NCBI RefSeq assembly: GCF_002920915.1
Contig: NZ_PQVF01000003.1
Location: 186,001 to 250,000, forward strand
Reading direction: 5' to 3'
Length of the DNA stretch: 64,000 bases
Origin: Solitalea longa
GTDB taxonomy: Bacteria > Bacteroidota > Bacteroidia > Sphingobacteriales > Sphingobacteriaceae
The notes beneath the pieces were generated by a model. The model ran no database searches. It saw nothing but the letters and a program-made list of their open reading frames with translations, and had not been told where the DNA came from. Of the stretch, positions 1 to 64,000 are shown in pieces (positions within the stretch are counted from its first letter, which is position 1; each line of letters starts with the position of its first letter). The translations under genes and the position numbers were made by a program.

Positions 1-1
1 T

Positions 2-3000
2 CGCTTATCTCATAAAATCTGGCTGATTATGCGACTAACCACGGTTATTCTAATCGCTACTATGATGCAAGTTAGTGCCATTAGCATGGCGCAGAAAATT
101 ACTCTTGCAAAAATTGATGCACCTCTTAAAGAAGTGATCACTGAGCTTCGCAAGCAAAGCGGCTATGACTTTATTGTGCCGGGTTCTGTATTTAATCTGG
201 CGAAACCTGTCACAGTTAATATCACTAATGTAGATTTCGAGGACGCTCTAAAGAAAATCTTTGATAATCAACCTGTTGATTACAATATCGAATCAGGAAA
301 TGTGACTTTAAAGATCAAGGAACCTAATTTAATTGATGAGCTTATTGTCCGTATTAAAGAAATTGATGTTAATGGTAAAGTGGTTGATGAAAAGGGCTTA
401 CCACTACCTGGCGCCACAGTGAAAGTAAAAGGGATGAGTCTATTCACTAATACGGATATGAATGGTTCATTTTCACTGAAATCTGTTCCGGAGGATGCCA
501 CAATCGTTATTTCCTTTCTTGGTTTTAAGACTTCTGAGATCAAAGCGCAGGCGCTTGCTGCAAGAAAAGATGCTGTTATCACCTTGATCTATAGTGAATC
601 TAAACTCGATGAGGTTCAGGTGATCGCTTACGGTACCACTTCCCGTCGTCTTTCCACAAGTAATATCGCCACGGTTAAAGCCGAAGAGATTGCCAAATCT
701 CCGGTTAGTAATCCATTATTGGCATTGCAGGGGCGTGTACCCGGACTTATTGTTACTCAGAATACAGGATTTTCAGGTGGAGGGGTAAAGGTTCGCGTGC
801 AAGGGCAAAATAGTCAGATTAGAGGTAGTGATCCTTTATATGTAATTGATGGGGTTCCTTATACCTCACAATTGGTAAATGGCCTGCAACCTACACTAGG
901 CTCTTCAACTCCTAATCCGGTAGATATTAATTTGTATGGTGGAGGTAATCCCTTAAGTTTCATTAATCCCGGCGATATAGAGAGTATCGATGTATTGAAA
1001 GATGCTGATGCAACCTCAATTTATGGTAGCCGTGCAGCCAATGGAGCAATATTGATCACCACTAAAAAAGGAAAAGCAGGACAAACCAGAGTGGAGGTGA
1101 ATCTTCAAAGTGGTGTGGGTGTAGTTCCAAAGCGTATGAATTTGCTGAATACAAAACAGTATTTGCAAATGCGTAACGAGGCATTAAAAAATGATGGTCT
1201 TCCCGGACCAGGATTTTTTGATTTTGATCTTAATGGAGCCTGGGACCAGAATAGAGAAACCGATTGGCAAAAGGAATTACTAGGAGGTACTGCAAACTAC
1301 AATGATTTTCAAACCAGTGTTACAGGTGGTAATGCAAATATTAATTATAGAGCTGGAGCTGGGTATCATAGCGAAACCACTGTATTTCCAACGGATGATA
1401 ATGACAGGAAAACCTCTTTGCATTTCAATCTGAACAATATTTCAACCAACCAAAAATTTAAAATTCAGTTGAACGGAAGCTATATGTACGATCAAAACCA
1501 AATTCCTATGGTCGATCTTACTGGTATGGCAATGAGACTTGCGCCAAATGCGCCTGCTCTTAGAAATGCAGATGGTTCATTGAACTGGCAACAAGCCAAT
1601 ATTTTTGGTATGGTAATGCCAACCTGGGAAAATCCATTATCCTTTGATGAAAATATCTATCGTGTAAAAACCACCAACCTGGTAAGCAACGCGGTTTTGA
1701 GCTATAAATTGTTGCGTAACCTGGAGCTTAAAAGTAGTTTTGGATTCACCAACTTAAATGCCGATGAATTTTCTTCAGGACGTTTAAGTGCTCTCTCACC
1801 TGAGGCTCAGAAAACTTCAACACCAAGTGCAACGTATGGGAAAAGTAATATTCAAGGCTGGATCATTGAGCCTCAGCTGAATTATCAAGCCCTGATAGGT
1901 GCAGGTAAATTGGAGGCTATGCTGGGTTCTACACTTGAAAACCGACATACTACCGGTGACAGGATTAGTGGAGAAGGATATGCCAGTGATCTGGTATTAG
2001 AAGATGTTCATGCGGCGGCAAAATTAAACAACTATTTTCCTTCGGTTTCGGCAACCTATAAATACAATGCTTTATTTGGTCGTTTAAACTATAACTTTCG
2101 TGATAAATATCTCGTAAATGCAAGCATTCGCAGAGATGGAAGCAGCCGTTTTGGACCTGAAAACCAATTCAACAACTTTTATTCTATAGCCGGTGCCTGG
2201 GTTTTCTCTAACGAGGAATTTATCAAAAAGAATGCTTCTTTTTTGAGTTTTGGTAAGCTTAGAGCGAGTTACGGTACTACTGGTAACGACCAAATAGGTG
2301 ATTACCAGTTTATGGACTTATACAATACACCATTTGGAATTAACCCATATCTTGGTGTAAATCCTTTAGTACCATCGCAATTATATAATCCGTTATTACA
2401 ATGGGAAGAAACTAAGAAATTAAATTTCGGTATTGACATGGGCTTTTTTAAGGACCGTGTATTGCTTAATGCCAATTATAGCCGTAATCGTTCATCAAAT
2501 CAGTTGGGTAACTACGGACTGCCTGTTTCTACCGGTTTTAACGTCGTTGTACGTAACATCGATGCAACCGTACAAAATACAGCTTGGGAATTATCATTAA
2601 CTACAATGAATTTAATGGGAAATGGCTTTAATTGGTCAACCTCATTGAATCTTACCGTTCCTAAAAATGAACTGATTGCTTATCCAAACATTGACAAAAG
2701 TTCTGCTGCCGGTAATTTGCTGATAGGTAGTTCGTTATCACAGCAATTAGTATTAGGCTTTAGAGGGGTTGATCCAACAACCGGCGCTTACGTATTTGCT
2801 GATAAAGATGGCAACACGGTACCTTTGCCAAATGCCGGAACAGATCGTGTCCTGCCATTTAACACTGATCCTAAATTTTATGGGGGATTACAGAATACCT
2901 TCAGTTATAAAGGCTTCCAGTTAGATGCATTGTTTCAGTTTGTAAAACAAACAGGAAGGAATACCAATATTTTAGGTGACAGGCCAGGTGCATTTTCAGG

Positions 3001-3358
3001 GAACACCGGTAACCAGCCTGCTGATGTACTAAATGCTTGGCATAAACAAGGTGACGTAAGCAATATACAGCGTTACAGCCAAAATTTCAGCCTGTTTTTT
3101 CAGAACTATTATGCTGCAAACTTCAGTGATGTGGTATTTACCGATGCATCTTACATCCGTTTAGAAAATGTTTCGTTATCGTGGAGTATACCTCAAAGTT
3201 GGCGTAATAAATGGCATATGCAAAATCTACGTTTCTTTACTCAAGGGCAAAATTTGCTAACATTTACCAAGTACAAAGGCCTTGATCCTGAAACCCAAAG
3301 CCAGTTCTCTTTACCTCCGTTAAGAGTTCTCACCTTTGGTGTTCGCGCAGTTCTATAA
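2..3358 (+). CDS. SusC/RagA-family TonB-linked outer membrane receptor (5' end outside window)
   Basis: Outer-membrane TonB-dependent channel that, with the SusD lipoprotein 20 nt downstream, imports a large nutrient. The first in-window Met (position 29) starts a signal peptide ending in SMAQ. The frame is open back to the window edge (…KIWLI before the Met), matching the N-terminal extension of the SusCs at 27766 and 47700, so the true start is probably upstream. Domains, counted from that Met: an STN signalling domain (about 23-90), a carboxypeptidase-regulatory-like beta-sandwich (about 112-190), a plug with LYVIDGVPY and SIYGSRAANG (about 210-350), then a barrel to residue 1109 ending in an aromatic-rich strand. 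The STN domain implies regulation by a FecI/FecR pair, presumably just outside the window. Confidence 0.95.
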   Translation, partial: RLSHKIWLIMRLTTVILIATMMQVSAISMAQKITLAKIDAPLKEVITELRKQSGYDFIVPGSVFNLAKPVTVNITNVDFEDALKKIFDNQPVDYNIESGNVTLKIKEPNLIDELIVRIKEIDVNGKVVDEKGLPLPGATVKVKGMSLFTNTDMNGSFSLKSVPEDATIVISFLGFKTSEIKAQALAARKDAVITLIYSESKLDEVQVIAYGTTSRRLSTSNIATVKAEEIAKSPVSNPLLALQGRVPGLIVTQNTGFSGGGVKVRVQGQNSQIRGSDPLYVIDGVPYTSQLVNGLQPTLGSSTPNPVDINLYGGGNPLSFINPGDIESIDVLKDADATSIYGSRAANGAILITTKKGKAGQTRVEVNLQSGVGVVPKRMNLLNTKQYLQMRNEALKNDGLPGPGFFDFDLNGAWDQNRETDWQKELLGGTANYNDFQTSVTGGNANINYRAGAGYHSETTVFPTDDNDRKTSLHFNLNNISTNQKFKIQLNGSYMYDQNQIPMVDLTGMAMRLAPNAPALRNADGSLNWQQANIFGMVMPTWENPLSFDENIYRVKTTNLVSNAVLSYKLLRNLELKSSFGFTNLNADEFSSGRLSALSPEAQKTSTPSATYGKSNIQGWIIEPQLNYQALIGAGKLEAMLGSTLENRHTTGDRISGEGYASDLVLEDVHAAAKLNNYFPSVSATYKYNALFGRLNYNFRDKYLVNASIRRDGSSRFGPENQFNNFYSIAGAWVFSNEEFIKKNASFLSFGKLRASYGTTGNDQIGDYQFMDLYNTPFGINPYLGVNPLVPSQLYNPLLQWEETKKLNFGIDMGFFKDRVLLNANYSRNRSSNQLGNYGLPVSTGFNVVVRNIDATVQNTAWELSLTTMNLMGNGFNWSTSLNLTVPKNELIAYPNIDKSSAAGNLLIGSSLSQQLVLGFRGVDPTTGAYVFADKDGNTVPLPNAGTDRVLPFNTDPKFYGGLQNTFSYKGFQLDALFQFVKQTGRNTNILGDRPGAFSGNTGNQPADVLNAWHKQGDVSNIQRYSQNFSLFFQNYYAANFSDVVFTDASYIRLENVSLSWSIPQSWRNKWHMQNLRFFTQGQNLLTFTKYKGLDPETQSQFSLPPLRVLTFGVRAVL

Positions 3359-3378
3359 AATTTTAAAGACAGCATGTT

Positions 3379-4818
3379 ATGAAACAATATATAAATAGCA
3401 GGAAAACAATATTATTGGCATTAACGGTTCTTACCAGTACCGTGCAAATGTCGTGCGAAAACCTCATTGAAGTAGATACACCCTATACCAACTCCACTTC
3501 AACTATAGTTTACAGCAGCAATAACACTGCTACCGCCGTATTAACAGGGATATTAGCTAAAATGAGCACGCTAAATTCAACAGATTATTCAATGCCAAAT
3601 ATTGGTACAACATCAGTGTTTGTAGGCTTATCTGCTGATGAACTTGCTCTTTTTAACCCGGGAGACTTAACCCTTGGAGCCTATTGGCAAAATGCCTTAA
3701 ACAATGAAAGAGGTGAGTTTTGGAATAGTATTTATCCCTTGGTTTATAACTGTAATTCAGCTATTGAAGGTTTAAATAATTCCACCATGTTAAACCCGGA
3801 AGTAAAAACGCAATTACTTGGCGAAGCTAAATTTATGCGTGCGTTTTTATATTTTCATTTGGTTAACCTATATGGTGATGTGCCCTTAATATTAACCTCA
3901 GATTACATAACCAATGCACAACTTCCACGTACTGCAAAGGATGATGTTATGGCACAAATCGTTACCGATCTAAAAGAGGCACAAAGCTTATTGAAAAGTG
4001 ATTATGTTGGTGCCAATGTGCTTAATGCAACAGATGAAAGAGTGAGGCCAAACAAATGGGCAGCAACAGCCTTATTGGCCAGAGCTTACCTGTATCAGGA
4101 AGACTATGCCAATGCGGTAGCACAATCATCACTAGTTATTGCTAATACCGCCCAATACGGAATTGAACCGTTAAATAACGTTTTTGTAAAAAACAACAAA
4201 GAATCGATATGGCAAATACAGGCAACGGGTAGCTTTTTTAGTGCCAATACAGGCGAAGGTATGATATTTAAATTACCTGCTACCGGTCCCGATTTCTCGC
4301 ACATCGTTTATATGAGCAATGGTTTGGCGAATAGCTTTGAAGCTGGTGATCAACGCAAGGAGAACTGGGTTGGATCAGCAGTGGTAGGCGCTACAACCTA
4401 TTATTATCCTAATAAATACAAAATAGGGTCTGAGTTTGTACCTACTTCCGAGTATTCAACCGTATTGCGTTTAGCTGAACAATATTTAATCAGGGCAGAA
4501 GCTTACGCGAAATTAAATAAGCTGACAGAGGCTAAAAATGACCTCCTTGTTGTGCGCAATAGAGCAGGTTTATTAACTACAACCGCAGCTACCAAAGATG
4601 AACTGCTGTCCGCAATATTACAGGAGCGCAAAGTAGAGTTGTTCACCGAATGGGGCCACCGTTGGTTCGATTTAAAAAGAACAGGCAAAATAGATGCGGT
4701 AATGACAGCAGCTGCCCTATTAAAAGGCAGTACTTGGGCTACAACAAAAGCTCTTTATCCAATACCATTATTTGATCTGCAAGCGAACAATAAATTAGTT
4801 CCAAACCCAGGTTATTAA
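3379..4818 (+). CDS. SusD/RagB-family substrate-binding lipoprotein
   Basis: Surface lipoprotein that caps the SusC channel and captures substrate. A lipobox ends at Cys26 (VQMSC) after a hydrophobic stretch. The 479-residue length is typical. Family features include the TPR-like helical core (LLGEAKFMRAFLYFHLVNLYG), the LRLAEQYLIRAEAYAKL helix, the ERKVELFTEWGHRWFDLKRTG segment and a short C-terminus ending NPGY. It lies 20 nt after SusC in the same operon and is followed within 10 nt by a strong intrinsic terminator, so the SusC-SusD message may end or be attenuated there before the peptidase genes. Substrate is unknown; the peptidase neighbours favour peptides. Confidence 0.95.
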   Translation: MKQYINSRKTILLALTVLTSTVQMSCENLIEVDTPYTNSTSTIVYSSNNTATAVLTGILAKMSTLNSTDYSMPNIGTTSVFVGLSADELALFNPGDLTLGAYWQNALNNERGEFWNSIYPLVYNCNSAIEGLNNSTMLNPEVKTQLLGEAKFMRAFLYFHLVNLYGDVPLILTSDYITNAQLPRTAKDDVMAQIVTDLKEAQSLLKSDYVGANVLNATDERVRPNKWAATALLARAYLYQEDYANAVAQSSLVIANTAQYGIEPLNNVFVKNNKESIWQIQATGSFFSANTGEGMIFKLPATGPDFSHIVYMSNGLANSFEAGDQRKENWVGSAVVGATTYYYPNKYKIGSEFVPTSEYSTVLRLAEQYLIRAEAYAKLNKLTEAKNDLLVVRNRAGLLTTTAATKDELLSAILQERKVELFTEWGHRWFDLKRTGKIDAVMTAAALLKGSTWATTKALYPIPLFDLQANNKLVPNPGY

Positions 4819-4825
4819 TAATTAT

Positions 4826-4862
4826 TAGCCCGGTTATTATACCGTGATAACCGGGCTATTTT
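4826..4862 (+). terminator. Intrinsic terminator after SusD
   Basis: A perfect 12-bp stem (TAGCCCGGTTAT with ATAACCGGGCTA), 9-nt loop, then TTTT. It separates SusC-SusD from the thioredoxin/peptidase operon, either as a full stop or as an attenuator lowering expression of the downstream enzymes. Confidence 0.85.
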
Positions 4863-4880
4863 AAATAAACAAGACAAATC

Positions 4881-4921
4881 ATCATGATTTGCCATGATAA
4901 ATAGCATAATATATCATGATA
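4881..4921. promoter_or_regulatory. Paired ATCATGAT palindromes upstream of the thioredoxin/peptidase operon
   Basis: ATCATGAT occurs at 4881-4888 and again at 4913-4920, the second inside the 10-bp palindrome TATCATGATA. The two start exactly 32 bp apart (about three helical turns), with an extra half-site CATGAT at 4893. They lie just after the terminator and about 30-70 nt before the thioredoxin start, a position suited to an operator. The binding protein is unknown. Confidence 0.35.
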
Positions 4922-4950
4922 GTTTTATAACCATTGAAAAATTGGTATAA

Positions 4951-6327
4951 ATGAAAACCTTAGGATCAATCATACTTATGATGTTGCTTGCAATTACAGC
5001 GAGCATCGCACAAGATAAAGGTGTAAAGTTCGAAGAAACGTTAACCTTACAACAACTAAAGGAGAAGGCCAAGACAGAAAACAAATACATTTTTATCGAT
5101 GTAATGGCTACCTGGTGTGTACCATGCAAGCAAATGGATAAGGAAGTATATACGGCCGAGAACGTGGGGACTGTGATGAACAGCAAATTTATCTCGGTAA
5201 AAGCACAGATAGATAAGGGAGCAAATGATAGCGAACATACTAAAAACTGGTATGCCACTGCCGAAGAGCTTTCTAAAGAATACAAGATTATGGCCTTGCC
5301 TACCTATTTATTCTTCTCGCCTGATGGAAACATTGTGCATAAAGGAACCGGGTATTTAGCACCGGACGATTTTTTAAAGCTGGCAAATAATGCGTTGAAT
5401 CCAAACGAGCAGTTTTATAGCAAGTATACCAACGCCGTAAATAATTATAGAAAAGGTGATAAGAATTTCGATATCATGCCTGCATTAATTGCCACGGCTG
5501 ATGATATGGGTCATGTTAAGCTTAGAGATAGCTTAATTAACGACTATATGTATAACTACCTCTTCAAAAAAAGTGATGATGAATTGTTTACTAAAGCCAA
5601 TATGGAGTTTATCAGCAGAAATGCAGGTCGACTTACTAGTAAAGATCGATTTTTTAAATTGATGTATGCCGATAAGGTAAAGCATGCCTTAGCTGATAGC
5701 GTGTTAGGTATGCCAGGTTGGGCGGCGAGTGTTGTAAAAGTGGTTATTTATAATGAAGAAATAAATGATCATATCTACAAGGATGGGAAAATTATTAATC
5801 TGAATCCAAATTGGAAAGCAATACAAGCAACCATCAGCAAAAAATATAATCCTACACTTGCAGAAAAGTATGTTTTATCAACCCAAATTGGTTTTTATAA
5901 AACACAAAAGGATTGGAAAAAATACGCTGCAGTTTTTGATCAAAACTTAAAGAAATTCCCGCCAAAACCTAACAAAGCAGGGCAACGTAATCTTCCCGAA
6001 TCATTTGAGGTAAATGCTGCCGCTTGGGAGATCTTTTTAAAAAGCAATGAGAAGTGGCTTTTAGAAAAAGCACTGAGTTGGAGCGAACAATCATTAAAAT
6101 TTGATGAAGAGCCCAACGTACAATACTACGATACCAAATCAAACTTATTATACAAACTTGGTAGGGTGGAAGAAGCTATTGCTACTGAAGAGTTTGCCAT
6201 TGCGCAAGACCGGGCTTTTGTAGAAAAATATTACAAGTTGAAAAAAGGATTTTTTGAAGATCCGTACAAGGCCACCATCGAAAAAATGAAAAAGGGTGAG
6301 CCTACGTGGGGCGAAGGCGTTCAATAA
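4951..6327 (+). CDS. Secreted thioredoxin-fold protein with long C-terminal helical region
   Basis: A signal peptide (MKTLGSIILMMLLAITASIAQ) exports it to the periplasm. Residues about 28-150 form a thioredoxin domain with the redox pair Cys56-Val-Pro-Cys59 in ATWCVPCK and a cis-Pro segment ALPTYLFF. The remaining roughly 300 residues are mostly helical with a TPR-like end (NVQYYDTKSNLLYKLGRVEEAI), so the protein is far longer than a plain thioredoxin. It probably acts in disulfide reduction or folding of exported proteins. It is the first gene after the SusD terminator, and its stop lies 15 nt before the first S9 peptidase, indicating co-transcription. A related helical segment seems to be present at the C-terminus of the GH2 protein at 20101. 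Confidence 0.85.
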   Translation: MKTLGSIILMMLLAITASIAQDKGVKFEETLTLQQLKEKAKTENKYIFIDVMATWCVPCKQMDKEVYTAENVGTVMNSKFISVKAQIDKGANDSEHTKNWYATAEELSKEYKIMALPTYLFFSPDGNIVHKGTGYLAPDDFLKLANNALNPNEQFYSKYTNAVNNYRKGDKNFDIMPALIATADDMGHVKLRDSLINDYMYNYLFKKSDDELFTKANMEFISRNAGRLTSKDRFFKLMYADKVKHALADSVLGMPGWAASVVKVVIYNEEINDHIYKDGKIINLNPNWKAIQATISKKYNPTLAEKYVLSTQIGFYKTQKDWKKYAAVFDQNLKKFPPKPNKAGQRNLPESFEVNAAAWEIFLKSNEKWLLEKALSWSEQSLKFDEEPNVQYYDTKSNLLYKLGRVEEAIATEEFAIAQDRAFVEKYYKLKKGFFEDPYKATIEKMKKGEPTWGEGVQ

Positions 6328-6342
6328 AACTAATTGAAAATC

Positions 6343-9090
6343 ATGAAAAGACTATATTTTACGGCTCTGCTAGGGCTGCTGGGCTTGCCATGTTTTGCGC
6401 AAAAACCAGTTTTAGATAAAAGTACCTTTAAAAACTGGACGATGACGCGCTCCGGGGCGATTAGTAATAATGGCCGGTATGTAAAATATGTGCTTTCAAG
6501 CAGCATATATGGCGCTCCTACAGATAAAACGATAATTCAACAGGTTAATGGCAGCTGGAAAAGTGAAATACCATCGATACAGGTTACACTTACTGCCGAT
6601 AGCCGTTTAGCTATTAGCCAGGTAAGAGACAGCTTGTGGCTCGTCCAATTAGGCGGCTCATCAATAGCATATATTCCAAAGGTAATTACGTATAAGTTGT
6701 TTAGTTCCGGCAAGCAGGAATACCTGATGGCCAGAAAAGCAGCAGACAATGAAATGCTATTGCGCAATCTGGCTACAGGCAAACAGCAAAGTTTTACAGG
6801 AGTAGTTGATATAGTTGTAAGCCCGAACAGCACTAAACTGGTAGTTCGCTTTGCTGGCACAAAAGAGAATGGCGGACTTGAACAACTTGTTTTACTAGAT
6901 CCTAAAACCGGTAAAAAGACCGAAGTATTCAAAGGTATTGGCTTGTCTAATATAGTATTTGATAAGATAGAAAATAAAATGGCCTTTAGTGGGATGGAAA
7001 AAGTTGGGAATGGCCTTGAACGTGGTTTTTATTGCTATACAAGTGGTATTGGCACTGTAAAAGTAGCAGACAGCCATTCACCGGGCGTTGAAGCAGGTAT
7101 GAACCTGGAACGGATTACTTTTTTTAATAAAGGCGGCAATAAACTTTTTATAAAACTGAAACCAACGCCCGCGCCGGCGGCCGCCGCTACAGGTGTAAAA
7201 GTTGATGTTTGGAGTTATCTCGATGCAAAAGTGCAATCTATGCAGCTTGAGGAAAGCACCCCCGACCCATTTATGTTAGCTATGGGAGCCGGTTCAAAGG
7301 AACTGACCGCGGTGCTAAACCTGAATACCAAACGCGTGCTGCGCCTTGAAAATGAAGACGACCAGACTATGTTTATGCCTGAGGGTCTGGAAGATGAATA
7401 TGTGTTTCCATACACAAGATCAGGCTATTTTGACGAGGCGTACTGGAACAAGACTTCAGTGCCTGTTCAATATGCAGTTAGCACCACAACAGGTGAAAGA
7501 AAGCAAATCGACTTTTCGATATATATCTTTTCCGGGATATCAGCCGGTGGTAAATATACAATTGGTACGGATGGCAAAAGTCCTGATATTTTTTCAATAA
7601 ATCCTGCAACAGGCAAAGGCACAAATTTAACCGCCAGTTTACCTGTTCCAAAATTGAATGAAGAAGATGATTGTGCCGGACCTAAACCATCTGCAATAAG
7701 TATTGTAGGCTGGACGGAAAATGATGAAGCTTTGATTATCTCTGATGGTTATGATTTTTGGAAAATAGATCCTCAAGCTAAAAAAACACCTGTAAGCCTT
7801 ACTAATGGTTATGGTCGTCGAAATCGTATTCAATTAGGTTTAACACAAAGAGTTACTGGTCCCTTTAAAAATAATGAAGCAATACTTTTATCGGGCTATA
7901 ATAAACTTACGCACGATAATGGGTTTTACAACTTACACCTAGACAAACCTGGCGAACCTGAATTGTTGACCATGGGCCCCTATATGTATTACATGCCTTA
8001 CATCAATCCTAATGATCCGCCTGTAAAAGCAAAAGATGCGAATGTTTGGCTCCTCCGTCGCGAGAGCACAACAGAGTCGATGAACTTCTTTACAACTACC
8101 GATTTTAAAACCTTTACGCCGGTAACTGAGGTTCATCCGGAAAAAAATTATAACTGGCTTACCTCAGAGTTGAAGAGCTGGAAAGATGTTGACGGTACGA
8201 ATATGCCGGGTGTATTGTACAAACCCGAAAATTTTGATCCTGCTAAAAAATATCCTGTTATTATCCAATACTATCAAATACTCACGGATCATTTGCATAA
8301 GTTCTATTTGCCGGAAGCATCAACTGATAACATAAACATACCATGGTATGTAAGTCAGGGTTATTTGGTTTACACTCCAGATATACGTTATCCTATACCA
8401 GGCAGATCAGGAGAAAGTGCACTAAAATCGATCACCGGCGCAAGAGAACTACTCTCAAAACAGCCCTATGTTGACACCACTAAAATAGGTATACAAGGAC
8501 ACAGCTGGGGTTCAATGCAAACAAATTATGTCATCACCCATACCAATATGTTTGCCGCTGCTGTTTCTGCATGTGGCATAGCCGATATGATTAGTGGTTA
8601 CAGCTATGTGCATGGCAAGGGTAGTGGTGCAAACAACCAGGCTTTTGCCGAGCGCGGACAGGAAAGAATGGGAGCAACCTTATGGGAACATCCCGAACGA
8701 TACATTGAAAGTTCAGCGGTATTAAGGGCCGATAAGATTACTACCCCATTGCTGATGATGAACAACCGGAATGATCAGGTGATACCTCTTTCTAACGGTC
8801 TGGAGTTGTTCTTATCCATGCGCAGACTGGGTAAACCATGCTGGTTACTTCAATATGATGATCAGGCACATTCACTATATGGCGAGGCTGTGTCTATGGA
8901 TTACACCACCCGAATGAACCAATTTTTTGATCATTACCTGAAAGGGGCACCAGCGCCAAAATGGATGGTAGAAGGTATTCCTGCTGCTAAAAAAGGAATT
9001 GATAGCGGCTTCGAACTTTCAACAGAAAAAGATGCCAACGGTAAACCTATAACACCTGGTGTTGGATTATTAAGACCGGAATCTCTATAG
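6343..9090 (+). CDS. S9-family (prolyl oligopeptidase-like) serine peptidase, paralog 1
   Basis: Exported peptidase with an N-terminal beta-propeller-like region and a C-terminal alpha/beta-hydrolase domain. I chose the ATG at 6343 rather than the TTG three codons upstream because it directly begins a signal peptide (MKRLYFTALLGLLGLPCFAQ). Catalytic triad by motif: Ser721 in GHSWGS, Asp811 in RNDQVIP, His843 in DQAHSLYG. At about 915 residues it is longer than a typical 700-residue S9 enzyme. The nucleophile elbow reads GHSWGSMQ whereas the other paralogs read GHSFGG, and it is the most divergent of the four tandem copies. The next gene starts 2 nt after its stop. Likely role: cleaving peptides in the periplasm or at the cell surface before or after SusCD uptake (inference). 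Confidence 0.9.
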   Translation: MKRLYFTALLGLLGLPCFAQKPVLDKSTFKNWTMTRSGAISNNGRYVKYVLSSSIYGAPTDKTIIQQVNGSWKSEIPSIQVTLTADSRLAISQVRDSLWLVQLGGSSIAYIPKVITYKLFSSGKQEYLMARKAADNEMLLRNLATGKQQSFTGVVDIVVSPNSTKLVVRFAGTKENGGLEQLVLLDPKTGKKTEVFKGIGLSNIVFDKIENKMAFSGMEKVGNGLERGFYCYTSGIGTVKVADSHSPGVEAGMNLERITFFNKGGNKLFIKLKPTPAPAAAATGVKVDVWSYLDAKVQSMQLEESTPDPFMLAMGAGSKELTAVLNLNTKRVLRLENEDDQTMFMPEGLEDEYVFPYTRSGYFDEAYWNKTSVPVQYAVSTTTGERKQIDFSIYIFSGISAGGKYTIGTDGKSPDIFSINPATGKGTNLTASLPVPKLNEEDDCAGPKPSAISIVGWTENDEALIISDGYDFWKIDPQAKKTPVSLTNGYGRRNRIQLGLTQRVTGPFKNNEAILLSGYNKLTHDNGFYNLHLDKPGEPELLTMGPYMYYMPYINPNDPPVKAKDANVWLLRRESTTESMNFFTTTDFKTFTPVTEVHPEKNYNWLTSELKSWKDVDGTNMPGVLYKPENFDPAKKYPVIIQYYQILTDHLHKFYLPEASTDNINIPWYVSQGYLVYTPDIRYPIPGRSGESALKSITGARELLSKQPYVDTTKIGIQGHSWGSMQTNYVITHTNMFAAAVSACGIADMISGYSYVHGKGSGANNQAFAERGQERMGATLWEHPERYIESSAVLRADKITTPLLMMNNRNDQVIPLSNGLELFLSMRRLGKPCWLLQYDDQAHSLYGEAVSMDYTTRMNQFFDHYLKGAPAPKWMVEGIPAAKKGIDSGFELSTEKDANGKPITPGVGLLRPESL

Positions 9091-9092
9091 AC

Positions 9093-11843
9093 ATGAAGAA
9101 AATTACGATCCTATTTATATTGTTTTTGTGCGGTAACTATGGTTTTGCACAAAAGCCAGCTCTTGATTACAGTGTAATCGATAACTGGACTACAGTTAAT
9201 ACTTCCCGAATTAGCAATGATGGTAAGTACGCATTTTATTCAGCGATAGCGTCACCGTTTCGGGGCTCTGTTAAAGACAGATGCATTATTAAACAAATTA
9301 ACGGTAACTGGGAAAAATCATTTCCAACAAGAAGTTTTGCTGAATTTACCAGTGATAGCCGTATTGCTCTTTTACAGCAAACGGACAGCTTATGCTTAAT
9401 TAAACTGGGTACGTCATCTGTTGAGTACATCACCAGTGTATTAATGTACAAACTCTTTACCCTGGATAAACAACAATATGTTGTCATCCGGAAATCAAAT
9501 ATGGAAAAAGAGATCTTGCTACGTAACCTCACAACAGGCAAACAGCAAAGCTTTACCGGTATAACCGATTTTATGGTTAGCCCTGCCGGAGATAAATTGT
9601 TATTGCGTACCCCTGGTCCTAAAGATAGTGGTCAGGAAGAATTAACATGGGTCAACCTGCGCAGCGGCAAAAAAGTGGTGATATTCAAAGGCACTGCTCC
9701 AGCCAATTATGTGTTCAACAAAGCAGAAGATAAGCTCGCCTTTTCGGTATATGAAATAGCAGGCGGCGCACTTGCACATGCCTTTTACATTTACACAGCC
9801 GACAAGGGCGCGGTAAAGGTGGTTGCCAATCAGTCACCCGGGATAGAAACCGGTGAGACCATTGAGCGCATTACCAATTTCAGTAAAGACGATAGCCGCC
9901 TTTTCTTTACAATGAAATCAAAACCAGGTCCTCCAGCCTCGGAAGCCAAAGGGGTAAAAGTTGATGTTTGGAACTACCGTGATTTGAAATTACAAACGGT
10001 GCAGTTATTGGAAAGTGGCCCTCTGCCACTTTGGATGCAGTACTCCAGTATTCCTGAATCAAAAGCAGTAGTAACCTTGGCAACAGGCCGCGTAGTTCGC
10101 TTGGAAATCCCTGGCGATAAAAGCCATCTTTTCCCTGATGAGCTAATGGAAAATTACGTGTTCCCCTATACAGCCGAGGGCGACATCAGTGAAAGTTTCT
10201 GGAATAAGGGTGTTACAAAAGTGCAATATAAGGTTGATACCCGCACAGGTGAAAGAACAAAGGTTGATCTTGATTTACTATCTATTCGTGGGATATCGCC
10301 GGGTGGCAAGTACATGATGGCGACAAATAAAGGAGGAGATAAGTTTTTCTCAATAGACCAGGTAACCGGTAAAACAGTACATATTAACGCTAATGTGCCC
10401 CTGTTAGCTATTGATGAAGACTTTGATGGAGTTGGGCCAAAGCCACATGAACAATTGGGATTTATCGCCTGGACTGAAAATGATGCCTCCGCTTTACTAT
10501 ACGACAAGTATGATATATGGAAACTGGACCTTACCGGTAAAAAACCGCCTGTAAATGTTACCGGAGGTTACGGGCGCCGCAATAAGATCGTGCTGCGTTT
10601 GGTAGAGGATGACCCGAAAAAGGCTATAAAAGAAACAGAACCGATTTTGCTATGTGCGTTTAACACCGAAACTAAAGACAATGGCTTTTATACTTTACAG
10701 CTTAACAAGCCGGGTAATCCAGCCTTGTTAACTATGGGGCCGTATTTATATTATTCGCCATACATAGCCGGAGGTGATAAACCGGTAAAGGCAAAGGATG
10801 CTAATGTTTGGATCGTTAAACGGCAAAGCGCCAGCCAATCGGCCAACTTTTTTACCACTTCCGATTTTAAAAAATTCACGCCCTTAAGCAAAGAGTATCC
10901 CGAAAAAAAATACAACTGGCTTACCAGTGATCTCATGAGTTGGAAAGATGCTAACGGCAGGGACATGAAGGGTGTGTTGTATAAACCGGAGAACTTTGAT
11001 CCGGCAAAAAAATACCCGGTTATATTTAATTACTACGAGAAGCTCAGCGACAGGAAAAATGTTTATCACCAGGCCGAAATGGCTATGGATAATATCAACA
11101 TCCCTTGGTTTGTGAGTCATGGCTACCTGGTCTATACACCCGACATCCATTATACGGTTGGTGAGCCTGGTAATAGTGCTCTTAAAGCTTTGATTGGCAG
11201 TGCAAAAATGTTATCGGCTTTGCCCTATGTTGATGCCGCTAAGATGGGTATACAAGGTCATAGTTTTGGCGGGTATGAAACCAATTACATTGTATCGCAC
11301 ACCAATATTTTCGCCGCGGCAATGTCAGCATCCGGCGTGTCTGATGCGGTTAGCGCCTATAACTATATATGGGATACGGGCAGCAGCAACCAACAGCATG
11401 AAGAAACTGGCCAGGGCAGAATGGGAGGCAACCTGTGGGATATCCAAGACAAATACTTAGAAAACTCGGCCGTATTAAGCGCTGATAAAGTAACCACCCC
11501 TTTATTAATGATGCACAACAAAGCCGATGGAGGTGTGCCCTTTACACAGAGTTTAGAGTTGTTCTTATCGCTGAGACGCTTAGGAAAAAGAGCCTGGTTG
11601 CTGCAGTACGATGGGCATGCTCATTCTATTATTGGCGAAGCGACCAAGGATTATACCCAGCGTATGGATCAATTTTTTGACCACTATTTGAAAGGTGCCC
11701 CTGCACCAAAATGGATGCTGCAAGGTATTCCTGCTTCGCAAAAAGGGATTGATAGTGGGTTAGAACTCTCAACCGAAATAGATGAAAACGGCAAGCCTGT
11801 AACTCCTGGCAAAGGTCTCTTAATCGATAAAATAATTCAATGA
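9093..11843 (+). CDS. S9-family serine peptidase, paralog 2
   Basis: Second tandem S9 peptidase, 916 residues, with signal peptide MKKITILFILFLCGNYGFAQ. The first half repeats the paralog pattern beginning with the NWTTVNTSRISNDGKYAFYS propeller segment. The hydrolase domain carries Ser724 in GHSFGGYET, an Asp in KADGGVPF and a His in DGHAHSII. The C-terminal tail APAPKWMLQGIPASQKG is shared by all four copies and is outside the usual catalytic core. It follows paralog 1 by 2 nt and overlaps paralog 3 by 4 nt, so the block is translationally coupled. Substrate specificity cannot be read from the sequence. Confidence 0.9.
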   Translation: MKKITILFILFLCGNYGFAQKPALDYSVIDNWTTVNTSRISNDGKYAFYSAIASPFRGSVKDRCIIKQINGNWEKSFPTRSFAEFTSDSRIALLQQTDSLCLIKLGTSSVEYITSVLMYKLFTLDKQQYVVIRKSNMEKEILLRNLTTGKQQSFTGITDFMVSPAGDKLLLRTPGPKDSGQEELTWVNLRSGKKVVIFKGTAPANYVFNKAEDKLAFSVYEIAGGALAHAFYIYTADKGAVKVVANQSPGIETGETIERITNFSKDDSRLFFTMKSKPGPPASEAKGVKVDVWNYRDLKLQTVQLLESGPLPLWMQYSSIPESKAVVTLATGRVVRLEIPGDKSHLFPDELMENYVFPYTAEGDISESFWNKGVTKVQYKVDTRTGERTKVDLDLLSIRGISPGGKYMMATNKGGDKFFSIDQVTGKTVHINANVPLLAIDEDFDGVGPKPHEQLGFIAWTENDASALLYDKYDIWKLDLTGKKPPVNVTGGYGRRNKIVLRLVEDDPKKAIKETEPILLCAFNTETKDNGFYTLQLNKPGNPALLTMGPYLYYSPYIAGGDKPVKAKDANVWIVKRQSASQSANFFTTSDFKKFTPLSKEYPEKKYNWLTSDLMSWKDANGRDMKGVLYKPENFDPAKKYPVIFNYYEKLSDRKNVYHQAEMAMDNINIPWFVSHGYLVYTPDIHYTVGEPGNSALKALIGSAKMLSALPYVDAAKMGIQGHSFGGYETNYIVSHTNIFAAAMSASGVSDAVSAYNYIWDTGSSNQQHEETGQGRMGGNLWDIQDKYLENSAVLSADKVTTPLLMMHNKADGGVPFTQSLELFLSLRRLGKRAWLLQYDGHAHSIIGEATKDYTQRMDQFFDHYLKGAPAPKWMLQGIPASQKGIDSGLELSTEIDENGKPVTPGKGLLIDKIIQ

Positions 11844-14578
11844 TGAAGAAGTTAAAATTATTAATGTTATTGATTGGATGTGCGAGTTTTTGCTTTGCAC
11901 AGAAACCTGCCGTAGACCAAAGTGTGATCGGTAAATGGAAATCGGCGAGTACTGCCAAAATCAGTAACGATGGAAAATACGCAACTTATAGTGTAGTCAA
12001 TTCGATATTCCGGGCATCACCTGAAGACAGGTGTATCATAAAACAGCTTGACGGTAAGTGGGAAAAGTCATTTTCATCAAGGTTTCCTGCAGACTTTAGC
12101 GACGATAACCGAACCGCGATTATCCTAAAGGACACCATTTGTCTGATTAAGCTGGGTACTTCCTCTGTCGAAAAGCTAACAAACATACTCGGATATAAGT
12201 TTTTAAGCCTGGCAAATCAACATTATTTGATCCTGCAAAAAGCAACGGCTGATAAACCTTTGATTATACGTAACCTGGTTACCAACAAAGAGCAACTATT
12301 TACAGGTGTAGTTAATTATATGCTAAGCCCGGATGGCGGCAAAATGGTGTTGAATTTTGCTGGTGGAAAGGATAGTGGCGGGCAAAGTCAATTAGCCCTG
12401 ATAGATCTTCGTACAGGCAAGCAAACAGCTATATTTAAAGGTTTTGGGCCAACCAATTATGTGTTCAACAAAAAAGAAGACAAACTGGCATTTTCTGTTT
12501 TGGAAAGGGTAGGAATTGGTATTGGACGAGCAATTTATATATACACAGCAACAGGCGGTGCAGTAAAAACAATAAGCAGCCAATCACCAGGTATAGACTC
12601 AACTCTTGCGATTGAGCGCATTTCAAACTTTAGTAAAGACGGTACCAGGCTTTTCTTTACCGTAAAAACCAAACCGGCTGCCAAACAGCCTGTTACAGGC
12701 GTAATGGTGGATGTTTGGAACTATCGCGATGTAAAACTGCAATCGTCACAGCTGAACCAGTTAAATCCTGTCGATCCTACATTGGTGGCGTCAGATAATC
12801 GCGAATGCACAGCGGTAGCGAACCTTGCAACCGGTGGGATTATCCATCTGGAAAAAGATGGAGATCAACCCATGCTTTTCCCTGAAACGATCACAGATGA
12901 TTATTTGTTTGTGTGTACCGGTACTGGAGATGCGGTAGAAGGTTATTGGAATAGTGGTGTTGGCGTCTGTTATCACCAAATAGATACTAAAACAGGAAAC
13001 CGTAAAAACCTGGACCTGCTTTTAATGGGCTTTCGAGGCTTATCGCCAGCGGGAAAGTATGTAATTGGAAAAGGTAGGGCAGGGCAGGATTACTTTGTGC
13101 AAAATATACGGACTGGTAAAACGGTTAATATGACCGGTAGTATTCACTTGCCCAAGGTGAATACAGATTACAGCGGAGAACAACCAGAACCTTCGGAATT
13201 TGGAGAAATCGCCGGATGGACAGCCAATGATGGTGCTATTTTAATGAGCGACAAGTACGATATATGGATGCTTGATCCTGAAGGTATAAGAGCACCTGTA
13301 AATCTCACTGGTGGTTATGGTCGCCGTAATCACATTATGCTTCGCATAGTTAAAGATTATGGGACCACACCGATAAAAGATACCGAATCGCTCTTATTGT
13401 GTGCTTTTAATCAGGACAATAAAGATAACGGGTTCTACAGTCTGCAATTAAATAAACCTGGCAACCCAACAAAACTTACCATGGGTCCATATTTGTTCCA
13501 TTGGAAAGACTTAACGGCATTTGCGCCTTTAAAAGCCCGCGATGCTAACCTTTGGATTGTTCAGCGAAAAAGCGCTGCCGAATCGGCCAACTTTTTTACG
13601 ACTACAGATTTTAAAACATTTACACCATTAAGTAATGCTTATCCAGAGAAAGATTACAACTGGTTAACCAGTGAACTGATGAGCTGGAAAGACGAAAATG
13701 GGAAGGTGATGCAGGGCGTGCTTTATAAACCGGAGAATTTTGATCCCAATAAGAAGTACCCCATCATATTCGATTACTACGAGAAACGTAGCCATGAAAT
13801 GAACCTTTATCGTTCGCCAGAACTGTCAAGAGACAGGATCAATATTCCATTGTTTGTGAGCCGGGGATATCTTGTGTACACGCCAGACGTATACTATGCA
13901 AAGGGAGAGGCAGGCAAAAGCGCCTTAAAAGCCGTAGTTGGTGCAGCAAAAATGCTTTCGTCTTACCCTTGGGTTGATACGGCCAAAATGGGCTTGCAGG
14001 GACATAGTTTTGGGGGATTGGAAACCAATTATATTGTAACACATTCCAATATTTTCGCTGCGGCCATGTCGGCATCAGGCGTGTCTGATTATATCAGCAT
14101 ATACAATGTGTATTCCGGTCCGGTGAGCATGCAGTACATGACAGAACATGGACAACTCAGGGTTGGCGGTAATTTATGGGAAAATCTGGAACAATACATT
14201 GAAAACTCGGCAGTGCTAAACGCCGATAAAGTGACTACGCCTTTACTACTAATGTCGAACAAAGGCGATGGGAACGTACCGTTTACACAGGGGCTTGAAT
14301 TTTTCTTATCGTTACGTCGTTTGGGCAAAAAGGCTTGGTTATTACAGTATGATGGAGAAGGCCATAGCTTGTTGAATGAGGCCGCGACAAAAGACTACAC
14401 CATTCGCATGGACCAGTTTTTCGATCATTACCTAAAAGGCGCTCCTGCTGCAAAATGGATGCTGGAAGGTGTGCCGGCTGCTGAAAAAGGTATCAAAAAT
14501 GGGTTGGAGCTTTCTGCCGAGAAAGATGCTAATGGCAAGCCGGTAACGCCCGGGCCCGGTTTAACGATCAACAATTAA
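11840..14578 (+). CDS. S9-family serine peptidase, paralog 3
   Basis: Third tandem S9 peptidase, 912 residues, signal peptide MKKLKLLMLLIGCASFCFAQ. The start lies inside the stop of paralog 2 (ATGATGA); translation may begin at 11840 or at the second ATG (11843). Triad: Ser723 in GHSFGGLET, Asp in KGDGNVPF, His in GEGHSLLN. Propeller half and C-terminal tail (APAAKWMLEGVPAAEKG) match the neighbours. The gap to paralog 4 is 13 nt. The four-fold tandem array points to gene amplification followed by divergence, possibly giving enzymes with different cleavage preferences. Confidence 0.9.
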   Translation: MMKKLKLLMLLIGCASFCFAQKPAVDQSVIGKWKSASTAKISNDGKYATYSVVNSIFRASPEDRCIIKQLDGKWEKSFSSRFPADFSDDNRTAIILKDTICLIKLGTSSVEKLTNILGYKFLSLANQHYLILQKATADKPLIIRNLVTNKEQLFTGVVNYMLSPDGGKMVLNFAGGKDSGGQSQLALIDLRTGKQTAIFKGFGPTNYVFNKKEDKLAFSVLERVGIGIGRAIYIYTATGGAVKTISSQSPGIDSTLAIERISNFSKDGTRLFFTVKTKPAAKQPVTGVMVDVWNYRDVKLQSSQLNQLNPVDPTLVASDNRECTAVANLATGGIIHLEKDGDQPMLFPETITDDYLFVCTGTGDAVEGYWNSGVGVCYHQIDTKTGNRKNLDLLLMGFRGLSPAGKYVIGKGRAGQDYFVQNIRTGKTVNMTGSIHLPKVNTDYSGEQPEPSEFGEIAGWTANDGAILMSDKYDIWMLDPEGIRAPVNLTGGYGRRNHIMLRIVKDYGTTPIKDTESLLLCAFNQDNKDNGFYSLQLNKPGNPTKLTMGPYLFHWKDLTAFAPLKARDANLWIVQRKSAAESANFFTTTDFKTFTPLSNAYPEKDYNWLTSELMSWKDENGKVMQGVLYKPENFDPNKKYPIIFDYYEKRSHEMNLYRSPELSRDRINIPLFVSRGYLVYTPDVYYAKGEAGKSALKAVVGAAKMLSSYPWVDTAKMGLQGHSFGGLETNYIVTHSNIFAAAMSASGVSDYISIYNVYSGPVSMQYMTEHGQLRVGGNLWENLEQYIENSAVLNADKVTTPLLLMSNKGDGNVPFTQGLEFFLSLRRLGKKAWLLQYDGEGHSLLNEAATKDYTIRMDQFFDHYLKGAPAAKWMLEGVPAAEKGIKNGLELSAEKDANGKPVTPGPGLTINN

Positions 14579-14591
14579 AGCACCTATCCGT

Positions 14592-17351
14592 ATGAAAAAA
14601 ATAAATTTAACAGTGCTTCTCTTTTTTTGCATCAGCTATTGCTTTGCACAAAAACCAGCAGTTGATTTTAATGTACTAGATAGTTGGACCAGTGTTCATA
14701 ATGCTAAAATCAGCAATGATGGGAAGTATGCCGTTTATAACTCAATGAGCAGTCCTTATCATGATTCTCCGGATGACAGACTTGTAATTAAGCAGCTAAA
14801 TGGGCAGTGGGAAAAAATAGTCCAGACCAGAAGTGCCGCCGAATTTAGCAGTGATAGCAAAACTGCCATTTTTATCTTTCGAGACAGCCTTTGCCTGGTT
14901 CAACTTGGCAGTGCAGTTAAAGAAAGCATTCCAAATATTTTGGGCGGATACAAGATCTTTAGCGTTGATAATCAATCCTATCTGGCGGTTAGAAGAACTA
15001 CTGCTGATAAAGCCTTATTGATCCGTAACCTGACTACCGGGAAAGAGCAAACCTATACTGGAATCATCGATTTTATGGTTAGTCCTAGTGGTAACCACTT
15101 GTTATTACGTGTTGCGGGTGATAAGGATAGCGGTGGACAAGATCAGTTATCCTTAGTTGATCTTCGAACAGGTAAACAAAGTGCCATATTCAAAGGTTTC
15201 GGCCCAACCAATTATGTATTTAACAAGAAAGAAGATCAGCTGGCTTTTGCTGTGCTCGAAAGGGTGGGCAATGGTATAGGTCGTACAATTTATACCTACA
15301 GCATGGCTGAAAACAAGGCCACAAAAATAATGAACAACCAATCTGCGGGAGTAGATACCAGCATGGCCATAGAGCAGATCGACCGTTTCAGCAATGACAA
15401 TACCCGACTTTTCTTTACCGTAAAACGGAAACCGGCAACTGCCTTACCCGCTACCGGAGTTAAGGTTGATGTGTGGAGCTATACAGATGTTAAGCTGCAG
15501 TCATTGCAACAGTATGAGGAGACTCCTCCTGATGTGTACATGGTAACGCTAAAATACGTCCCATTACGAGCGGTAGTAAATCTCTCTACGAAAAAGATCA
15601 TCCAATTGGAGCAAGAGGGTGATAAGATGATGCCGGTAAAAGGCGAAAAAGGAGATGATTTTATTTTCTTATCCACCCAAAACGGAATGGGAGATGAAGC
15701 CCATTGGAATAAAGGTGCCGGGAAAAAACATTATATGGTAAACACGAGAACCGGTCAGCGCACTTTTGTTGATCTGGCTCTAGATACCTTTCATGGCATT
15801 TCTCCAAGTGGTAAATACATCATTGCGAGAGATAAGGATCAACAGAATTGCTTTATTATCGAATTGGCTACAGGTAAAACGGTAAATCTTACGGACAAGG
15901 TAGCTCCACTTAAACCTGATGAAGACTACGACAATGTTGCGCCACAGCCGGGTCAATTTGGTGATGTGGCTGCATGGATAGGGAATGATGAAGCTGTTCT
16001 GCTTTATGATAAATGTGATATCTGGAAGTTTGATGTTACCGGAAAAAGAGAACCTGTAAACCTGACCAATGGCTACGGTCGTCGTAACCGGATTGTGTTT
16101 CGCTTTGCTGAGGATCAAACCTTAAACCTCAATGAAAAAGGAATTTATTTGTTGTGTGCTTTCAATTTGGATAACAAGGACAATGGTTATTACAATCTGA
16201 AATTAAATAAGACAGAAGATCCGACCCTGCTTACAATGGGCCCATATCTCTATAATTGGGGATATTTAACTAACTCACCATTATTGAAAGCTCGTGATGC
16301 GAATGTTTGGATCGCAACCCGACAAAGTGCGGCCGAATCTCGCAACTTTTTTATCACTACTGATTTTAAAACGTATACGCCTTTAAGTAATGCTTATCCT
16401 GAGAAAGATTACAATTGGTTAACCAGTGAAATAATGAGCTGGAAAGATGAGCATGGAGAGGCGATGCAAGGTATTCTTTATAAGCCCGAGAACTTTCATC
16501 CAGCTAAAAAATACCCGATCATATTTGATTATTACGAGAAACGCAGCCATGAAAAGAATTTCTATCATGCACCGGCATTGGCCAATGATAGAATTAATAT
16601 CCCATGGTTTGTGAGCCACGGATACCTGGTATATACACCTGATATTAATTATACTGTTGGCGAACCAGGTAAGAGTGCATTGAAGGCTGTTACCGGAGCT
16701 GCGAAAATGTTATCTGTTTACCCTTGGGTTGATACCACTAAAATGGGTATCCAGGGCCATAGTTTTGGTGGATATGAAACCCATTATATCGTAACCCACA
16801 CCAATATGTTTGCTGCTGCTATGGCTGCGGCAGGTGTTTCAGATCTGATTAGTGGCTACAACTATTTGTGGTACGGTGGAAATGCCAATCAGGATCATGA
16901 AGAGGTGGGCCAGGGAAGAATGGGCGGCACTTTATGGAATAAACAAGCAGCGTTTATAGAAAATACATCTGTCTTAAATGCCGATAAAGTAACCTCGCCT
17001 CTACTCATGATGCATAACAAAGGCGATGGAGCAGTACCATTTACACAAAGTTTGGAAATGTTCCTCTCCCTACGCCGATTGGGTAAAAGAGCTTGGTTGT
17101 TACAATATGATAACCAGACTCATGGAGTATTAGGAGAAGCTGCCAAAGATTACACTATACGCATGGATCAATTTTTTGACCATTATCTAAAAGGAGCGCC
17201 TGCACCGAAATGGATGTTAGAAGGTGTGCCGGCTGTAAAAAAAGGTATCGAAAACGGATTAGAGCTTTCTGCTGAGAAAGATGCCAATGGCAAGCCGGTA
17301 ACTCCTGGGCCAGGTTTATTAAAATTGATCACGCTAACCACTAAGAACTAA
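14592..17351 (+). CDS. S9-family serine peptidase, paralog 4
   Basis: Fourth tandem S9 peptidase, 919 residues, signal peptide MKKINLTVLLFFCISYCFAQ. Triad: Ser724 in GHSFGGYET, Asp in KGDGAVPF, His in NQTHGVLG. By eye it is closest to paralog 3; the two share the KGFGPTNYVFNKKEDQLAF-type segment (one residue differs) and the EKDYNWLTSE segment. Its stop codon overlaps the start of the downstream outer-membrane protein by one base (TAATG), so the whole stretch 4951-20038 reads as one operon. Confidence 0.9.
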   Translation: MKKINLTVLLFFCISYCFAQKPAVDFNVLDSWTSVHNAKISNDGKYAVYNSMSSPYHDSPDDRLVIKQLNGQWEKIVQTRSAAEFSSDSKTAIFIFRDSLCLVQLGSAVKESIPNILGGYKIFSVDNQSYLAVRRTTADKALLIRNLTTGKEQTYTGIIDFMVSPSGNHLLLRVAGDKDSGGQDQLSLVDLRTGKQSAIFKGFGPTNYVFNKKEDQLAFAVLERVGNGIGRTIYTYSMAENKATKIMNNQSAGVDTSMAIEQIDRFSNDNTRLFFTVKRKPATALPATGVKVDVWSYTDVKLQSLQQYEETPPDVYMVTLKYVPLRAVVNLSTKKIIQLEQEGDKMMPVKGEKGDDFIFLSTQNGMGDEAHWNKGAGKKHYMVNTRTGQRTFVDLALDTFHGISPSGKYIIARDKDQQNCFIIELATGKTVNLTDKVAPLKPDEDYDNVAPQPGQFGDVAAWIGNDEAVLLYDKCDIWKFDVTGKREPVNLTNGYGRRNRIVFRFAEDQTLNLNEKGIYLLCAFNLDNKDNGYYNLKLNKTEDPTLLTMGPYLYNWGYLTNSPLLKARDANVWIATRQSAAESRNFFITTDFKTYTPLSNAYPEKDYNWLTSEIMSWKDEHGEAMQGILYKPENFHPAKKYPIIFDYYEKRSHEKNFYHAPALANDRINIPWFVSHGYLVYTPDINYTVGEPGKSALKAVTGAAKMLSVYPWVDTTKMGIQGHSFGGYETHYIVTHTNMFAAAMAAAGVSDLISGYNYLWYGGNANQDHEEVGQGRMGGTLWNKQAAFIENTSVLNADKVTSPLLMMHNKGDGAVPFTQSLEMFLSLRRLGKRAWLLQYDNQTHGVLGEAAKDYTIRMDQFFDHYLKGAPAPKWMLEGVPAVKKGIENGLELSAEKDANGKPVTPGPGLLKLITLTTKN

Positions 17352-20038
17352 TGAAATTTACACGTAGAAGTTTTGGCAAAAGGTTCGTGGTAAGCCTGAT
17401 CGCTATGGTATGCTTAACGAGTATGGCCGTAGCCCAACAAAGAGTTGAAATAAAAGGCAAGGTGCTGGATTCAGCCAATAGAAGCCCTATTAGTGCGGCA
17501 ACGATCACTATTTCAGCAAAAGAAGGTACAGTATTAACACAGGGTGTAACAGATGCCCAAGGTTTTTTTAAGCTTAAAAAAATTGTTATTAGCGATAGTT
17601 TGGTGTTGCGGATCACTCACATTAGTGCATCACCTTTTGTGAAACGTATAAAACCAATAAATGGCGATTTGGGCATTATTCTTTTAAATACCGGAATAGA
17701 GCTTCAAACCGTAAATGTGTTTGCACCCGTTACGCCTGTGCGAATGAAAGGCGATACTGTTGAATTTAATGCAAATGCTTTTAAAACCGGACAAGGTGCC
17801 GTAATAGAAGATCTGATAAAGAAAATGCCCGGATTGAGCATTGATCCCAGTGGAGGACTAACCTATAATGGTAAAAAGGTTTCGAGGGTAATGGTAAACG
17901 GGCGTGAATTTTTTGGTTCAGATCCGAAAATAACCTTACAGAGTTTACCGGCTGATATTGTGAGCAAAATACAGGTAATGGATACCAAAACCATTGAACA
18001 AAGCATTACCGGTGCGCAATCCAATGGCGAAGACAAAACGCTTAACATAAAGCTGAAAAACGGGATTAAAACGGTATCGAATGTTACCGGTGGGCTTGGT
18101 TCTGACAAAAGATACGAAACATCAGGCATGTTAAGCAGCTTTGGAAAGGAAACACAATTAGGTTTAGTTGGATCGGCCAACAATGTAAATAAAATAGGTT
18201 TTGGTTCGAGCATGCCTGGTCAGAACTTTACATTGATTGATGCTGGAAATGGGATTACCGACAGTAAACTTGCGGCTTTAAATTATAGTGATACCTGGAA
18301 AAAAGATCTTAAGGTAACCAGTAGTTATAATTATAATAACTCTTTTACCGATAGGTCTTCAACAAGGGAGCAGCAACAATTTTTAGTGCCAAATTCATTT
18401 TTTACGAGTAATCGTACCCTTGCCACAGATAGGGGCGATACCCATCACGCGGATTTGAAATTCGAGTATAATCCTAAACCAACTACATTCATGTCGCTAA
18501 ATGGGGCATTCGATAACAGATACACGAAAGCTGAGAATGAAAGTAACCAGACGACCACGGGTTCTGCAGGTGAAAGTCTTAACCATAGTTTAGGGCAATT
18601 ACAACGAAACGAAAATTACCTGTTATACAGTTTAGATTGGATGGCTATTCATGGGTTTAAAAAGCGGGGGCGTTCTATTACTCTAAATATAGAGCCCGCT
18701 GTCAACAGGGATAATCAAAATAATCTGAACTATTCGCAAAATACTTTTTACAGACCTGGGAAAAGCGATTCGCTCGCCATTCAAAATCAGCGGCAAGCCA
18801 TAAATAGCAATATTTCCAATTTTGGGTTTAAGGTTTCTTATACAGAGCCTCTGGCAAAAAAAATTGGTCTCGTTCTTTCACAAGGTATTAAATGGCAAAA
18901 GAATGAAATGGATCGAAGTATCTATCAGCTCGGCGATGAGGGTACTGAAGTATTTGATGCAGATCTCTCAACTGCCTATGAAAGTAACAATAGTACTTCC
19001 ACCTCTGGTCTGTCAATAGCTTATGATGGTGCAAAGTTTAGAGCAACGGTAGGAGCTAGTTTAATTCAGTACAAGCTTAATAATCAATTGTTTGATGAGA
19101 GTGTGGAGTTTAAGTATCGGGGTGCAAACATTTTGCCAACGGCAAACCTCAGCTATCAAATAACGAAGTATCAACGAGCAAGTTTAGATGTACTTCCTTA
19201 TTTGGTACAGCCTGCTATTAATCAATTGCAACCGGTAGCCGACTATAGCAATCCTTTAAATGTGGTTATTGGTAATCCAAATCTTAAGCCTGCTTTGTAT
19301 AACAGCATTAATTTGGGTTATACCTTAATAGATCCATTTAAGAACATAATGGTTTTTACAGGTTTAAATTATACGATAGTACAAAACCAAATCCAATCTG
19401 CCGGACAATATCAAGCAAACGGAAGCCAGGTAAATACGTTCATTAATGCTAATGGGAATAACATGCTCCGTTTTTATTCCCAAGTTAAACGTAGTTGGAT
19501 GACTCCTACGGTTCAAAAAAGTATAACTTTTGGTTTAAATGCCAATCAAGGCCACAACACTACTTCTATAAATGGTGTAAATACCATTAGTAATTCCCTT
19601 GACTTTTCCCCTTCAGTAATAGCTACTTATAACTATGATAATATTATAGATGTTAGTCAAAGCTATTCGCCAATAATTAACCGTATAGCTTACGAGACTG
19701 ATGCTATCCCCAAACAAAATTTTGTTATTCAAAGCTTAAAAACCGACCTGAGGATCACATGGCCGAATGTGTTCCAACTAGATAATTCTATCGGTTATAA
19801 TTATAACAGTCAGGCACCCGAAGGGTTCAAAAAAGGATCATTACTGTGGAATGCCAATATTGGAAAAGAACTCTTTAGAAATAAGGTGGGCTTAATAAAA
19901 CTCACTGTTTACGATCTGCTTAAACAAAACAATAACGTACGCAGGATGGCTGTTGGGAACATAATAGAGGATACCCAATCGGCGGTTTTGCAACAATATT
20001 TTATGTTCAGTTTTACTTATAAGTTTAGTGCCAAGTGA
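17351..20038 (+). CDS. Outer-membrane beta-barrel protein with carboxypeptidase-regulatory-like domain (TonB-receptor-like)
   Basis: An 895-residue exported protein (signal peptide ending SMAVAQ). Residues about 28-115 are a carboxypeptidase-regulatory-like beta-sandwich (EIKGKVLDSANRSPISAA). A plug-like part follows (GAVIEDLIKKMPGLSIDPSG, VMVNGREFFGSDP), then a long barrel. This matches the outer-membrane beta-barrel family distinct from SusC: it has no STN domain and no SusD partner. It is the last gene of the peptidase operon, with 1-nt overlap to paralog 4. It may import peptidase products or act as an outer-membrane platform; the role is inferred from context only. Confidence 0.85.
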   Translation: MKFTRRSFGKRFVVSLIAMVCLTSMAVAQQRVEIKGKVLDSANRSPISAATITISAKEGTVLTQGVTDAQGFFKLKKIVISDSLVLRITHISASPFVKRIKPINGDLGIILLNTGIELQTVNVFAPVTPVRMKGDTVEFNANAFKTGQGAVIEDLIKKMPGLSIDPSGGLTYNGKKVSRVMVNGREFFGSDPKITLQSLPADIVSKIQVMDTKTIEQSITGAQSNGEDKTLNIKLKNGIKTVSNVTGGLGSDKRYETSGMLSSFGKETQLGLVGSANNVNKIGFGSSMPGQNFTLIDAGNGITDSKLAALNYSDTWKKDLKVTSSYNYNNSFTDRSSTREQQQFLVPNSFFTSNRTLATDRGDTHHADLKFEYNPKPTTFMSLNGAFDNRYTKAENESNQTTTGSAGESLNHSLGQLQRNENYLLYSLDWMAIHGFKKRGRSITLNIEPAVNRDNQNNLNYSQNTFYRPGKSDSLAIQNQRQAINSNISNFGFKVSYTEPLAKKIGLVLSQGIKWQKNEMDRSIYQLGDEGTEVFDADLSTAYESNNSTSTSGLSIAYDGAKFRATVGASLIQYKLNNQLFDESVEFKYRGANILPTANLSYQITKYQRASLDVLPYLVQPAINQLQPVADYSNPLNVVIGNPNLKPALYNSINLGYTLIDPFKNIMVFTGLNYTIVQNQIQSAGQYQANGSQVNTFINANGNNMLRFYSQVKRSWMTPTVQKSITFGLNANQGHNTTSINGVNTISNSLDFSPSVIATYNYDNIIDVSQSYSPIINRIAYETDAIPKQNFVIQSLKTDLRITWPNVFQLDNSIGYNYNSQAPEGFKKGSLLWNANIGKELFRNKVGLIKLTVYDLLKQNNNVRRMAVGNIIEDTQSAVLQQYFMFSFTYKFSAK

Positions 20039-20052
20039 TGTTTCATCTTACC

Positions 20053-20066
20053 TATAAGTACTTATA
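20053..20066. promoter_or_regulatory. 14-bp perfect palindrome between peptidase operon and GH2 gene
   Basis: TATAAGTACTTATA is a perfect palindrome 34 nt before the GH2 start, in a 62-nt AT-rich gap. It is a candidate operator; it lacks the stem strength and T-run of a terminator. Confidence 0.3.
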
Positions 20067-20100
20067 CTATACAAGAAATAATTAACCAATTAATCAATTA

Positions 20101-22455
20101 ATGGAAATGAAATTGATCAGAATATTTTTTACAGCAGCATGTTTGCTTTCGCAGCATTTATATGCACAAGAGGGCTATAAAATGCAACCAATAGCTATCC
20201 AAAGCCGTTGGGCTAAGGAAGTGTCGCCTACCAATGCTTTAAAGGAATATCCACGCCCACAAATGGTACGCAGTAGCTGGACGAATTTGAATGGTTTGTG
20301 GGACTATGCCATTACGGCAAAAGATGCTTCAACACCTTCTGCCTTTCAGGGGCAGCTATTAGTGCCTTACCCCATTGAATCAGCACTTTCGGGTGTAAAG
20401 AAGATGCTATTGCCAACGCAAAATTTATGGTATAAACGCACCGTCAATGTGAGCAGCAAAGCAGCAGAGCGGACCTTGCTTCATTTTGGTGCGGTTGACT
20501 GGCAGGCCACTGTTTTTGTGAACGGTAAAGAAGTGGGCAGTCATACCGGTGGTTATACTGAATTCTCGTTTGATATCACCGATGCATTGAAAGCAGGGGA
20601 TAATGAGTTAATGGTGAAAGTCTATGATCCATCTGATCAGGGTATTGGTCCTCATGGCAAGCAGGTGTTGAACCCGCAAAATATATATTATACACCCACC
20701 AGCGGTATCTGGCAAACGGTATGGATGGAAACCGTTCCGGCGGCAAGTATTACCGGTTTGACCATTAATCCTGATGTCGATAAATCGGTGGTGAACATTA
20801 CAGTCAATTCAGCTACCTCATCACCCGTTGAGTTGACTGTGGAAGGGAAGACCATAAAAGGAATGGCTAATAAAATCATTTCGGTTCCTGTAAAAAACCT
20901 GAAACTGTGGTCTCCGGCCAGTCCCTACTTGTATGATTTTACGGCTAAACTGGGTAAGGATGTCGTGAAATCTTATTTCGGTATGCGTAAGATCTCTGTG
21001 GCTAAGGATAGCAAAGGGGTAGAGCGAATCATGCTGAACAATCAACCTTATTATAATTTGGGAACGCTTGACCAGGGTTTCTGGCCGGATGGACTTTATA
21101 CTGCACCTACTGATGAAGCACTTGCCTTTGATATCAAAGCGATCAAGGCGATGGGCTTTAATACCATCCGCAAGCACATTAAGGTAGAACCTGCCCGTTG
21201 GTATTATCACGCCGATAAGTTGGGGATGTTGGTTTGGCAGGATATGGTGAATCCTAACCAGGGCTTGCCTGAGGGTTCTAAGCAGGCTTTTGAAAAACAA
21301 GGGGCAGAAATGTTGCAACAACTGCACAATTCTCCTTCTATTACTACCTGGGTCTTATTTAATGAGAAATGGGGACAGTATGACCAGGAGCGCCTGACCA
21401 GTTGGATCAAGCAAATGGATCCAACACGTATTGTGAATGGTCATAGTGGTGAAAATTTGTATGTGAATGATCAATTAAGATCTCCTTCACCCAATGCTTA
21501 TGTGAATGCCGATATGACCGATGTGCACAGCTATCCGCAACCAATGAATGCCATTAAGTTGGAGGGTAAAGCGCAGGTTTGCGGGGAGTTTGGAGGGATA
21601 GGAGTGTTTATTCCTGATCATCAGTGGAGTACGGATGCAGCCTGGGGATATGTACAGGAAAAACCTGCAGACTTGAAACTGAAATATGCGGGGATGAACA
21701 AGAAGCTGGAGGAATTGCAGAAGGAGGGTATGTCGGGCTCTATCTATACTCAACCCTTTGATGTGGAGACCGAGCAAAATGGTTTGATGACCTATGACCG
21801 GGAGATTGTAAAAATCCCTTTTACAGAACTTAGAAAGATCCATGCAGCTTTAAATCCAGTTATGGGAACCATCCCTGAGGTGACAGCAACTGATGCGGAT
21901 TTAACTGATCCGGCTATATTATACAAAAATGCACAGGATGAATTTGCTGCCGGTAAAACTGATATCGGATTTGTGAAAAAACTGATCATGATGGCCAGTC
22001 AGAACGGCGACCAGGCAGGAAAGGTTAAATTCACTGAGGAGTATTTTAAAGCGTTAAAAACACCGTTGCCAGAGGATGACATGCGGACGGTAGCCAGAAT
22101 AAGTCAAAGTACCAAGGATCAGGGTTTCAAATTTATGCAGGACAATGCCGATGCCTTTAAGAAAGTTTTAGGTGATCGCATGTATACAATCCTCATGATG
22201 AACATGATCTTTAAAGGGGATATGGAGCCAATGATGAAGGCGAAAGCCAGCTGGGACGAGATTGGTAATGCTGTAATGAAATACGGCGCGCCGGGCGAAG
22301 AAATGTACCTGAGAGCAAAAACGGTGACTTTTTATAATGAACAAAAATGGACAGAGTTTGTGCCTGCTGCTACAACCTACCTGGAGAAATTTGGTGCAGG
22401 TATTTCAGAACAGGAAAAGCTTGCTTTTCAGGGTGCGATCAATGAACATAAATAG
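20101..22455 (+). CDS. Glycoside hydrolase family 2 protein with C-terminal helical extension
   Basis: Exported GH2 enzyme (beta-galactosidase/glucuronidase/mannosidase clan). Signal peptide ending LYAQ; the ATG at 20107 is an alternative start. Order: sugar-binding jelly roll (about 50-210, SWTNLNGLWDYAI and QNLWYKRTV), Ig-like sandwich (about 215-300), TIM barrel (about 305-590). The general acid is Glu422 in LFNEKWG (420 from the second ATG), and the likely nucleophile is the Glu of CGEFGG, about 74 residues later. Residues about 600-784 are an unusual helical extension resembling the helical half of the thioredoxin protein at 4951. Followed by a galactose-mutarotase-type gene, so a sugar-releasing role is likely; substrate not deducible. 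Confidence 0.88.
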   Translation: MEMKLIRIFFTAACLLSQHLYAQEGYKMQPIAIQSRWAKEVSPTNALKEYPRPQMVRSSWTNLNGLWDYAITAKDASTPSAFQGQLLVPYPIESALSGVKKMLLPTQNLWYKRTVNVSSKAAERTLLHFGAVDWQATVFVNGKEVGSHTGGYTEFSFDITDALKAGDNELMVKVYDPSDQGIGPHGKQVLNPQNIYYTPTSGIWQTVWMETVPAASITGLTINPDVDKSVVNITVNSATSSPVELTVEGKTIKGMANKIISVPVKNLKLWSPASPYLYDFTAKLGKDVVKSYFGMRKISVAKDSKGVERIMLNNQPYYNLGTLDQGFWPDGLYTAPTDEALAFDIKAIKAMGFNTIRKHIKVEPARWYYHADKLGMLVWQDMVNPNQGLPEGSKQAFEKQGAEMLQQLHNSPSITTWVLFNEKWGQYDQERLTSWIKQMDPTRIVNGHSGENLYVNDQLRSPSPNAYVNADMTDVHSYPQPMNAIKLEGKAQVCGEFGGIGVFIPDHQWSTDAAWGYVQEKPADLKLKYAGMNKKLEELQKEGMSGSIYTQPFDVETEQNGLMTYDREIVKIPFTELRKIHAALNPVMGTIPEVTATDADLTDPAILYKNAQDEFAAGKTDIGFVKKLIMMASQNGDQAGKVKFTEEYFKALKTPLPEDDMRTVARISQSTKDQGFKFMQDNADAFKKVLGDRMYTILMMNMIFKGDMEPMMKAKASWDEIGNAVMKYGAPGEEMYLRAKTVTFYNEQKWTEFVPAATTYLEKFGAGISEQEKLAFQGAINEHK

Positions 22456-22608
22456 TTTGAGCTGCTGGTAAAAAGTAGTAATCAAATGTTCTGAAGTAAT
22501 AACCGATTGAGAGATGGTTAGTCAGGGTATCTGGAAAGTGGAGATTCCGGACGCCCTCTTCGGAGCCTGTGATTTTTATAGAGAGTAAGTTAAGACAATC
22601 AAGAAACG

Positions 22609-23700
22609 ATGAAGTCATTTAAACATCAAATAAAAATTATAATCCTCTGCATAATGACAGCTACATTAATGAGCTGTAACGGAAATTCTAAAAATGGGGA
22701 TGGAAGTTATAAAGTTTTCTTTATAGAAAATAAGCAAGGCATGCAGGCTGAATTCTGTGAAAACGGAGCCAGGCTGATGAGTCTTAAAGTACCTGATAAG
22801 AACGGGATCCTTACGGATGTTGTAATCGGTTTTGAAAACCCTGCAGATTATGACAAGGCTACCGAACCCTACTTTGGAGCTACCATTGGCCGATATGGCA
22901 ATCGGATTGCTAAAGGAAAGTTTAAGCTCAATGGTGAATCTTATCAGCTTACTATTAATAATGGGGTGAATACGCTTCACGGAGGTAAGACAGGATTTCA
23001 GTATCAAAACTGGACCCTGAAAAAAGTAAATGATTCTACCTTGGTTTGTACCTTAAGCTCCCCTGATGGTGACAATGGGTTTCCGGGCAAACTGAATGCG
23101 AAGGTTACCTATGTGCTAACTTCGGCAAATGCCTTGACGATAGCGTATGAGGCAACGACCAATCAGCCTACGATTGTCAACTTAACCAATCATGCTTTTT
23201 TTAACCTGAATGGTTCTGGAAGTATTCTGGATCATACACTAATGATCAATGCTGACCGTTATACGCCGGTTGATTCCACCCTGATTCCAAGTGGCGAGCT
23301 TGCACCGGTGACAGGTACTCCCTTTGATTTCAGAATCGCTGAGAAGATCGGGTTTTGTATCTCCGCCACTAACGACCAGTTGCGATTTGGAAAGGGCTAT
23401 GATCACAATTATGTATTGAACCCAAGCAAGATATTGCCAGCTGCTGAAGTTTGCGGCGATAAATCAGGCATTATAATGAGTATTTACACTACCGAGCCGG
23501 GCTTGCAGTTTTATTCGGGCAATTTTATGCAGGGCAAGAACAAACTGCGCAATGGTCCTGATAATTTCAGAACCGCTTTCTGCCTGGAGACACAGCATTT
23601 TCCGGATTCACCTAACCATTCTAATTTTCCTTCAACGGTGCTTATGCCGGATGAAGTTTATAAGAGTAAAAGTGAGTACGTGTTTTCTGTCAATAGATAA
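22609..23700 (+). CDS. Aldose 1-epimerase (galactose mutarotase), lipoprotein form
   Basis: Interconverts alpha and beta anomers of aldoses. Lipobox MSC ends at Cys23, so it is anchored in the envelope rather than cytoplasmic. Mutarotase signatures: GATIGRYGNRIA, VNTLHGG (His124), NHAFFNLNG (His195, catalytic) and ETQHFPDSPNH (Glu327, catalytic base). Length 363 is normal once the leader is allowed for. It lies 153 nt after the GH2 gene on the same strand, consistent with processing sugars released by that enzyme. The gap holds no recognisable gene. A dispersed repeat element begins 24 nt after its stop. Confidence 0.93.
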   Translation: MKSFKHQIKIIILCIMTATLMSCNGNSKNGDGSYKVFFIENKQGMQAEFCENGARLMSLKVPDKNGILTDVVIGFENPADYDKATEPYFGATIGRYGNRIAKGKFKLNGESYQLTINNGVNTLHGGKTGFQYQNWTLKKVNDSTLVCTLSSPDGDNGFPGKLNAKVTYVLTSANALTIAYEATTNQPTIVNLTNHAFFNLNGSGSILDHTLMINADRYTPVDSTLIPSGELAPVTGTPFDFRIAEKIGFCISATNDQLRFGKGYDHNYVLNPSKILPAAEVCGDKSGIIMSIYTTEPGLQFYSGNFMQGKNKLRNGPDNFRTAFCLETQHFPDSPNHSNFPSTVLMPDEVYKSKSEYVFSVNR

Positions 23701-23723
23701 TAAAAACTAGTAAAACTGAATCC

Positions 23724-23800
23724 GATTAAACTTCTCATATAATCAATTTTGGTGTGCGCAAAATGCCTGTCATTTTTTTAATGATGGGCTTTTGCCATTT
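23724..23800 (+). repeat. Dispersed structured repeat, family 1, copy 1
   Basis: About 77 nt. It begins GATTAAACTTCTCATATAAT, passes through AATTTTGGTGTGCGC, and ends in a stem-loop at 23758-23795 whose arms are GCAAAATGCCTGTCAT and ATGATGGGCTTTTGC (15 pairs allowing two G-U and one bulged T). Other copies lie at 44952, 45445 and 58542, all in intergenic DNA and all on the plus strand. No T-run follows the stem, so it is not a typical terminator. Confidence 0.8.
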
Positions 23801-23849
23801 ATAGATCATAGGGTTTGTGGAGTTCAACTTTATTACTTCTTATTTGTGA

Positions 23850-23980
23850 GATATGGAAGCTTTTGCCTTCCGCGGTCAGGCAGACAGAATATTCCCGATC
23901 CCGGTTGAAGCGGGACATCCAATTCACCTTTAACCATGCCACACAGGCTGGAATTGGCCAAGGTTCCTTATGTGAATATT
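23850..23980 (+). repeat. Dispersed repeat, family 2, copy A
   Basis: About 131 nt, matching 25300-25431. Shared blocks in the same order: ATATGRAAG, TTTTGCCTTCCG, CAGAC-GAATATTCCCGA, GGCCWAGGTTCCTT and a final GAATA. Copy A has the hairpin CCCG-gttgaag-CGGG after the ATTCCCGA block. Together with copy B it brackets the VOC gene and the small membrane-protein gene. Confidence 0.7.
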
Positions 23981-24305
23981 GAATTATGGGGCTTTTATGA
24001 AATTATCCATTTGAGATAAAATCTAAAATGCTTCATTTAGGTTGGTATCCATAAAAACATTGATCAACAACCACTTGCCCAAAGCACGGTGATTGTGCAT
24101 TTTTGAACTAAAAACCTATTTAATAACTTTACCTATTGGGAGAATGACGCAGGTATTATTACCAGGCTTTCGTCAAGTTGTAACGTTAGCTGTCATTGCA
24201 AGGGACGATTTGGTAACTCGAGACAAATTATTATTGACAAATAAATTATAAACAGCAAAAAATATTAATAGCTCAATTTTAAAATAAATTTCAATAACAA
24301 ATAAC

Positions 24306-24743
24306 ATGGCAAAAGTATCAATCTATCTTAACTTCCAAGGCAAAACAGAGGAAGCCTTTAACTTTTACAAATCAGTTTTTAAAACTGAATTTTCTGCTCC
24401 AATCATGAAAATGGGCGACATGCCTGCACCAGAAGGTATGCCACCGCTTTCAGATGAAGACAAAAACAAAGTTATGCATGTAGCATTGCCTACATTAAAT
24501 GGTGTAGAAATTATGGGTACAGACAATTTGGAAAGTATGGGACATCATACAAAAATTGGAAACAACACAACAATTAGTCTTGAGCCCGATACAAGAGAAG
24601 AAACAGAAAGATTATTCCAATCACTATCAGAAGGAGCTACTGATTTAGCACCATTGGCAGAACAATTTTGGGGAGCACTTTGGGGTTGCTGTTTGGACAA
24701 GTATGGCATTCGTTGGATGTTTAATTTTCCTTTGAAAAAATAG
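24306..24743 (+). CDS. VOC-superfamily protein (PhnB/YjdN-like)
   Basis: A 145-residue cytoplasmic protein of the glyoxalase/bleomycin-resistance fold. Features: YLNFQGKTEEAFNFYKSVF at the N-terminus, a KVMHVALPTLNGVEIMGTD strand, and C-terminal FWGALWGCCLDKYGIRWMFN, typical of the PhnB-like group. Full length for the family. The ligand or reaction cannot be assigned. It sits alone in a gene-poor stretch bracketed by family 2 repeats, suggesting it was acquired or moved as a small accessory segment. Confidence 0.88.
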   Translation: MAKVSIYLNFQGKTEEAFNFYKSVFKTEFSAPIMKMGDMPAPEGMPPLSDEDKNKVMHVALPTLNGVEIMGTDNLESMGHHTKIGNNTTISLEPDTREETERLFQSLSEGATDLAPLAEQFWGALWGCCLDKYGIRWMFNFPLKK

Positions 24744-24944
24744 AAAAACAAACTGCTAATAGTACATTTTAAATAGGGGGGCTCTTTAGACAGTTTCATG
24801 GTTAGAGGAAGTGTGGTTCTCCGAATGAAAACTCGTACTGAAAAGCCCGCCCATTACAAATCTGCAAAACGTGGCGGTAATAGTAACGACTAACACAGTA
24901 ACTATCAAAACACGTGACAAAAAAGTAAAAACTAAACTTCAATC

Positions 24945-25109
24945 GTGAAAGAAACTGGAGATAACAAATCAGGAAATGGTTTTGGCATGTGGGTTGGTCT
25001 TGGAATCGTTTTTGGTTCAGCCTTTGGAGCTCTTTTTGGAAATACTTCTTTAGGCGCAGGAATGGGAATAGTTATAGGTGCTATTTTTAGTATTATTTTA
25101 ACTCTGTAG
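24945..25109 (+). CDS. 54-residue glycine-rich membrane protein
   Basis: Short ORF beginning with GTG. After a polar N-terminus (KETGDNKSGNGFG) come two hydrophobic, glycine-spaced segments (MWVGLGIVFGSAFGALFG and GAGMGIVIGAIFSIILTL), a glycine-zipper pattern suited to a small inner-membrane protein with two packed helices. The composition strongly favours real coding. No upstream in-frame ATG is present. Function unknown; it follows the VOC gene by 201 nt. Confidence 0.6.
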   Translation: MKETGDNKSGNGFGMWVGLGIVFGSAFGALFGNTSLGAGMGIVIGAIFSIILTL

Positions 25110-25146
25110 AAAACTGGAAATAACTTTTAATCCTTTCTGTACTTAG

Positions 25147-25281
25147 AATAAACATTCGAAGAAATGGGGCAGGAGGATAGAGGTACTGAAGGATGTTTGT
25201 TATGAGTATGATGAGATTGAAATAAGGGTTGATTTGCCGGCTGAGCCGGTGATGCATAAGAAAGGGTTTTATAGGGGGTAA
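25147..25281 (+). pseudogene. Remnant C-terminal coding fragment
   Basis: An open frame of 44 codons directly after a TAG, with no usable start codon, reading KKWGRRIEVLKDVCYEYDEI and then IRVDLPAEPVMHKKGFYRG before TAA. The mix of charged and hydrophobic residues looks like the tail of a real protein. I do not recognise the family. It overlaps no other gene and lies just before family 2 copy B. It is probably the decayed end of a gene lost by rearrangement. Confidence 0.35.
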
Positions 25282-25299
25282 GGTAGGGTGTGGTTTATT

Positions 25300-25431
25300 G
25301 ATATGAAAGTTTTTGCCTTCCGTCTCGGTTGAACCGAGAGCAGACCGAATATTCCCGACGGAACTACGTCCAGTTTGCCTGCAGGCCTTACCGCTCCAGG
25401 CCGAAAATGGCCTAGGTTCCTTGCCGAATAA
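25300..25431 (+). repeat. Dispersed repeat, family 2, copy B
   Basis: About 132 nt, colinear with 23850-23980. Contains the strong hairpin TCTCGGT-tga-ACCGAGA (25323-25339) and the palindromic GGCC-gaaaat-GGCC just before the conserved AGGTTCCTT. Both copies are on the plus strand, 1,450 nt apart. Confidence 0.7.
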
Positions 25432-25512
25432 AGAATGATTGTCTTTACAGAACTGTGTCTAGTTTGTCAACAATTCAGTTTTTAAGACCTTTTAGGAGGC
25501 AGAATAGTTGGA

Positions 25513-25623
25513 ATGGAAAAAATCAATATAAAAAAGAATAAAAGAGTTGGTAAAAAGGAGAAGTCCTTACGTCTATTAGATATAGGTTTTGATAATTCAA
25601 AAACTTTTCTTTCATATCACTAA
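25513..25623 (+). CDS. Possible 36-residue basic peptide before a terminator
   Basis: ATG-initiated frame of 36 codons, lysine-rich (MEKINIKKNKRVGKKEKSLR), ending 7 nt before an intrinsic terminator. The position against a terminator is suggestive, but AT-rich DNA gives Lys/Asn-rich frames by chance, and no family is recognised. The stretch could equally be a small RNA or an untranslated remnant. Confidence 0.25.
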   Translation: MEKINIKKNKRVGKKEKSLRLLDIGFDNSKTFLSYH

Positions 25624-25630
25624 ATCAAAT

Positions 25631-25666
25631 CCCGGTTAACTTTAAAAAGTGCCGGGTATTTTTTTT
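25631..25666 (+). terminator. Intrinsic terminator upstream of sigma factor gene
   Basis: Stem CCCGG…CCGGG extended internally by ACTTT/AAAGT, followed by TATTTTTTTT. No recognised gene lies directly upstream except a 36-codon ORF, so it must end transcription of that ORF, of an RNA, or read-through from the accessory segment. Confidence 0.75.
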
Positions 25667-25770
25667 GAGAAGGGAATTCATTTAAATCAAATTTTAATAA
25701 GATAGAAATAGTAATACTTTTATGACCTTGAATGATAAATAAACTTTATTTAGGAAATTATACCATTTAG

Positions 25771-26370
25771 ATGCTATTGTTAATGAACGTCTTAAGCAAT
25801 AATCCTGATGAAACCATTGAATCAAATACTATAAATACTTTATATAAAGAGTATTATAACTATTTGGTTTTTGTTGGTTTAAAGCAGGGTGTTGAACTGG
25901 ATATTGTGAAAGATATTATTAATCAAACCTTTTTAGCTTTCCTAGAAAAGCAGATTAATTTTAAGGAAATAAAAAATGTTAAGTCATTCGTGATAACTTC
26001 TTTTAAAAGAAAGTTAATTGATAATTATCGGGAAGATGTCAAGAAATATAACTATCTAAATCAAAACCTCTTTCAAAACGAAATAGATCCTTCTATTGAG
26101 GACAGAATCTTGCACAATCAATCCTGGGTAGAATTAAAGAATAAGCTGGAAAAGGCGTTTCAACAATTACCACCTCGTTGTCAAACTGCCATCTTTTTAA
26201 AGTATTATGAAGGTTTGAATAATGAACAGATTGTTGAGAGAACCGGTTTAACCACCCGAAGTGTTTACAATAATCTTTTTGAAGGCATTAAAAAGATGAG
26301 AGAAATTATGGAAAATGAAAACATAGACTCCAAATTTCTCCCTGATTTACTTTTATTTATGTTTATTTAA
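25771..26370 (+). CDS. ECF RNA polymerase sigma factor (FecI-like)
   Basis: A 199-residue group 4 sigma factor directing RNA polymerase to the linked SusC operon. Region 2 is KDIINQTFLAFLEKQINFKE to FKRKLIDNYRED. Region 4 is QLPPRCQTAIFLKYYEGL with the helix-turn-helix EQIVERTGLTTRSVYNNL. It ends in a short hydrophobic tail (LLLFMFI), as do the two other FecI-type proteins here. It is followed 54 nt later by its FecR partner and then SusC, SusD and an S9 peptidase. The start could be 25771 or the Met four codons on. Confidence 0.92.
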   Translation: MLLLMNVLSNNPDETIESNTINTLYKEYYNYLVFVGLKQGVELDIVKDIINQTFLAFLEKQINFKEIKNVKSFVITSFKRKLIDNYREDVKKYNYLNQNLFQNEIDPSIEDRILHNQSWVELKNKLEKAFQQLPPRCQTAIFLKYYEGLNNEQIVERTGLTTRSVYNNLFEGIKKMREIMENENIDSKFLPDLLLFMFI

Positions 26371-26424
26371 AAAAAGCATTGGTAAAAAGAACTCCATCCT
26401 CCGTCTCTTATAAAAAAACAAAGG

Positions 26425-27606
26425 ATGGAGAAGATTTATAGCATTGAAGAACTTATAATAGATGACACATTCATCAATTATTGCTACAATGCAAACGCGC
26501 ACGATGTTGAAAAGTGGAACGCCTATATAAATTCAAATAATCAAGCTGACGTTGAAGAAGCAAAGAGATTTGTGTATGGTTTAGGGAATATGTTAGCAAG
26601 TTCTCAAGTAAATGAGTCCTTCCGAAAATTCAAATCCTTAACAGAAGATATTTCTCATGTAACAAAGGTTAAATCACTTTGGAAATCTATTGGGCGAATT
26701 GCCGCAGCTGCAATCATTATCCTAAGCGTTGGTGGTGGTATTTATTTATATCAGCACAACAAAAAAATTACTGCTGAGGATACTAAAATCTTAGCAGAAG
26801 TAAAACCTGGAAGTAATAAGGCTATTTTAACCTTGGCCAATGGTAAAAGAATTGCCTTAGAAGAAGCAAAAACAGGACTATTATCAAACGAGGGTGGTAC
26901 CAGTGTGAATAAAACTTCAGACGGTTTATTAAAGTATAATGACTCCCAAAATGAAGATTCTCCCCCATCTTTTAACAAACTAGAAATACCAAGAGGAGGC
27001 CAATATCAAGTAGTACTTTCTGATGGGTCTAAAGTATGGCTTAACTCAGCTTCGATTTTAATTTACCCCACTTCTTTTGATACCAAAGAGCGAAAAGTAG
27101 AACTCATAGGTGAGGCCTATTTTGAAATTGCGAAGGATAAAACTAAACCTTTTAGAGTTGTATCTAAAGAACAAACTGTTGAGGTTTTAGGTACTCATTT
27201 TAACATTAGCAATTATCCTGATGATATGAGTGTTCATACTACTTTGCTAGAAGGCTCTGTTCGGGTGGTTGCAAAATCAACAGGTAGTACACAAATACTA
27301 AAGCCGGGGGGACAGATAAATATATCAGGTAATTCTATACAAATTGACCAACATGCAGATATAGAAGAAGTTATTGCCTGGAAAAATGGAGACTTTAACT
27401 TTAAAGGAGAGGATATAAAAAGTATTATGCGACAACTATCGAGATGGTATAATATCGACGTAAGATATGAAGGTAAAGTGACCGATGAAGTTTATTATGC
27501 CAAGATATCCAGAAATAAAAATATCAGTGAGGTGCTTAAACTACTTGAACAAGCAGAAGGTGTTCATTTCAAAATTCAAGAAAGGAGGATAATTGTAATG
27601 CAATAA
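26425..27606 (+). CDS. FecR-family anti-sigma factor / signal transducer
   Basis: A 393-residue single-pass inner-membrane protein. The N-terminal cytoplasmic part (about 1-90) should bind the sigma factor. The membrane segment is AAAAIIILSVGGGIYLY (about 94-112). The periplasmic FecR domain (VVLSDGSKVWLNSASILIYP, GEAYFEIAKDKTKPF, VLGTHFNISNY) is followed by the C-terminal DUF4974-type domain (DFNFKGEDIKSIMRQLSRWY) that contacts the SusC STN domain. The gap to the SusC start is 159 nt and carries the antisense RNA signals described separately. Confidence 0.93.
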   Translation: MEKIYSIEELIIDDTFINYCYNANAHDVEKWNAYINSNNQADVEEAKRFVYGLGNMLASSQVNESFRKFKSLTEDISHVTKVKSLWKSIGRIAAAAIIILSVGGGIYLYQHNKKITAEDTKILAEVKPGSNKAILTLANGKRIALEEAKTGLLSNEGGTSVNKTSDGLLKYNDSQNEDSPPSFNKLEIPRGGQYQVVLSDGSKVWLNSASILIYPTSFDTKERKVELIGEAYFEIAKDKTKPFRVVSKEQTVEVLGTHFNISNYPDDMSVHTTLLEGSVRVVAKSTGSTQILKPGGQINISGNSIQIDQHADIEEVIAWKNGDFNFKGEDIKSIMRQLSRWYNIDVRYEGKVTDEVYYAKISRNKNISEVLKLLEQAEGVHFKIQERRIIVMQ

Positions 27607-27629
27607 AAAATTGACTTACAGTTAATCTG

Positions 27630-27755
27630 AAAACAAAATAGTCATTCCAGTTAGAGCTGGAATGACTAAGCCTAGATTAATTGAATAATTAATTCAAATA
27701 TTCTTAAATCGGATAGTGCCATCATCTGGAAAATGCAAGGGCACTATCACTAAAA
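27630..27755 (-). ncRNA. Predicted cis-antisense small RNA in the FecR-SusC gap (DonS-like)
   Basis: Prediction from signals on the minus strand. A -7 box TACATTTG (27770-27763) overlaps the SusC start codon, giving a start near 27755. About 90 nt on is a perfect terminator stem GTCATTCCAG-6 nt-CTGGAATGAC (27641-27666) followed on the minus strand by TATTTTGTTTTC. The hairpin has no T-run in the SusC direction. Length about 125 nt, fully complementary to the SusC leader. Bacteroides fragilis DonS, an antisense repressor of an ECF-sigma-controlled utilisation locus, is the known precedent. No clear -33 box was found. Confidence 0.6.
27712..27748 (+). promoter_or_regulatory. Leader stem-loop with TGGAAA loop before SusC
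   Basis: Perfect 9-bp inverted repeat GATAGTGCC/GGCACTATC around a 19-nt loop containing CTGGAAAA, ending 17 nt before the SusC start. Equivalent elements are present before the SusCs at 42703 and 47700. It could act in the mRNA leader or as the exposed loop (TTTTCCAG) of the antisense RNA for kissing interactions. Confidence 0.6.
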
Positions 27756-27762
27756 AGCTAAA

Positions 27763-27770
27763 CAAATGTA
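27763..27770 (-). promoter_or_regulatory. TACATTTG (-7 box) overlapping SusC start codon, antisense
   Basis: The plus strand reads CAAATGTA with ATG as the SusC start. The minus strand therefore reads TACATTTG, an exact match to the Bacteroidota TAnnTTTG promoter element. The same octamer occurs at the two other FecR-linked SusC starts. Confidence 0.5.
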
Positions 27771-30700
27771 CAGTTTTTACATAAAAAAATTGGTGCAGCC
27801 ACCGCGCTGTATTTCTAAATTCCTATTGATAATGAGAATAACCACTCTTATTTTAATCATGGCTATTCTTCAGGTAAGTGCAAGTTCCTTTGCACAGAAG
27901 ATTACTATATCTAAAAAGAAGGCACCACTAATTGATGTTTTAAGTCAGATTCGTACTCAAACGGGTTATGATTTTATATTTAATTCTACGGTACTACAGG
28001 ATGCCAAAGAAGTTAGCCTTGATGTTAAAGACGCTGAACTTGATGACGTGTTAAAGAAAGTTTTTGAAGGACAACCTTTGGAATATGAGGTGGTTAACAA
28101 AACAGTAGTGGTAACCAAGGTAACATTTCCCTTGCTTGAACGATTTATGGATCACCTTACCGCTTTTGATATACGTGGTGTTGTGCTTAATGAGGTGGGC
28201 ATGCCGATGGAAGGTGCCAATGTAAAGATCAAAGGAACAACTATGGCCACCAATACAAATGAAAATGGCGAGTTCTTTTTAAGTAATGTGGATAAGAAGG
28301 CTGTTTTGGTAATTTCATTCATAGGATATGAAACCAAAGAAATAACGGTTACTGAAAATTTCTATAGGATTCAATTAGTTCTGAAATCGGATAAACTTGA
28401 AGAAATAACAGTAAATGCTGGTTACTATTCGATAAAGGATAGCGAGCGCACAGGCAGTATTGCCAAAATAACTGCTGCGGAGATAGAGAAGCAGCCAGTG
28501 ACCAATGTACTTGCAACAATGCAAGGACGTTTGCCAGGGGTCAATGTCACACAGACCACTGGAATGCCTGGAGGAGGTTTCGCCATTGAAATCCGAGGAA
28601 AAAATAGTCTTCGATTTGAAGGTAACGACCCCCTGTACATCATCGACGGGGTGCCATATTCATCTCAGGATATTGGCAGTACGTATACCTCTGGCAACAT
28701 ACCGGGTCAAAATAGCCCCTTGAACAGTATCAACCCCAATGATGTAGCCAGCATAGAGGTATTAAAAGATGCTGATGCAACAGCAATATATGGTTCGCGT
28801 GGTGCTAATGGTGTGGTACTGATAACCACCAAAAAAGGTAAAGAAGGCAAAGCCACTTTTAGCGCTAACTACTCCAGGGGATTTGGCGAAGTAGCCCATT
28901 TTATGGATGTGATGAAAACACCTGAATATTTAGCAATGCGCCGAGAAGCTTTTGCCAATGATGGAGTTACCAACTATCCCGCAAATGCCTACGATGTAAA
29001 CGGAACTTGGGATCAAAACCGAAATACAAACTGGCAAAAGGAACTCATAGGAGGAACTGCGAATTACACCAACGTGCAAACCTCTGTATCAGGAGGTAAC
29101 TCACAAACCCAATATCTTTTAAGTGGAAATTACAGCAAGGAAACTACTGTACTTCCGGGTGATTTTGAATATATTAAAGGCAATGGCCATTTCAATCTGA
29201 ATCACGAATCAGAGAATAAGAAATTTAAAATCAATTTTACCGGTGGATACACTATCCAACGCAATAACTTACCCGCACTAGACTATACCCGCACTGCCAT
29301 CACCCTTGTACCAAATGCCCCCGCACTTTATGATGCTGAGGGAAACCTGAACTGGGAAAACAACACCTTTGACAATCCTCTTGCCCAATTAGAAGGAACA
29401 ATTAAAGGACAAACAAAAGATCTGATCACCAATTTATTGCTTTCCTACGACATAGGAGCAGGATTTACAGCAAAGACCAGCTTTGGTTATACCGATCTGC
29501 AGCAAAGTCAAAATAATATACAGCCTTCTACAATCTATAACCCAGCCTATGGGTTGGGGAGCGAGAGGTCAGTTCTATTCACAAATACAGTTAATCGGAA
29601 TTCTTGGATTGCGGAACCACAAATCAATTGGAATCATGTTTTTGGCAAAGGAAAAATAGACGCTTTGGCAGGAGTCACTTTTCAACAACAAAACGGCGAC
29701 CAACTGGTAAATCTGGCGGAAGGTTTTGCAAGTAATAGTTTAATTGAAAACCCAGCCTCTGCTACTAACCACTATGTTCTGAACAGTGATGAATCTGTGT
29801 ACAAATATCAAGCTTTTTTTGGGCGTATAAACTGGAACTGGGACTCAAAATATATAGTAAATATCACAGGACGCAGGGACGGATCAAGCCGATTTGGACC
29901 AGGCAGACAGTATGCTAATTTTGGTGCTATTGGTGCAGCATGGTTATTCTCAAATGAGAAATTCATAAAAGAAAATCTTAGTTTCTTAAGTTTTGGAAAA
30001 ATACGTGGAAGTTACGGAATAACAGGGAACGACCAGATTGGGGATTATCAATATTTGGATACCTATGCCACTTCTGGCAATACTTATCAAGGTATTGGCG
30101 GACTACAACCTACACGCCTTTTTAATCCTGATTTTGGCTGGGAAACCAATAAAAAACTTGAGCTAGCTTTAGAAACCGGATTTTGGAACGACCGGATATT
30201 TACCACCATGGCTTGGTATCGCAACCGCTCATCAAGCCAATTAGTGGGAATACCATTGCCTGGAACAACAGGCTTTTCGGAAATACAGGCTAATTTAGAT
30301 GCGGAGGTCCAAAACAGCGGTTTCGAATTTAGCTTGCGAACATCAAATTTCCGATCAACGAACTTTAGCTGGACGAGTACTTTCAACCTGACTTGGGCAC
30401 AAAATAAGTTGCTTTCCTTTCCTGGACTTGAAGGTTCCACCTATAAATACCAGTATGTAGTTGGCCAACCCATTAATATAACAAAGGTCTATCACTATAC
30501 AGGACTTAATCCAAATACAGGAGTTTATCAATTTGAAGATTTTAATGTTGACGGCAAATTTTCGGCTGTAGATGATAAACAAATTATAAAGAATTTAAGC
30601 CCACAATACTATGGTGGATTTCAAAACCAACTACGCTACAGAAATATTCAACTGGATTTTTTGTTCCAATTTGTAAAACAGGAGGCTACCAATGAAAATT

Positions 30701-31068
30701 ACAGAATGGGAATGCCTGGAACTATGGTTAATCAACCCGAAGGCGTTACCGAACATTGGCAGAGTACAGGCGATTTGGGGCCATATCAATCCTACAGCAA
30801 TAGTAATACGCAGAAAAGAACCGCAAACTCACGCTTTTTTCAAAGTGATGCCGCTATTGGTGATGCTTCCTACATACGCTTAAAAAATGTTTCCATTTCT
30901 TATGATGTACCAAAAAGCTGGACCCAAAATATCTTATGCAAACTTAGCCTGCAAGGGCAAAATCTGCTAACGATAACCCCCTATAAAGGAATGGATCCTG
31001 AATTAATCGCCGAGGGCTATTTGCCACCTCTCCGAGTAGTTACCGCAAGTTTACAAATCACCTTTTAA
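27766..31068 (+). CDS. SusC/RagA-family TonB-linked outer membrane receptor
   Basis: A 1100-residue TonB-dependent channel. The start at the MY codons is supported by the CAAATGTA context conserved in two other SusCs. An N-terminal extension of about 22 residues precedes the hydrophobic core of the signal peptide, which ends SSFAQ. Then STN domain (about 45-115), regulatory-like beta-sandwich (about 130-210), plug with LYIIDGVPYSSQ and AIYGSRGANG, and barrel to the C-terminus. The STN domain pairs it with the FecR/FecI upstream. Its sequence is close to the SusC at 42703 (YYSIKDSERTGSIAKI against YYSVKESERTGSISKI), so these two cassettes are duplicates. Confidence 0.95.
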   Translation: MYSFYIKKLVQPPRCISKFLLIMRITTLILIMAILQVSASSFAQKITISKKKAPLIDVLSQIRTQTGYDFIFNSTVLQDAKEVSLDVKDAELDDVLKKVFEGQPLEYEVVNKTVVVTKVTFPLLERFMDHLTAFDIRGVVLNEVGMPMEGANVKIKGTTMATNTNENGEFFLSNVDKKAVLVISFIGYETKEITVTENFYRIQLVLKSDKLEEITVNAGYYSIKDSERTGSIAKITAAEIEKQPVTNVLATMQGRLPGVNVTQTTGMPGGGFAIEIRGKNSLRFEGNDPLYIIDGVPYSSQDIGSTYTSGNIPGQNSPLNSINPNDVASIEVLKDADATAIYGSRGANGVVLITTKKGKEGKATFSANYSRGFGEVAHFMDVMKTPEYLAMRREAFANDGVTNYPANAYDVNGTWDQNRNTNWQKELIGGTANYTNVQTSVSGGNSQTQYLLSGNYSKETTVLPGDFEYIKGNGHFNLNHESENKKFKINFTGGYTIQRNNLPALDYTRTAITLVPNAPALYDAEGNLNWENNTFDNPLAQLEGTIKGQTKDLITNLLLSYDIGAGFTAKTSFGYTDLQQSQNNIQPSTIYNPAYGLGSERSVLFTNTVNRNSWIAEPQINWNHVFGKGKIDALAGVTFQQQNGDQLVNLAEGFASNSLIENPASATNHYVLNSDESVYKYQAFFGRINWNWDSKYIVNITGRRDGSSRFGPGRQYANFGAIGAAWLFSNEKFIKENLSFLSFGKIRGSYGITGNDQIGDYQYLDTYATSGNTYQGIGGLQPTRLFNPDFGWETNKKLELALETGFWNDRIFTTMAWYRNRSSSQLVGIPLPGTTGFSEIQANLDAEVQNSGFEFSLRTSNFRSTNFSWTSTFNLTWAQNKLLSFPGLEGSTYKYQYVVGQPINITKVYHYTGLNPNTGVYQFEDFNVDGKFSAVDDKQIIKNLSPQYYGGFQNQLRYRNIQLDFLFQFVKQEATNENYRMGMPGTMVNQPEGVTEHWQSTGDLGPYQSYSNSNTQKRTANSRFFQSDAAIGDASYIRLKNVSISYDVPKSWTQNILCKLSLQGQNLLTITPYKGMDPELIAEGYLPPLRVVTASLQITF

Positions 31069-31084
31069 TTTTAAAATCAATCTC

Positions 31085-32467
31085 ATGAAAGATAATAAAT
31101 TAGTATTGACAATATATTTCATAGCGCTATTCTTAATGGTGGGATGTGACAGTTTTACTAATGTAGACTTACCCTCTTCGCAATTGACAGCTAAAGATGT
31201 GTTTCAGGACAAAACCACCGCTAATGCAGCCATGGTTGACATTTATGCAAATATCCGAGATCATGGGTTACTTACAGGCTATCCTATGGGGATTTCATGT
31301 GAACTTGGACTTTATAGTGATGAACTGATGTATTACGGAATTTCTGGCACAGGTCAGTCCAACTTCTACACGAATTCATTATTGGCTTCTGATCAGGAAA
31401 TAGCTGAATTATGGAATAGTAGCTATAATCAAATTTACTCTGCCAATGCCATCATTGAAGGAGTTGCATCATCTGATGCGCTGAAAATCTCCGATAAAAA
31501 TCAACTAACGGGAGAGGCTCTGTTTGTTAGAGCCATAATTCATTTTTATCTCGTTAATACTTTTGGGGACATTCCATGTTTGCTAACTACAGATTACCAG
31601 CAAAACAAAGTGGCGCATCGCCTGCCAATTAATGAGGTATATGCACAAATCAAGGCAGATTTACTCAAGGCAAGTGAATTACTGCCTGAAGGATACATAG
31701 GCGCAGATCGGGTACGTCCGAACAAATGGGCTGCCCAGGCACTATTGGCCAGAGTCTGCCTTTATAGACAGGAATGGAATGAAGCATCGAATGCAGCTTC
31801 GGCTGTGCTCAATCAAACAGGATTATATGTTTGGCCTTCAGATATTGGCACTGTATTCGGCAAAGATAGCCCGTCTACTATCTGGCAATTGATGCCTCCT
31901 ATTGCAGGAGCCAATACCTACGAGGCAGGAACATTTATTTTTGTTGAAGGACCACCTCCTTCAGTGGCAATTAGTGACCAGCTCATCGATGCGTTTAGTG
32001 ATAATGATCTTCGTAAATCAAATTGGATTAAAGCAGTGACAAACGGTACTGATACATGGTACCATGCGAACAAATATAAAGAAGCTTCCAATACAGGGAC
32101 ATCTGTGGAATATTCCATTGTCCTGAGAATGGCTGAACAACATCTCATAAGAGCGGAAGCCCGTGCGCACCAGGACGATCTTATTGGTGCAAAAGAAGAT
32201 TTAAATAAAATTCGCAATCTGGCAGGGCTAGGGAATTCAAATGCAGTTACCACAGCAGACATTATTGCGGAAGTGCTTCAACAGCGCCGTCTGGAATTCT
32301 TTACGGAATATGGAAACCGTTTTTTTGACCTGAAAAGAACTGGCGAACTTGATGCGGTGTTAGCACCAATCAAACCACAATGGAAGTCAACTGATCGACT
32401 ACTGCCACTGCCTGAATCTGAACTTTTACTTAACCCAAATCTCGAACCTCAAAATGCAGGTTATTAA
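31085..32467 (+). CDS. SusD/RagB-family lipoprotein
   Basis: A 460-residue partner of the preceding SusC (16-nt gap). Lipobox MVGC followed by DSFTNVDLPSSQLTAKDVF, almost identical in pattern to the SusD at 39284 (CDSFVKVDLPASQLSAKTVF). TPR-like core with LTGEALFVRAIIHFYLVNTF and C-terminal LEFFTEYGNRFFDLKRTG. Its 3' end overlaps the start of the S9 peptidase by 14 nt, showing tight coupling of substrate capture and peptidase production. Confidence 0.95.
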   Translation: MKDNKLVLTIYFIALFLMVGCDSFTNVDLPSSQLTAKDVFQDKTTANAAMVDIYANIRDHGLLTGYPMGISCELGLYSDELMYYGISGTGQSNFYTNSLLASDQEIAELWNSSYNQIYSANAIIEGVASSDALKISDKNQLTGEALFVRAIIHFYLVNTFGDIPCLLTTDYQQNKVAHRLPINEVYAQIKADLLKASELLPEGYIGADRVRPNKWAAQALLARVCLYRQEWNEASNAASAVLNQTGLYVWPSDIGTVFGKDSPSTIWQLMPPIAGANTYEAGTFIFVEGPPPSVAISDQLIDAFSDNDLRKSNWIKAVTNGTDTWYHANKYKEASNTGTSVEYSIVLRMAEQHLIRAEARAHQDDLIGAKEDLNKIRNLAGLGNSNAVTTADIIAEVLQQRRLEFFTEYGNRFFDLKRTGELDAVLAPIKPQWKSTDRLLPLPESELLLNPNLEPQNAGY

Positions 32468-35108
32468 AATAAATTACTTGTCAGACAAGCTCCTGGTTTA
32501 TAAAAACTTTTTCATTGGCTTTTCTAGTTTCATTTTTTTGTTACTTGCTTTTCCTTCAATGGGACAGAATAAACCCAATAAGCAGCTTACTAAAGACGAC
32601 TATGCTCTTTGGAGTAATTTTACGGCAAGAAAACTGTCTAATGATGGCAATTGGGCCAGTTATTTACGGTGGGACGAATCCAAAAAGGATACCTTATTCG
32701 TGAAAAGCACAAAAAATAGCACTCTCTATAGTTTTCCAAATGCCAAAAACGGTGTTTTTAATGGCGAAACCTACTTTGGTTGTATTGCCAGAGATACATT
32801 ACTAGTACAAAACCTGACAACCGGCGTAATTACAAAAACAGCTGATGTGACTGATTTTGCTTTTTCAAAGAATGAAAAATTCCTCTTAATCCTGAAAAAA
32901 CAGGCTAATCAAAAACATAATCTTGTTGTTCAAGATATACAAGGAAATACAGTAGAAGAAATTCACAATGTAAATGCCTGGCGTTTGGAACCCAGTCGCA
33001 AAGGAGTCTTATACGCTATAGATTCAACTGGTAAAAATGAAATCGGTTTTTTAGAATTAGGATTAAAAACAAAAAAAAGCACCATTACCTCAGGTAGTAA
33101 TGGTGCGTTTCAAAATCTGAACTGGAAAGGCAATACTATTGTCTTTATACAAAATGTATCTGATAACCCTAAGCTTTTCAGCTATAGTACTGTCACCAAA
33201 AAGCTGAATTATTTTGATGCCAAGGCACAACCAAACTTTCCCATAGATATGAAGATCTCAGACGTGACCTCCAATACGCTAACAGTATCGGATGATGGGG
33301 ATCGCATTTTTTTCTGGCTCAAAGAAAACTCCGAGAGGCTCCGCCCCATTGATCCAAGCAGCGTACAAGTATGGAATGCTGCCGATAAAGAAGTCTTTGA
33401 CCGTAAGAAGACTTATGGACAATATAGTCTGAGTGATAAGATGGCGGTATGGTCTATGAAGAGCAACCGCTTTATCCAGATTACGGACAGGAAAATTCCA
33501 AAAGGGTTTCTTAGCGGAGATTACAAACATGCTTTTATTTATGATCCAGTTGTCTATGAGCCCCAAAACAGTTTCGATGGACCGTATGATCTGTATATCG
33601 TTGATTTGACAACCGGAAAAAGAAAACTGGTACTCGAAAAATATTCAGGCGACTACTCAACAGTTCCATCCTCCGACGGGAAAGTTCTGGCCTATGTCAA
33701 GGAAGGAAATTGGTGGATCTATGACGTCGAAAAAGACACCCATACCAATATCACCAAAACGATACCGGTATCTTTTTTTCGGCAGGATCAAGATATGCCA
33801 ATACAGCCTGCTCCTTATGGTGTGGCGGGATGGACGGAGAAAGACAAAAGTATAATCCTGTACGATAAATATGATCTGTGGCAAATCTCACCTGACGGCA
33901 ACATTAAAAAGCGAATTACAAAAGGCAGGGAAATCCAAAGAACATATCGAATTAAGGATATGACTCCAGAACCACTCTATCACAGAGATCAAATTGACAC
34001 TAAAAAACTACCATTAGAGTTAAACAACGAAATTATTTTGAGTGTTGAAGACAGGTATTCCGGGGCATCAGGATTCTGTATATGGAGCCGTAAAAATGGA
34101 GTAGTTCCTATGGTTTGGGAGCAGAAGAAAGTGAATCAGATTATCAAGGCAACTAACAATGATACTTACATGTACGTGGAACAAAGTTATGAAGTATCGC
34201 CAAGGCTTATGTTTTATGCCACCTCACCAAAGGAAATTGTACAGTCCAATGCCCAACAGGAACACTTTTATTGGGGTACGGCTGAGCCGATACGGTATAC
34301 TGTAAATGGTAAGGAATTGTCTGGCATTCTTTACTATCCAGCTGAATATCAAAGGGGCAGAAAATACCCCATGATAGTGCATGTCTATCAGCATCAATAC
34401 CAGTATTTAAATGATTACCAGAACCCAAGTTCTTATTCAGGGGATGGTTTTAACATCACCAATTATGTCACCCAGGGGTATTTCGTTTTACTTCCGGATA
34501 TGGAATTTGAACTTGCCAATGTAGGGCAGTCGGGCACTTCATGTGTACTGTCTTCGGTAGATGCTGTCATTTCAAAAGGAGATGTTGATCCTAAAAAAGT
34601 TGGACTTATTGGGCATTCCTTTGGAGGTTATGAAACAGATTTAATCATTACCCAGACCGATAGGTTTGCGACTGCGGTTTCAGGTTCTGCCTGGACCGAT
34701 CTCATTAGTAGTTATCTTTATGTGGGTGTCACTTTTAAGATTCCTGATTTTTATCGTGCAGAGCACGATCAGTTACGCATTGGCAAATCTCTCTTTGAGG
34801 ATACGGAAAGTTATTTGAAAAACTCTCCTGTTTTGTTGGCGGCAAATGTAAAGACTCCTCTATTGGGATGGACTGGCGAAGAAGACCGCCACATCCATTA
34901 TCTTCAAAGTATGGAATTTTATCTGGCCTTAAGACGGCTTAATAAAACACATACCTTGTTGGTTTATCCTGAAGAAGGACACACTTTGTGGAAACGGGAA
35001 AATCAAAAAGACCTGACGCAACGCATCAACGAGTGGTTTGATTATTACTTGAAAGGTGAAAAGCCTGCGGAATGGATAACTGTAGATAACAAACAGGTAG
35101 GTCAATAA
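32454..35108 (+). CDS. S9-family serine peptidase of the SusCD cassette (plus strand)
   Basis: An 884-residue exported S9 peptidase. A long N-region precedes the hydrophobic core FIGFSSFIFLLLAF and a cleavage site near SMGQ. Propeller-like first half, then hydrolase domain with Ser722 in GHSFGGYET, Asp in GEEDRHIH and His in EEGHTLWK. The start overlaps the SusD stop by 14 nt; no closer ATG gives a signal peptide. It is related to the minus-strand enzyme at 35265 and more distantly to the four tandem enzymes at 6343-17351, whose extra C-terminal tail it lacks. Likely degrades peptides handled by the SusCD pair. Confidence 0.9.
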   Translation: MQVIKINYLSDKLLVYKNFFIGFSSFIFLLLAFPSMGQNKPNKQLTKDDYALWSNFTARKLSNDGNWASYLRWDESKKDTLFVKSTKNSTLYSFPNAKNGVFNGETYFGCIARDTLLVQNLTTGVITKTADVTDFAFSKNEKFLLILKKQANQKHNLVVQDIQGNTVEEIHNVNAWRLEPSRKGVLYAIDSTGKNEIGFLELGLKTKKSTITSGSNGAFQNLNWKGNTIVFIQNVSDNPKLFSYSTVTKKLNYFDAKAQPNFPIDMKISDVTSNTLTVSDDGDRIFFWLKENSERLRPIDPSSVQVWNAADKEVFDRKKTYGQYSLSDKMAVWSMKSNRFIQITDRKIPKGFLSGDYKHAFIYDPVVYEPQNSFDGPYDLYIVDLTTGKRKLVLEKYSGDYSTVPSSDGKVLAYVKEGNWWIYDVEKDTHTNITKTIPVSFFRQDQDMPIQPAPYGVAGWTEKDKSIILYDKYDLWQISPDGNIKKRITKGREIQRTYRIKDMTPEPLYHRDQIDTKKLPLELNNEIILSVEDRYSGASGFCIWSRKNGVVPMVWEQKKVNQIIKATNNDTYMYVEQSYEVSPRLMFYATSPKEIVQSNAQQEHFYWGTAEPIRYTVNGKELSGILYYPAEYQRGRKYPMIVHVYQHQYQYLNDYQNPSSYSGDGFNITNYVTQGYFVLLPDMEFELANVGQSGTSCVLSSVDAVISKGDVDPKKVGLIGHSFGGYETDLIITQTDRFATAVSGSAWTDLISSYLYVGVTFKIPDFYRAEHDQLRIGKSLFEDTESYLKNSPVLLAANVKTPLLGWTGEEDRHIHYLQSMEFYLALRRLNKTHTLLVYPEEGHTLWKRENQKDLTQRINEWFDYYLKGEKPAEWITVDNKQVGQ

Positions 35109-35152
35109 AAAACCCGATGGAATAAGGACTTTCTTCATATAATTTAAATCCT

Positions 35153-35178
35153 AAAGGGAGGCAATTGGCCTCCCTTTT
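35153..35178. terminator. Bidirectional terminator between convergent cassettes
   Basis: Perfect 10-bp stem AAAGGGAGGC/GCCTCCCTTT with a 5-nt loop, T-run on the plus strand and a weaker T-rich tail on the minus strand. It lies in the 156-nt gap between the two converging peptidase genes and should stop both transcripts. Confidence 0.85.
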
Positions 35179-35264
35179 AAAGATAATTTGTGGCTCGCTT
35201 CCCGTCGCGTTTAATGAAAGGCAATGCAGTTCTTCTTTTTATTCAAAGGAAGCTCCTTATAGAT

Positions 35265-37904
35265 CTAATCCAGCCTAGCTTCCCCTTTCAATAATTGGTC
35301 AAACCATGCCATCATTCGTCTGCTGAGATCCTTTTGATTCTCTGGATTTTCCAATGAATGGTCCTCATCAGGATAGACCAGCATTTCATTTTTGACCCCT
35401 AATTTTCGGAGTGCCAGATAATAAGTTATGCTTTGATTCCAGGGGATGATCCTGTCATCTTTGCCTGCCCATAGTAACAGGGGTGTTATTATGTTTTCTG
35501 CGTGCATAATAGGAGAATTCCTTAAGTATGCCTCTTTGTCCTTGTACAGCGACTTTCCAATACGAAACTGCTGGTTTTCAAATCGCCACATATCGGTCTG
35601 AAATTGACCATTCCTCCCGATATTAAAGTAATAGGAAATGATGTCGCTAACTCCGGCTCCTGAAACAGCAGCAGCAAAAATTGGAGTTTGTGAAATAATA
35701 AAATTGGTTTCATACCCCCCGAAAGAATGCCCATATAAACCTATTTTATGTTTATCCACCAAACCTTTGTCGACAACCGTTTTAACTCCGGCTGTTACAC
35801 AATCAACGGCCGAACTTCCTGGGTTTCCCAACTGGTATACAATATCGGGCATTAACACAAAATAACCATTTAGCGTATAATTCGTCACATTAAAGCCCTC
35901 CCTGTTCAAGAAACTAGGATTGACATACTGATGAAGTTCATCAGACATCACATCATAGATATGCACCACCATTGGGTATTTCTTTGTGGGATTATAATCA
36001 GCGGGATAAAACAGCGCCGCTTTTAATGTTTGACCTTTACTGTTGCTGTAATACAGCAATTCTGATTTTCCAAAGGAATACTCATTCTGTTGCTTGTTGG
36101 ATTGAAACAAAATTTTGGAAACAGCCTCGTTTTTCTTTCTGAATTCCAATCGTGGCGACTGATTGAAGGTTTGATTCTGAAAAATATAACTGCTGCTTTT
36201 ACTCTTGCGGATTTCATCTATTTTACTGGCTTCATATACCAAAGGTTTCTCTCCCGATTGGGCATTGTAAATAAAATACCCTGTTGACCAGTTTTCGGTA
36301 TTTCTTGCTTCGAGCAACAGATCTTTGGACAGATCGAAAATGGTGGGTTTCCTTCCGTCGTAGTTACTCTGTGATCGCCAGTCATATTCAATGGGAGTTA
36401 TCCTGTAAACCATGTTTTTCTCCCGTCCTCTGGTTAGTCGCTCGCAAGAAGAACCATCAGTAGCCACCTGCCAGATATCATTGGCATCATACAATAAAAC
36501 GTTCTTTCCGTCGGAGCTCCAGCCCGGATTGCCATAGGCTCCAAATTGATGGGGAGCATCGGTTAAACTGTTATTATCCCATTTAGTTGTAACCTTTTTG
36601 GTCAGGTTCGTGTGCGTTTTTTCCACAGGATCATATATCCACCAATTACTTTCCCTAAAATACAGTATTTTGTTGCTAAAAGGATCAAAGCCCATTTGAT
36701 TTGGGTCAACGGATTGTTTTTTCAGCATCAGGTTTTGGGAACCGTTTTTTATATTCCTAAGATAAAAATCCGCTTCCTCGTAATATTTCGCCTGCAAGCC
36801 ATAGGAAAATTTATTATAGGTAATGGCATAATCCTGTTGCCCAGTCAACATCATTTCAGGTAAATCGTTGTCGCTTATTTGGGAATAGAAATCCGTCTCA
36901 GGATACCAAACGGCCAGTTTAGGAATATCCCCCCATGTTTCCTGACGTTGCCTGTCTGAATACAACCATTTATCATTGCCGTTCCAAACTTCGACTGCTT
37001 TTGGATCGTTTCGTAAATCTGCATCCTTGTTTTTAGCTACCATAAAAAAAATTTTTGTGCCATCAAAGGAGACGTGGGGTTGGTTCCAATTCTTGAAACC
37101 GATGCACATGTTTTTGGTTGAGCCTACTTTAGTGGAATAATCAAATGAAAACAGTTTCTTATCACTAATTCTAAGATAATTAATCGTAGTTATTTTTGAG
37201 ACAGAGTCAATTTCATTCAAAAAAGCAACTGACTTATCATTGTGCTGCCAGACAAAATTGGCAAACTTGCCGGCATTTTCTTTCGATATCGTTTCGCGGG
37301 AATACTGTTTAAAATAGATTATTCCAACGTCACTATGTTCCCGAAGCCTGCTGGCAAAAATTAAAGCATCTTTGCTTGCATTTAAGGCATATTCTGTGAC
37401 TCCAAGGATACTGTCAATGGCTATTCCTTTTTGATTATATATCTTCAACAAGCTTTTCTCACTATACCCTTTATTGAAAGTGATAATGTACCGACCGTTA
37501 CTTGCCAATTCATACCGTCTGACATTGTCATATACTTTTATATTGCCCGTCTGTAACTGCATTACTTTCAATTGGGACTCCTCTGGTATCAAGAATGCAA
37601 ATAGTTGCTCTCCTCCAAAACTACCCTCAGTCCCTTTTGGGATGGCATAGCTTTTATTTTTAGCGATGTTTTGTACAAATAAAGTATCGTTGTGGTTTTC
37701 ATACCGCATCGCATAACTCGCCCATTTCCCATCTTCAGAAATGGCTTTTACCTCCAGTGTTCCCCACCTGCCGTAATCGTCTTCGTTTAATGGCTTCTTT
37801 TGTTGTGCCTGTCCCAGTATGGGACAGGCTAACAACACTAAAAGAAATAGATCCAACACCAAACTCGAGATTACGAAGTCAATTTTTCGTTTGAATATAA
37901 TCAT
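35265..37904 (-). CDS. S9-family serine peptidase of the SusCD cassette (minus strand)
   Basis: An 879-residue exported S9 peptidase, last gene of the minus-strand cassette and 15 nt after SusD. The signal peptide includes LLLVLLACPILGQA; the LLAC could be a lipobox, otherwise cleavage follows GQA. Hydrolase domain: Ser727 in GHSFGGYET, Asp in GKDDRIIP, His in DEDHSLEN. N-terminal motif NEDDYGRWGTLEVKAISEDG parallels KDDYALWSNFTARKLSNDG of the plus-strand enzyme. The two genes converge on a shared terminator. Confidence 0.9.
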   Translation of the reverse strand: MIIFKRKIDFVISSLVLDLFLLVLLACPILGQAQQKKPLNEDDYGRWGTLEVKAISEDGKWASYAMRYENHNDTLFVQNIAKNKSYAIPKGTEGSFGGEQLFAFLIPEESQLKVMQLQTGNIKVYDNVRRYELASNGRYIITFNKGYSEKSLLKIYNQKGIAIDSILGVTEYALNASKDALIFASRLREHSDVGIIYFKQYSRETISKENAGKFANFVWQHNDKSVAFLNEIDSVSKITTINYLRISDKKLFSFDYSTKVGSTKNMCIGFKNWNQPHVSFDGTKIFFMVAKNKDADLRNDPKAVEVWNGNDKWLYSDRQRQETWGDIPKLAVWYPETDFYSQISDNDLPEMMLTGQQDYAITYNKFSYGLQAKYYEEADFYLRNIKNGSQNLMLKKQSVDPNQMGFDPFSNKILYFRESNWWIYDPVEKTHTNLTKKVTTKWDNNSLTDAPHQFGAYGNPGWSSDGKNVLLYDANDIWQVATDGSSCERLTRGREKNMVYRITPIEYDWRSQSNYDGRKPTIFDLSKDLLLEARNTENWSTGYFIYNAQSGEKPLVYEASKIDEIRKSKSSSYIFQNQTFNQSPRLEFRKKNEAVSKILFQSNKQQNEYSFGKSELLYYSNSKGQTLKAALFYPADYNPTKKYPMVVHIYDVMSDELHQYVNPSFLNREGFNVTNYTLNGYFVLMPDIVYQLGNPGSSAVDCVTAGVKTVVDKGLVDKHKIGLYGHSFGGYETNFIISQTPIFAAAVSGAGVSDIISYYFNIGRNGQFQTDMWRFENQQFRIGKSLYKDKEAYLRNSPIMHAENIITPLLLWAGKDDRIIPWNQSITYYLALRKLGVKNEMLVYPDEDHSLENPENQKDLSRRMMAWFDQLLKGEARLD

Positions 37905-37919
37905 GGTTTTATAATGATT

Positions 37920-39284
37920 TTAATATCCCGGATTTTGTGGATTCAAGTTTGGATTGGAGTTCAATTCAAGGGCAGGCAATGGCCACAAACTATCGGTGGT
38001 ATTCCATCCCGGCTTGGAGGCAGATAGCACCACGTCTAGTTTTCCGGTTCGTTTCAAATCAAAAAACCGCTGTCCAAATTCTGTGAACAGTTCAAAACGA
38101 CGTTGTTTTAGAATATCATTTATAATCTCATCAAAAGTAATCGCAGTAGTATTGGAAAGTCCTGCTGTAGTTCGAATGAGGTTTAAATCTTCTTTGGCTC
38201 CACTTAGATTGCCTTGATACGCTCTGGCTTCGGCGCGAATTAGGTATTGTTCTGCCAAACGAAACACTATGGAATACTCAACAGAGCTCGGGGTGGTGGA
38301 TTGCTGTTTGTATTTAAAGGCATGGTACCAAGTCGTGATCCCATCTGTTACCGCCTTAGTCCAATGGGTCTTTCTTTGATCTCCCACTTCAAAAGAATTC
38401 ACCAAGTCAGGCCTAATCCCCACGATGGGTGGCGGACCTGAAGTAAATATGTATATGCTCCCTTCGGCAGTATTGCTGTCGGAGGTGTTTGGCATAAATT
38501 GCCAGATCGTAGTGCTGCTTTCTTTAAGAAAGATTTTATCCAAATCCGTTTGCCAAACATACAGTGGATTATTGATCACTGCCGAGGAGGCATTCGAGGC
38601 TTCAGGATATAATCCCATATACAAATAAACCCGTGCTAAAAACGCTGTGGCAGTACTGCGGTTGGGAATAATGCGCTCAGATGAAACATAATCCTCCGAT
38701 AGTAATTCAACAGCTTTATTCAGGTCCATTACAATCAGGCTATAGATTTTATCGGCAGGCATTCGTGAAACTTTGCTGTTCAGTAGATGATCTGTTGTGT
38801 TGATATAGGGAATCTCGCCATAGAGATTCACTAGATAAAAATGAAGCAGGGCTCTTATAAAAAGGGCTTCCCCCTGTAACTGTTTTTTGTCCGCCGCTGC
38901 GATGGTAGTTGAATTGTCCAAACCTTCAAGAATCGCATTGGCACTATAAATTTGATTGTAACTCCTATTCCAGGTATCGTTTACCCCAAGTTCACCAGGA
39001 AATAGCGAATTGGTATAAAAATTACTGACAGAATATTGGTAGTAGTAATCAAATTCATCGGCGTAGAGGCCAAGATTACAGGAAACACCGTTTAAATTTC
39101 CAGTTAACAAGCCGCCATCTCTCATTTTGGCATACAATCCGGCCATAGCCGCTTTGGCCGTTCCCGCATCTTCAAATACGGTTTTGGCCGACAATTGCGA
39201 AGCGGGAAGATCCACTTTCACAAAGCTATCGCAGGCACCAAGTGTCAGACATAATATTAGCAGGAAACAGCTTTTATTATTCAT
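37920..39284 (-). CDS. SusD/RagB-family lipoprotein
   Basis: A 454-residue lipoprotein from the chosen start, MNNKSCFLLILCLTLGAC. An in-frame ATG 17 codons upstream would place extra charged residues before the signal peptide, while the chosen ATG is preceded by AAAGAG, a purine-rich ribosome-binding sequence. Lipobox LGAC, TPR-like core (LQGEALFIRALLHFYLVNLYG), C-terminus RRFELFTEFGQRFFDLKRTG and NPQNPGY. It follows SusC by 68 nt and precedes the S9 peptidase by 15 nt. Confidence 0.93.
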   Translation of the reverse strand: MNNKSCFLLILCLTLGACDSFVKVDLPASQLSAKTVFEDAGTAKAAMAGLYAKMRDGGLLTGNLNGVSCNLGLYADEFDYYYQYSVSNFYTNSLFPGELGVNDTWNRSYNQIYSANAILEGLDNSTTIAAADKKQLQGEALFIRALLHFYLVNLYGEIPYINTTDHLLNSKVSRMPADKIYSLIVMDLNKAVELLSEDYVSSERIIPNRSTATAFLARVYLYMGLYPEASNASSAVINNPLYVWQTDLDKIFLKESSTTIWQFMPNTSDSNTAEGSIYIFTSGPPPIVGIRPDLVNSFEVGDQRKTHWTKAVTDGITTWYHAFKYKQQSTTPSSVEYSIVFRLAEQYLIRAEARAYQGNLSGAKEDLNLIRTTAGLSNTTAITFDEIINDILKQRRFELFTEFGQRFFDLKRTGKLDVVLSASKPGWNTTDSLWPLPALELNSNPNLNPQNPGY

Positions 39285-39352
39285 CTCTTTAACACTTTTA
39301 TGAAGTAATTTTTTTAAAATAGTTGTATTTAACATGGCTAGATTTGTTAAGG

Positions 39353-42300
39353 TTAAAACGTAAGCTGTAAGCCAGCGGTAATTGTTTTTAGAGGGGGCAG
39401 GTATGCGGTATATTTAAATTCTGGATCTCCCCCTTTGTATGGGGTAAATGTTAACACATTCTGTCCCAATAATGACAGCTTACAGTGAACCCCTTTGATG
39501 GCATGCAGCTGCAGGTCATAGCTTACCGCAATATTTTTTAACCGAATGTAGGACGCATCCACAATAGGGGCATTGCTGTCCAAATAATTGTAATAGGCAT
39601 TTACAGCTGCCCCATTTTCGCCCGATGTATTCATCTGAAAAGGAACCTGGTCTCCTTCATGCTGCCATGCATTAGTCATGTCCGAACTCTGATTGAAGAA
39701 ACTACCACCGGGAACGTTTGGAGTATATATGTAATTCTTTTGTTTTACAAACTGGAAAAGAAAATTTAATTGCCAGTTTTTGTATTGAAACTGATTTTCC
39801 AAACCTCCAAAGTACTGCGGTGTAAGATCCATAATGACCTTTTTGTCTCCCAGTGAGGTAATCATACCGTCTTTATTGAAGTCTTCCACCTCATATAGTC
39901 CCGTTTGTGGATTGACCCCTTTTAACTGATATGTCTTTACAATGCTTGTCGATTCCCCGATAACATAACGGTTGAAATAGGTCGAGCCTTCGAGTCCCGG
40001 AAAAGCCAGTAGTTTGTTTTTGGGAGCCGATATATTAAAGTTGGTTGTCCATTTAAAACTGTTGCGGTCAAAATTTAGAGTACGCAGTGTAAATTCCAGC
40101 CCCATATTTTGAACGGTGGCATTTAAATTAGCGTTAATAGAACTAAATCCTGTTGTCCCTGGCAAAGGAATCCCTACCAGTTGATTGGAAGACCGATTCC
40201 GATACCAAGCGGCTGTAAAAAATATGCGATCCCTGAAGAACCCCATTTCTATTGCTGTCTCCAGTTTTCGATTGGTTTCCCAACTAAAATCCGGATTGTA
40301 CAGTCGAGTGGGATCTAAACCTATGGCACCATTGTAGTTTAGACCAGAGGAAATATAGGTATCCAAATACTGGTAATCTCCTATTTGGTCACTGCCGGAA
40401 CTGCCGTAGCTGGCCCGAAGCTTTCCAAAACTCAGCACTGCATTATCTTTTAGGAAACTTTCTTTCGAGAATAGCCAGGCGGCGCCTACAGCCCCAAATG
40501 TTGCAAACTGCTTACCTGGGCCAAATCGGCTAGAACCATCCCTTCTTCCCGTTACGTTCACAATGTATTTTTGATCCCAATTGTAATTGAGCCTTCCAAA
40601 AAAGGCTTGGTATTTATATAGGGTTTCATCACTTACATAAATGGATTTTTGCGTGGCCGAGGCTATGTCTGTAATCTGGCTGTTGCTGGCAAAACCAAAC
40701 CCAAACTGGTACAGCCGTGAACTAGTTTGCTGTTGCGCGGTACCACCCACCAGAACATCAATTGTACTGATTCCGAAATTATGGCTCCAGCGAAGCTGCG
40801 GTTCCACAATCCAGGATTTTCTCTGGGTATTGTTGGAAAACATCGCCGAGTAGCTGCTTCCAAGATGATAGGCAGGATCATACATAGTCGATGGCAAGAG
40901 GCGCTGTTCTGCATTCTTTATATCTGTTAGCCCTAAATTGGCTTTGAGTTCCCAATCTGGAGCCATCAGATAACTCAGCACAGTATTGGCAATAAGATCA
41001 TTAGTTTTTGCAGTACTGATGCCACGAAGCGCTGCCAATGGATTTTGGAAGGTACTGTTTTCAAAATTAAGATTACCATTGGTGTCATACAGGGCAGGGG
41101 CATTTGGAGCCAGATTTCGAGCCGTGCGGCTTATATCGGTTTCTGGTTGTAAATTGTCTTGGGCTGTATAGCCTGTTGAAAAAGTGAGTTTGAATTTATT
41201 ATCCTCACTCCTGTGGTTCATGCTAAAGTGTACAGCTGCTTTATCATACTCAAAATCACCGGGGAGTACCGTTGTTTCAGTGTGGTAGGTACCATTGATC
41301 AGATATTGGGTTAAATCGGAACCGCCTGATACCGACGCCTGCATATTGGCAATTACAGCAGTTCCACCCAAAAGTTCCTTTTGCCAATCGGTATAACGAT
41401 TTTGATCCCAAGTTCCATTAATATCATATGCCCAATCGGGATAGTTGGTAACACCGTCATTGGCAAAACCCTGTCTTCTCATTTCCAAATACTGCTGGGT
41501 ATCCATCAGATCGATCATTTTGGTGACTTTCCCAATTCCTGAAGATGCGGAAGCAGTTACGCTCGTTTTTCCTGCCTTACCTTTTTTGGTGGTAATCAGC
41601 ACTACCCCATTGGCACCGCGCGAACCGTAGATAGCGGTTGCATCGGCATCTTTGAGGACTTCTATGCTTTCAATATCATTGGGATTGATGCTGTTCAACG
41701 GACTCGTAGGTGTTGGTATTCCACTTGTCGTATTGTAGTATCCAATGACTTCCGAAGAATAAGGCACACCATCGATAATGTAGAGCGGTTCATTGCCGTC
41801 TTCCCGTAGGCTGTTGAGACCCCGTATTTTTATCTGAAAGCCGCTTCCGGGTGTTCCTGAATCCTGGATGATATCGACTCCTGCCATACGCCCTTGCATT
41901 GTGGCAAGAACATTTGAAACAGGTTGTTTCTCAATATCCTTAGCGTTGATTTTAGAAATACTCCCAGTACGTTCGCTTTCTTTAACCGAATAATACCCTG
42001 CATTGACAGTTACTTCATTCAATTTGCCAACCACCAATTCCATTTTGATCGTGCCTAACTGCGTAACGGCCTTGCGTTCGCGGGTTATATAACCAATAAA
42101 GGAAATTTGTATAATGGCCCCTTCATCAATATTTGCCAGGGTAAAATCTCCATTGATAGAGGTTGTTGTTGATATTGAGCTTCCTTTTACCTTTACTACA
42201 GCCCCTTGAAGGCCAAGTCCGTTTTCATCTACCACTTTACCTGAAACACTTATCTGCAGTAGATTGGAGATGCTATTCTCTACGGAAGAGGATTGCTCCT

Positions 42301-42703
42301 TTTCTTTAATAACAATAGTTGTCTCATCAATGGTGAAATCAAGATTTTGTCCGGCAAGACATCTTTCTATCACTTCTTTTAATGCGGTATTCGAAAACTG
42401 CACATTAATACGTTTTGAATCCTTCAGTGTTTCCTTCTGATAAAGAACATCATAACCAGTTTGTTTCTTGATTTCTTTGAATACTTGCCTTAATGAAACA
42501 TTGTTTTGTTTTAGGGTAATCCGCTGGGCAAACGTCATAGCGCTTACCTGCATCATTGCCGCAATTAATAAAACAGTAGTGAGTTTAGCTCTCATAATCC
42601 ATTTTCTTCTGTCTGCGTCACTGATTCGGTGTACTACCAAATTCAAGTTCAACAGCATACGTTGGGCAAGCCAACATAAAAATTGTGTGTAAATTTTATA
42701 CAT
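39353..42703 (-). CDS. SusC/RagA-family TonB-linked outer membrane receptor
   Basis: A 1116-residue TonB-dependent channel. It starts with MYKIYTQFLCWLAQ; about 36 residues precede a second Met (MRAKLTTVLLIAAMMQ) from which a normal signal peptide ending MTFAQ runs. STN domain (about 61-130), regulatory-like beta-sandwich (about 150-225), plug with LYIIDGVPYSSE and AIYGSRGANG, then barrel ending AGLQLTF. Closest relative in the window is the SusC at 27766. The gap to FecR (238 nt) carries a predicted antisense RNA on the plus strand. Confidence 0.95.
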   Translation of the reverse strand: MYKIYTQFLCWLAQRMLLNLNLVVHRISDADRRKWIMRAKLTTVLLIAAMMQVSAMTFAQRITLKQNNVSLRQVFKEIKKQTGYDVLYQKETLKDSKRINVQFSNTALKEVIERCLAGQNLDFTIDETTIVIKEKEQSSSVENSISNLLQISVSGKVVDENGLGLQGAVVKVKGSSISTTTSINGDFTLANIDEGAIIQISFIGYITRERKAVTQLGTIKMELVVGKLNEVTVNAGYYSVKESERTGSISKINAKDIEKQPVSNVLATMQGRMAGVDIIQDSGTPGSGFQIKIRGLNSLREDGNEPLYIIDGVPYSSEVIGYYNTTSGIPTPTSPLNSINPNDIESIEVLKDADATAIYGSRGANGVVLITTKKGKAGKTSVTASASSGIGKVTKMIDLMDTQQYLEMRRQGFANDGVTNYPDWAYDINGTWDQNRYTDWQKELLGGTAVIANMQASVSGGSDLTQYLINGTYHTETTVLPGDFEYDKAAVHFSMNHRSEDNKFKLTFSTGYTAQDNLQPETDISRTARNLAPNAPALYDTNGNLNFENSTFQNPLAALRGISTAKTNDLIANTVLSYLMAPDWELKANLGLTDIKNAEQRLLPSTMYDPAYHLGSSYSAMFSNNTQRKSWIVEPQLRWSHNFGISTIDVLVGGTAQQQTSSRLYQFGFGFASNSQITDIASATQKSIYVSDETLYKYQAFFGRLNYNWDQKYIVNVTGRRDGSSRFGPGKQFATFGAVGAAWLFSKESFLKDNAVLSFGKLRASYGSSGSDQIGDYQYLDTYISSGLNYNGAIGLDPTRLYNPDFSWETNRKLETAIEMGFFRDRIFFTAAWYRNRSSNQLVGIPLPGTTGFSSINANLNATVQNMGLEFTLRTLNFDRNSFKWTTNFNISAPKNKLLAFPGLEGSTYFNRYVIGESTSIVKTYQLKGVNPQTGLYEVEDFNKDGMITSLGDKKVIMDLTPQYFGGLENQFQYKNWQLNFLFQFVKQKNYIYTPNVPGGSFFNQSSDMTNAWQHEGDQVPFQMNTSGENGAAVNAYYNYLDSNAPIVDASYIRLKNIAVSYDLQLHAIKGVHCKLSLLGQNVLTFTPYKGGDPEFKYTAYLPPLKTITAGLQLTF

Positions 42704-42706
42704 TTG
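42699..42706 (+). promoter_or_regulatory. TACATTTG (-7 box) overlapping SusC start codon, antisense
   Basis: The plus strand reads TACATTTG across the reverse-complemented SusC start codon (42701-42703), an exact TAnnTTTG match placed as in the two other FecR-linked SusCs. Confidence 0.5.
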
Positions 42707-42712
42707 GATAAT

Positions 42713-42848
42713 TCTGGTTTAAGTGTGTGCTTGTTATTTTTCAGATTGGCAGCATCACACAGTTACTCGAAAATTTTGTTAAAATCTTTTTTAGTTAAAT
42801 CAGCAAAGGATCTGGGACGTTGGTAGCGTTCCGGATCTTTCTCTTATT
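42713..42848 (+). ncRNA. Predicted cis-antisense small RNA in the FecR-SusC gap (DonS-like)
   Basis: Plus-strand prediction, antisense to the minus-strand SusC leader. It would start about 7 nt after TACATTTG, pass through the stem-loop at 42723-42760, and end at a 14-bp stem (42806-42819 with 42827-42840) followed by TTTCTCTTATT. Three of the 14 pairs are G-U on the plus strand and would be A-C mismatches in minus-strand RNA, so the hairpin is adapted to the antisense transcript. Length about 130-136 nt, matching the two other predictions. Confidence 0.6.
42723..42760 (-). promoter_or_regulatory. Leader stem-loop with TGAAAA loop before SusC
   Basis: In the SusC direction GTGTGATGCT pairs with AGCACACAC (one bulged A) around a 19-nt loop containing CTGAAAAA. 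It ends 19 nt before the SusC start and corresponds to the elements at 27712 and 47645. Confidence 0.5.
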
Positions 42849-42941
42849 AACTCCGTTTTTTTACTTACATTTTTCCTTTAATCATACATTGAGTTTAATG
42901 GTTTATCTATTTTAGGGTTGATTATCGATTTTCAAGAATGC

Positions 42942-44126
42942 CTACTTTTTGTTGCGGAAACTAATTATGATCCTTTTCTGCTCAATTTTAAATTGAAGGG
43001 CGTTTGTTAGTTCTAGTTTTTTCAGCACCTGTGATACATTTTTGTACTTAGACACGGTTCCTACAAATACCAGCTCTTTCAGTTTATTGTCTTTATATTC
43101 AACTTCCACATCATACCATCTGGAAATTTTGCGCATGATGCTTTCTAAATTTTCATTCTCGAACTGAAAATAACCTTCTTTCCAGGCCACAGCGTAATCA
43201 ACATCTACTGTTTCCACTGATATTTTGCCTGAACGATTTAGTGTTGACTGTTCTCCAGGTTTTAAAGTCTGCTTTGTTCCTTCCGAAGTTGAAACGGCAA
43301 CACTTCCTTCCAGCAATGTGGTTTTAGTCTCCGGTTCGTTGGCATAGCTGTTAATATTGAAATGAGTTCCTAATACTTTAACTTCCTGGCCATCACTTTC
43401 CACTATGAAAGGGTGTGTTTTATCCTTGGCAATTTCGAAATAAGCTTCTCCCGAAAGCTTAACCCGTCGTATTCCATTCTCTAGAAGATTGGTGGTGTAG
43501 GTAAGACTCGATTCGGCATTCAACCATACTTTGGATTGATCGGGGAGGGTTAAACTATAGGTTTCGCTTTTTGCTGTGGATAATGTATTGATCTTATTCA
43601 GCTCAGCAGGAGTTGCATTTACTTTATATATAACCTGTCCATCGGCAGTTTTAGAAATGCTGATTCCTGACTCTTTGGCAATTTCTCCATTAGGAGCATC
43701 GCTCAGTTTAATTTTCTTTCCACTTGCTAACGTTAAGGTAGCGCCCATTTTTCCAGGCGCTATATCATTTACATGTTTTGCAGTTTCAACACCCTGTTTG
43801 TGATCCTGAGATTTATAGAAGTATAGCCCAAATGCAATAAAGGTTATGGCGGCGGCAACGCCCGCAAGTCGTTTCCACAATACATAAGTTTGGGTTGAAG
43901 AAAACTGAGGCTGGAGCAGAATATGATCCAGTACCTCTTTTGCCTTAGCATCCTCCATCCGGTATTTTAATAAATCGGGTCGATCAAAAATACCTTCGGC
44001 AAGTTCATTAATGGCCTCCTGATGTTTGGGGTCAGTTAATACTTCCAACCAAACCTTCTGTTCTTGTTCCGAAAGCTGTCCGGCCTGGTAACGCTCAAAT
44101 AAATATGATAATCTATCCTGATCCAT
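42942..44126 (-). CDS. FecR-family anti-sigma factor / signal transducer
   Basis: A 394-residue single-pass membrane protein. Cytoplasmic sigma-binding region (DRLSYLFERYQAGQLSEQEQ), membrane segment LAGVAAAITFIAFGLYFY (about 88-105), FecR domain (LTLPDQSKVWLNAESSLTY, GEAYFEIAKDKTHPF, VLGTHFNINSY) and C-terminal DUF4974-type domain (GYFQFENENLESIMRKISRWY). It follows its sigma factor by 102 nt and precedes SusC. The N-terminal type resembles the FecR at 46318 (LxxYxxGxxSEQE pattern) more than that at 26425. Confidence 0.93.
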   Translation of the reverse strand: MDQDRLSYLFERYQAGQLSEQEQKVWLEVLTDPKHQEAINELAEGIFDRPDLLKYRMEDAKAKEVLDHILLQPQFSSTQTYVLWKRLAGVAAAITFIAFGLYFYKSQDHKQGVETAKHVNDIAPGKMGATLTLASGKKIKLSDAPNGEIAKESGISISKTADGQVIYKVNATPAELNKINTLSTAKSETYSLTLPDQSKVWLNAESSLTYTTNLLENGIRRVKLSGEAYFEIAKDKTHPFIVESDGQEVKVLGTHFNINSYANEPETKTTLLEGSVAVSTSEGTKQTLKPGEQSTLNRSGKISVETVDVDYAVAWKEGYFQFENENLESIMRKISRWYDVEVEYKDNKLKELVFVGTVSKYKNVSQVLKKLELTNALQFKIEQKRIIISFRNKK

Positions 44127-44228
44127 TTTTCCAGTTTTAAAATTGATGTGGACGTCACAACAATTTAATATCCCTTTTGTAGTAAGTCGTGCAGGATTAG
44201 GAAACGGGGTAATGGAAATTGAAAAAAA

Positions 44229-44819
44229 TTAAAATAATTTGAAAATAATGAGCAAGGGAGCTAAATCGCTATGATTTTTAATGTATTCCCGCAAGAATCT
44301 CATGGCAAGTTTCAGGTGAGTTTTTACTGTGCCGGCAGAAATACCCAGTCGTTGGGCGGCTTCTTCATATTTAAGTCCCTCTTGTTGACAAAGTTCATAA
44401 ACTAAACGTTGTTGGGGAGGAAGAGAACAAATACCATCTTGTAATATTTTTCGGCCTTCTCTTAGCAAAATTCCTTCTTCGGTGTCATTATGCTCTTCTT
44501 TCCAGTTTCCGCCTAATGTTTTTTCGGCCTTTTGTTCTACAGCACGACGGCGAAGCATATCAATTGCCCTTCTTTTTGCAAAGGTTTTGATATAGCTTTC
44601 CAGATGATTGACAGTTTCAAGTTTGGTCCCTAATCGCCAGACATGGAGCATGCTTTCCTGAACAATATCTACTGCTAATTCATCAGAACGAAGCAAATGG
44701 CGAGCAAATCCATAGATTACCGGGTAATAGGCATTATAAAATAAGGTAAATGCTTGCTGATCCCCAATAGCTATTCTAGCCTGTAATTGCTTTTGGTCTT
44801 CAGGGGAATTTATTGTCAT
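44229..44819 (-). CDS. ECF RNA polymerase sigma factor (FecI-like)
   Basis: A 196-residue sigma factor heading the minus-strand cassette. Region 2 spans DQQAFTLFYNAYYPVIYGFA to SYIKTFAKRRAIDMLRRR. Region 4 is SLPPQQRLVYELCQQEGLKY with helix-turn-helix EEAAQRLGISAGTVKTHLKL. It ends with the hydrophobic tail APLLIIFKLF. Divergent from the sigma gene at 45648 across an 828-nt repeat-rich region. Confidence 0.93.
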   Translation of the reverse strand: MTINSPEDQKQLQARIAIGDQQAFTLFYNAYYPVIYGFARHLLRSDELAVDIVQESMLHVWRLGTKLETVNHLESYIKTFAKRRAIDMLRRRAVEQKAEKTLGGNWKEEHNDTEEGILLREGRKILQDGICSLPPQQRLVYELCQQEGLKYEEAAQRLGISAGTVKTHLKLAMRFLREYIKNHSDLAPLLIIFKLF

Positions 44820-44951
44820 CTAATCGTTTGCGCCTGTTTGAACACAATGATAAATATATTTCCCGAATAATTTGGAATGACTGTTTGATGTGGAATTTTC
44901 CGCTTAATGAGATATGTTTTATGTTAATAACCGTTCATTGTTAAAACCAGC

Positions 44952-45023
44952 TATTAAACTTCTCATATCATTATTTTTTGGTGTGCGCAAAATGCTTGTC
45001 AATTTTAATGATGGGGCAAGCAC
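44952..45023 (+). repeat. Dispersed structured repeat, family 1, copy 2 (degenerate)
   Basis: Matches copy 1 through ATTAAACTTCTCATAT and TTTTGGTGTGCGCAAAATGC. The right arm has diverged, but an alternative stem TGCTTG/CAAGCA with an outer GTGTGC/GCACAC remains possible. Confidence 0.65.
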
Positions 45024-45093
45024 ACTTACATCAGCAAACATTAAAAAAACGATGGAGACCTAACACTAAAAAAAGTAACTTCGAAAAACAGCC

Positions 45094-45189
45094 TGTATAG
45101 GTTAATTAGGATTAACAACATCCAGTGTATAGTTAATCCAGGATTTATTCACTAATCTGTATAGTTATTTCAGGACGGGTCAAGGACGG
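45094..45189. repeat. Three TGTATAG-headed repeats at exact 32-bp spacing
   Basis: TGTATAG begins at 45094, 45126 and 45158. The following bases fit TTAATYCAGGAT with mismatches (unit 2 fits exactly; units 1 and 3 are imperfect). A perfect inverted repeat GGATTAAC/GTTAATCC (45109-45116 and 45132-45139) joins units 1 and 2. Regular spacing of about three helical turns suggests a multi-site operator. Confidence 0.6.
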
Positions 45190-45194
45190 GTCAA
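45173..45194. repeat. Tandem pair of GGACGGGTCAA
   Basis: Two adjacent perfect 11-bp copies, overlapping the end of the third 32-bp unit and sharing the 11-bp period of the array that follows. Confidence 0.8.
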
Positions 45195-45199
45195 TAAGG

Positions 45200-45287
45200 T
45201 ATATGCGTCGAGTATACGTCTAGTATGCGTCTAGTATACGTCTAGTATACGTCTAGTATGCGTCTAGTATGCGTCGAGTATGATACG
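45200..45287. repeat. Eight-unit 11-bp tandem array (AGTATRCGTCT)
   Basis: Six good units from 45211 to 45276, with degenerate units at 45200 and 45277. Variation is confined mainly to A/G at position 6 and T/G at the last position. The TATA-containing unit repeats about once per helical turn. Confidence 0.85.
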
Positions 45288-45444
45288 ACTTAATACTAGA
45301 TAGTTCGTGTGTCTAACCCTTCTCATTCGCTGTTGAGAGGAAACTTTATTTTGGCATTGTACGAAACTATTTGCTTTTGCGTGCGGGAAATCAAAACGGC
45401 GGGCCATAATGACTCTTTTGAATCTTAGCTGCATAAAAACCAAC

Positions 45445-45520
45445 GATTAAACTTCTCATATAATCAATTTTGGTCTGTGCAAAATGCCTGTCGTTTTTAA
45501 TGACGGGCTTTTGCCATTTA
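45445..45520 (+). repeat. Dispersed structured repeat, family 1, copy 3
   Basis: About 76 nt, nearly identical to copy 1. Stem-loop at 45479-45514 with arms GCAAAATGCCTGTCGT and ATGACGGGCTTTTGC. Relative to copy 1 the changed bases keep pairing (a G-U becomes G-C and an A-U becomes G-U). Confidence 0.8.
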
Positions 45521-45647
45521 AATCGATTTTAGTTATGAGTGTATGTATGAAAGTTTCAGAATAAATATATAAGATTGCAGAAAATTAGAAATAGCTGTAG
45601 CGTTTATAACTACCGACAAAAGGGGTGATAATTTATTAAGGAATGAC

Positions 45648-46238
45648 ATGATGGTTGCTTATAACACATTTACTGATCAGGAACTATTTTCTTTATTAAA
45701 AAAGGCAGATCAGCAGGCATTTAATGAAATTTACGATCGTTATTGGACTCCACTATATCTTCATGCAAACAGAATGCTTAGAGATGAAGATGCTGCACAG
45801 GATCTTGTTCAGGATCTTTTTATTTGGCTTTTTGAAAAATCAGAAGATCTGGATATCAATACTTCCCTTTCGGGTTTCTTATATACTGCTGTGCGTAACC
45901 GGGTATTTAATGCTATTAAACGAAATAAATTAAAAGACAATTATCTGATTGAGATTGCAGCATTTGCTGATGAAATGATAGATGTAGCAGATGAGCATAT
46001 TCATTTGAAGGAATTGGCTGCAATAATAGAGCGTGAAATTGACTTCATGCCTCATAAAATGAAGGAAGTTTTTAACCTTAGTCGAAAAGCTCATCTTTCG
46101 CACAAAGAGATTGCTGAAAAACTTGGTATATCTGAACATACCGTTAGCACACAAATTCAGCGGGCATTGCTTAGACTTCGCAAGAATAAAGAATTGCAAT
46201 ATGCTGTTTCGGTGATCATTTTAAATTGTTTTCATTAA
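45648..46238 (+). CDS. ECF RNA polymerase sigma factor (FecI-like)
   Basis: A 196-residue sigma factor heading the third cassette. Region 2: DQQAFNEIYDRYWTPLYLHA, QDLVQDLFIWLFEK and SGFLYTAVRNRVFNAIKRNK. Region 4: MPHKMKEVFNLSRKAHLSHK with helix-turn-helix EIAEKLGISEHTVSTQIQRA. It ends in a hydrophobic tail (VSVIILNCFH). Either of two adjacent ATG codons may be used. FecR follows after 79 nt. Confidence 0.94.
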   Translation: MMVAYNTFTDQELFSLLKKADQQAFNEIYDRYWTPLYLHANRMLRDEDAAQDLVQDLFIWLFEKSEDLDINTSLSGFLYTAVRNRVFNAIKRNKLKDNYLIEIAAFADEMIDVADEHIHLKELAAIIEREIDFMPHKMKEVFNLSRKAHLSHKEIAEKLGISEHTVSTQIQRALLRLRKNKELQYAVSVIILNCFH

Positions 46239-46317
46239 TTATAAAAAATATTTGATGGTGTTGTAGTCATTGTTGTGTTTTCAATTGTCATACTCTTAAA
46301 TGCCGAAATAGTGTGAC

Positions 46318-47463
46318 ATGACAGAACAAGAAATTATAACATTATTAATCAAATACGAAGCAGGAACCTGTACCCAGCAGGAGCTTAACCTGTTGGAAAG
46401 ATGGTACCTTACTAAAGCTGCCAGTTCTTCTGATGAGGTAACCCCTGATGATATGTGGATTAGGAAAGAAGCTAGCAGGGAATTTATTCTGGCTCATATT
46501 GCAGAGGTGTCTGGCAAACCTAAAAGTGCAAAGGTTGTAAATCTTTGGTCTCGTATTACGGTGGCATCTGCTGCTGCTGTAGCAATCATAGCAATTGGTA
46601 TTTGGTTTTTTAGAACATCTCCTCAGCCAGAGGGAATGAAGAATCCCAATTATGCTAAAAATGACGTTGCTCCAGGTAAGCAAGGAGCTACGTTGACTTT
46701 ATCAAACGGGAAAAAGATCAGATTGTCGGAAGCAATTAATGGTGAGTTGGCAAATGAAGCGGGCGTGATCATTACAAAAGCTGCAGATGGCCAATTGGTA
46801 TATGAAATCAAAAATACTCCTGATGAAAATAAAATAAACACGATAAATACTGCCAACGGTGAAACCTATCAGGTGCGTTTGCCTGATGGAACGGCCGTTT
46901 GGTTAAATGCTGGTTCAAGTTTAACCTATGCAACTAACCTGCTTCAAAATGGTAAACGAACGGTTACACTTACCGGTGAAGGTTACTTTGAAGTTGCCAA
47001 AGATAAAGCACATCCATTTGTCGTATCGTCTGGCAATCAGGAAGTGGAAGTATTGGGAACCCATTTCAATATGAATGCTTATGCAGATGAACCGGTTCGC
47101 AAAACCACTTTATTGGAAGGAAGTATTAAGTTGACTTCGGATAATATCAGTGAAATTTTGAGCCCTGGAGAACAGGCCGTTTCTCAAAACGGAAAATTAA
47201 ATGTTCAGGCTGTTGATGCTGAACTGGCCGTAGCCTGGAAATATAACAAGTTTGTTTTTGATAGTCAGCAGATTACCGAGATAATGCGAATGGTGGCAAG
47301 GTGGTATGATGTCGAGGTCATCTATAACGGACCAATACCGGAAGACCTTTATAGTGGCACGGTATCAAGGTTTGATCAGGTGTCGGGTGTATTGCGCATT
47401 CTTGAGTCATCCGGAGGCGTACATTTCAAAATTGAGGGTAGAAAAATTTATGTCAGTAAATAA
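46318..47463 (+). CDS. FecR-family anti-sigma factor / signal transducer
   Basis: A 381-residue single-pass membrane protein. Cytoplasmic N-terminus (LLIKYEAGTCTQQELNLLER), membrane segment ITVASAAAVAIIAIGIWFF (about 81-99), FecR domain (VRLPDGTAVWLNAGSSLTY, GEGYFEVAKDKAHPF, VLGTHFNMNAY) and C-terminal DUF4974-type domain (KFVFDSQQITEIMRMVARWY). Partner of the sigma factor upstream and of the SusC STN domain downstream. Confidence 0.94.
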   Translation: MTEQEIITLLIKYEAGTCTQQELNLLERWYLTKAASSSDEVTPDDMWIRKEASREFILAHIAEVSGKPKSAKVVNLWSRITVASAAAVAIIAIGIWFFRTSPQPEGMKNPNYAKNDVAPGKQGATLTLSNGKKIRLSEAINGELANEAGVIITKAADGQLVYEIKNTPDENKINTINTANGETYQVRLPDGTAVWLNAGSSLTYATNLLQNGKRTVTLTGEGYFEVAKDKAHPFVVSSGNQEVEVLGTHFNMNAYADEPVRKTTLLEGSIKLTSDNISEILSPGEQAVSQNGKLNVQAVDAELAVAWKYNKFVFDSQQITEIMRMVARWYDVEVIYNGPIPEDLYSGTVSRFDQVSGVLRILESSGGVHFKIEGRKIYVSK

Positions 47464-47562
47464 GCTACTCATTTTCCTTATTGAATAACAACTATGAATT
47501 ATCAACCTTAAACCTAATTTAAATTAAAAGCTATGGAAAAAATGTTACGAAAGAAAAGTTAG

Positions 47563-47690
47563 AATATAAAAAAGACAACCAGAACTTGGAAAGATCTGGT
47601 TGTAGTCTGGCAACAGACATAATAAAATTATAAACTGTGTAAACCGCAGTTGCCTGTTCCGTGGAAAGTAGAGGCATACTGCACCAAACA
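47563..47690 (-). ncRNA. Predicted cis-antisense small RNA in the FecR-SusC gap (DonS-like)
   Basis: Minus-strand prediction. The -7 box TACATTTG (47704-47697) covers the SusC start. The terminator is a 9-bp stem ACAACCAGA/TCTGGTTGT (47575-47603) followed on the minus strand by CTTTTTTATATT. In the SusC direction no T-run follows the stem. Predicted length about 125 nt. Confidence 0.6.
47645..47681 (+). promoter_or_regulatory. Leader stem-loop with TGGAAA loop before SusC
   Basis: GCAGTTGCCT pairs with AGGCATACTGC (one bulged base) around a 16-nt loop containing CGTGGAAAG, ending 18 nt before the SusC start. Size, position and loop motif match 27712-27748 although the stem sequence differs. 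Confidence 0.55.
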
Positions 47691-47696
47691 AGACAA

Positions 47697-47704
47697 CAAA
47701 TGTA
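47697..47704 (-). promoter_or_regulatory. TACATTTG (-7 box) overlapping SusC start codon, antisense
   Basis: The plus strand reads CAAATGTA with ATG at 47700, so the minus strand carries an exact TAnnTTTG match, the third such case in the window. Confidence 0.5.
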
Positions 47705-50700
47705 CGATATTCTAACACGACTTGGTAAGCCTAATAGGCTACGCCGTAAACTATTGCTAATTATGCGACTAACCACCGTACTATTAATAGCATCCCTGAT
47801 GCAGGTCAGCGCAGCTGGCTTCGCACAAAAAATCAGTTTATCCAGATCGAATACTCCTTTAAAAGCGATCATTAAAAGCTTGAGGCAACAAACGGGCTAT
47901 GATTTTGTGTACAATGATAAAGTGCTTAGTACAGCGAAACCAGTAACCGTTAGCGTTAAAGATGGAAATATAGAAACTGTATTAGATTTGATCTTCAGTG
48001 AACAACCTCTTACTTATACAATAGATAGTAAGACGGTGATCATTAAACAAAAAGCGCCTTCCTTTATGGACAAAGTGATGCAAATTTTGTCCAACATCTC
48101 AGTTTCTGGTAAGGTGGTGAATGAAGGGGGTATGCCTTTACCAGGAGCAACTGTGAAAATAAAAGGCACAAAATTGGAAGGGATGACCAATAGTGATGGA
48201 GAGTTTGTATTACAGGGTGTACCAGAAGACGGTATATTGGTGATCACTTTTATAGGGTACCAGAGTTATGAGACCAAAGTTTCCCAAATCCCAAATCCAG
48301 CCGTATTTGCTTTAAGGCCTGCTATTAATAGCTTAGACGAAATAATTGTTCAGGGTTATGGTACAACTTCGAAGCGTTTAAACACAGGAAACATTGTTAA
48401 GGTCAGTGCTACTGAAATTGAGAGACAGCCAGTTTCAAATCCTTTAGCAGCTCTTCAAGGAAGGGTTTCAGGTATGTTGGTAACGCAAACTAACGGTTTG
48501 CCAGGTGGGGCTATTAATATTCAAATTAGAGGAAGAACTGCTATAGATAAAAGCATAACCAGTGATGAACCTTTGTTTGTAATTGACGGGGTTCCTTATG
48601 GTGCTGGAAATTCGAGTTTGTATAACAATATTGCTTATGCCGGATCTACCCAGCTTTTAAGCGCTGTACAAGCTGGTATCAGTCCTTTTAATGGAATTAA
48701 TCCTCAGGATATAGCTAGTATTGAAGTGTTAAAAGATGCTGATGCGACTGCAATTTACGGATCTCGTGGTGCCAATGGCGTTATATTAATTACCACAAAA
48801 AAAGGAACTGAAGGCAAATTGTCTGTTACCCTAAATACAAATTATGGTGTTTCATCGGTAGCTAATCCAGTGCAGATGATGAATACAGAGCAATATATAG
48901 CTGCCCGCACAAAAGCATTTGAAAATGATAAGATCACGATGACAGATGCTAATGCTTTTGATCTTAGAAAATGGGATCCCAGTCGTTATTACAATTATGC
49001 TAAAGAGTTAACTGGTGGTGTAGCGGAAAGTTACAATACACAATTATCATTGAACGGAGGTTCGAAATTAACAAAGTTCGCGCTAAGTGCCGGAAACAAC
49101 TGGAGCAATACCGTACTTTCTAATGACACCCGCGATAAACGTTTTAACGTAGGTTTCAATGTTTCGCAATCAAGTTTAAATGAAAAGTTCCTTGTTAATT
49201 TCTCAGCAAACTATGCTCAAACATCAAGTAACCTGACCAGTGTGGATCTTTCTGAGCTTATTAATTTACCTCCTAATTTAAAACTTTATAATGATGACGG
49301 CACACTTTCATGGGCTGAAGGGGGCTATAGCTTTAACAATCCTTTAGGTGCTTATAACAACAGGACAACCTCCAACGGGCAAGTCATGTATGCAAATGTG
49401 CAGCCGATCTATAAAATAAACGATAATTTCAAAATATCGGCTAATGCAGGTTATAACATCAATACAAATAATCAAAGACAGGTTGCTTATTCTACTGCAT
49501 TTAAGCCAGGAGGATTAAACAATAGAGCAATTAATATAGGTACCACAGCTAACAAGAGTTGGACAGTGGAACCTCAACTGGAATACACTAAGGAAATATT
49601 TGGTGGACGTTTTAACGGTTTAATTGGTGGAACTTTACAAAACACTGAAAGTAAATATAACCGCATGAATGGAAACGGGTTTACTAGCGACGCCTATATG
49701 TCTTCTATTAACAATGCGCCATTTTTTGGAAAACCTTCAGAAGGTAATTCAGAGTATCGTTATTCTGCATTATTTGGAAGATTGAATTACAACTACAACG
49801 ATACTTACCTGGTGAATTTAACTGGACGTAGGGATGGATCAAGTCGATTTGGACCAGGCAAGCAATTCGCAAATTTTGGAGCGATAGGAGCGGGATGGAT
49901 TTTTACCAATGAGAAATTCATGGAAGATACCAAATCATGGCTAAGTTTCGGTAAGCTAAGAACAAGTTTTGGTTCAACAGGTAATGATAAAATTTCTGAT
50001 TATAATTATTTGGATACATGGGGTATTCAGTCTTTCACAAATATCAATTGGGGGTCATCATTTCTTTATCCATCAAAACTGTTCAATCCTGACTACCATT
50101 GGGAATCGACCTTCAAGAGTGAATACGGACTGGATTTATCTTTCCTAAAAGATAGGATCATGTTTTCTTCTGTTTACTACAGAAATAGTAGTTCTGATCA
50201 ATTGGTGTCATATCAATTACCTCAAACAACAGGGTTTACTTACGTATTAGCCAATTTACCAGCTAAAGTGATCAATTCAGGCTTTGAATTCACGCTTAAC
50301 ACTCGTAACATAGAAAAAGGTGATTTCTCATGGAGTACAGATATTAATATCACTATTCCGAAAAATAAACTGGCTTCATTCCCTGGTTTGGCAAGTTCAT
50401 CCTATTTTTCAAAATATGTAGTTGGACAACCGCTAAATGTAATTTATGCTGTTAAATCTTTAGGTGTTAGCCCTGAAACCGGATCTTATATTTTTGAAGA
50501 TAAAAACAACGATGGGTCATATAATGAATCGGATTATCAGGTTTTTGGAAGTACTGATCCAAAATATTATGGAGGTATGCAGAATAGTTTCCGATATAAA
50601 GGCTTCAATTTAGATTTCTTCATCTTGTTCCGTAAAACAACCGGGCAGAATTATAAACGCTACTATTGGTATAACAGTTCGAGCAACCCTACTAATAGGC

Positions 50701-51032
50701 CAGTTGTTAGTGAAAAGATATGGGAACAACCAGGTGACATCGCAGATCTTGCTAAATTGTCTACCGGCCTTACAGCTGATATGGTTACTTATAATAAGTC
50801 AAATGGTATTTATTCTGATGCTTCGTACCTCAGCTTAAATAACGTGTCTCTTTCTTATAGTTTACCAAAATCGTTAATAAATAAATTGAAGATCTCTAAT
50901 TGTAGAGTGTATGTATCAGGTCAAAACTTATTAACCATTTCACCATACGAAATTGGGGATCCTCAAACACAAAATTATCTGTCAACGCCGCCGCTTAGAA
51001 CGGTATCTACAGGTCTTCAATTAACATTTTAA
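47700..51032 (+). CDS. SusC/RagA-family TonB-linked outer membrane receptor
   Basis: TonB-dependent channel of 1110 residues from the chosen start MYDILTRLGKPNRLRRK; an ATG 13 codons upstream is possible, but the chosen one has the CAAATGTA context shared with two other SusCs. A basic extension of about 21 residues precedes the signal peptide core (MRLTTVLLIASLMQVSAAGF). STN domain (about 43-110), beta-sandwich (about 130-205), plug with LFVIDGVPYG and AIYGSRGANG, then barrel ending TGLQLTF. The sequence after the sandwich (IIVQGYGTTSKRLNTGNI) is nearest to the first SusC of the window. There is no peptidase in this cassette. Confidence 0.94.
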   Translation: MYDILTRLGKPNRLRRKLLLIMRLTTVLLIASLMQVSAAGFAQKISLSRSNTPLKAIIKSLRQQTGYDFVYNDKVLSTAKPVTVSVKDGNIETVLDLIFSEQPLTYTIDSKTVIIKQKAPSFMDKVMQILSNISVSGKVVNEGGMPLPGATVKIKGTKLEGMTNSDGEFVLQGVPEDGILVITFIGYQSYETKVSQIPNPAVFALRPAINSLDEIIVQGYGTTSKRLNTGNIVKVSATEIERQPVSNPLAALQGRVSGMLVTQTNGLPGGAINIQIRGRTAIDKSITSDEPLFVIDGVPYGAGNSSLYNNIAYAGSTQLLSAVQAGISPFNGINPQDIASIEVLKDADATAIYGSRGANGVILITTKKGTEGKLSVTLNTNYGVSSVANPVQMMNTEQYIAARTKAFENDKITMTDANAFDLRKWDPSRYYNYAKELTGGVAESYNTQLSLNGGSKLTKFALSAGNNWSNTVLSNDTRDKRFNVGFNVSQSSLNEKFLVNFSANYAQTSSNLTSVDLSELINLPPNLKLYNDDGTLSWAEGGYSFNNPLGAYNNRTTSNGQVMYANVQPIYKINDNFKISANAGYNINTNNQRQVAYSTAFKPGGLNNRAINIGTTANKSWTVEPQLEYTKEIFGGRFNGLIGGTLQNTESKYNRMNGNGFTSDAYMSSINNAPFFGKPSEGNSEYRYSALFGRLNYNYNDTYLVNLTGRRDGSSRFGPGKQFANFGAIGAGWIFTNEKFMEDTKSWLSFGKLRTSFGSTGNDKISDYNYLDTWGIQSFTNINWGSSFLYPSKLFNPDYHWESTFKSEYGLDLSFLKDRIMFSSVYYRNSSSDQLVSYQLPQTTGFTYVLANLPAKVINSGFEFTLNTRNIEKGDFSWSTDINITIPKNKLASFPGLASSSYFSKYVVGQPLNVIYAVKSLGVSPETGSYIFEDKNNDGSYNESDYQVFGSTDPKYYGGMQNSFRYKGFNLDFFILFRKTTGQNYKRYYWYNSSSNPTNRPVVSEKIWEQPGDIADLAKLSTGLTADMVTYNKSNGIYSDASYLSLNNVSLSYSLPKSLINKLKISNCRVYVSGQNLLTISPYEIGDPQTQNYLSTPPLRTVSTGLQLTF

Positions 51033-51052
51033 TTAGAGTAAAATAGATTTAT

Positions 51053-52444
51053 ATGAAGAAATTATTATATATACTTGCTTTAAGCAGCATTACTTTGTCT
51101 AGCTGCAGCAAATTTTTGGAAATTGACATTCCAGCCGATAAAGTGACTTCAGATTATATATTTAGTACTAAAGAAACAGCTGAAGCAGCAACAGTAGGCA
51201 TGTATTCAAAATCGATGGGGAGTGGTATAAATTATTTTAATGGGATTACCACGCTTACAACCGGTATGCTTGCTGGTGAAATTTTACCAACGAATCTTAC
51301 TACTTTGACGCCCTTTGTGAACAACGATATGCGGGCAGATCTTTCTTATGTGAGTCTGATGTGGTCAGGTCCTTATCAAACCATTTATCATTGTAACCTA
51401 CTTATTGAGAAATTGGGACAAGCCGATAAGCTAACAAGTGATGTGAAGCAACGCCTGATTGCTGAGGTTAAGTTTTTTAGGGCATTACATTATTTTTATT
51501 TGGTTAATATTTATGGAGAAGTACCATTGGCACTTACTTCAGACTATAGAACCAATGCAACTCTGCCAAAAAGTAAAGTAGAGGATGTGTATGCCTCGAT
51601 CATTAGTGATTTAGAATTTGCTGAGGCTACCTTAACTGATGATTATAATTCTCCAGAACGCATACGTGCCAATAAATGGGCTGCAAAAGCTTTACTTGCC
51701 CGTGTACATTTATACTTAGAACATTGGAAAGAGGCAGAGCAGTATTCAAGTGAAGTAATAGGCCATACTGCGCAATATAATTTAGTACCTAGTGTAAATA
51801 GTGCGTTTTTAAATAATAGTACTACTAATAATAATAAAGAAGCTATTTTCCAATTGGCTTACCAAACTGGTCAATCTGTAAGTTGTTATGAAGGAGTTTT
51901 ATTCCTAGAGTCGAATAATGATGATGTGCCGGATTATTATATTAATCCAAAACTGGTGAGCGTATTGACCTCAGATCCAAAGGATGAACGTAAAAATTGG
52001 ATTGATACATACCCTGCAAGAGACGGTACAATTTATAAATATTTATATAAATATAAAGTATATGGATCGTTTACCACCCCGAAGAAAGAACACCTTACCT
52101 TATTGAGATTAGGTGAGCAATATCTGATTTTGGCAGAAGCGCTTGCTCATCAAGGGAAACTAACTGAAGCAAATGATAATATCGACTTTATTCGACTGCG
52201 TGCAAAGGTAGACCCATTGAAAGGCAACGGCATAACCTATACTCAAGCACAAGTATTGGATTTGGTGATGAATGAGCGTCAAAAGGAGTTATGTTTTGAA
52301 TTGGGCCACCGTTGGTTTGACTTAAATCGTACGGGTAGAGCCGCTGCTTATTTTGCGACTTTCCCAGAAAAGCAATGGCAACCTACAGATCGTTATTTTC
52401 CGATCCCTGCTGATGAGGCGTCGAAAAACCCTTTCCTGAAGTAA
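51053..52444 (+). CDS. SusD/RagB-family lipoprotein
   Basis: A 463-residue partner of the preceding SusC (20-nt gap). Signal MKKLLYILALSSITLSSC with lipobox LSSC. Core helices include RLIAEVKFFRALHYFYLVNI and the C-terminal half has ERQKELCFELGHRWFDLNRT. Last gene of the cassette; a strong stem-loop follows 40 nt downstream. Confidence 0.94.
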   Translation: MKKLLYILALSSITLSSCSKFLEIDIPADKVTSDYIFSTKETAEAATVGMYSKSMGSGINYFNGITTLTTGMLAGEILPTNLTTLTPFVNNDMRADLSYVSLMWSGPYQTIYHCNLLIEKLGQADKLTSDVKQRLIAEVKFFRALHYFYLVNIYGEVPLALTSDYRTNATLPKSKVEDVYASIISDLEFAEATLTDDYNSPERIRANKWAAKALLARVHLYLEHWKEAEQYSSEVIGHTAQYNLVPSVNSAFLNNSTTNNNKEAIFQLAYQTGQSVSCYEGVLFLESNNDDVPDYYINPKLVSVLTSDPKDERKNWIDTYPARDGTIYKYLYKYKVYGSFTTPKKEHLTLLRLGEQYLILAEALAHQGKLTEANDNIDFIRLRAKVDPLKGNGITYTQAQVLDLVMNERQKELCFELGHRWFDLNRTGRAAAYFATFPEKQWQPTDRYFPIPADEASKNPFLK

Positions 52445-52484
52445 AATCCTAAAAGAAAATTTAGATATTCTTAATCTCTCCTAA

Positions 52485-52523
52485 AGTCTTCGAGTGTTTT
52501 TTTGTTAAAGACACTCGAAGACT
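52485..52523 (+). terminator. Long stem-loop after SusD, probable transcript end
   Basis: Perfect 13-bp stem AGTCTTCGAGTGT/ACACTCGAAGACT. The T-run lies in the loop and not after the stem, so it is not a textbook intrinsic terminator; it may mark or protect the 3' end of the SusCD transcript. Confidence 0.5.
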
Positions 52524-52557
52524 AATGGAGAAAATCAAACCTAATTAATAAACAAGA

Positions 52558-53490
52558 ATGAGTACCGCAATTATTTCTGTGGAGGGCCTCTCACATAGAT
52601 ACAATAGTTCTTGGGCGATCCGCGATATCAGTTTTGAGATCAATAAAACCGGGATCTTAGGGCTACTGGGTTCTAATGGAGCAGGTAAGTCTACCACTAT
52701 GAATATCATGTGTGGCGTTTTGAATCAAACTGAAGGTAACGTCATCATCAATGGCATTGATCTGAAAAAAGATCCTGAAGCCGCAAAAAGGGAAATAGGC
52801 TTTTTACCTCAGCAAGCTCCTTTATATAAAGATCTAACAGTTGATGAATACCTGATTCATTGTGCTTACCTAAGGCAAATTGAAAAATCGAAGATTAAGT
52901 CTGCAGTTGAAGTAGCGAAAGAACGTTGTGGTGTAGCTCATTTCAGTAATCGCCTGATCAAGAATCTTTCGGGTGGGTACCAACAGCGTGTAGGTATTGC
53001 ACAGGCCATTATTCATACACCTAAATTGGTTGTACTTGATGAACCAACTAATGGGCTGGATCCAAACCAAATTATTGAAGTACGGGCCTTAATCAAAGAG
53101 ATTGCTGAAGAGCGTGCTGTTATTTTCTCTACACATATCCTTTCAGAAGTACAAGTGCTTTGCAAGGATATCCGTATGATTGAACAAGGGAAAGTAGTTT
53201 TTGCAGATACCATGGATGCATTTAATAACTACATCGCTCCACACAGTGTACGCGCAGAAATGGACCGTCCACCTAGTCAGGAAGAATTCATGAAAATTGA
53301 AGGCGTCACAAATGTGGAATTTCTGACAGAGCGTAGCATGAAAATCTATTTCGATGGGGATCCGGATATCACCAACAGAATCATTAAAACGAGTGTACAG
53401 CAGGATTGGTGTCTTCGAGAAATATATACGGACAAAGGTTCATTAGATGAAATTTTTGCCCAATTATCCAATTATACCAAAGCAAATTAG
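52558..53490 (+). CDS. gldA: ABC transporter ATP-binding protein, GldA-like
   Basis: A 310-residue ATPase. Walker A GSNGAGKST at residues 38-46, Q-loop FLPQQAPLYKD, signature LSGGYQQRVG, Walker B KLVVLDEPTNGLD, H-loop STHILSE. The extra C-terminal domain (about 220-310) is typical of the GldA/CcmA/drug-exporter subfamily. It lies 2 nt before a GldF-GldG fusion, giving a complete exporter. GldA, GldF and GldG are needed for gliding in Flavobacterium johnsoniae; many non-gliding Bacteroidota keep homologs with unknown cargo, so the symbol denotes homology. Confidence 0.9.
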   Translation: MSTAIISVEGLSHRYNSSWAIRDISFEINKTGILGLLGSNGAGKSTTMNIMCGVLNQTEGNVIINGIDLKKDPEAAKREIGFLPQQAPLYKDLTVDEYLIHCAYLRQIEKSKIKSAVEVAKERCGVAHFSNRLIKNLSGGYQQRVGIAQAIIHTPKLVVLDEPTNGLDPNQIIEVRALIKEIAEERAVIFSTHILSEVQVLCKDIRMIEQGKVVFADTMDAFNNYIAPHSVRAEMDRPPSQEEFMKIEGVTNVEFLTERSMKIYFDGDPDITNRIIKTSVQQDWCLREIYTDKGSLDEIFAQLSNYTKAN

Positions 53491-53492
53491 AA

Positions 53493-55793
53493 ATGAAAAC
53501 AATATTAAGAATAGCCCGTGTAGAGCTTAGTGCCTTATTTTATTCACCTATTGCCTGGTTTTTGCTGATCCTGTTTCTCATTCAGACTGCTATGGTGTAC
53601 ACTGGAAAATTGGAGTCCTATGTAACTTCTCAAGATCTCGGTGCACATTTAAATAACCTTACTTTTAATTTCTTTACCCACCCGCAAATGGGTGGTATTT
53701 TCATCTCTGGTGCATTGAGCAATCTATATCTGTATATTCCTCTAATCACCATGGGACTGATCAGCCGGGAAATGAATTCCGGAGCCATCAAGTTGCTTTA
53801 TTCTTCACCTGTAAAGCTTTCGAGCATTGTACTAGGTAAATATGTGGCGATGTTGATTTTTAATCTTTGTATGATCCTGATGCTGAGCATTGTTGTAGCC
53901 TATGCGTGTGTTCATATCGAAGGGATAGATGCAGGGATGATATTCAGTGGTCTTTTCGGGATTTTTCTATTGTTGAGTGCTTACGCCGCAATTGGACTTT
54001 TTATGTCTTGCTTAAGCAGCTATCAGGTTGTTGCCGCTATTGCAACTTTCGCAGTTTTTGCCTTTATGAAATTTATTGGTACCCTATGGCAAGATTATGA
54101 TTTTATCAGAGATTTAACTGCTTACTTGTCGATATCTGGTCGTACTGAAAAGATGATTTTAGGATTGATTACCACGCGTGATGTTTTGTATTACGTATTG
54201 ATCACAGGCATGTTTTTATCTTTTGCATGGCTTAAGCTTCTGGGAGATCGGAAATCTATTTCCTGGACGAAATCCATTGCCAACTACAGTTTTGTGGTAG
54301 CTATTGTTTTAGCCATTGGTTATATGACTTCTATACCGGGTTATATCGGCTATTGGGATACCACGCATACAAAAATGAATACCATTAGCGAAAGTGCACA
54401 ACAAACGCTAAATGAACTTGGTGACGAACCTTTGGAGGTGACTACCTATATCAATTTGTTAGATAATACTTATTCTGCCGGGGCACCAAGAAATAGGAAT
54501 CAGGATAAAGCACGATGGGAACGCTACATGAGGTTTCATCCAAACATCAAGCTGAATTATGTTTATTACTATGATAGTGTTCAATATGAACCTTTATATA
54601 CTATGAATCCGGGTATGACATTAGCTCAAATCGCCCAAAAGCAAGCGAATGTGTTTAAGGTTGATTTGGGTAGGTTTAAAACACCAGCGGAAATCAGGAA
54701 AATGGTTGATCTATCTGGAGAGATGAACCGTTTGGTAATGCAAGTGAAATATAAAGGCAAGACGACTTTCCTTCGGACCTTCAATGATATGGTATTTTGG
54801 CCAACGGAGGTAGAAACAGCTGCGGCATTAAAGCGCTTAATGGTTCCAGCCCCTAGAATTGCCTTTTTACAAGGTGAAGAAGAGCGTAGTATCGATAAGT
54901 TGGGCGATAGGCATTATAAGGTGGCGACTAGTGAACTTAATGTAAGAGCTTCATTGATCAACCAAGGTTTTGATATAGAAAGTCTGACTTTAAAAGATGA
55001 GGCAATTCCGGAAGGATTAACCGCATTGGTGATTGCTGATCCTCGTAGCGAGTTTGCCCCAGAAGTCCTTCAGAAAATTGAACAATATATCGAGCAGGGC
55101 GGTAATCTGCTATTAGCAGGTGAACCTGGAAAACAATCAGTATTAAACCCTATCCTTAAGCGCTTAGGTGTGCAAATAATGGATGGTACTTTAGCGCAGG
55201 ACGATAAAGATTTCGCAGCAGATCAGGTGAAATCTTATGTGACTTCTCTGGGTGCTGACTTTGGCAGAAGAATAGGTAATCTGCATAAAGAGAAAGATGC
55301 AATTAGTACAAAAGGTGTAGCAGGTTTAAACTTCACTGATAATGGTGATTTTAAAATACAAACGTTGCTGAGTACCGATGGAGCAGAAAGTTGGAACATG
55401 AAAGGTAAATTGGTGATTGATTCTGCAGATGTGGTTTATAATCCGCAGGCCGGTGATGTGAAGGATTCTTTTCCCACAGCTTTGGCTTTGACCAGAATGG
55501 TAAACGGAAAAGAACAGCGTATTTTAGTTACTGGTGATGCTGATTTTCTGAGCAATATAGAATTAGGAAGAAGGTTCCCAAGAACTGGAAATGCTGATTT
55601 CTATCAAGGATTTTTAGGCTGGTTTAGTTATGGCAAGTTTCCGATTGAAGTGAGCTGGGCTGATCCGGTTGATAATAAGTTGAATATGACTGGTGATGGG
55701 GTGTCGGCAGTTAAATGGTCTTCACTAGGTGTTATTCCAGGATTGCTTCTTTTGACGGGAACGATTCTGTTGATTCGCCGTAATCGTAAATAA
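53493..55793 (+). CDS. GldF-GldG fusion: ABC-2 permease joined to GldG-like auxiliary domain
   Basis: A 766-residue membrane protein. Residues about 1-240 are a GldF-type permease with about six membrane helices (PIAWFLLILFLIQTAMVYT, LYIPLITMGLISREMNSGAI, AIGLFMSCLSSYQVVAAIAT). A further helix (about 265-290) leads into the GldG part (about 300-740), a large extracytoplasmic region with EEERSIDKLGDRHYKVATSE, then a C-terminal helix (VIPGLLLLTGTILLI) and basic end. In F. johnsoniae GldF and GldG are separate proteins; here both are one frame with no internal stop. The stop is 3 nt before the first MutS-like gene. Confidence 0.88.
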   Translation: MKTILRIARVELSALFYSPIAWFLLILFLIQTAMVYTGKLESYVTSQDLGAHLNNLTFNFFTHPQMGGIFISGALSNLYLYIPLITMGLISREMNSGAIKLLYSSPVKLSSIVLGKYVAMLIFNLCMILMLSIVVAYACVHIEGIDAGMIFSGLFGIFLLLSAYAAIGLFMSCLSSYQVVAAIATFAVFAFMKFIGTLWQDYDFIRDLTAYLSISGRTEKMILGLITTRDVLYYVLITGMFLSFAWLKLLGDRKSISWTKSIANYSFVVAIVLAIGYMTSIPGYIGYWDTTHTKMNTISESAQQTLNELGDEPLEVTTYINLLDNTYSAGAPRNRNQDKARWERYMRFHPNIKLNYVYYYDSVQYEPLYTMNPGMTLAQIAQKQANVFKVDLGRFKTPAEIRKMVDLSGEMNRLVMQVKYKGKTTFLRTFNDMVFWPTEVETAAALKRLMVPAPRIAFLQGEEERSIDKLGDRHYKVATSELNVRASLINQGFDIESLTLKDEAIPEGLTALVIADPRSEFAPEVLQKIEQYIEQGGNLLLAGEPGKQSVLNPILKRLGVQIMDGTLAQDDKDFAADQVKSYVTSLGADFGRRIGNLHKEKDAISTKGVAGLNFTDNGDFKIQTLLSTDGAESWNMKGKLVIDSADVVYNPQAGDVKDSFPTALALTRMVNGKEQRILVTGDADFLSNIELGRRFPRTGNADFYQGFLGWFSYGKFPIEVSWADPVDNKLNMTGDGVSAVKWSSLGVIPGLLLLTGTILLIRRNRK

Positions 55794-55796
55794 ATA

Positions 55797-57152
55797 ATGA
55801 TGCATTTTACAACCGATCAACAGACCCTGAATGACCTAAACATTTTTGGGAAGCCGGGATCTGAATCTATCTTCAGTTTGTTTGATAAAACGCAAACCAG
55901 AGGTGGATCAGCCTGTATGCAAGAGATGTTTCGCTACCCGATGGCTGATGTGGATAAGATTAATCATCGGGTTGCTGTATTGCAATATTATACTGATTCC
56001 GGACTTATGTTTCCTTTTAAAACCGAGCTTTTTGATGTCATTGAACAGTATTTGGAAAATACGGATGAGCGGTCAAAGTTGCAGCCAAAAGTATCTTCGG
56101 TTGCAGATAAACTGAAAGGATTGATTGCTGAAGATCCACATCTGAAAAATATTAATGCTGGTGTTAAGGCTATTCAGGAGCTTTTGGGAGCGCTGGAAAT
56201 CTTTTTAGGAAATAAAAGTTCCAGGCAGGTTGATGTGGAGGTCGACCCCATGAGGAAATTACTTTTGGATGCTGATTTTGAGGGATTATTAAAAGAAAAG
56301 AAAGGTAAGGGTTTGCCTTACGAAACGCTTGCAGCTTATGATGTGTTGTTGCGCTTTCGTAAACAAAGTAGTATAAGGACTTGCCTCCATGCTATTTATC
56401 AATTAGATGCTTATTTATCCATTGCAAAATTGGCGAAAGAGCGTGGCCTATGCTATCCCGTAGCCTTGCCAGCCGATCAGCAAGAGGTGGTATTAGAAGG
56501 AGTCTACCATCCCCATGTGAAAGGTGCTATTGCCAATTCTCTGAAGATTGATCCACAAGGAAATATCATCTTCTTAACAGGCGCTAATATGGCGGGGAAG
56601 TCTACCTTGATGAAATCATTAGGTATCGCTATGTATCTCGCGCATATGGGCTTTCCTATAGCCGCTCAAAAGATGTCATTTTCTGTCAGAGATGGGATCT
56701 ATACCAGTATCAATTTGCCAGACAACTTAAATAAGGGGATCAGTCATTTCTATGCTGAGGTATTACGGATCAAAAAAATATCCCAGGAGTTGGGCCAGAA
56801 CAAAAGCTTGTTCATTATCATTGATGAGCTGTTCCGTGGAACGAATGTAAAAGATGCTTATGAGGCTACAGTGGCCATCACAGCCGCTTTTGCTGGCAAA
56901 AGGAACTGCATGTTTGTGGTATCTACCCATATTATGGAAGCCGGAGAAACCTTGAAAGCAAAATGCAGCAATATCAAATTTGTATATCTTCCAACTAAAA
57001 TGGAGGGGAGCCGACCTGTTTACACTTACAGACTAGAATCTGGTATTACAGAAGATCGGCATGGAATGATCATCGTGAACAATGAAGGGATCGTGGAACT
57101 ATTGAACAAGAATAAACCCCAAACGCTAAATTATGAGTTTTTTAACCGATAA
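55797..57152 (+). CDS. MutS-like ATPase lacking mismatch-recognition domains, copy 1
   Basis: A 451-residue protein with only the core/lever helices and the MutS ABC-type ATPase. Walker A TGANMAGKST (Lys268), the segment YTSINLPDNLNKGISHFYAE, Walker B LFIIIDELFRGTNVKDAYEA and the STHIMEAGETL switch. The mismatch-binding and connector domains of MutS (normally over 800 residues) are absent, and there is no Smr nuclease domain as in MutS2. It overlaps the next gene by 20 nt. Co-transcription with the GldA/GldFG exporter is likely. The function of such short MutS homologs is not established. Confidence 0.85.
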   Translation: MMHFTTDQQTLNDLNIFGKPGSESIFSLFDKTQTRGGSACMQEMFRYPMADVDKINHRVAVLQYYTDSGLMFPFKTELFDVIEQYLENTDERSKLQPKVSSVADKLKGLIAEDPHLKNINAGVKAIQELLGALEIFLGNKSSRQVDVEVDPMRKLLLDADFEGLLKEKKGKGLPYETLAAYDVLLRFRKQSSIRTCLHAIYQLDAYLSIAKLAKERGLCYPVALPADQQEVVLEGVYHPHVKGAIANSLKIDPQGNIIFLTGANMAGKSTLMKSLGIAMYLAHMGFPIAAQKMSFSVRDGIYTSINLPDNLNKGISHFYAEVLRIKKISQELGQNKSLFIIIDELFRGTNVKDAYEATVAITAAFAGKRNCMFVVSTHIMEAGETLKAKCSNIKFVYLPTKMEGSRPVYTYRLESGITEDRHGMIIVNNEGIVELLNKNKPQTLNYEFFNR

Positions 57153-58461
57153 ACAGAGTTTAGAAGATCTGAATCTGTTGGGGAAATATAAATCCAATTC
57201 GATTTATAGCCTGTTCAATAAAACCAAAACATCAGGGGGAGAGAAGCTATTAGAGGCTTTATTCCAAACACCACTGTCAGATGCTGATCAAATCAATGAC
57301 CGTAGTTCTGTTTTTAACTATTTCCATCAGCAGCACTTGGTTTTTCCTTTTCAACGTGAAAATGTAGAGGCAGCTGAAAGTTATTTGAATGAAGGTGAGG
57401 AAGGTAATTTTATTTTATCAGTAATAGGTATCCTGCAGAAAAAGGTAGGAAATATGGTGCTCCAATCAGCAGAATATGGTGTTTTGCTTAAAGGTTTACA
57501 GTCTATGGTCGACTTGCTGCAAGATGCTGCAACTTTCTTCGGACAACTTAAGCAGAGTGGGGACCATCCTTTTCAAGATAAACTGGACAAAACGAAGTTG
57601 ATTTTTAAAGATCAGCGTATTATCAACTTATTAACGGAAAAAAGAATTGAAGAACTTTCTGTTTTAAAGATTGCACGATACAATTACCTGTTACGTAGCG
57701 CTTTGTGTAAAGAGATGAGACTGCTTTTTGAAGTGCTGTACGAGCTGGATATGTACATTGCAGTGTCTGACGTTGCACGATCCCGAGGGATGGGCTATGC
57801 AAAGGCGTTACCTGCTACTAAATGTCTGTTAAAAGCAAGTGGATTAAAGCACCCTGTACTTGAAAAAGCTATTGCCAATTCAATTTCACTGAATCAGCAA
57901 GAGAATGTGCTCTTTTTAACAGGAGCAAATATGGCGGGTAAATCAACCTGGATGAAAACGATAGGTGCCAGTATATACCTTGCACATTTAGGGATGCCAC
58001 TTGCTGCAGATAGTTTTGAGTTTTCGGTGATGGAGGGTATTTACTCTTCTATTAATGTGCCCGATAACCTGAATATGGGGTATAGCCACTTCTATGCCGA
58101 GGTTTTGAGGGTAAAGGAAGTAGCGCAAAAGGTGAGCGAGCGCAAGAATTTATTGGTGCTTTTTGATGAGTTATTTAAAGGTACCAATGTAAAGGATGCT
58201 TATGATGCAACTTTGGCTGTTTCAGAAGCTTTTGCAGCTTATACGAATTGCTTGTTTGTGATTTCTACGCATATTATTGAAGTGGGGGAAGCATTGAAGG
58301 AACGTTGTGAAAATATCCAATTTAAGTATCAACCAACGGTGATGGATGGATTGGTTCCAAGGTATACTTATCAATTGAAAGATGGAATCACTAATGACAG
58401 GCAGGGAATGATGATTATAGAGAATGAGCGGATTTTAGAGATTATTGATGGATCGAAATGA
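57133..58461 (+). CDS. MutS-like ATPase lacking mismatch-recognition domains, copy 2
   Basis: A 442-residue paralog of the preceding gene, sharing its whole architecture (N-terminus FLTDKQSLEDLNLLGKYKSN against FTTDQQTLNDLNIFGKPGSE). Walker A TGANMAGKST (Lys270), YSSINVPDNLNMGYSHFYAE, Walker B LLVLFDELFKGTNVKDAYDA. The 20-nt overlap suggests translational coupling and possibly a heterodimer in which each subunit supplies one nucleotide site. The last gene of the operon; a family 1 repeat follows about 80 nt later. Confidence 0.85.
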   Translation: MSFLTDKQSLEDLNLLGKYKSNSIYSLFNKTKTSGGEKLLEALFQTPLSDADQINDRSSVFNYFHQQHLVFPFQRENVEAAESYLNEGEEGNFILSVIGILQKKVGNMVLQSAEYGVLLKGLQSMVDLLQDAATFFGQLKQSGDHPFQDKLDKTKLIFKDQRIINLLTEKRIEELSVLKIARYNYLLRSALCKEMRLLFEVLYELDMYIAVSDVARSRGMGYAKALPATKCLLKASGLKHPVLEKAIANSISLNQQENVLFLTGANMAGKSTWMKTIGASIYLAHLGMPLAADSFEFSVMEGIYSSINVPDNLNMGYSHFYAEVLRVKEVAQKVSERKNLLVLFDELFKGTNVKDAYDATLAVSEAFAAYTNCLFVISTHIIEVGEALKERCENIQFKYQPTVMDGLVPRYTYQLKDGITNDRQGMMIIENERILEIIDGSK

Positions 58462-58541
58462 TCCTGGATCAAAAATACTAACCATTAAAATCGATTTCAA
58501 AGTATATGCACTTAAGAAAGTGGAGGATCCTCAATTGGGGT

Positions 58542-58600
58542 TAATCAATTTTGGTGTATGCAAAATGCCTGTCATTTTTTAATGATGGGCATTTGCCATT
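58542..58600 (+). repeat. Dispersed structured repeat, family 1, copy 4
   Basis: Truncated at the 5' side, beginning TAATCAATTTTGG. The stem-loop at 58560-58596 has right arm ATGATGGGCATTTGC; the extra A pairs with the T that is bulged in copies 1 and 3, so pairing is kept or improved. Confidence 0.75.
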
Positions 58601-58723
58601 GATAATTCATGAAACCCCAGATGTCGTAATCCGCCGCTTTGTTGTCCAATTTGCACCTTTTTATAAAGTTTAATAGACGTATTTTTAAGGTATCATTTGA
58701 TAACCACCTGTAAAAAATCAACC

Positions 58724-59236
58724 ATGGAAACTTTAACAGTAAAGGACAGCAGAATGTATGCGCTCATCACCTTACATGATATGCATACAAAGTTTTATCA
58801 CAGTGTTCTTGTGGATATTTCTGAAGAGGATGCTCAAAATCGATTGGGCACCAAGGCCAATCATGTTGCCTGGTTAGCCGGAAGTTTGGTGAATGAACGA
58901 TATGAATTGGCTAAGTTATTTGATCCTGCTTCAGTTGAGAAGATAAGGAAAACAGCTTCTTATGAACTGTTTAAGGATCACAAGGGTATTCAAGAAAATA
59001 CTGCATATCCAGCATTAGCCGACTATAAAAATGATTGGGATGCGATAAGCCCTGTTTTAAAATCGTTGCTTGAGAATATAAGCACTGAGAAGCTTGACAG
59101 CCTGTTTGAAATGCCCGAAATGAGTATGCCTTATTATGACCTGATCACGTTCATGACCCATCGAGAATCGTATTGTATTGGTCAAATTGCTTTATGGCGC
59201 CGACTTTTAGGGTACGAAGCGATGAAGTATATGTAA
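58724..59236 (+). CDS. DinB-like four-helix protein
   Basis: A 170-residue cytoplasmic protein from ATG 58724; a TTG nine codons upstream is less likely. Four-helix DinB/YfiT-type pattern: MYALITLHDMHTKFYHSVL, NHVAWLAGSLVNERYEL (His of helix 2), and THRESYCIGQIALWRRLLGY at the last helix, giving candidate metal-binding histidines. DinB-fold proteins include thiol transferases and damage-inducible proteins of unknown role; the substrate cannot be assigned. A terminator follows 45 nt downstream, so it is probably a single-gene unit. Confidence 0.75.
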   Translation: METLTVKDSRMYALITLHDMHTKFYHSVLVDISEEDAQNRLGTKANHVAWLAGSLVNERYELAKLFDPASVEKIRKTASYELFKDHKGIQENTAYPALADYKNDWDAISPVLKSLLENISTEKLDSLFEMPEMSMPYYDLITFMTHRESYCIGQIALWRRLLGYEAMKYM

Positions 59237-59280
59237 ATAGTGCTGCTTTTAGCAGTTCAATATTGTTATAAAAAGAAAAG

Positions 59281-59309
59281 GAGCCTAAGCAATTGTTTAG
59301 GCTCTTTTT
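59281..59309 (+). terminator. Intrinsic terminator after the DinB-like gene
   Basis: Stem GAGCCTAA/TTAGGCTC (8 bp) with an 8-nt loop, followed by TTTTT. Confidence 0.85.
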
Positions 59310-59614
59310 ATTGAAATCAATGGAGTTTGTAAAGGTTGTTAATTATTTGGTAATCAATTCGATTTGATAGGTTTGGTGAAAAATCGGTACATCCTTTGGT
59401 ATTTAAAATCCGCGTTCAGGCTTTTTCGGTAATAGATAGAAAGCTAAAAGCAAAAACAGCATAATTTAAAACTTTTAACAAATTGCCCCGAATAGTATAG
59501 GCTACAGTTACTGTGCATTTCTTTGGAGCCGGCTGCTTCTCAATTGCAATAAAGAACTTTTAGTCGAACCAGGTATTAATAGAACATGAAAACTAATTAA
59601 TTTATCTATATAAA
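59310..59614. other. 305-nt gap without recognisable features
   Basis: AT-rich sequence between the terminator and the MazG-like gene. I see no coding frame, repeat or RNA signal in it beyond the presumed promoter of the next gene. Confidence 0.5.
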
Positions 59615-59866
59615 ATGGAGACCATAACAATTGAAGTACCTAAAGAAATTGCTACAGTGCTAAATAATGTACTTAATCACTATAAATGGGCAAAACAAAA
59701 GCATCCTCAATTTCCTAATGATATAATTCATCAAGCCGCCTTGGTGTCCGAGGAAGCAGGGGAGTTGCTCAGGGAAGCCAATAATAAAAATAAGTCACTA
59801 TCGCGCCACGAATGCTATCAAACTGTAGCCGTAGCCATCAGAATGTTAACGCACTTGGAGGTATAA
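59615..59866 (+). CDS. Small MazG-like protein
   Basis: An 83-residue protein, predicted helical. The segment HQAALVSEEAGELLREANN carries the EExxE metal-binding pattern of the MazG/all-alpha nucleotide pyrophosphohydrolase group, and the last helix ECYQTVAVAIRMLTHL fits the packing helix of similar small phage-type proteins. The second acidic motif (ExxD) of full enzymes is not evident, so activity is uncertain. It stands alone and ends facing the minus-strand gene at 59930. Confidence 0.55.
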   Translation: METITIEVPKEIATVLNNVLNHYKWAKQKHPQFPNDIIHQAALVSEEAGELLREANNKNKSLSRHECYQTVAVAIRMLTHLEV

Positions 59867-59929
59867 TAAAAGTATAAATCAAATAACCCCTAATATTAAA
59901 AGAGAAATGACCAACTCCTATCAGAACGA

Positions 59930-60145
59930 TTATCTCCTTTTAAGCCTGTCGATCTTTTCGCCTATAAGTTGAACGTTTTCAGCCGTTAATTCTTCCTTCG
60001 CGTTTTCTTCCAGCATCCAACCTCCATTTTCCCAGCGGATAAATCCTATTAATTGATTGTCGCGTGTAATACGGTAAAGGTTCATTTGAGTCGACTTGGC
60101 TTTGTAAATTTTATTCCCTGTAAAAGGAATCTGGTATTCATCCAT
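59930..60145 (-). CDS. 71-residue hypothetical protein
   Basis: Small soluble protein (MDEYQIPFTGNKIYKAKSTQ) with a beta-strand-rich first half including IGFIRWENGGWMLEE and a helical basic end (LIGEKIDRLKRR). I recognise no family. Coding is supported by balanced composition and by a TAnnTTTG box five bases upstream of the start, which would give a nearly leaderless transcript. It lies between unrelated genes on the opposite strand. Confidence 0.55.
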   Translation of the reverse strand: MDEYQIPFTGNKIYKAKSTQMNLYRITRDNQLIGFIRWENGGWMLEENAKEELTAENVQLIGEKIDRLKRR

Positions 60146-60150
60146 GCCGG

Positions 60151-60158
60151 CAAAACTA
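60151..60158 (-). promoter_or_regulatory. -7 promoter box TAGTTTTG of the 71-residue gene
   Basis: Exact TAnnTTTG match on the minus strand whose last base is 6 nt from the first base of the start codon. Transcription starting about 7 nt downstream of the box would begin at or beside the ATG. Confidence 0.4.
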
Positions 60159-60285
60159 TCATAATTAAATTGAAATTCTAACCCAGTTGAACGGCAATAT
60201 TTCTACTTAAAAAAATATTTTAAAAATGATTGGTAAAAATGAATGACACTTTACACTAATAGTTAAACACCATTAGGACGTAACT

Positions 60286-61338
60286 ATGGATCATTCGAAA
60301 TATACCGTGGAAGATCTTTTAACAGATGAAAGCTTTATCAACTACTGTGCGGGTACAGTGGAAGCTGATATTGAGTTATGGACTTCCATAGAAAAGGAAG
60401 TGCCGGAGATTGCTGATAAAATAACAGAAGCAAAAAAGTTTTATGCAATGCTTTCAGTTGCCAATAAGCCGGAAAAGCAACGGGCCCTGAACCAGCTTAA
60501 GATCCGTATTGAGTCAATGGAAGACGTGGCCGAGTCGGTAAAGGTCATCGCTCGGACAAAAATGCGAAGCTTTACCTGGTTTTCGGTAGCAGCGACCATT
60601 TTATTGTTGATCGGAATTTTTGCTATTCTTCAAACCAGGGATCGTTCGCCTTACCTGTTGTCGGTTCAGCAGGACTTCAGCAATTTTAAAACGATTGCAC
60701 AAACCAATTCAAACGAACGTAAATCTATTGTTTTGGCCGATGGAAGTACGGTTGTGCTAAATGGGTTATCAACACTGAAAATTGCCGATAACTATAACCA
60801 GGAAGACCGTGTTTTATGGCTAAATGGAGAAGCGTTTTTTGAAGTAAGCCACGATAAAAGCAAACCATTTGTAGTTATTGCCAATAAAACCACTACCACT
60901 GCTCTTGGAACTTCGTTCAAAATAAAAAATTATGCGTCTACCCACCAATGCCTAATAATGCTTCAAACCGGTAAGGTAAAAGTGGAATCATATGCTAAAG
61001 CCGATAAGGTGCAACGCACTCAACTGCAACCAGGCGAGCAGGTGTCTTTTGACAAGGGTTTCGAATTGGTTAAATCGAGGTTTGACTCCGAAAGGGTTAA
61101 CAACTGGTTACAACGCAAACTGGTATTTTCTAAAGCGAACCTGGATGAGATCAAGGCAAGGCTGAACGATATCTATCATGTTGACTTGGTGGTTGAGAAT
61201 ACACCTGAAAATAAAGTGGCGTTTACCGGTGAATTTAAAAATGAGTCACTTGAGCAGGTGTTGGATGCCATCGGTTTTTCCAATCATTTCACCTATACCA
61301 TCTCTAAGAATCAAGTCAACCTAAAATTTGAAAAATAA
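60286..61338 (+). CDS. FecR-family protein without an adjacent sigma factor
   Basis: A 350-residue single-pass membrane protein. N-terminus KYTVEDLLTDESFINYCAGT resembles the FecR at 26425 (YSIEELIIDDTFINYC). Membrane segment FSVAATILLLIGIFAILQ (about 105-122). FecR domain (VLADGSTVVLNGLSTLKI, GEAFFEVSHDKSKPF, ALGTSFKIKNY) and C-terminal DUF4974-type domain (KLVFSKANLDEIKARLNDIY). No sigma-factor gene lies upstream; the neighbour is an unrelated minus-strand gene. SusC begins 22 nt downstream, leaving no room for the antisense RNA seen in the other loci. Confidence 0.92.
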   Translation: MDHSKYTVEDLLTDESFINYCAGTVEADIELWTSIEKEVPEIADKITEAKKFYAMLSVANKPEKQRALNQLKIRIESMEDVAESVKVIARTKMRSFTWFSVAATILLLIGIFAILQTRDRSPYLLSVQQDFSNFKTIAQTNSNERKSIVLADGSTVVLNGLSTLKIADNYNQEDRVLWLNGEAFFEVSHDKSKPFVVIANKTTTTALGTSFKIKNYASTHQCLIMLQTGKVKVESYAKADKVQRTQLQPGEQVSFDKGFELVKSRFDSERVNNWLQRKLVFSKANLDEIKARLNDIYHVDLVVENTPENKVAFTGEFKNESLEQVLDAIGFSNHFTYTISKNQVNLKFEK

Positions 61339-61360
61339 AAACTAACCTAACTTATATACT

Positions 61361-64000
61361 ATGCAAAAAGCTTTACTGTATTATCGGTTCTATGGGCTTA
61401 AAAAGCGATTGTTCTTATTGGTCGTTTTTCTTTTGTCCTTACCCGGATTTGCCCAGTCAAAAGAAGCGCTGTATTCTTTTAAATTGAAAGCAATGCCGGT
61501 GCAGCAGGTATTTCAGCAGATTGAAAACGAGACCCATCTTCGTTTTTCCTACAATCCGCTGGATATCGATCTGAACAGAAAAATTGATCTGGAAGTTTCG
61601 AACGAAAAGATCGAAGATGTATTATCCATTGTTTCTGAAAAGATCTATGCCAAATGCCTTATTAAAGGTGAAATTGTAATGGTGCAAGCCGTTAAAGATA
61701 AACGGGAGCCATTTACCCTGCGAGGGCAGGTGGTTGATAATAAACAAGTTCCATTGGCAGGTGTTCCGATCTACAATTCAACTTCTAAAAAAGGTACTTC
61801 AACTGATGAATTAGGCCGGTTTAGCCTTTCAGCTGAAAATGGAGATGTGATTGTTGTGAGGTTTATTGGCTTTATTACCCAGAATATTACTGCCAATTCC
61901 GCTCAAAACAACATTACCATTGTTTTACTCGATGATGTTAAAAAACTGGATGAAACGGTAGTAACGGCTTTGGGTATTAAGCGCGAGCAGAAAGCTTTAG
62001 GTTATTCTTATTCTGAAGTGCAGGGTAATGAGCTTAAAAAAGCCCGCGAAACCAATGTGATCAATTCGCTGGCCGGACGTGTTCCTGGGCTGGTGGTGAA
62101 CAGCACCGCCGGTGGTCCTGCAGGTTCTTCAAGGGTAACGATCAGGGGTAATACCTCAATTACCGGAAACAACCAGCCATTATACGTGGTTGATGGTATG
62201 CCGATCGATAACTCCAACTATGGCCAGGTGGGCAGCGATAAATTTTCGGGTGGTGTTGATATGGGTGATGCCATTTCGGCCATTAACCCAGATGATATCG
62301 AGAAAATCAGTGTGCTCAAAGGTCCTTCAGCTTCGGCATTATACGGTAGCAGGGCCGCCAATGGGGTAATTTTAATTACCACCAAAAAAGGTAGTGCCAA
62401 CAAAGAATTGGGTGTTGAGTTTAACAGCTCTTCAACCTTTGAAAATCAATTGACAAGTTTTGACGGCTACCAATATTTATACGGACAAGGTTCTAACCAG
62501 AACATCCCTCAGGATGCCAGTCAGGCCCGTACAACTTTGTTTGCTAATTTTGGTCCAAGGCTCGATGCCGGCTTATCAGCTCCTTCTTTTGATGGTGTTG
62601 TTCGCCCATATGCCTTGGTAAAAGATAATATCAGCGGATTTTTCAGAACCGGCTCCACATTTACTAATACCATTTCCTTAACGAACTCTACTGAAAAATC
62701 ATCGTTCCGATTCTCTGCCTCTAATCTTACCAATAATGATATCGTTCCGGGAAGCGATATGAAACGTAACTCATTCACCTTTAACGGTAATTCACAGTTC
62801 GGTTCTAAGCTTAACCTCGAAGCACGTGCCTTTTACATGAATGAAAAGGTGACCAATCGTCCGGCAATGGCCGATGATCCGAGTAACATCGGAAACAGCT
62901 TTGTGGGATTGGCTAACAACGTGGATCAGGCGCAGTTTTCAACCGGATACAAAGATGAACTTGGAAATTATGTTGATTGGGGTGGCGGACAGTATCGCAT
63001 TAACCCGTACTGGGTAATTAATGAGATGGAAAACACCACGAAAAAAGACCGCATCTTAGGTGCTTTACAGGCCAATTATACTTTTACAAAATGGCTGAGC
63101 CTGCAGGGAAGAGCTTCTACCGATATTACTTTCCTTGATTACAGCAAATTCAGCCCGAAAACAACTCCCGGTGCCCTAACCGGTCGCCTTGATAAAAGAG
63201 ACCAGCGTTATTCTACCACTGAAGCCGATATGTTATTGTCGTATCAGCAACAGCTTAGCAAGGATTTTAACCTGGCAGTACGTTTAGGTGCCAGTTTGTC
63301 GCGTGTTAACAGCTTTGGTACCTCCACCGTTTATAACAACATGACGATGACTGATGTGGTAAGCGGAAACAGTTTTGCAGAAGACTTTCCGGTAGAGATT
63401 CCGTATGAGAAAAATACCAATTCGTTCTACCTTGTAGCCAGTACCGCTTATAAAAACTTCTTATACCTCGATGCAACAGTGCGAAGAGATGCTTCTTCAA
63501 CCTTGCCCGAAGAAAATAACACGTATTACTACCCATCGGTAGGCGCCAGCTTTGTATTTACTGATGCCTTTAAGCTTAATAATAATATCATCTCGTTTGG
63601 TAAAGTAAGAGCTTCGGCTGCTGAGGTAGGTAATGATACCGACCCATATCAGCTCGATTTATATTATTCATTAAATCCTATAACCGCTAACGGTAATTCG
63701 GCAGGCGGAATTTCATCGAGTGTTTTACCTAACAAGAATTTGAAACCTACACGTACTCGTTCATTTGAATTAGGAACTGAGTTGAAGTTTTTGAAAAACA
63801 GGTTAGGGGTTGATTTAACTTATTATAACTCTGAATCAAGAGATCAGATCAACAGGGTTCCGGCTCCAATTTCTTCAGGATTCACTTACCAGATCATCAA
63901 TGCAGGGGTGATTTCAAACAAAGGGGTGGAACTATTATTAACCGGTAAACCTGTTGTGTCTAAGAATTTCACTTGGGACATCGGTTTTAACTTCGCACGA
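61361..64000 (+). CDS. SusC/RagA-family TonB-linked outer membrane receptor (3' end outside window)
   Basis: Open for 880 codons to the window edge without a stop. Signal peptide MQKALLYYRFYGLKKRLFLL to PGFAQ, without the long extension of the other SusCs. STN domain (about 35-105: YSFKLKAMPVQQVFQQIENE), beta-sandwich (about 120-195), plug with LYVVDGMPIDNSN and ALYGSRAANGVILITTKKG, then barrel. The ETVVTALGIKREQKALGYSY linker marks a different SusC subgroup from the other four. The SusD partner should follow outside the window. Confidence 0.93.
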   Translation, partial: MQKALLYYRFYGLKKRLFLLVVFLLSLPGFAQSKEALYSFKLKAMPVQQVFQQIENETHLRFSYNPLDIDLNRKIDLEVSNEKIEDVLSIVSEKIYAKCLIKGEIVMVQAVKDKREPFTLRGQVVDNKQVPLAGVPIYNSTSKKGTSTDELGRFSLSAENGDVIVVRFIGFITQNITANSAQNNITIVLLDDVKKLDETVVTALGIKREQKALGYSYSEVQGNELKKARETNVINSLAGRVPGLVVNSTAGGPAGSSRVTIRGNTSITGNNQPLYVVDGMPIDNSNYGQVGSDKFSGGVDMGDAISAINPDDIEKISVLKGPSASALYGSRAANGVILITTKKGSANKELGVEFNSSSTFENQLTSFDGYQYLYGQGSNQNIPQDASQARTTLFANFGPRLDAGLSAPSFDGVVRPYALVKDNISGFFRTGSTFTNTISLTNSTEKSSFRFSASNLTNNDIVPGSDMKRNSFTFNGNSQFGSKLNLEARAFYMNEKVTNRPAMADDPSNIGNSFVGLANNVDQAQFSTGYKDELGNYVDWGGGQYRINPYWVINEMENTTKKDRILGALQANYTFTKWLSLQGRASTDITFLDYSKFSPKTTPGALTGRLDKRDQRYSTTEADMLLSYQQQLSKDFNLAVRLGASLSRVNSFGTSTVYNNMTMTDVVSGNSFAEDFPVEIPYEKNTNSFYLVASTAYKNFLYLDATVRRDASSTLPEENNTYYYPSVGASFVFTDAFKLNNNIISFGKVRASAAEVGNDTDPYQLDLYYSLNPITANGNSAGGISSSVLPNKNLKPTRTRSFELGTELKFLKNRLGVDLTYYNSESRDQINRVPAPISSGFTYQIINAGVISNKGVELLLTGKPVVSKNFTWDIGFNFAR

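Follow-up and report, generated by a model that had tools for sequence, protein, structure and literature searches.

A predicted DonS-like antisense RNA in the FecR-SusC gap of a SusCD-peptidase operon of Solitalea longa

Antisense RNAs of susC loci and the Solitalea longa locus

DonS-type loci are under the control of an ECF sigma/anti-sigma pair. The original DonS paper, by Cao in 2016, reportedly dealt with PUL-associated cis-antisense RNAs of Bacteroides. According to PMC7366714, DonS represents a family of 78-128 nt antisense RNAs that are divergent from susC homologues and act negatively on them, and citing papers report that DonS of Bacteroides fragilis represses its cognate locus. Antisense RNAs are cited at 15 such loci in B. 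fragilis (PMC9723704), and 32 PUL-associated asRNAs are cited for B. thetaiotaomicron (PMC10994844); PMC11697453 describes the mechanism of PUL asRNAs as unknown. The latter paper, on polysaccharide utilisation in B. thetaiotaomicron, also presents the FopS sRNAs, a paralogous family with 4 of its 14 members antisense. Judged by that description (PMC11697453), FopS is unlike the RNA predicted here in being mostly intergenic (9/14). PMC9723704 offers 287 antisense regions in Flavobacterium as a starting point, and a capsule antisense RNA is known from Porphyromonas (PMC8757827). Our literature search, which was thin on subscription papers, found no susC antisense RNAs of this kind reported outside Bacteroides.

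The window analysed here is a stretch of 64,000 nucleotides from Solitalea longa, in which a gap of 159 bp separates the stop codon of a fecR gene from the ATG of a susC gene (Table 1). As in DonS-type loci, ECF sigma and FecR genes lie directly 5' of the gap, and we assume that this ECF sigma factor drives this susC. DonS-type RNAs are antisense to and divergent from a susC homologue; in the window, box, body and terminator of the predicted RNA are all on the minus strand between the FecR stop and the SusC ATG. The length of ~127 nt, predicted from box and terminator, compares with the DonS-type range quoted above from PMC7366714. The host is outside the Bacteroidales, whereas DonS hosts are Bacteroides. 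The cargo also differs, because the described DonS-type members belong to mucosal-glycan utilisation loci, whereas this operon carries an S9 peptidase, and no glycosidase was found among the five locus proteins scanned with Pfam; for this reason we call the RNA DonS-like without placing it in the DonS family as described. The earlier note on this DNA had rightly counted a peptidase among the flanking genes. The SusCD operon behind gap 2 likewise closes with an S9-family peptidase gene (35265-37904), so that of the window's three antisense modules at least two precede peptidase operons. Behind the third SusCD locus, an ABC transporter pair is followed by two successive genes with MutS domains III and V (55797-58461). 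The genome has 11 FecR genes, and the best relatives of this FecR among named genomes come from Daejeonella, Pedobacter, Mucilaginibacter and Chitinophaga.

Searches of Rfam 15 gave no match in the window at gathering score, and a search of 11 loci to E 5 gave five matches, all below gathering. The only sub-threshold matches to any Bacteroidota RNA in the 11 loci were a pair to Flavo-1 (RF01705), a structured Bacteroidota RNA, at 771-850 and 1097-1176 of a single locus (L055; 27.7 and 25.8 bits, gathering 42); they are outside its FecR-SusC gap, the module of that locus being at 2562-2665. A match of MicX on the L055 module (E 0.37, 24 bits against a gathering score of 75) was taken as chance.

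Table 1. Features of the ECF-FecR-SusCD-peptidase locus and of the other two module copies (window coordinates)
Feature	Position	Strand	Evidence or remark
ECF sigma factor gene	25771..26370	+	Pfam Sigma70_r4_2 4.9e-11, Sigma70_ECF 1e-4
FecR-type anti-sigma gene	26425..27606	+	Pfam FecR 4.3e-18, FecR_C 7.4e-21
T-tract TTTTGTTTT of antisense terminator	27630..27638	-	sequence; tail score -4.37
Predicted antisense RNA, ~127 nt	27631..27758	-	box and terminator; model R1 match 27633-27770 (sequence in R1 training set)
Antisense terminator hairpin, perfect 12 bp	27639..27668	-	-17.2 kcal/mol; minus-strand shuffles
Second hairpin, perfect 9-bp stem, 19-base loop	27712..27748	-	loop with conserved CATTTTCCAGATG block
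Putative antisense -7 promoter box TACATTTG across SusC start codon	27763..27770	-	8 columns each identical in 22-23 of 23 related gaps
SusC/RagA TonB-dependent receptor gene with STN domain	27766..31068	+	TIGR04056 5.3e-216; STN, Plug
SusD/RagB lipoprotein gene	31085..32467	+	Pfam SusD_RagB 2e-21
S9-family peptidase gene	32454..35108	+	Pfam Peptidase_S9 7.4e-26; start overlaps SusD end
Second module copy, gap 2, antisense to SusC 39353-42703	42699..42846	+	box 42699-42706, hairpin 42809-42837, T-rich tract after
Third module copy, gap 3, antisense to SusC with likely ATG 47700	47567..47704	-	box 47697-47704, hairpin 47576-47602, T-rich tract below

Promoter box and terminator in the window and in related gaps

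A -33 TTG element is part of the Bacteroidota housekeeping (sigma-A) promoter. The -7 box of this promoter has the consensus TAnnTTTG and is located at -12 to -5 according to the Flavobacterium transcriptome (PMC9723704). The box TACATTTG fits this -7 consensus and spans the SusC ATG (27766-27768). With 124 nt from box to hairpin end, it bears out the earlier proposal of a TAnnTTTG box at the SusC start about 125 nt from the terminator end. By the -12 to -5 placement, the predicted RNA would start at G27758, 5 nt past the box and ~8 nt upstream of the SusC ATG. Alignment of 83 such promoters revealed no conserved -33 TTG, with hardly any information at that distance, and only an A/T-rich stretch adjoins the box. 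The sense ATG is within the box in 37 of the 83 and overlaps its end in 48 (some do both). In 93 stretches that begin at the terminator and extend 200 nt into susC, we counted 87 antisense and 6 sense copies of TAnnTTTG, which is compatible with a susC promoter of another type.

The terminator reads TAGTCATTCCAG-CTCTAA-CTGGAATGACTA on the minus strand, followed by TTTTGTTTT, so that the T-run is on the strand for which the earlier note had claimed it, with termination directed away from SusC; no plus-strand terminator was found in the FecR-SusC gap. The same note had described a perfect 10-bp stem at 27641-27666 as the only one in the gap: the stem stands, and is longer (12 bp), but it has company in the perfect 9-bp stem of the second hairpin. 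As a minus-strand control we made 1000 dinucleotide shuffles of a 270-bp region: a hairpin reaching -10 kcal/mol with a comparable T-tail arose in 5, and one reaching -15 kcal/mol with a tail close to the observed one in 1.

We surveyed 135 gaps between a FecR gene and the next gene: 30 from four congeneric genomes, 25 from the family (26 new loci less L061, whose orientation was unclear), and 80 from named genomes, the latter being the best 80 of 594 relatives and coming mainly from Pedobacter, Mucilaginibacter, Chitinophaga and other Chitinophagaceae, with single loci from Dyadobacter, Flavobacterium, Sphingobacterium and Hymenobacter. An antisense terminator was present in 99 of the 135 gaps and undetected in 36, and a sense terminator was present in 3, where the gaps are related paralogues and orthologues and any p-values therefore do not come from independent events. 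Shuffled gaps gave 8 antisense and no sense terminators in 540. Among 73 other codirectional gaps of 80-400 bp, taken from the window and the 80 named-genome loci, 3 had antisense and 8 had sense terminators, and none combined box and terminator. In the FecR-SusC set the two occurred together, 40-140 nt apart, in 89 of the 135 gaps. Bodies between box and terminator measure 44 to 138 nt. The box was found over the first ATG, which served as the start in this count, in 95/135 FecR-SusC genes versus 2/189 control ORF starts. Chance is excluded by these contrasts, that of antisense with sense terminators and that of boxes at FecR-preceded and control starts. These headline terminator counts come from a finder that also catches hairpins in which the T-run is paired with an A-rich flank (as in L017), whereas the set of 83 RNAs and promoters, the 93 stretches, the range of body lengths, the closing-stem set, the references for the G-U alignment and model R1 come from a simpler finder that is blind to such hairpins.

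The earlier note would have its proposal fall if the hairpin were not conserved in related genomes, and it is conserved. This was examined in 30 gaps drawn from 300 genomes of the order by similarity to SusC residues 1-130: an antisense terminator precedes 29 of these most similar SusC genes and a sense terminator none, and box and terminator occur together in 27, a figure to which the selection contributes because similarity at the N-terminus favours the Met-Tyr start and hence part of the box. The lone miss (L268) has the hairpin with a poor T-tract.

Structure, strand and distribution of the module

A 23-gap alignment was made from 21 of these 30 loci together with L068 and L104; nine of the 30 were left out, seven at first and then L281 and L294. 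RNAalifold on this alignment gave the terminator only, with 8 of 10 consensus pairs changed on both sides, and the other helices were therefore written in by hand and counted. The terminator helices are 97% and 92% paired. Of the 7 aligned pairs of the second hairpin, 6 have changed on both sides. A further helix, here called the closing stem, joins the bases after the RNA start to those before the terminator. Among 83 antisense RNAs, its arms pair better with their own partners (-9.8 kcal/mol) than with re-dealt ones (-7.0 +/- 0.26 kcal/mol; 0 of 2000 re-dealings). The window's own closing stem is weak (arms -6.8, rank 31 of 83), the GG of its 5' arm being missing. Taken together, closing stem, second hairpin and terminator have changes on both sides in 16 of 23 pairs, a number that 0 of 500 shuffles reached, and sliding the pairing partners abolishes this signal.

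The stretch 27630-27758 folds at -40.1 kcal/mol (z -5.95) as antisense RNA and at -38.6 kcal/mol (z -6.53) on the sense strand; folding alone is thus silent on strand, because both fold about equally well. A G-U pair in the antisense reading is an A-C mismatch in the sense reading, and we used this asymmetry on hairpins from a search that made no distinction between the two. Ten of the 135 gaps had no usable hairpin; in the other 125, the stems contain 144 G-U versus 29 A-C; counted per locus, G-U is in excess in 88, A-C in 6, and 31 are equal. T is also more frequent behind the hairpin on the antisense side, with 6.6 in 12 nt versus 3.3 on the other. Across the 23 aligned gaps, 28 G-U versus 0 A-C were counted in the terminator and 14 versus 1 in the closing stem, indicating that both of these evolve as antisense RNA. 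With 7 of each, the second hairpin shows no strand preference, so part of the conservation of the gap may serve the sense strand, for example as an ECF promoter; the hairpin may double as a sense ECF promoter or leader element. It is our guess that CATTTTCCAGATG and an AT-rich block at ~27694-27709, both conserved outside the antisense helices, form this sense ECF promoter. The susC leader also has a short plus-strand frame inside the second hairpin (27733-27753, ATG CAA GGG CAC TAT CAC TAA), and no matching leader ATG was seen by eye in gap 3.

Within the genome of S. longa, 30 of the 37 SusC loci above the family cut-off were examined. The eight preceded by FecR have an antisense terminator in 7 cases and box plus terminator in 5, the exception (L171) having a gap of 22 bp, and the other 22 have an antisense terminator in 3 cases, box plus terminator in 2 and the box over the first ATG in 1. 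A full antisense module, at ~1210-1326, is also found in L175 (C31:114035-116995), which has no adjoining FecR gene. For the third SusC of the window, the mechanical ORF start is a GTG at 47661, upstream of the likely ATG at 47700 that sits under the antisense box.

Two covariance models were built from alignments that are hand-picked subsets. Model R1, from the 23 gaps, has four matches below 1e-3 in the whole genome: this gap, gap 2 (42699-42844, E 9.9e-5), gap 3 (47570-47704, E 7.0e-5) and C23:147941-148078, a further FecR-SusC gap. The last three are outside its training set, and the next match has E 0.03. Across 41 genomes of the family, R1 has 10 matches at E <= 0.001, all antisense and between a FecR-like and a SusC-like gene; they are in only 6 genomes because R1 fits the long subtype only. 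Model R2 describes the terminator and was built from 34 hairpins of other families, without Bacteroidales-type genomes. Among the 30 own SusC loci it has 5 matches below 0.05, in three FecR-preceded gaps (two in its training set), in L175 and inside the SusC gene of L168.

Bacteroidales-type genomes are here two families found via Bacteroidales-1 RNA and taken as Bacteroidales, with up to 42 FecR genes in the draw. From 60 loci we obtained 50 usable FecR gaps (10 were left out). An antisense terminator was found in 16 of these, a sense terminator in 3 and the combination of box and terminator in 13. R2 matches 16 times at E < 0.05 in the 60 loci, 13 times antisense to the FecR gene and 3 times sense. 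Eleven of the 13 begin 17-70 nt past the stop codon of the long ORF before them, where the gap should lie, and two (L207, L222) could not be placed. The draw from the phylum, in which loci of the same family were included, gave box plus terminator in 1 of 28 FecR gaps (29 loci, L180 left out), and in the 29 loci R2 was below 0.05 only in L185 (E 1e-8, with 0.0015 on its other strand). The module is therefore spread within the class and is not phylum-wide in our sample; it was seen in Sphingobacteriaceae, Chitinophagaceae, single Dyadobacter and Flavobacterium loci, and Bacteroidales-type genomes. Some FecR-SusC gaps of Bacteroidales-type genomes, the group to which DonS belongs, have the same promoter-leader-terminator layout, and we liken them to DonS by its description.

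The complement of the RNA loop (17 nt, up to 3 mismatches) occurs at 27 places in the genome versus 9 for the reversed control. The best two are this locus (27724-27740, 0 mismatches) and the paralogous FecR-SusC gap at C23:148030-148046 (1 mismatch), thus making cross-talk between paralogous antisense RNAs and leaders possible; the remaining places are an unexplained excess.

Proposed mechanism, alternatives and meaning

At the level of sequence, the position and strand of the module, its box, its covarying terminator, the closing stem across the family and the association with FecR-SusC gaps are established. The G-U strand bias, the compensatory changes, the start-codon box and the hairpin model matching Bacteroidales-type gaps argue for the DonS-like antisense RNA gene that the earlier note had predicted. 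From these features we infer the synthesis of the RNA, and by analogy with DonS its repressive action, and we give a probability of about three in four to a DonS-like cis-antisense repressor RNA on this ECF/FecR-controlled SusCD and S9 peptidase operon. A housekeeping-type promoter with TACATTTG, overlapping the SusC start codon, would initiate a minus-strand RNA that runs back over the susC leader and ends ~127 nt on at the strong intrinsic terminator, before fecR. Housekeeping polymerase would make this RNA by default, while the ECF sigma factor is idle. The RNA would pair with the susC leader, or its RNA polymerase would collide with sense transcription, or both would contribute to repression, and antisense transcription would pass over the expected site of the ECF promoter. 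Leaky expression of SusC, SusD and the peptidase would thereby be kept low, and the brake would be overridden once the ECF sigma factor drives strong sense transcription through the antisense promoter.

The main competitor is that the terminator merely insulates, by stopping stray antisense transcription that comes from the susC start codon before it enters fecR, with a short RNA devoid of any effect of its own. Its anatomy would be identical, repression being attributed to the RNA by analogy, and the variable length of the body between box and terminator is in keeping with it. Insulation, however, would need neither a conserved box nor a stem closing the two ends of the RNA body, and DonS, in the same place, is reported by citing papers to repress, so that we consider insulation alone unlikely. 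It is less likely still that the hairpins belong to the susC mRNA leader as a 5' stabiliser, processing site or attenuator. The nearly equal fold of the sense strand and the lack of strand bias in the second hairpin are what such an element would give, whereas the G-U excess over A-C in the survey stems and in the aligned terminator, the T-tract on the antisense side and the rarity of sense terminators all point to the other strand.

The predicted RNA might instead encode a micropeptide, from a minus-strand ATG at 27725-27723 with 17 codons by eye. Column counts (columns 53-55) allow an ATG there in at most 15 of the 23 related gaps; it is absent from the remaining gaps, and the aligned frames differ by eye in length and sequence, which makes coding highly improbable. 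Least credible of all, with hardly any weight left to it, is that the module is chance or a by-product of the start-codon context (CAAATGTA) and A-rich leaders. The box is indeed the reverse complement of CAAATGTA, part of which Met-Tyr start codons supply, and the shuffled gaps illustrate that chance terminators in A-rich leaders fall more often on the antisense strand; but the box is nearly confined to FecR-preceded starts when set against control ORFs and the SusC genes of this genome without FecR, and real gaps far exceed shuffled ones in terminators.

Antisense RNAs of susC are themselves of a kind already known from Bacteroides. As far as we have seen, what is new is that the antisense promoter sits on a start codon, that terminator and closing stem covary, that the module reaches widely and that its target is a peptidase operon. 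For the DonS-like repressor RNA, we hold it an even call whether a broader reading applies, in which a cis-antisense brake RNA is old and common in FecR-controlled SusC operons of much of the class Bacteroidia, for peptides as well as glycans. In that reading the promoter uses the start codon of the receptor in its -7 box; within ~150 bp, the antisense promoter would be interlocked with the susC start, and probably with the ECF promoter too, as a two-way switch, and the receptor N-terminus would have been shaped by the antisense promoter. No Rfam match was found for the family in the window or the 11 loci, and the covariance models and the box-terminator rule allow its annotation and tests of one mechanism in many organisms. 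Many Bacteroidota genomes have ten to forty FecR genes, and leaky expression of large outer-membrane receptors is presumably costly. If most such SusC operons carry an antisense RNA of this common layout, RNA control would be a general layer of nutrient uptake in the class, beyond the glycan loci of Bacteroides.
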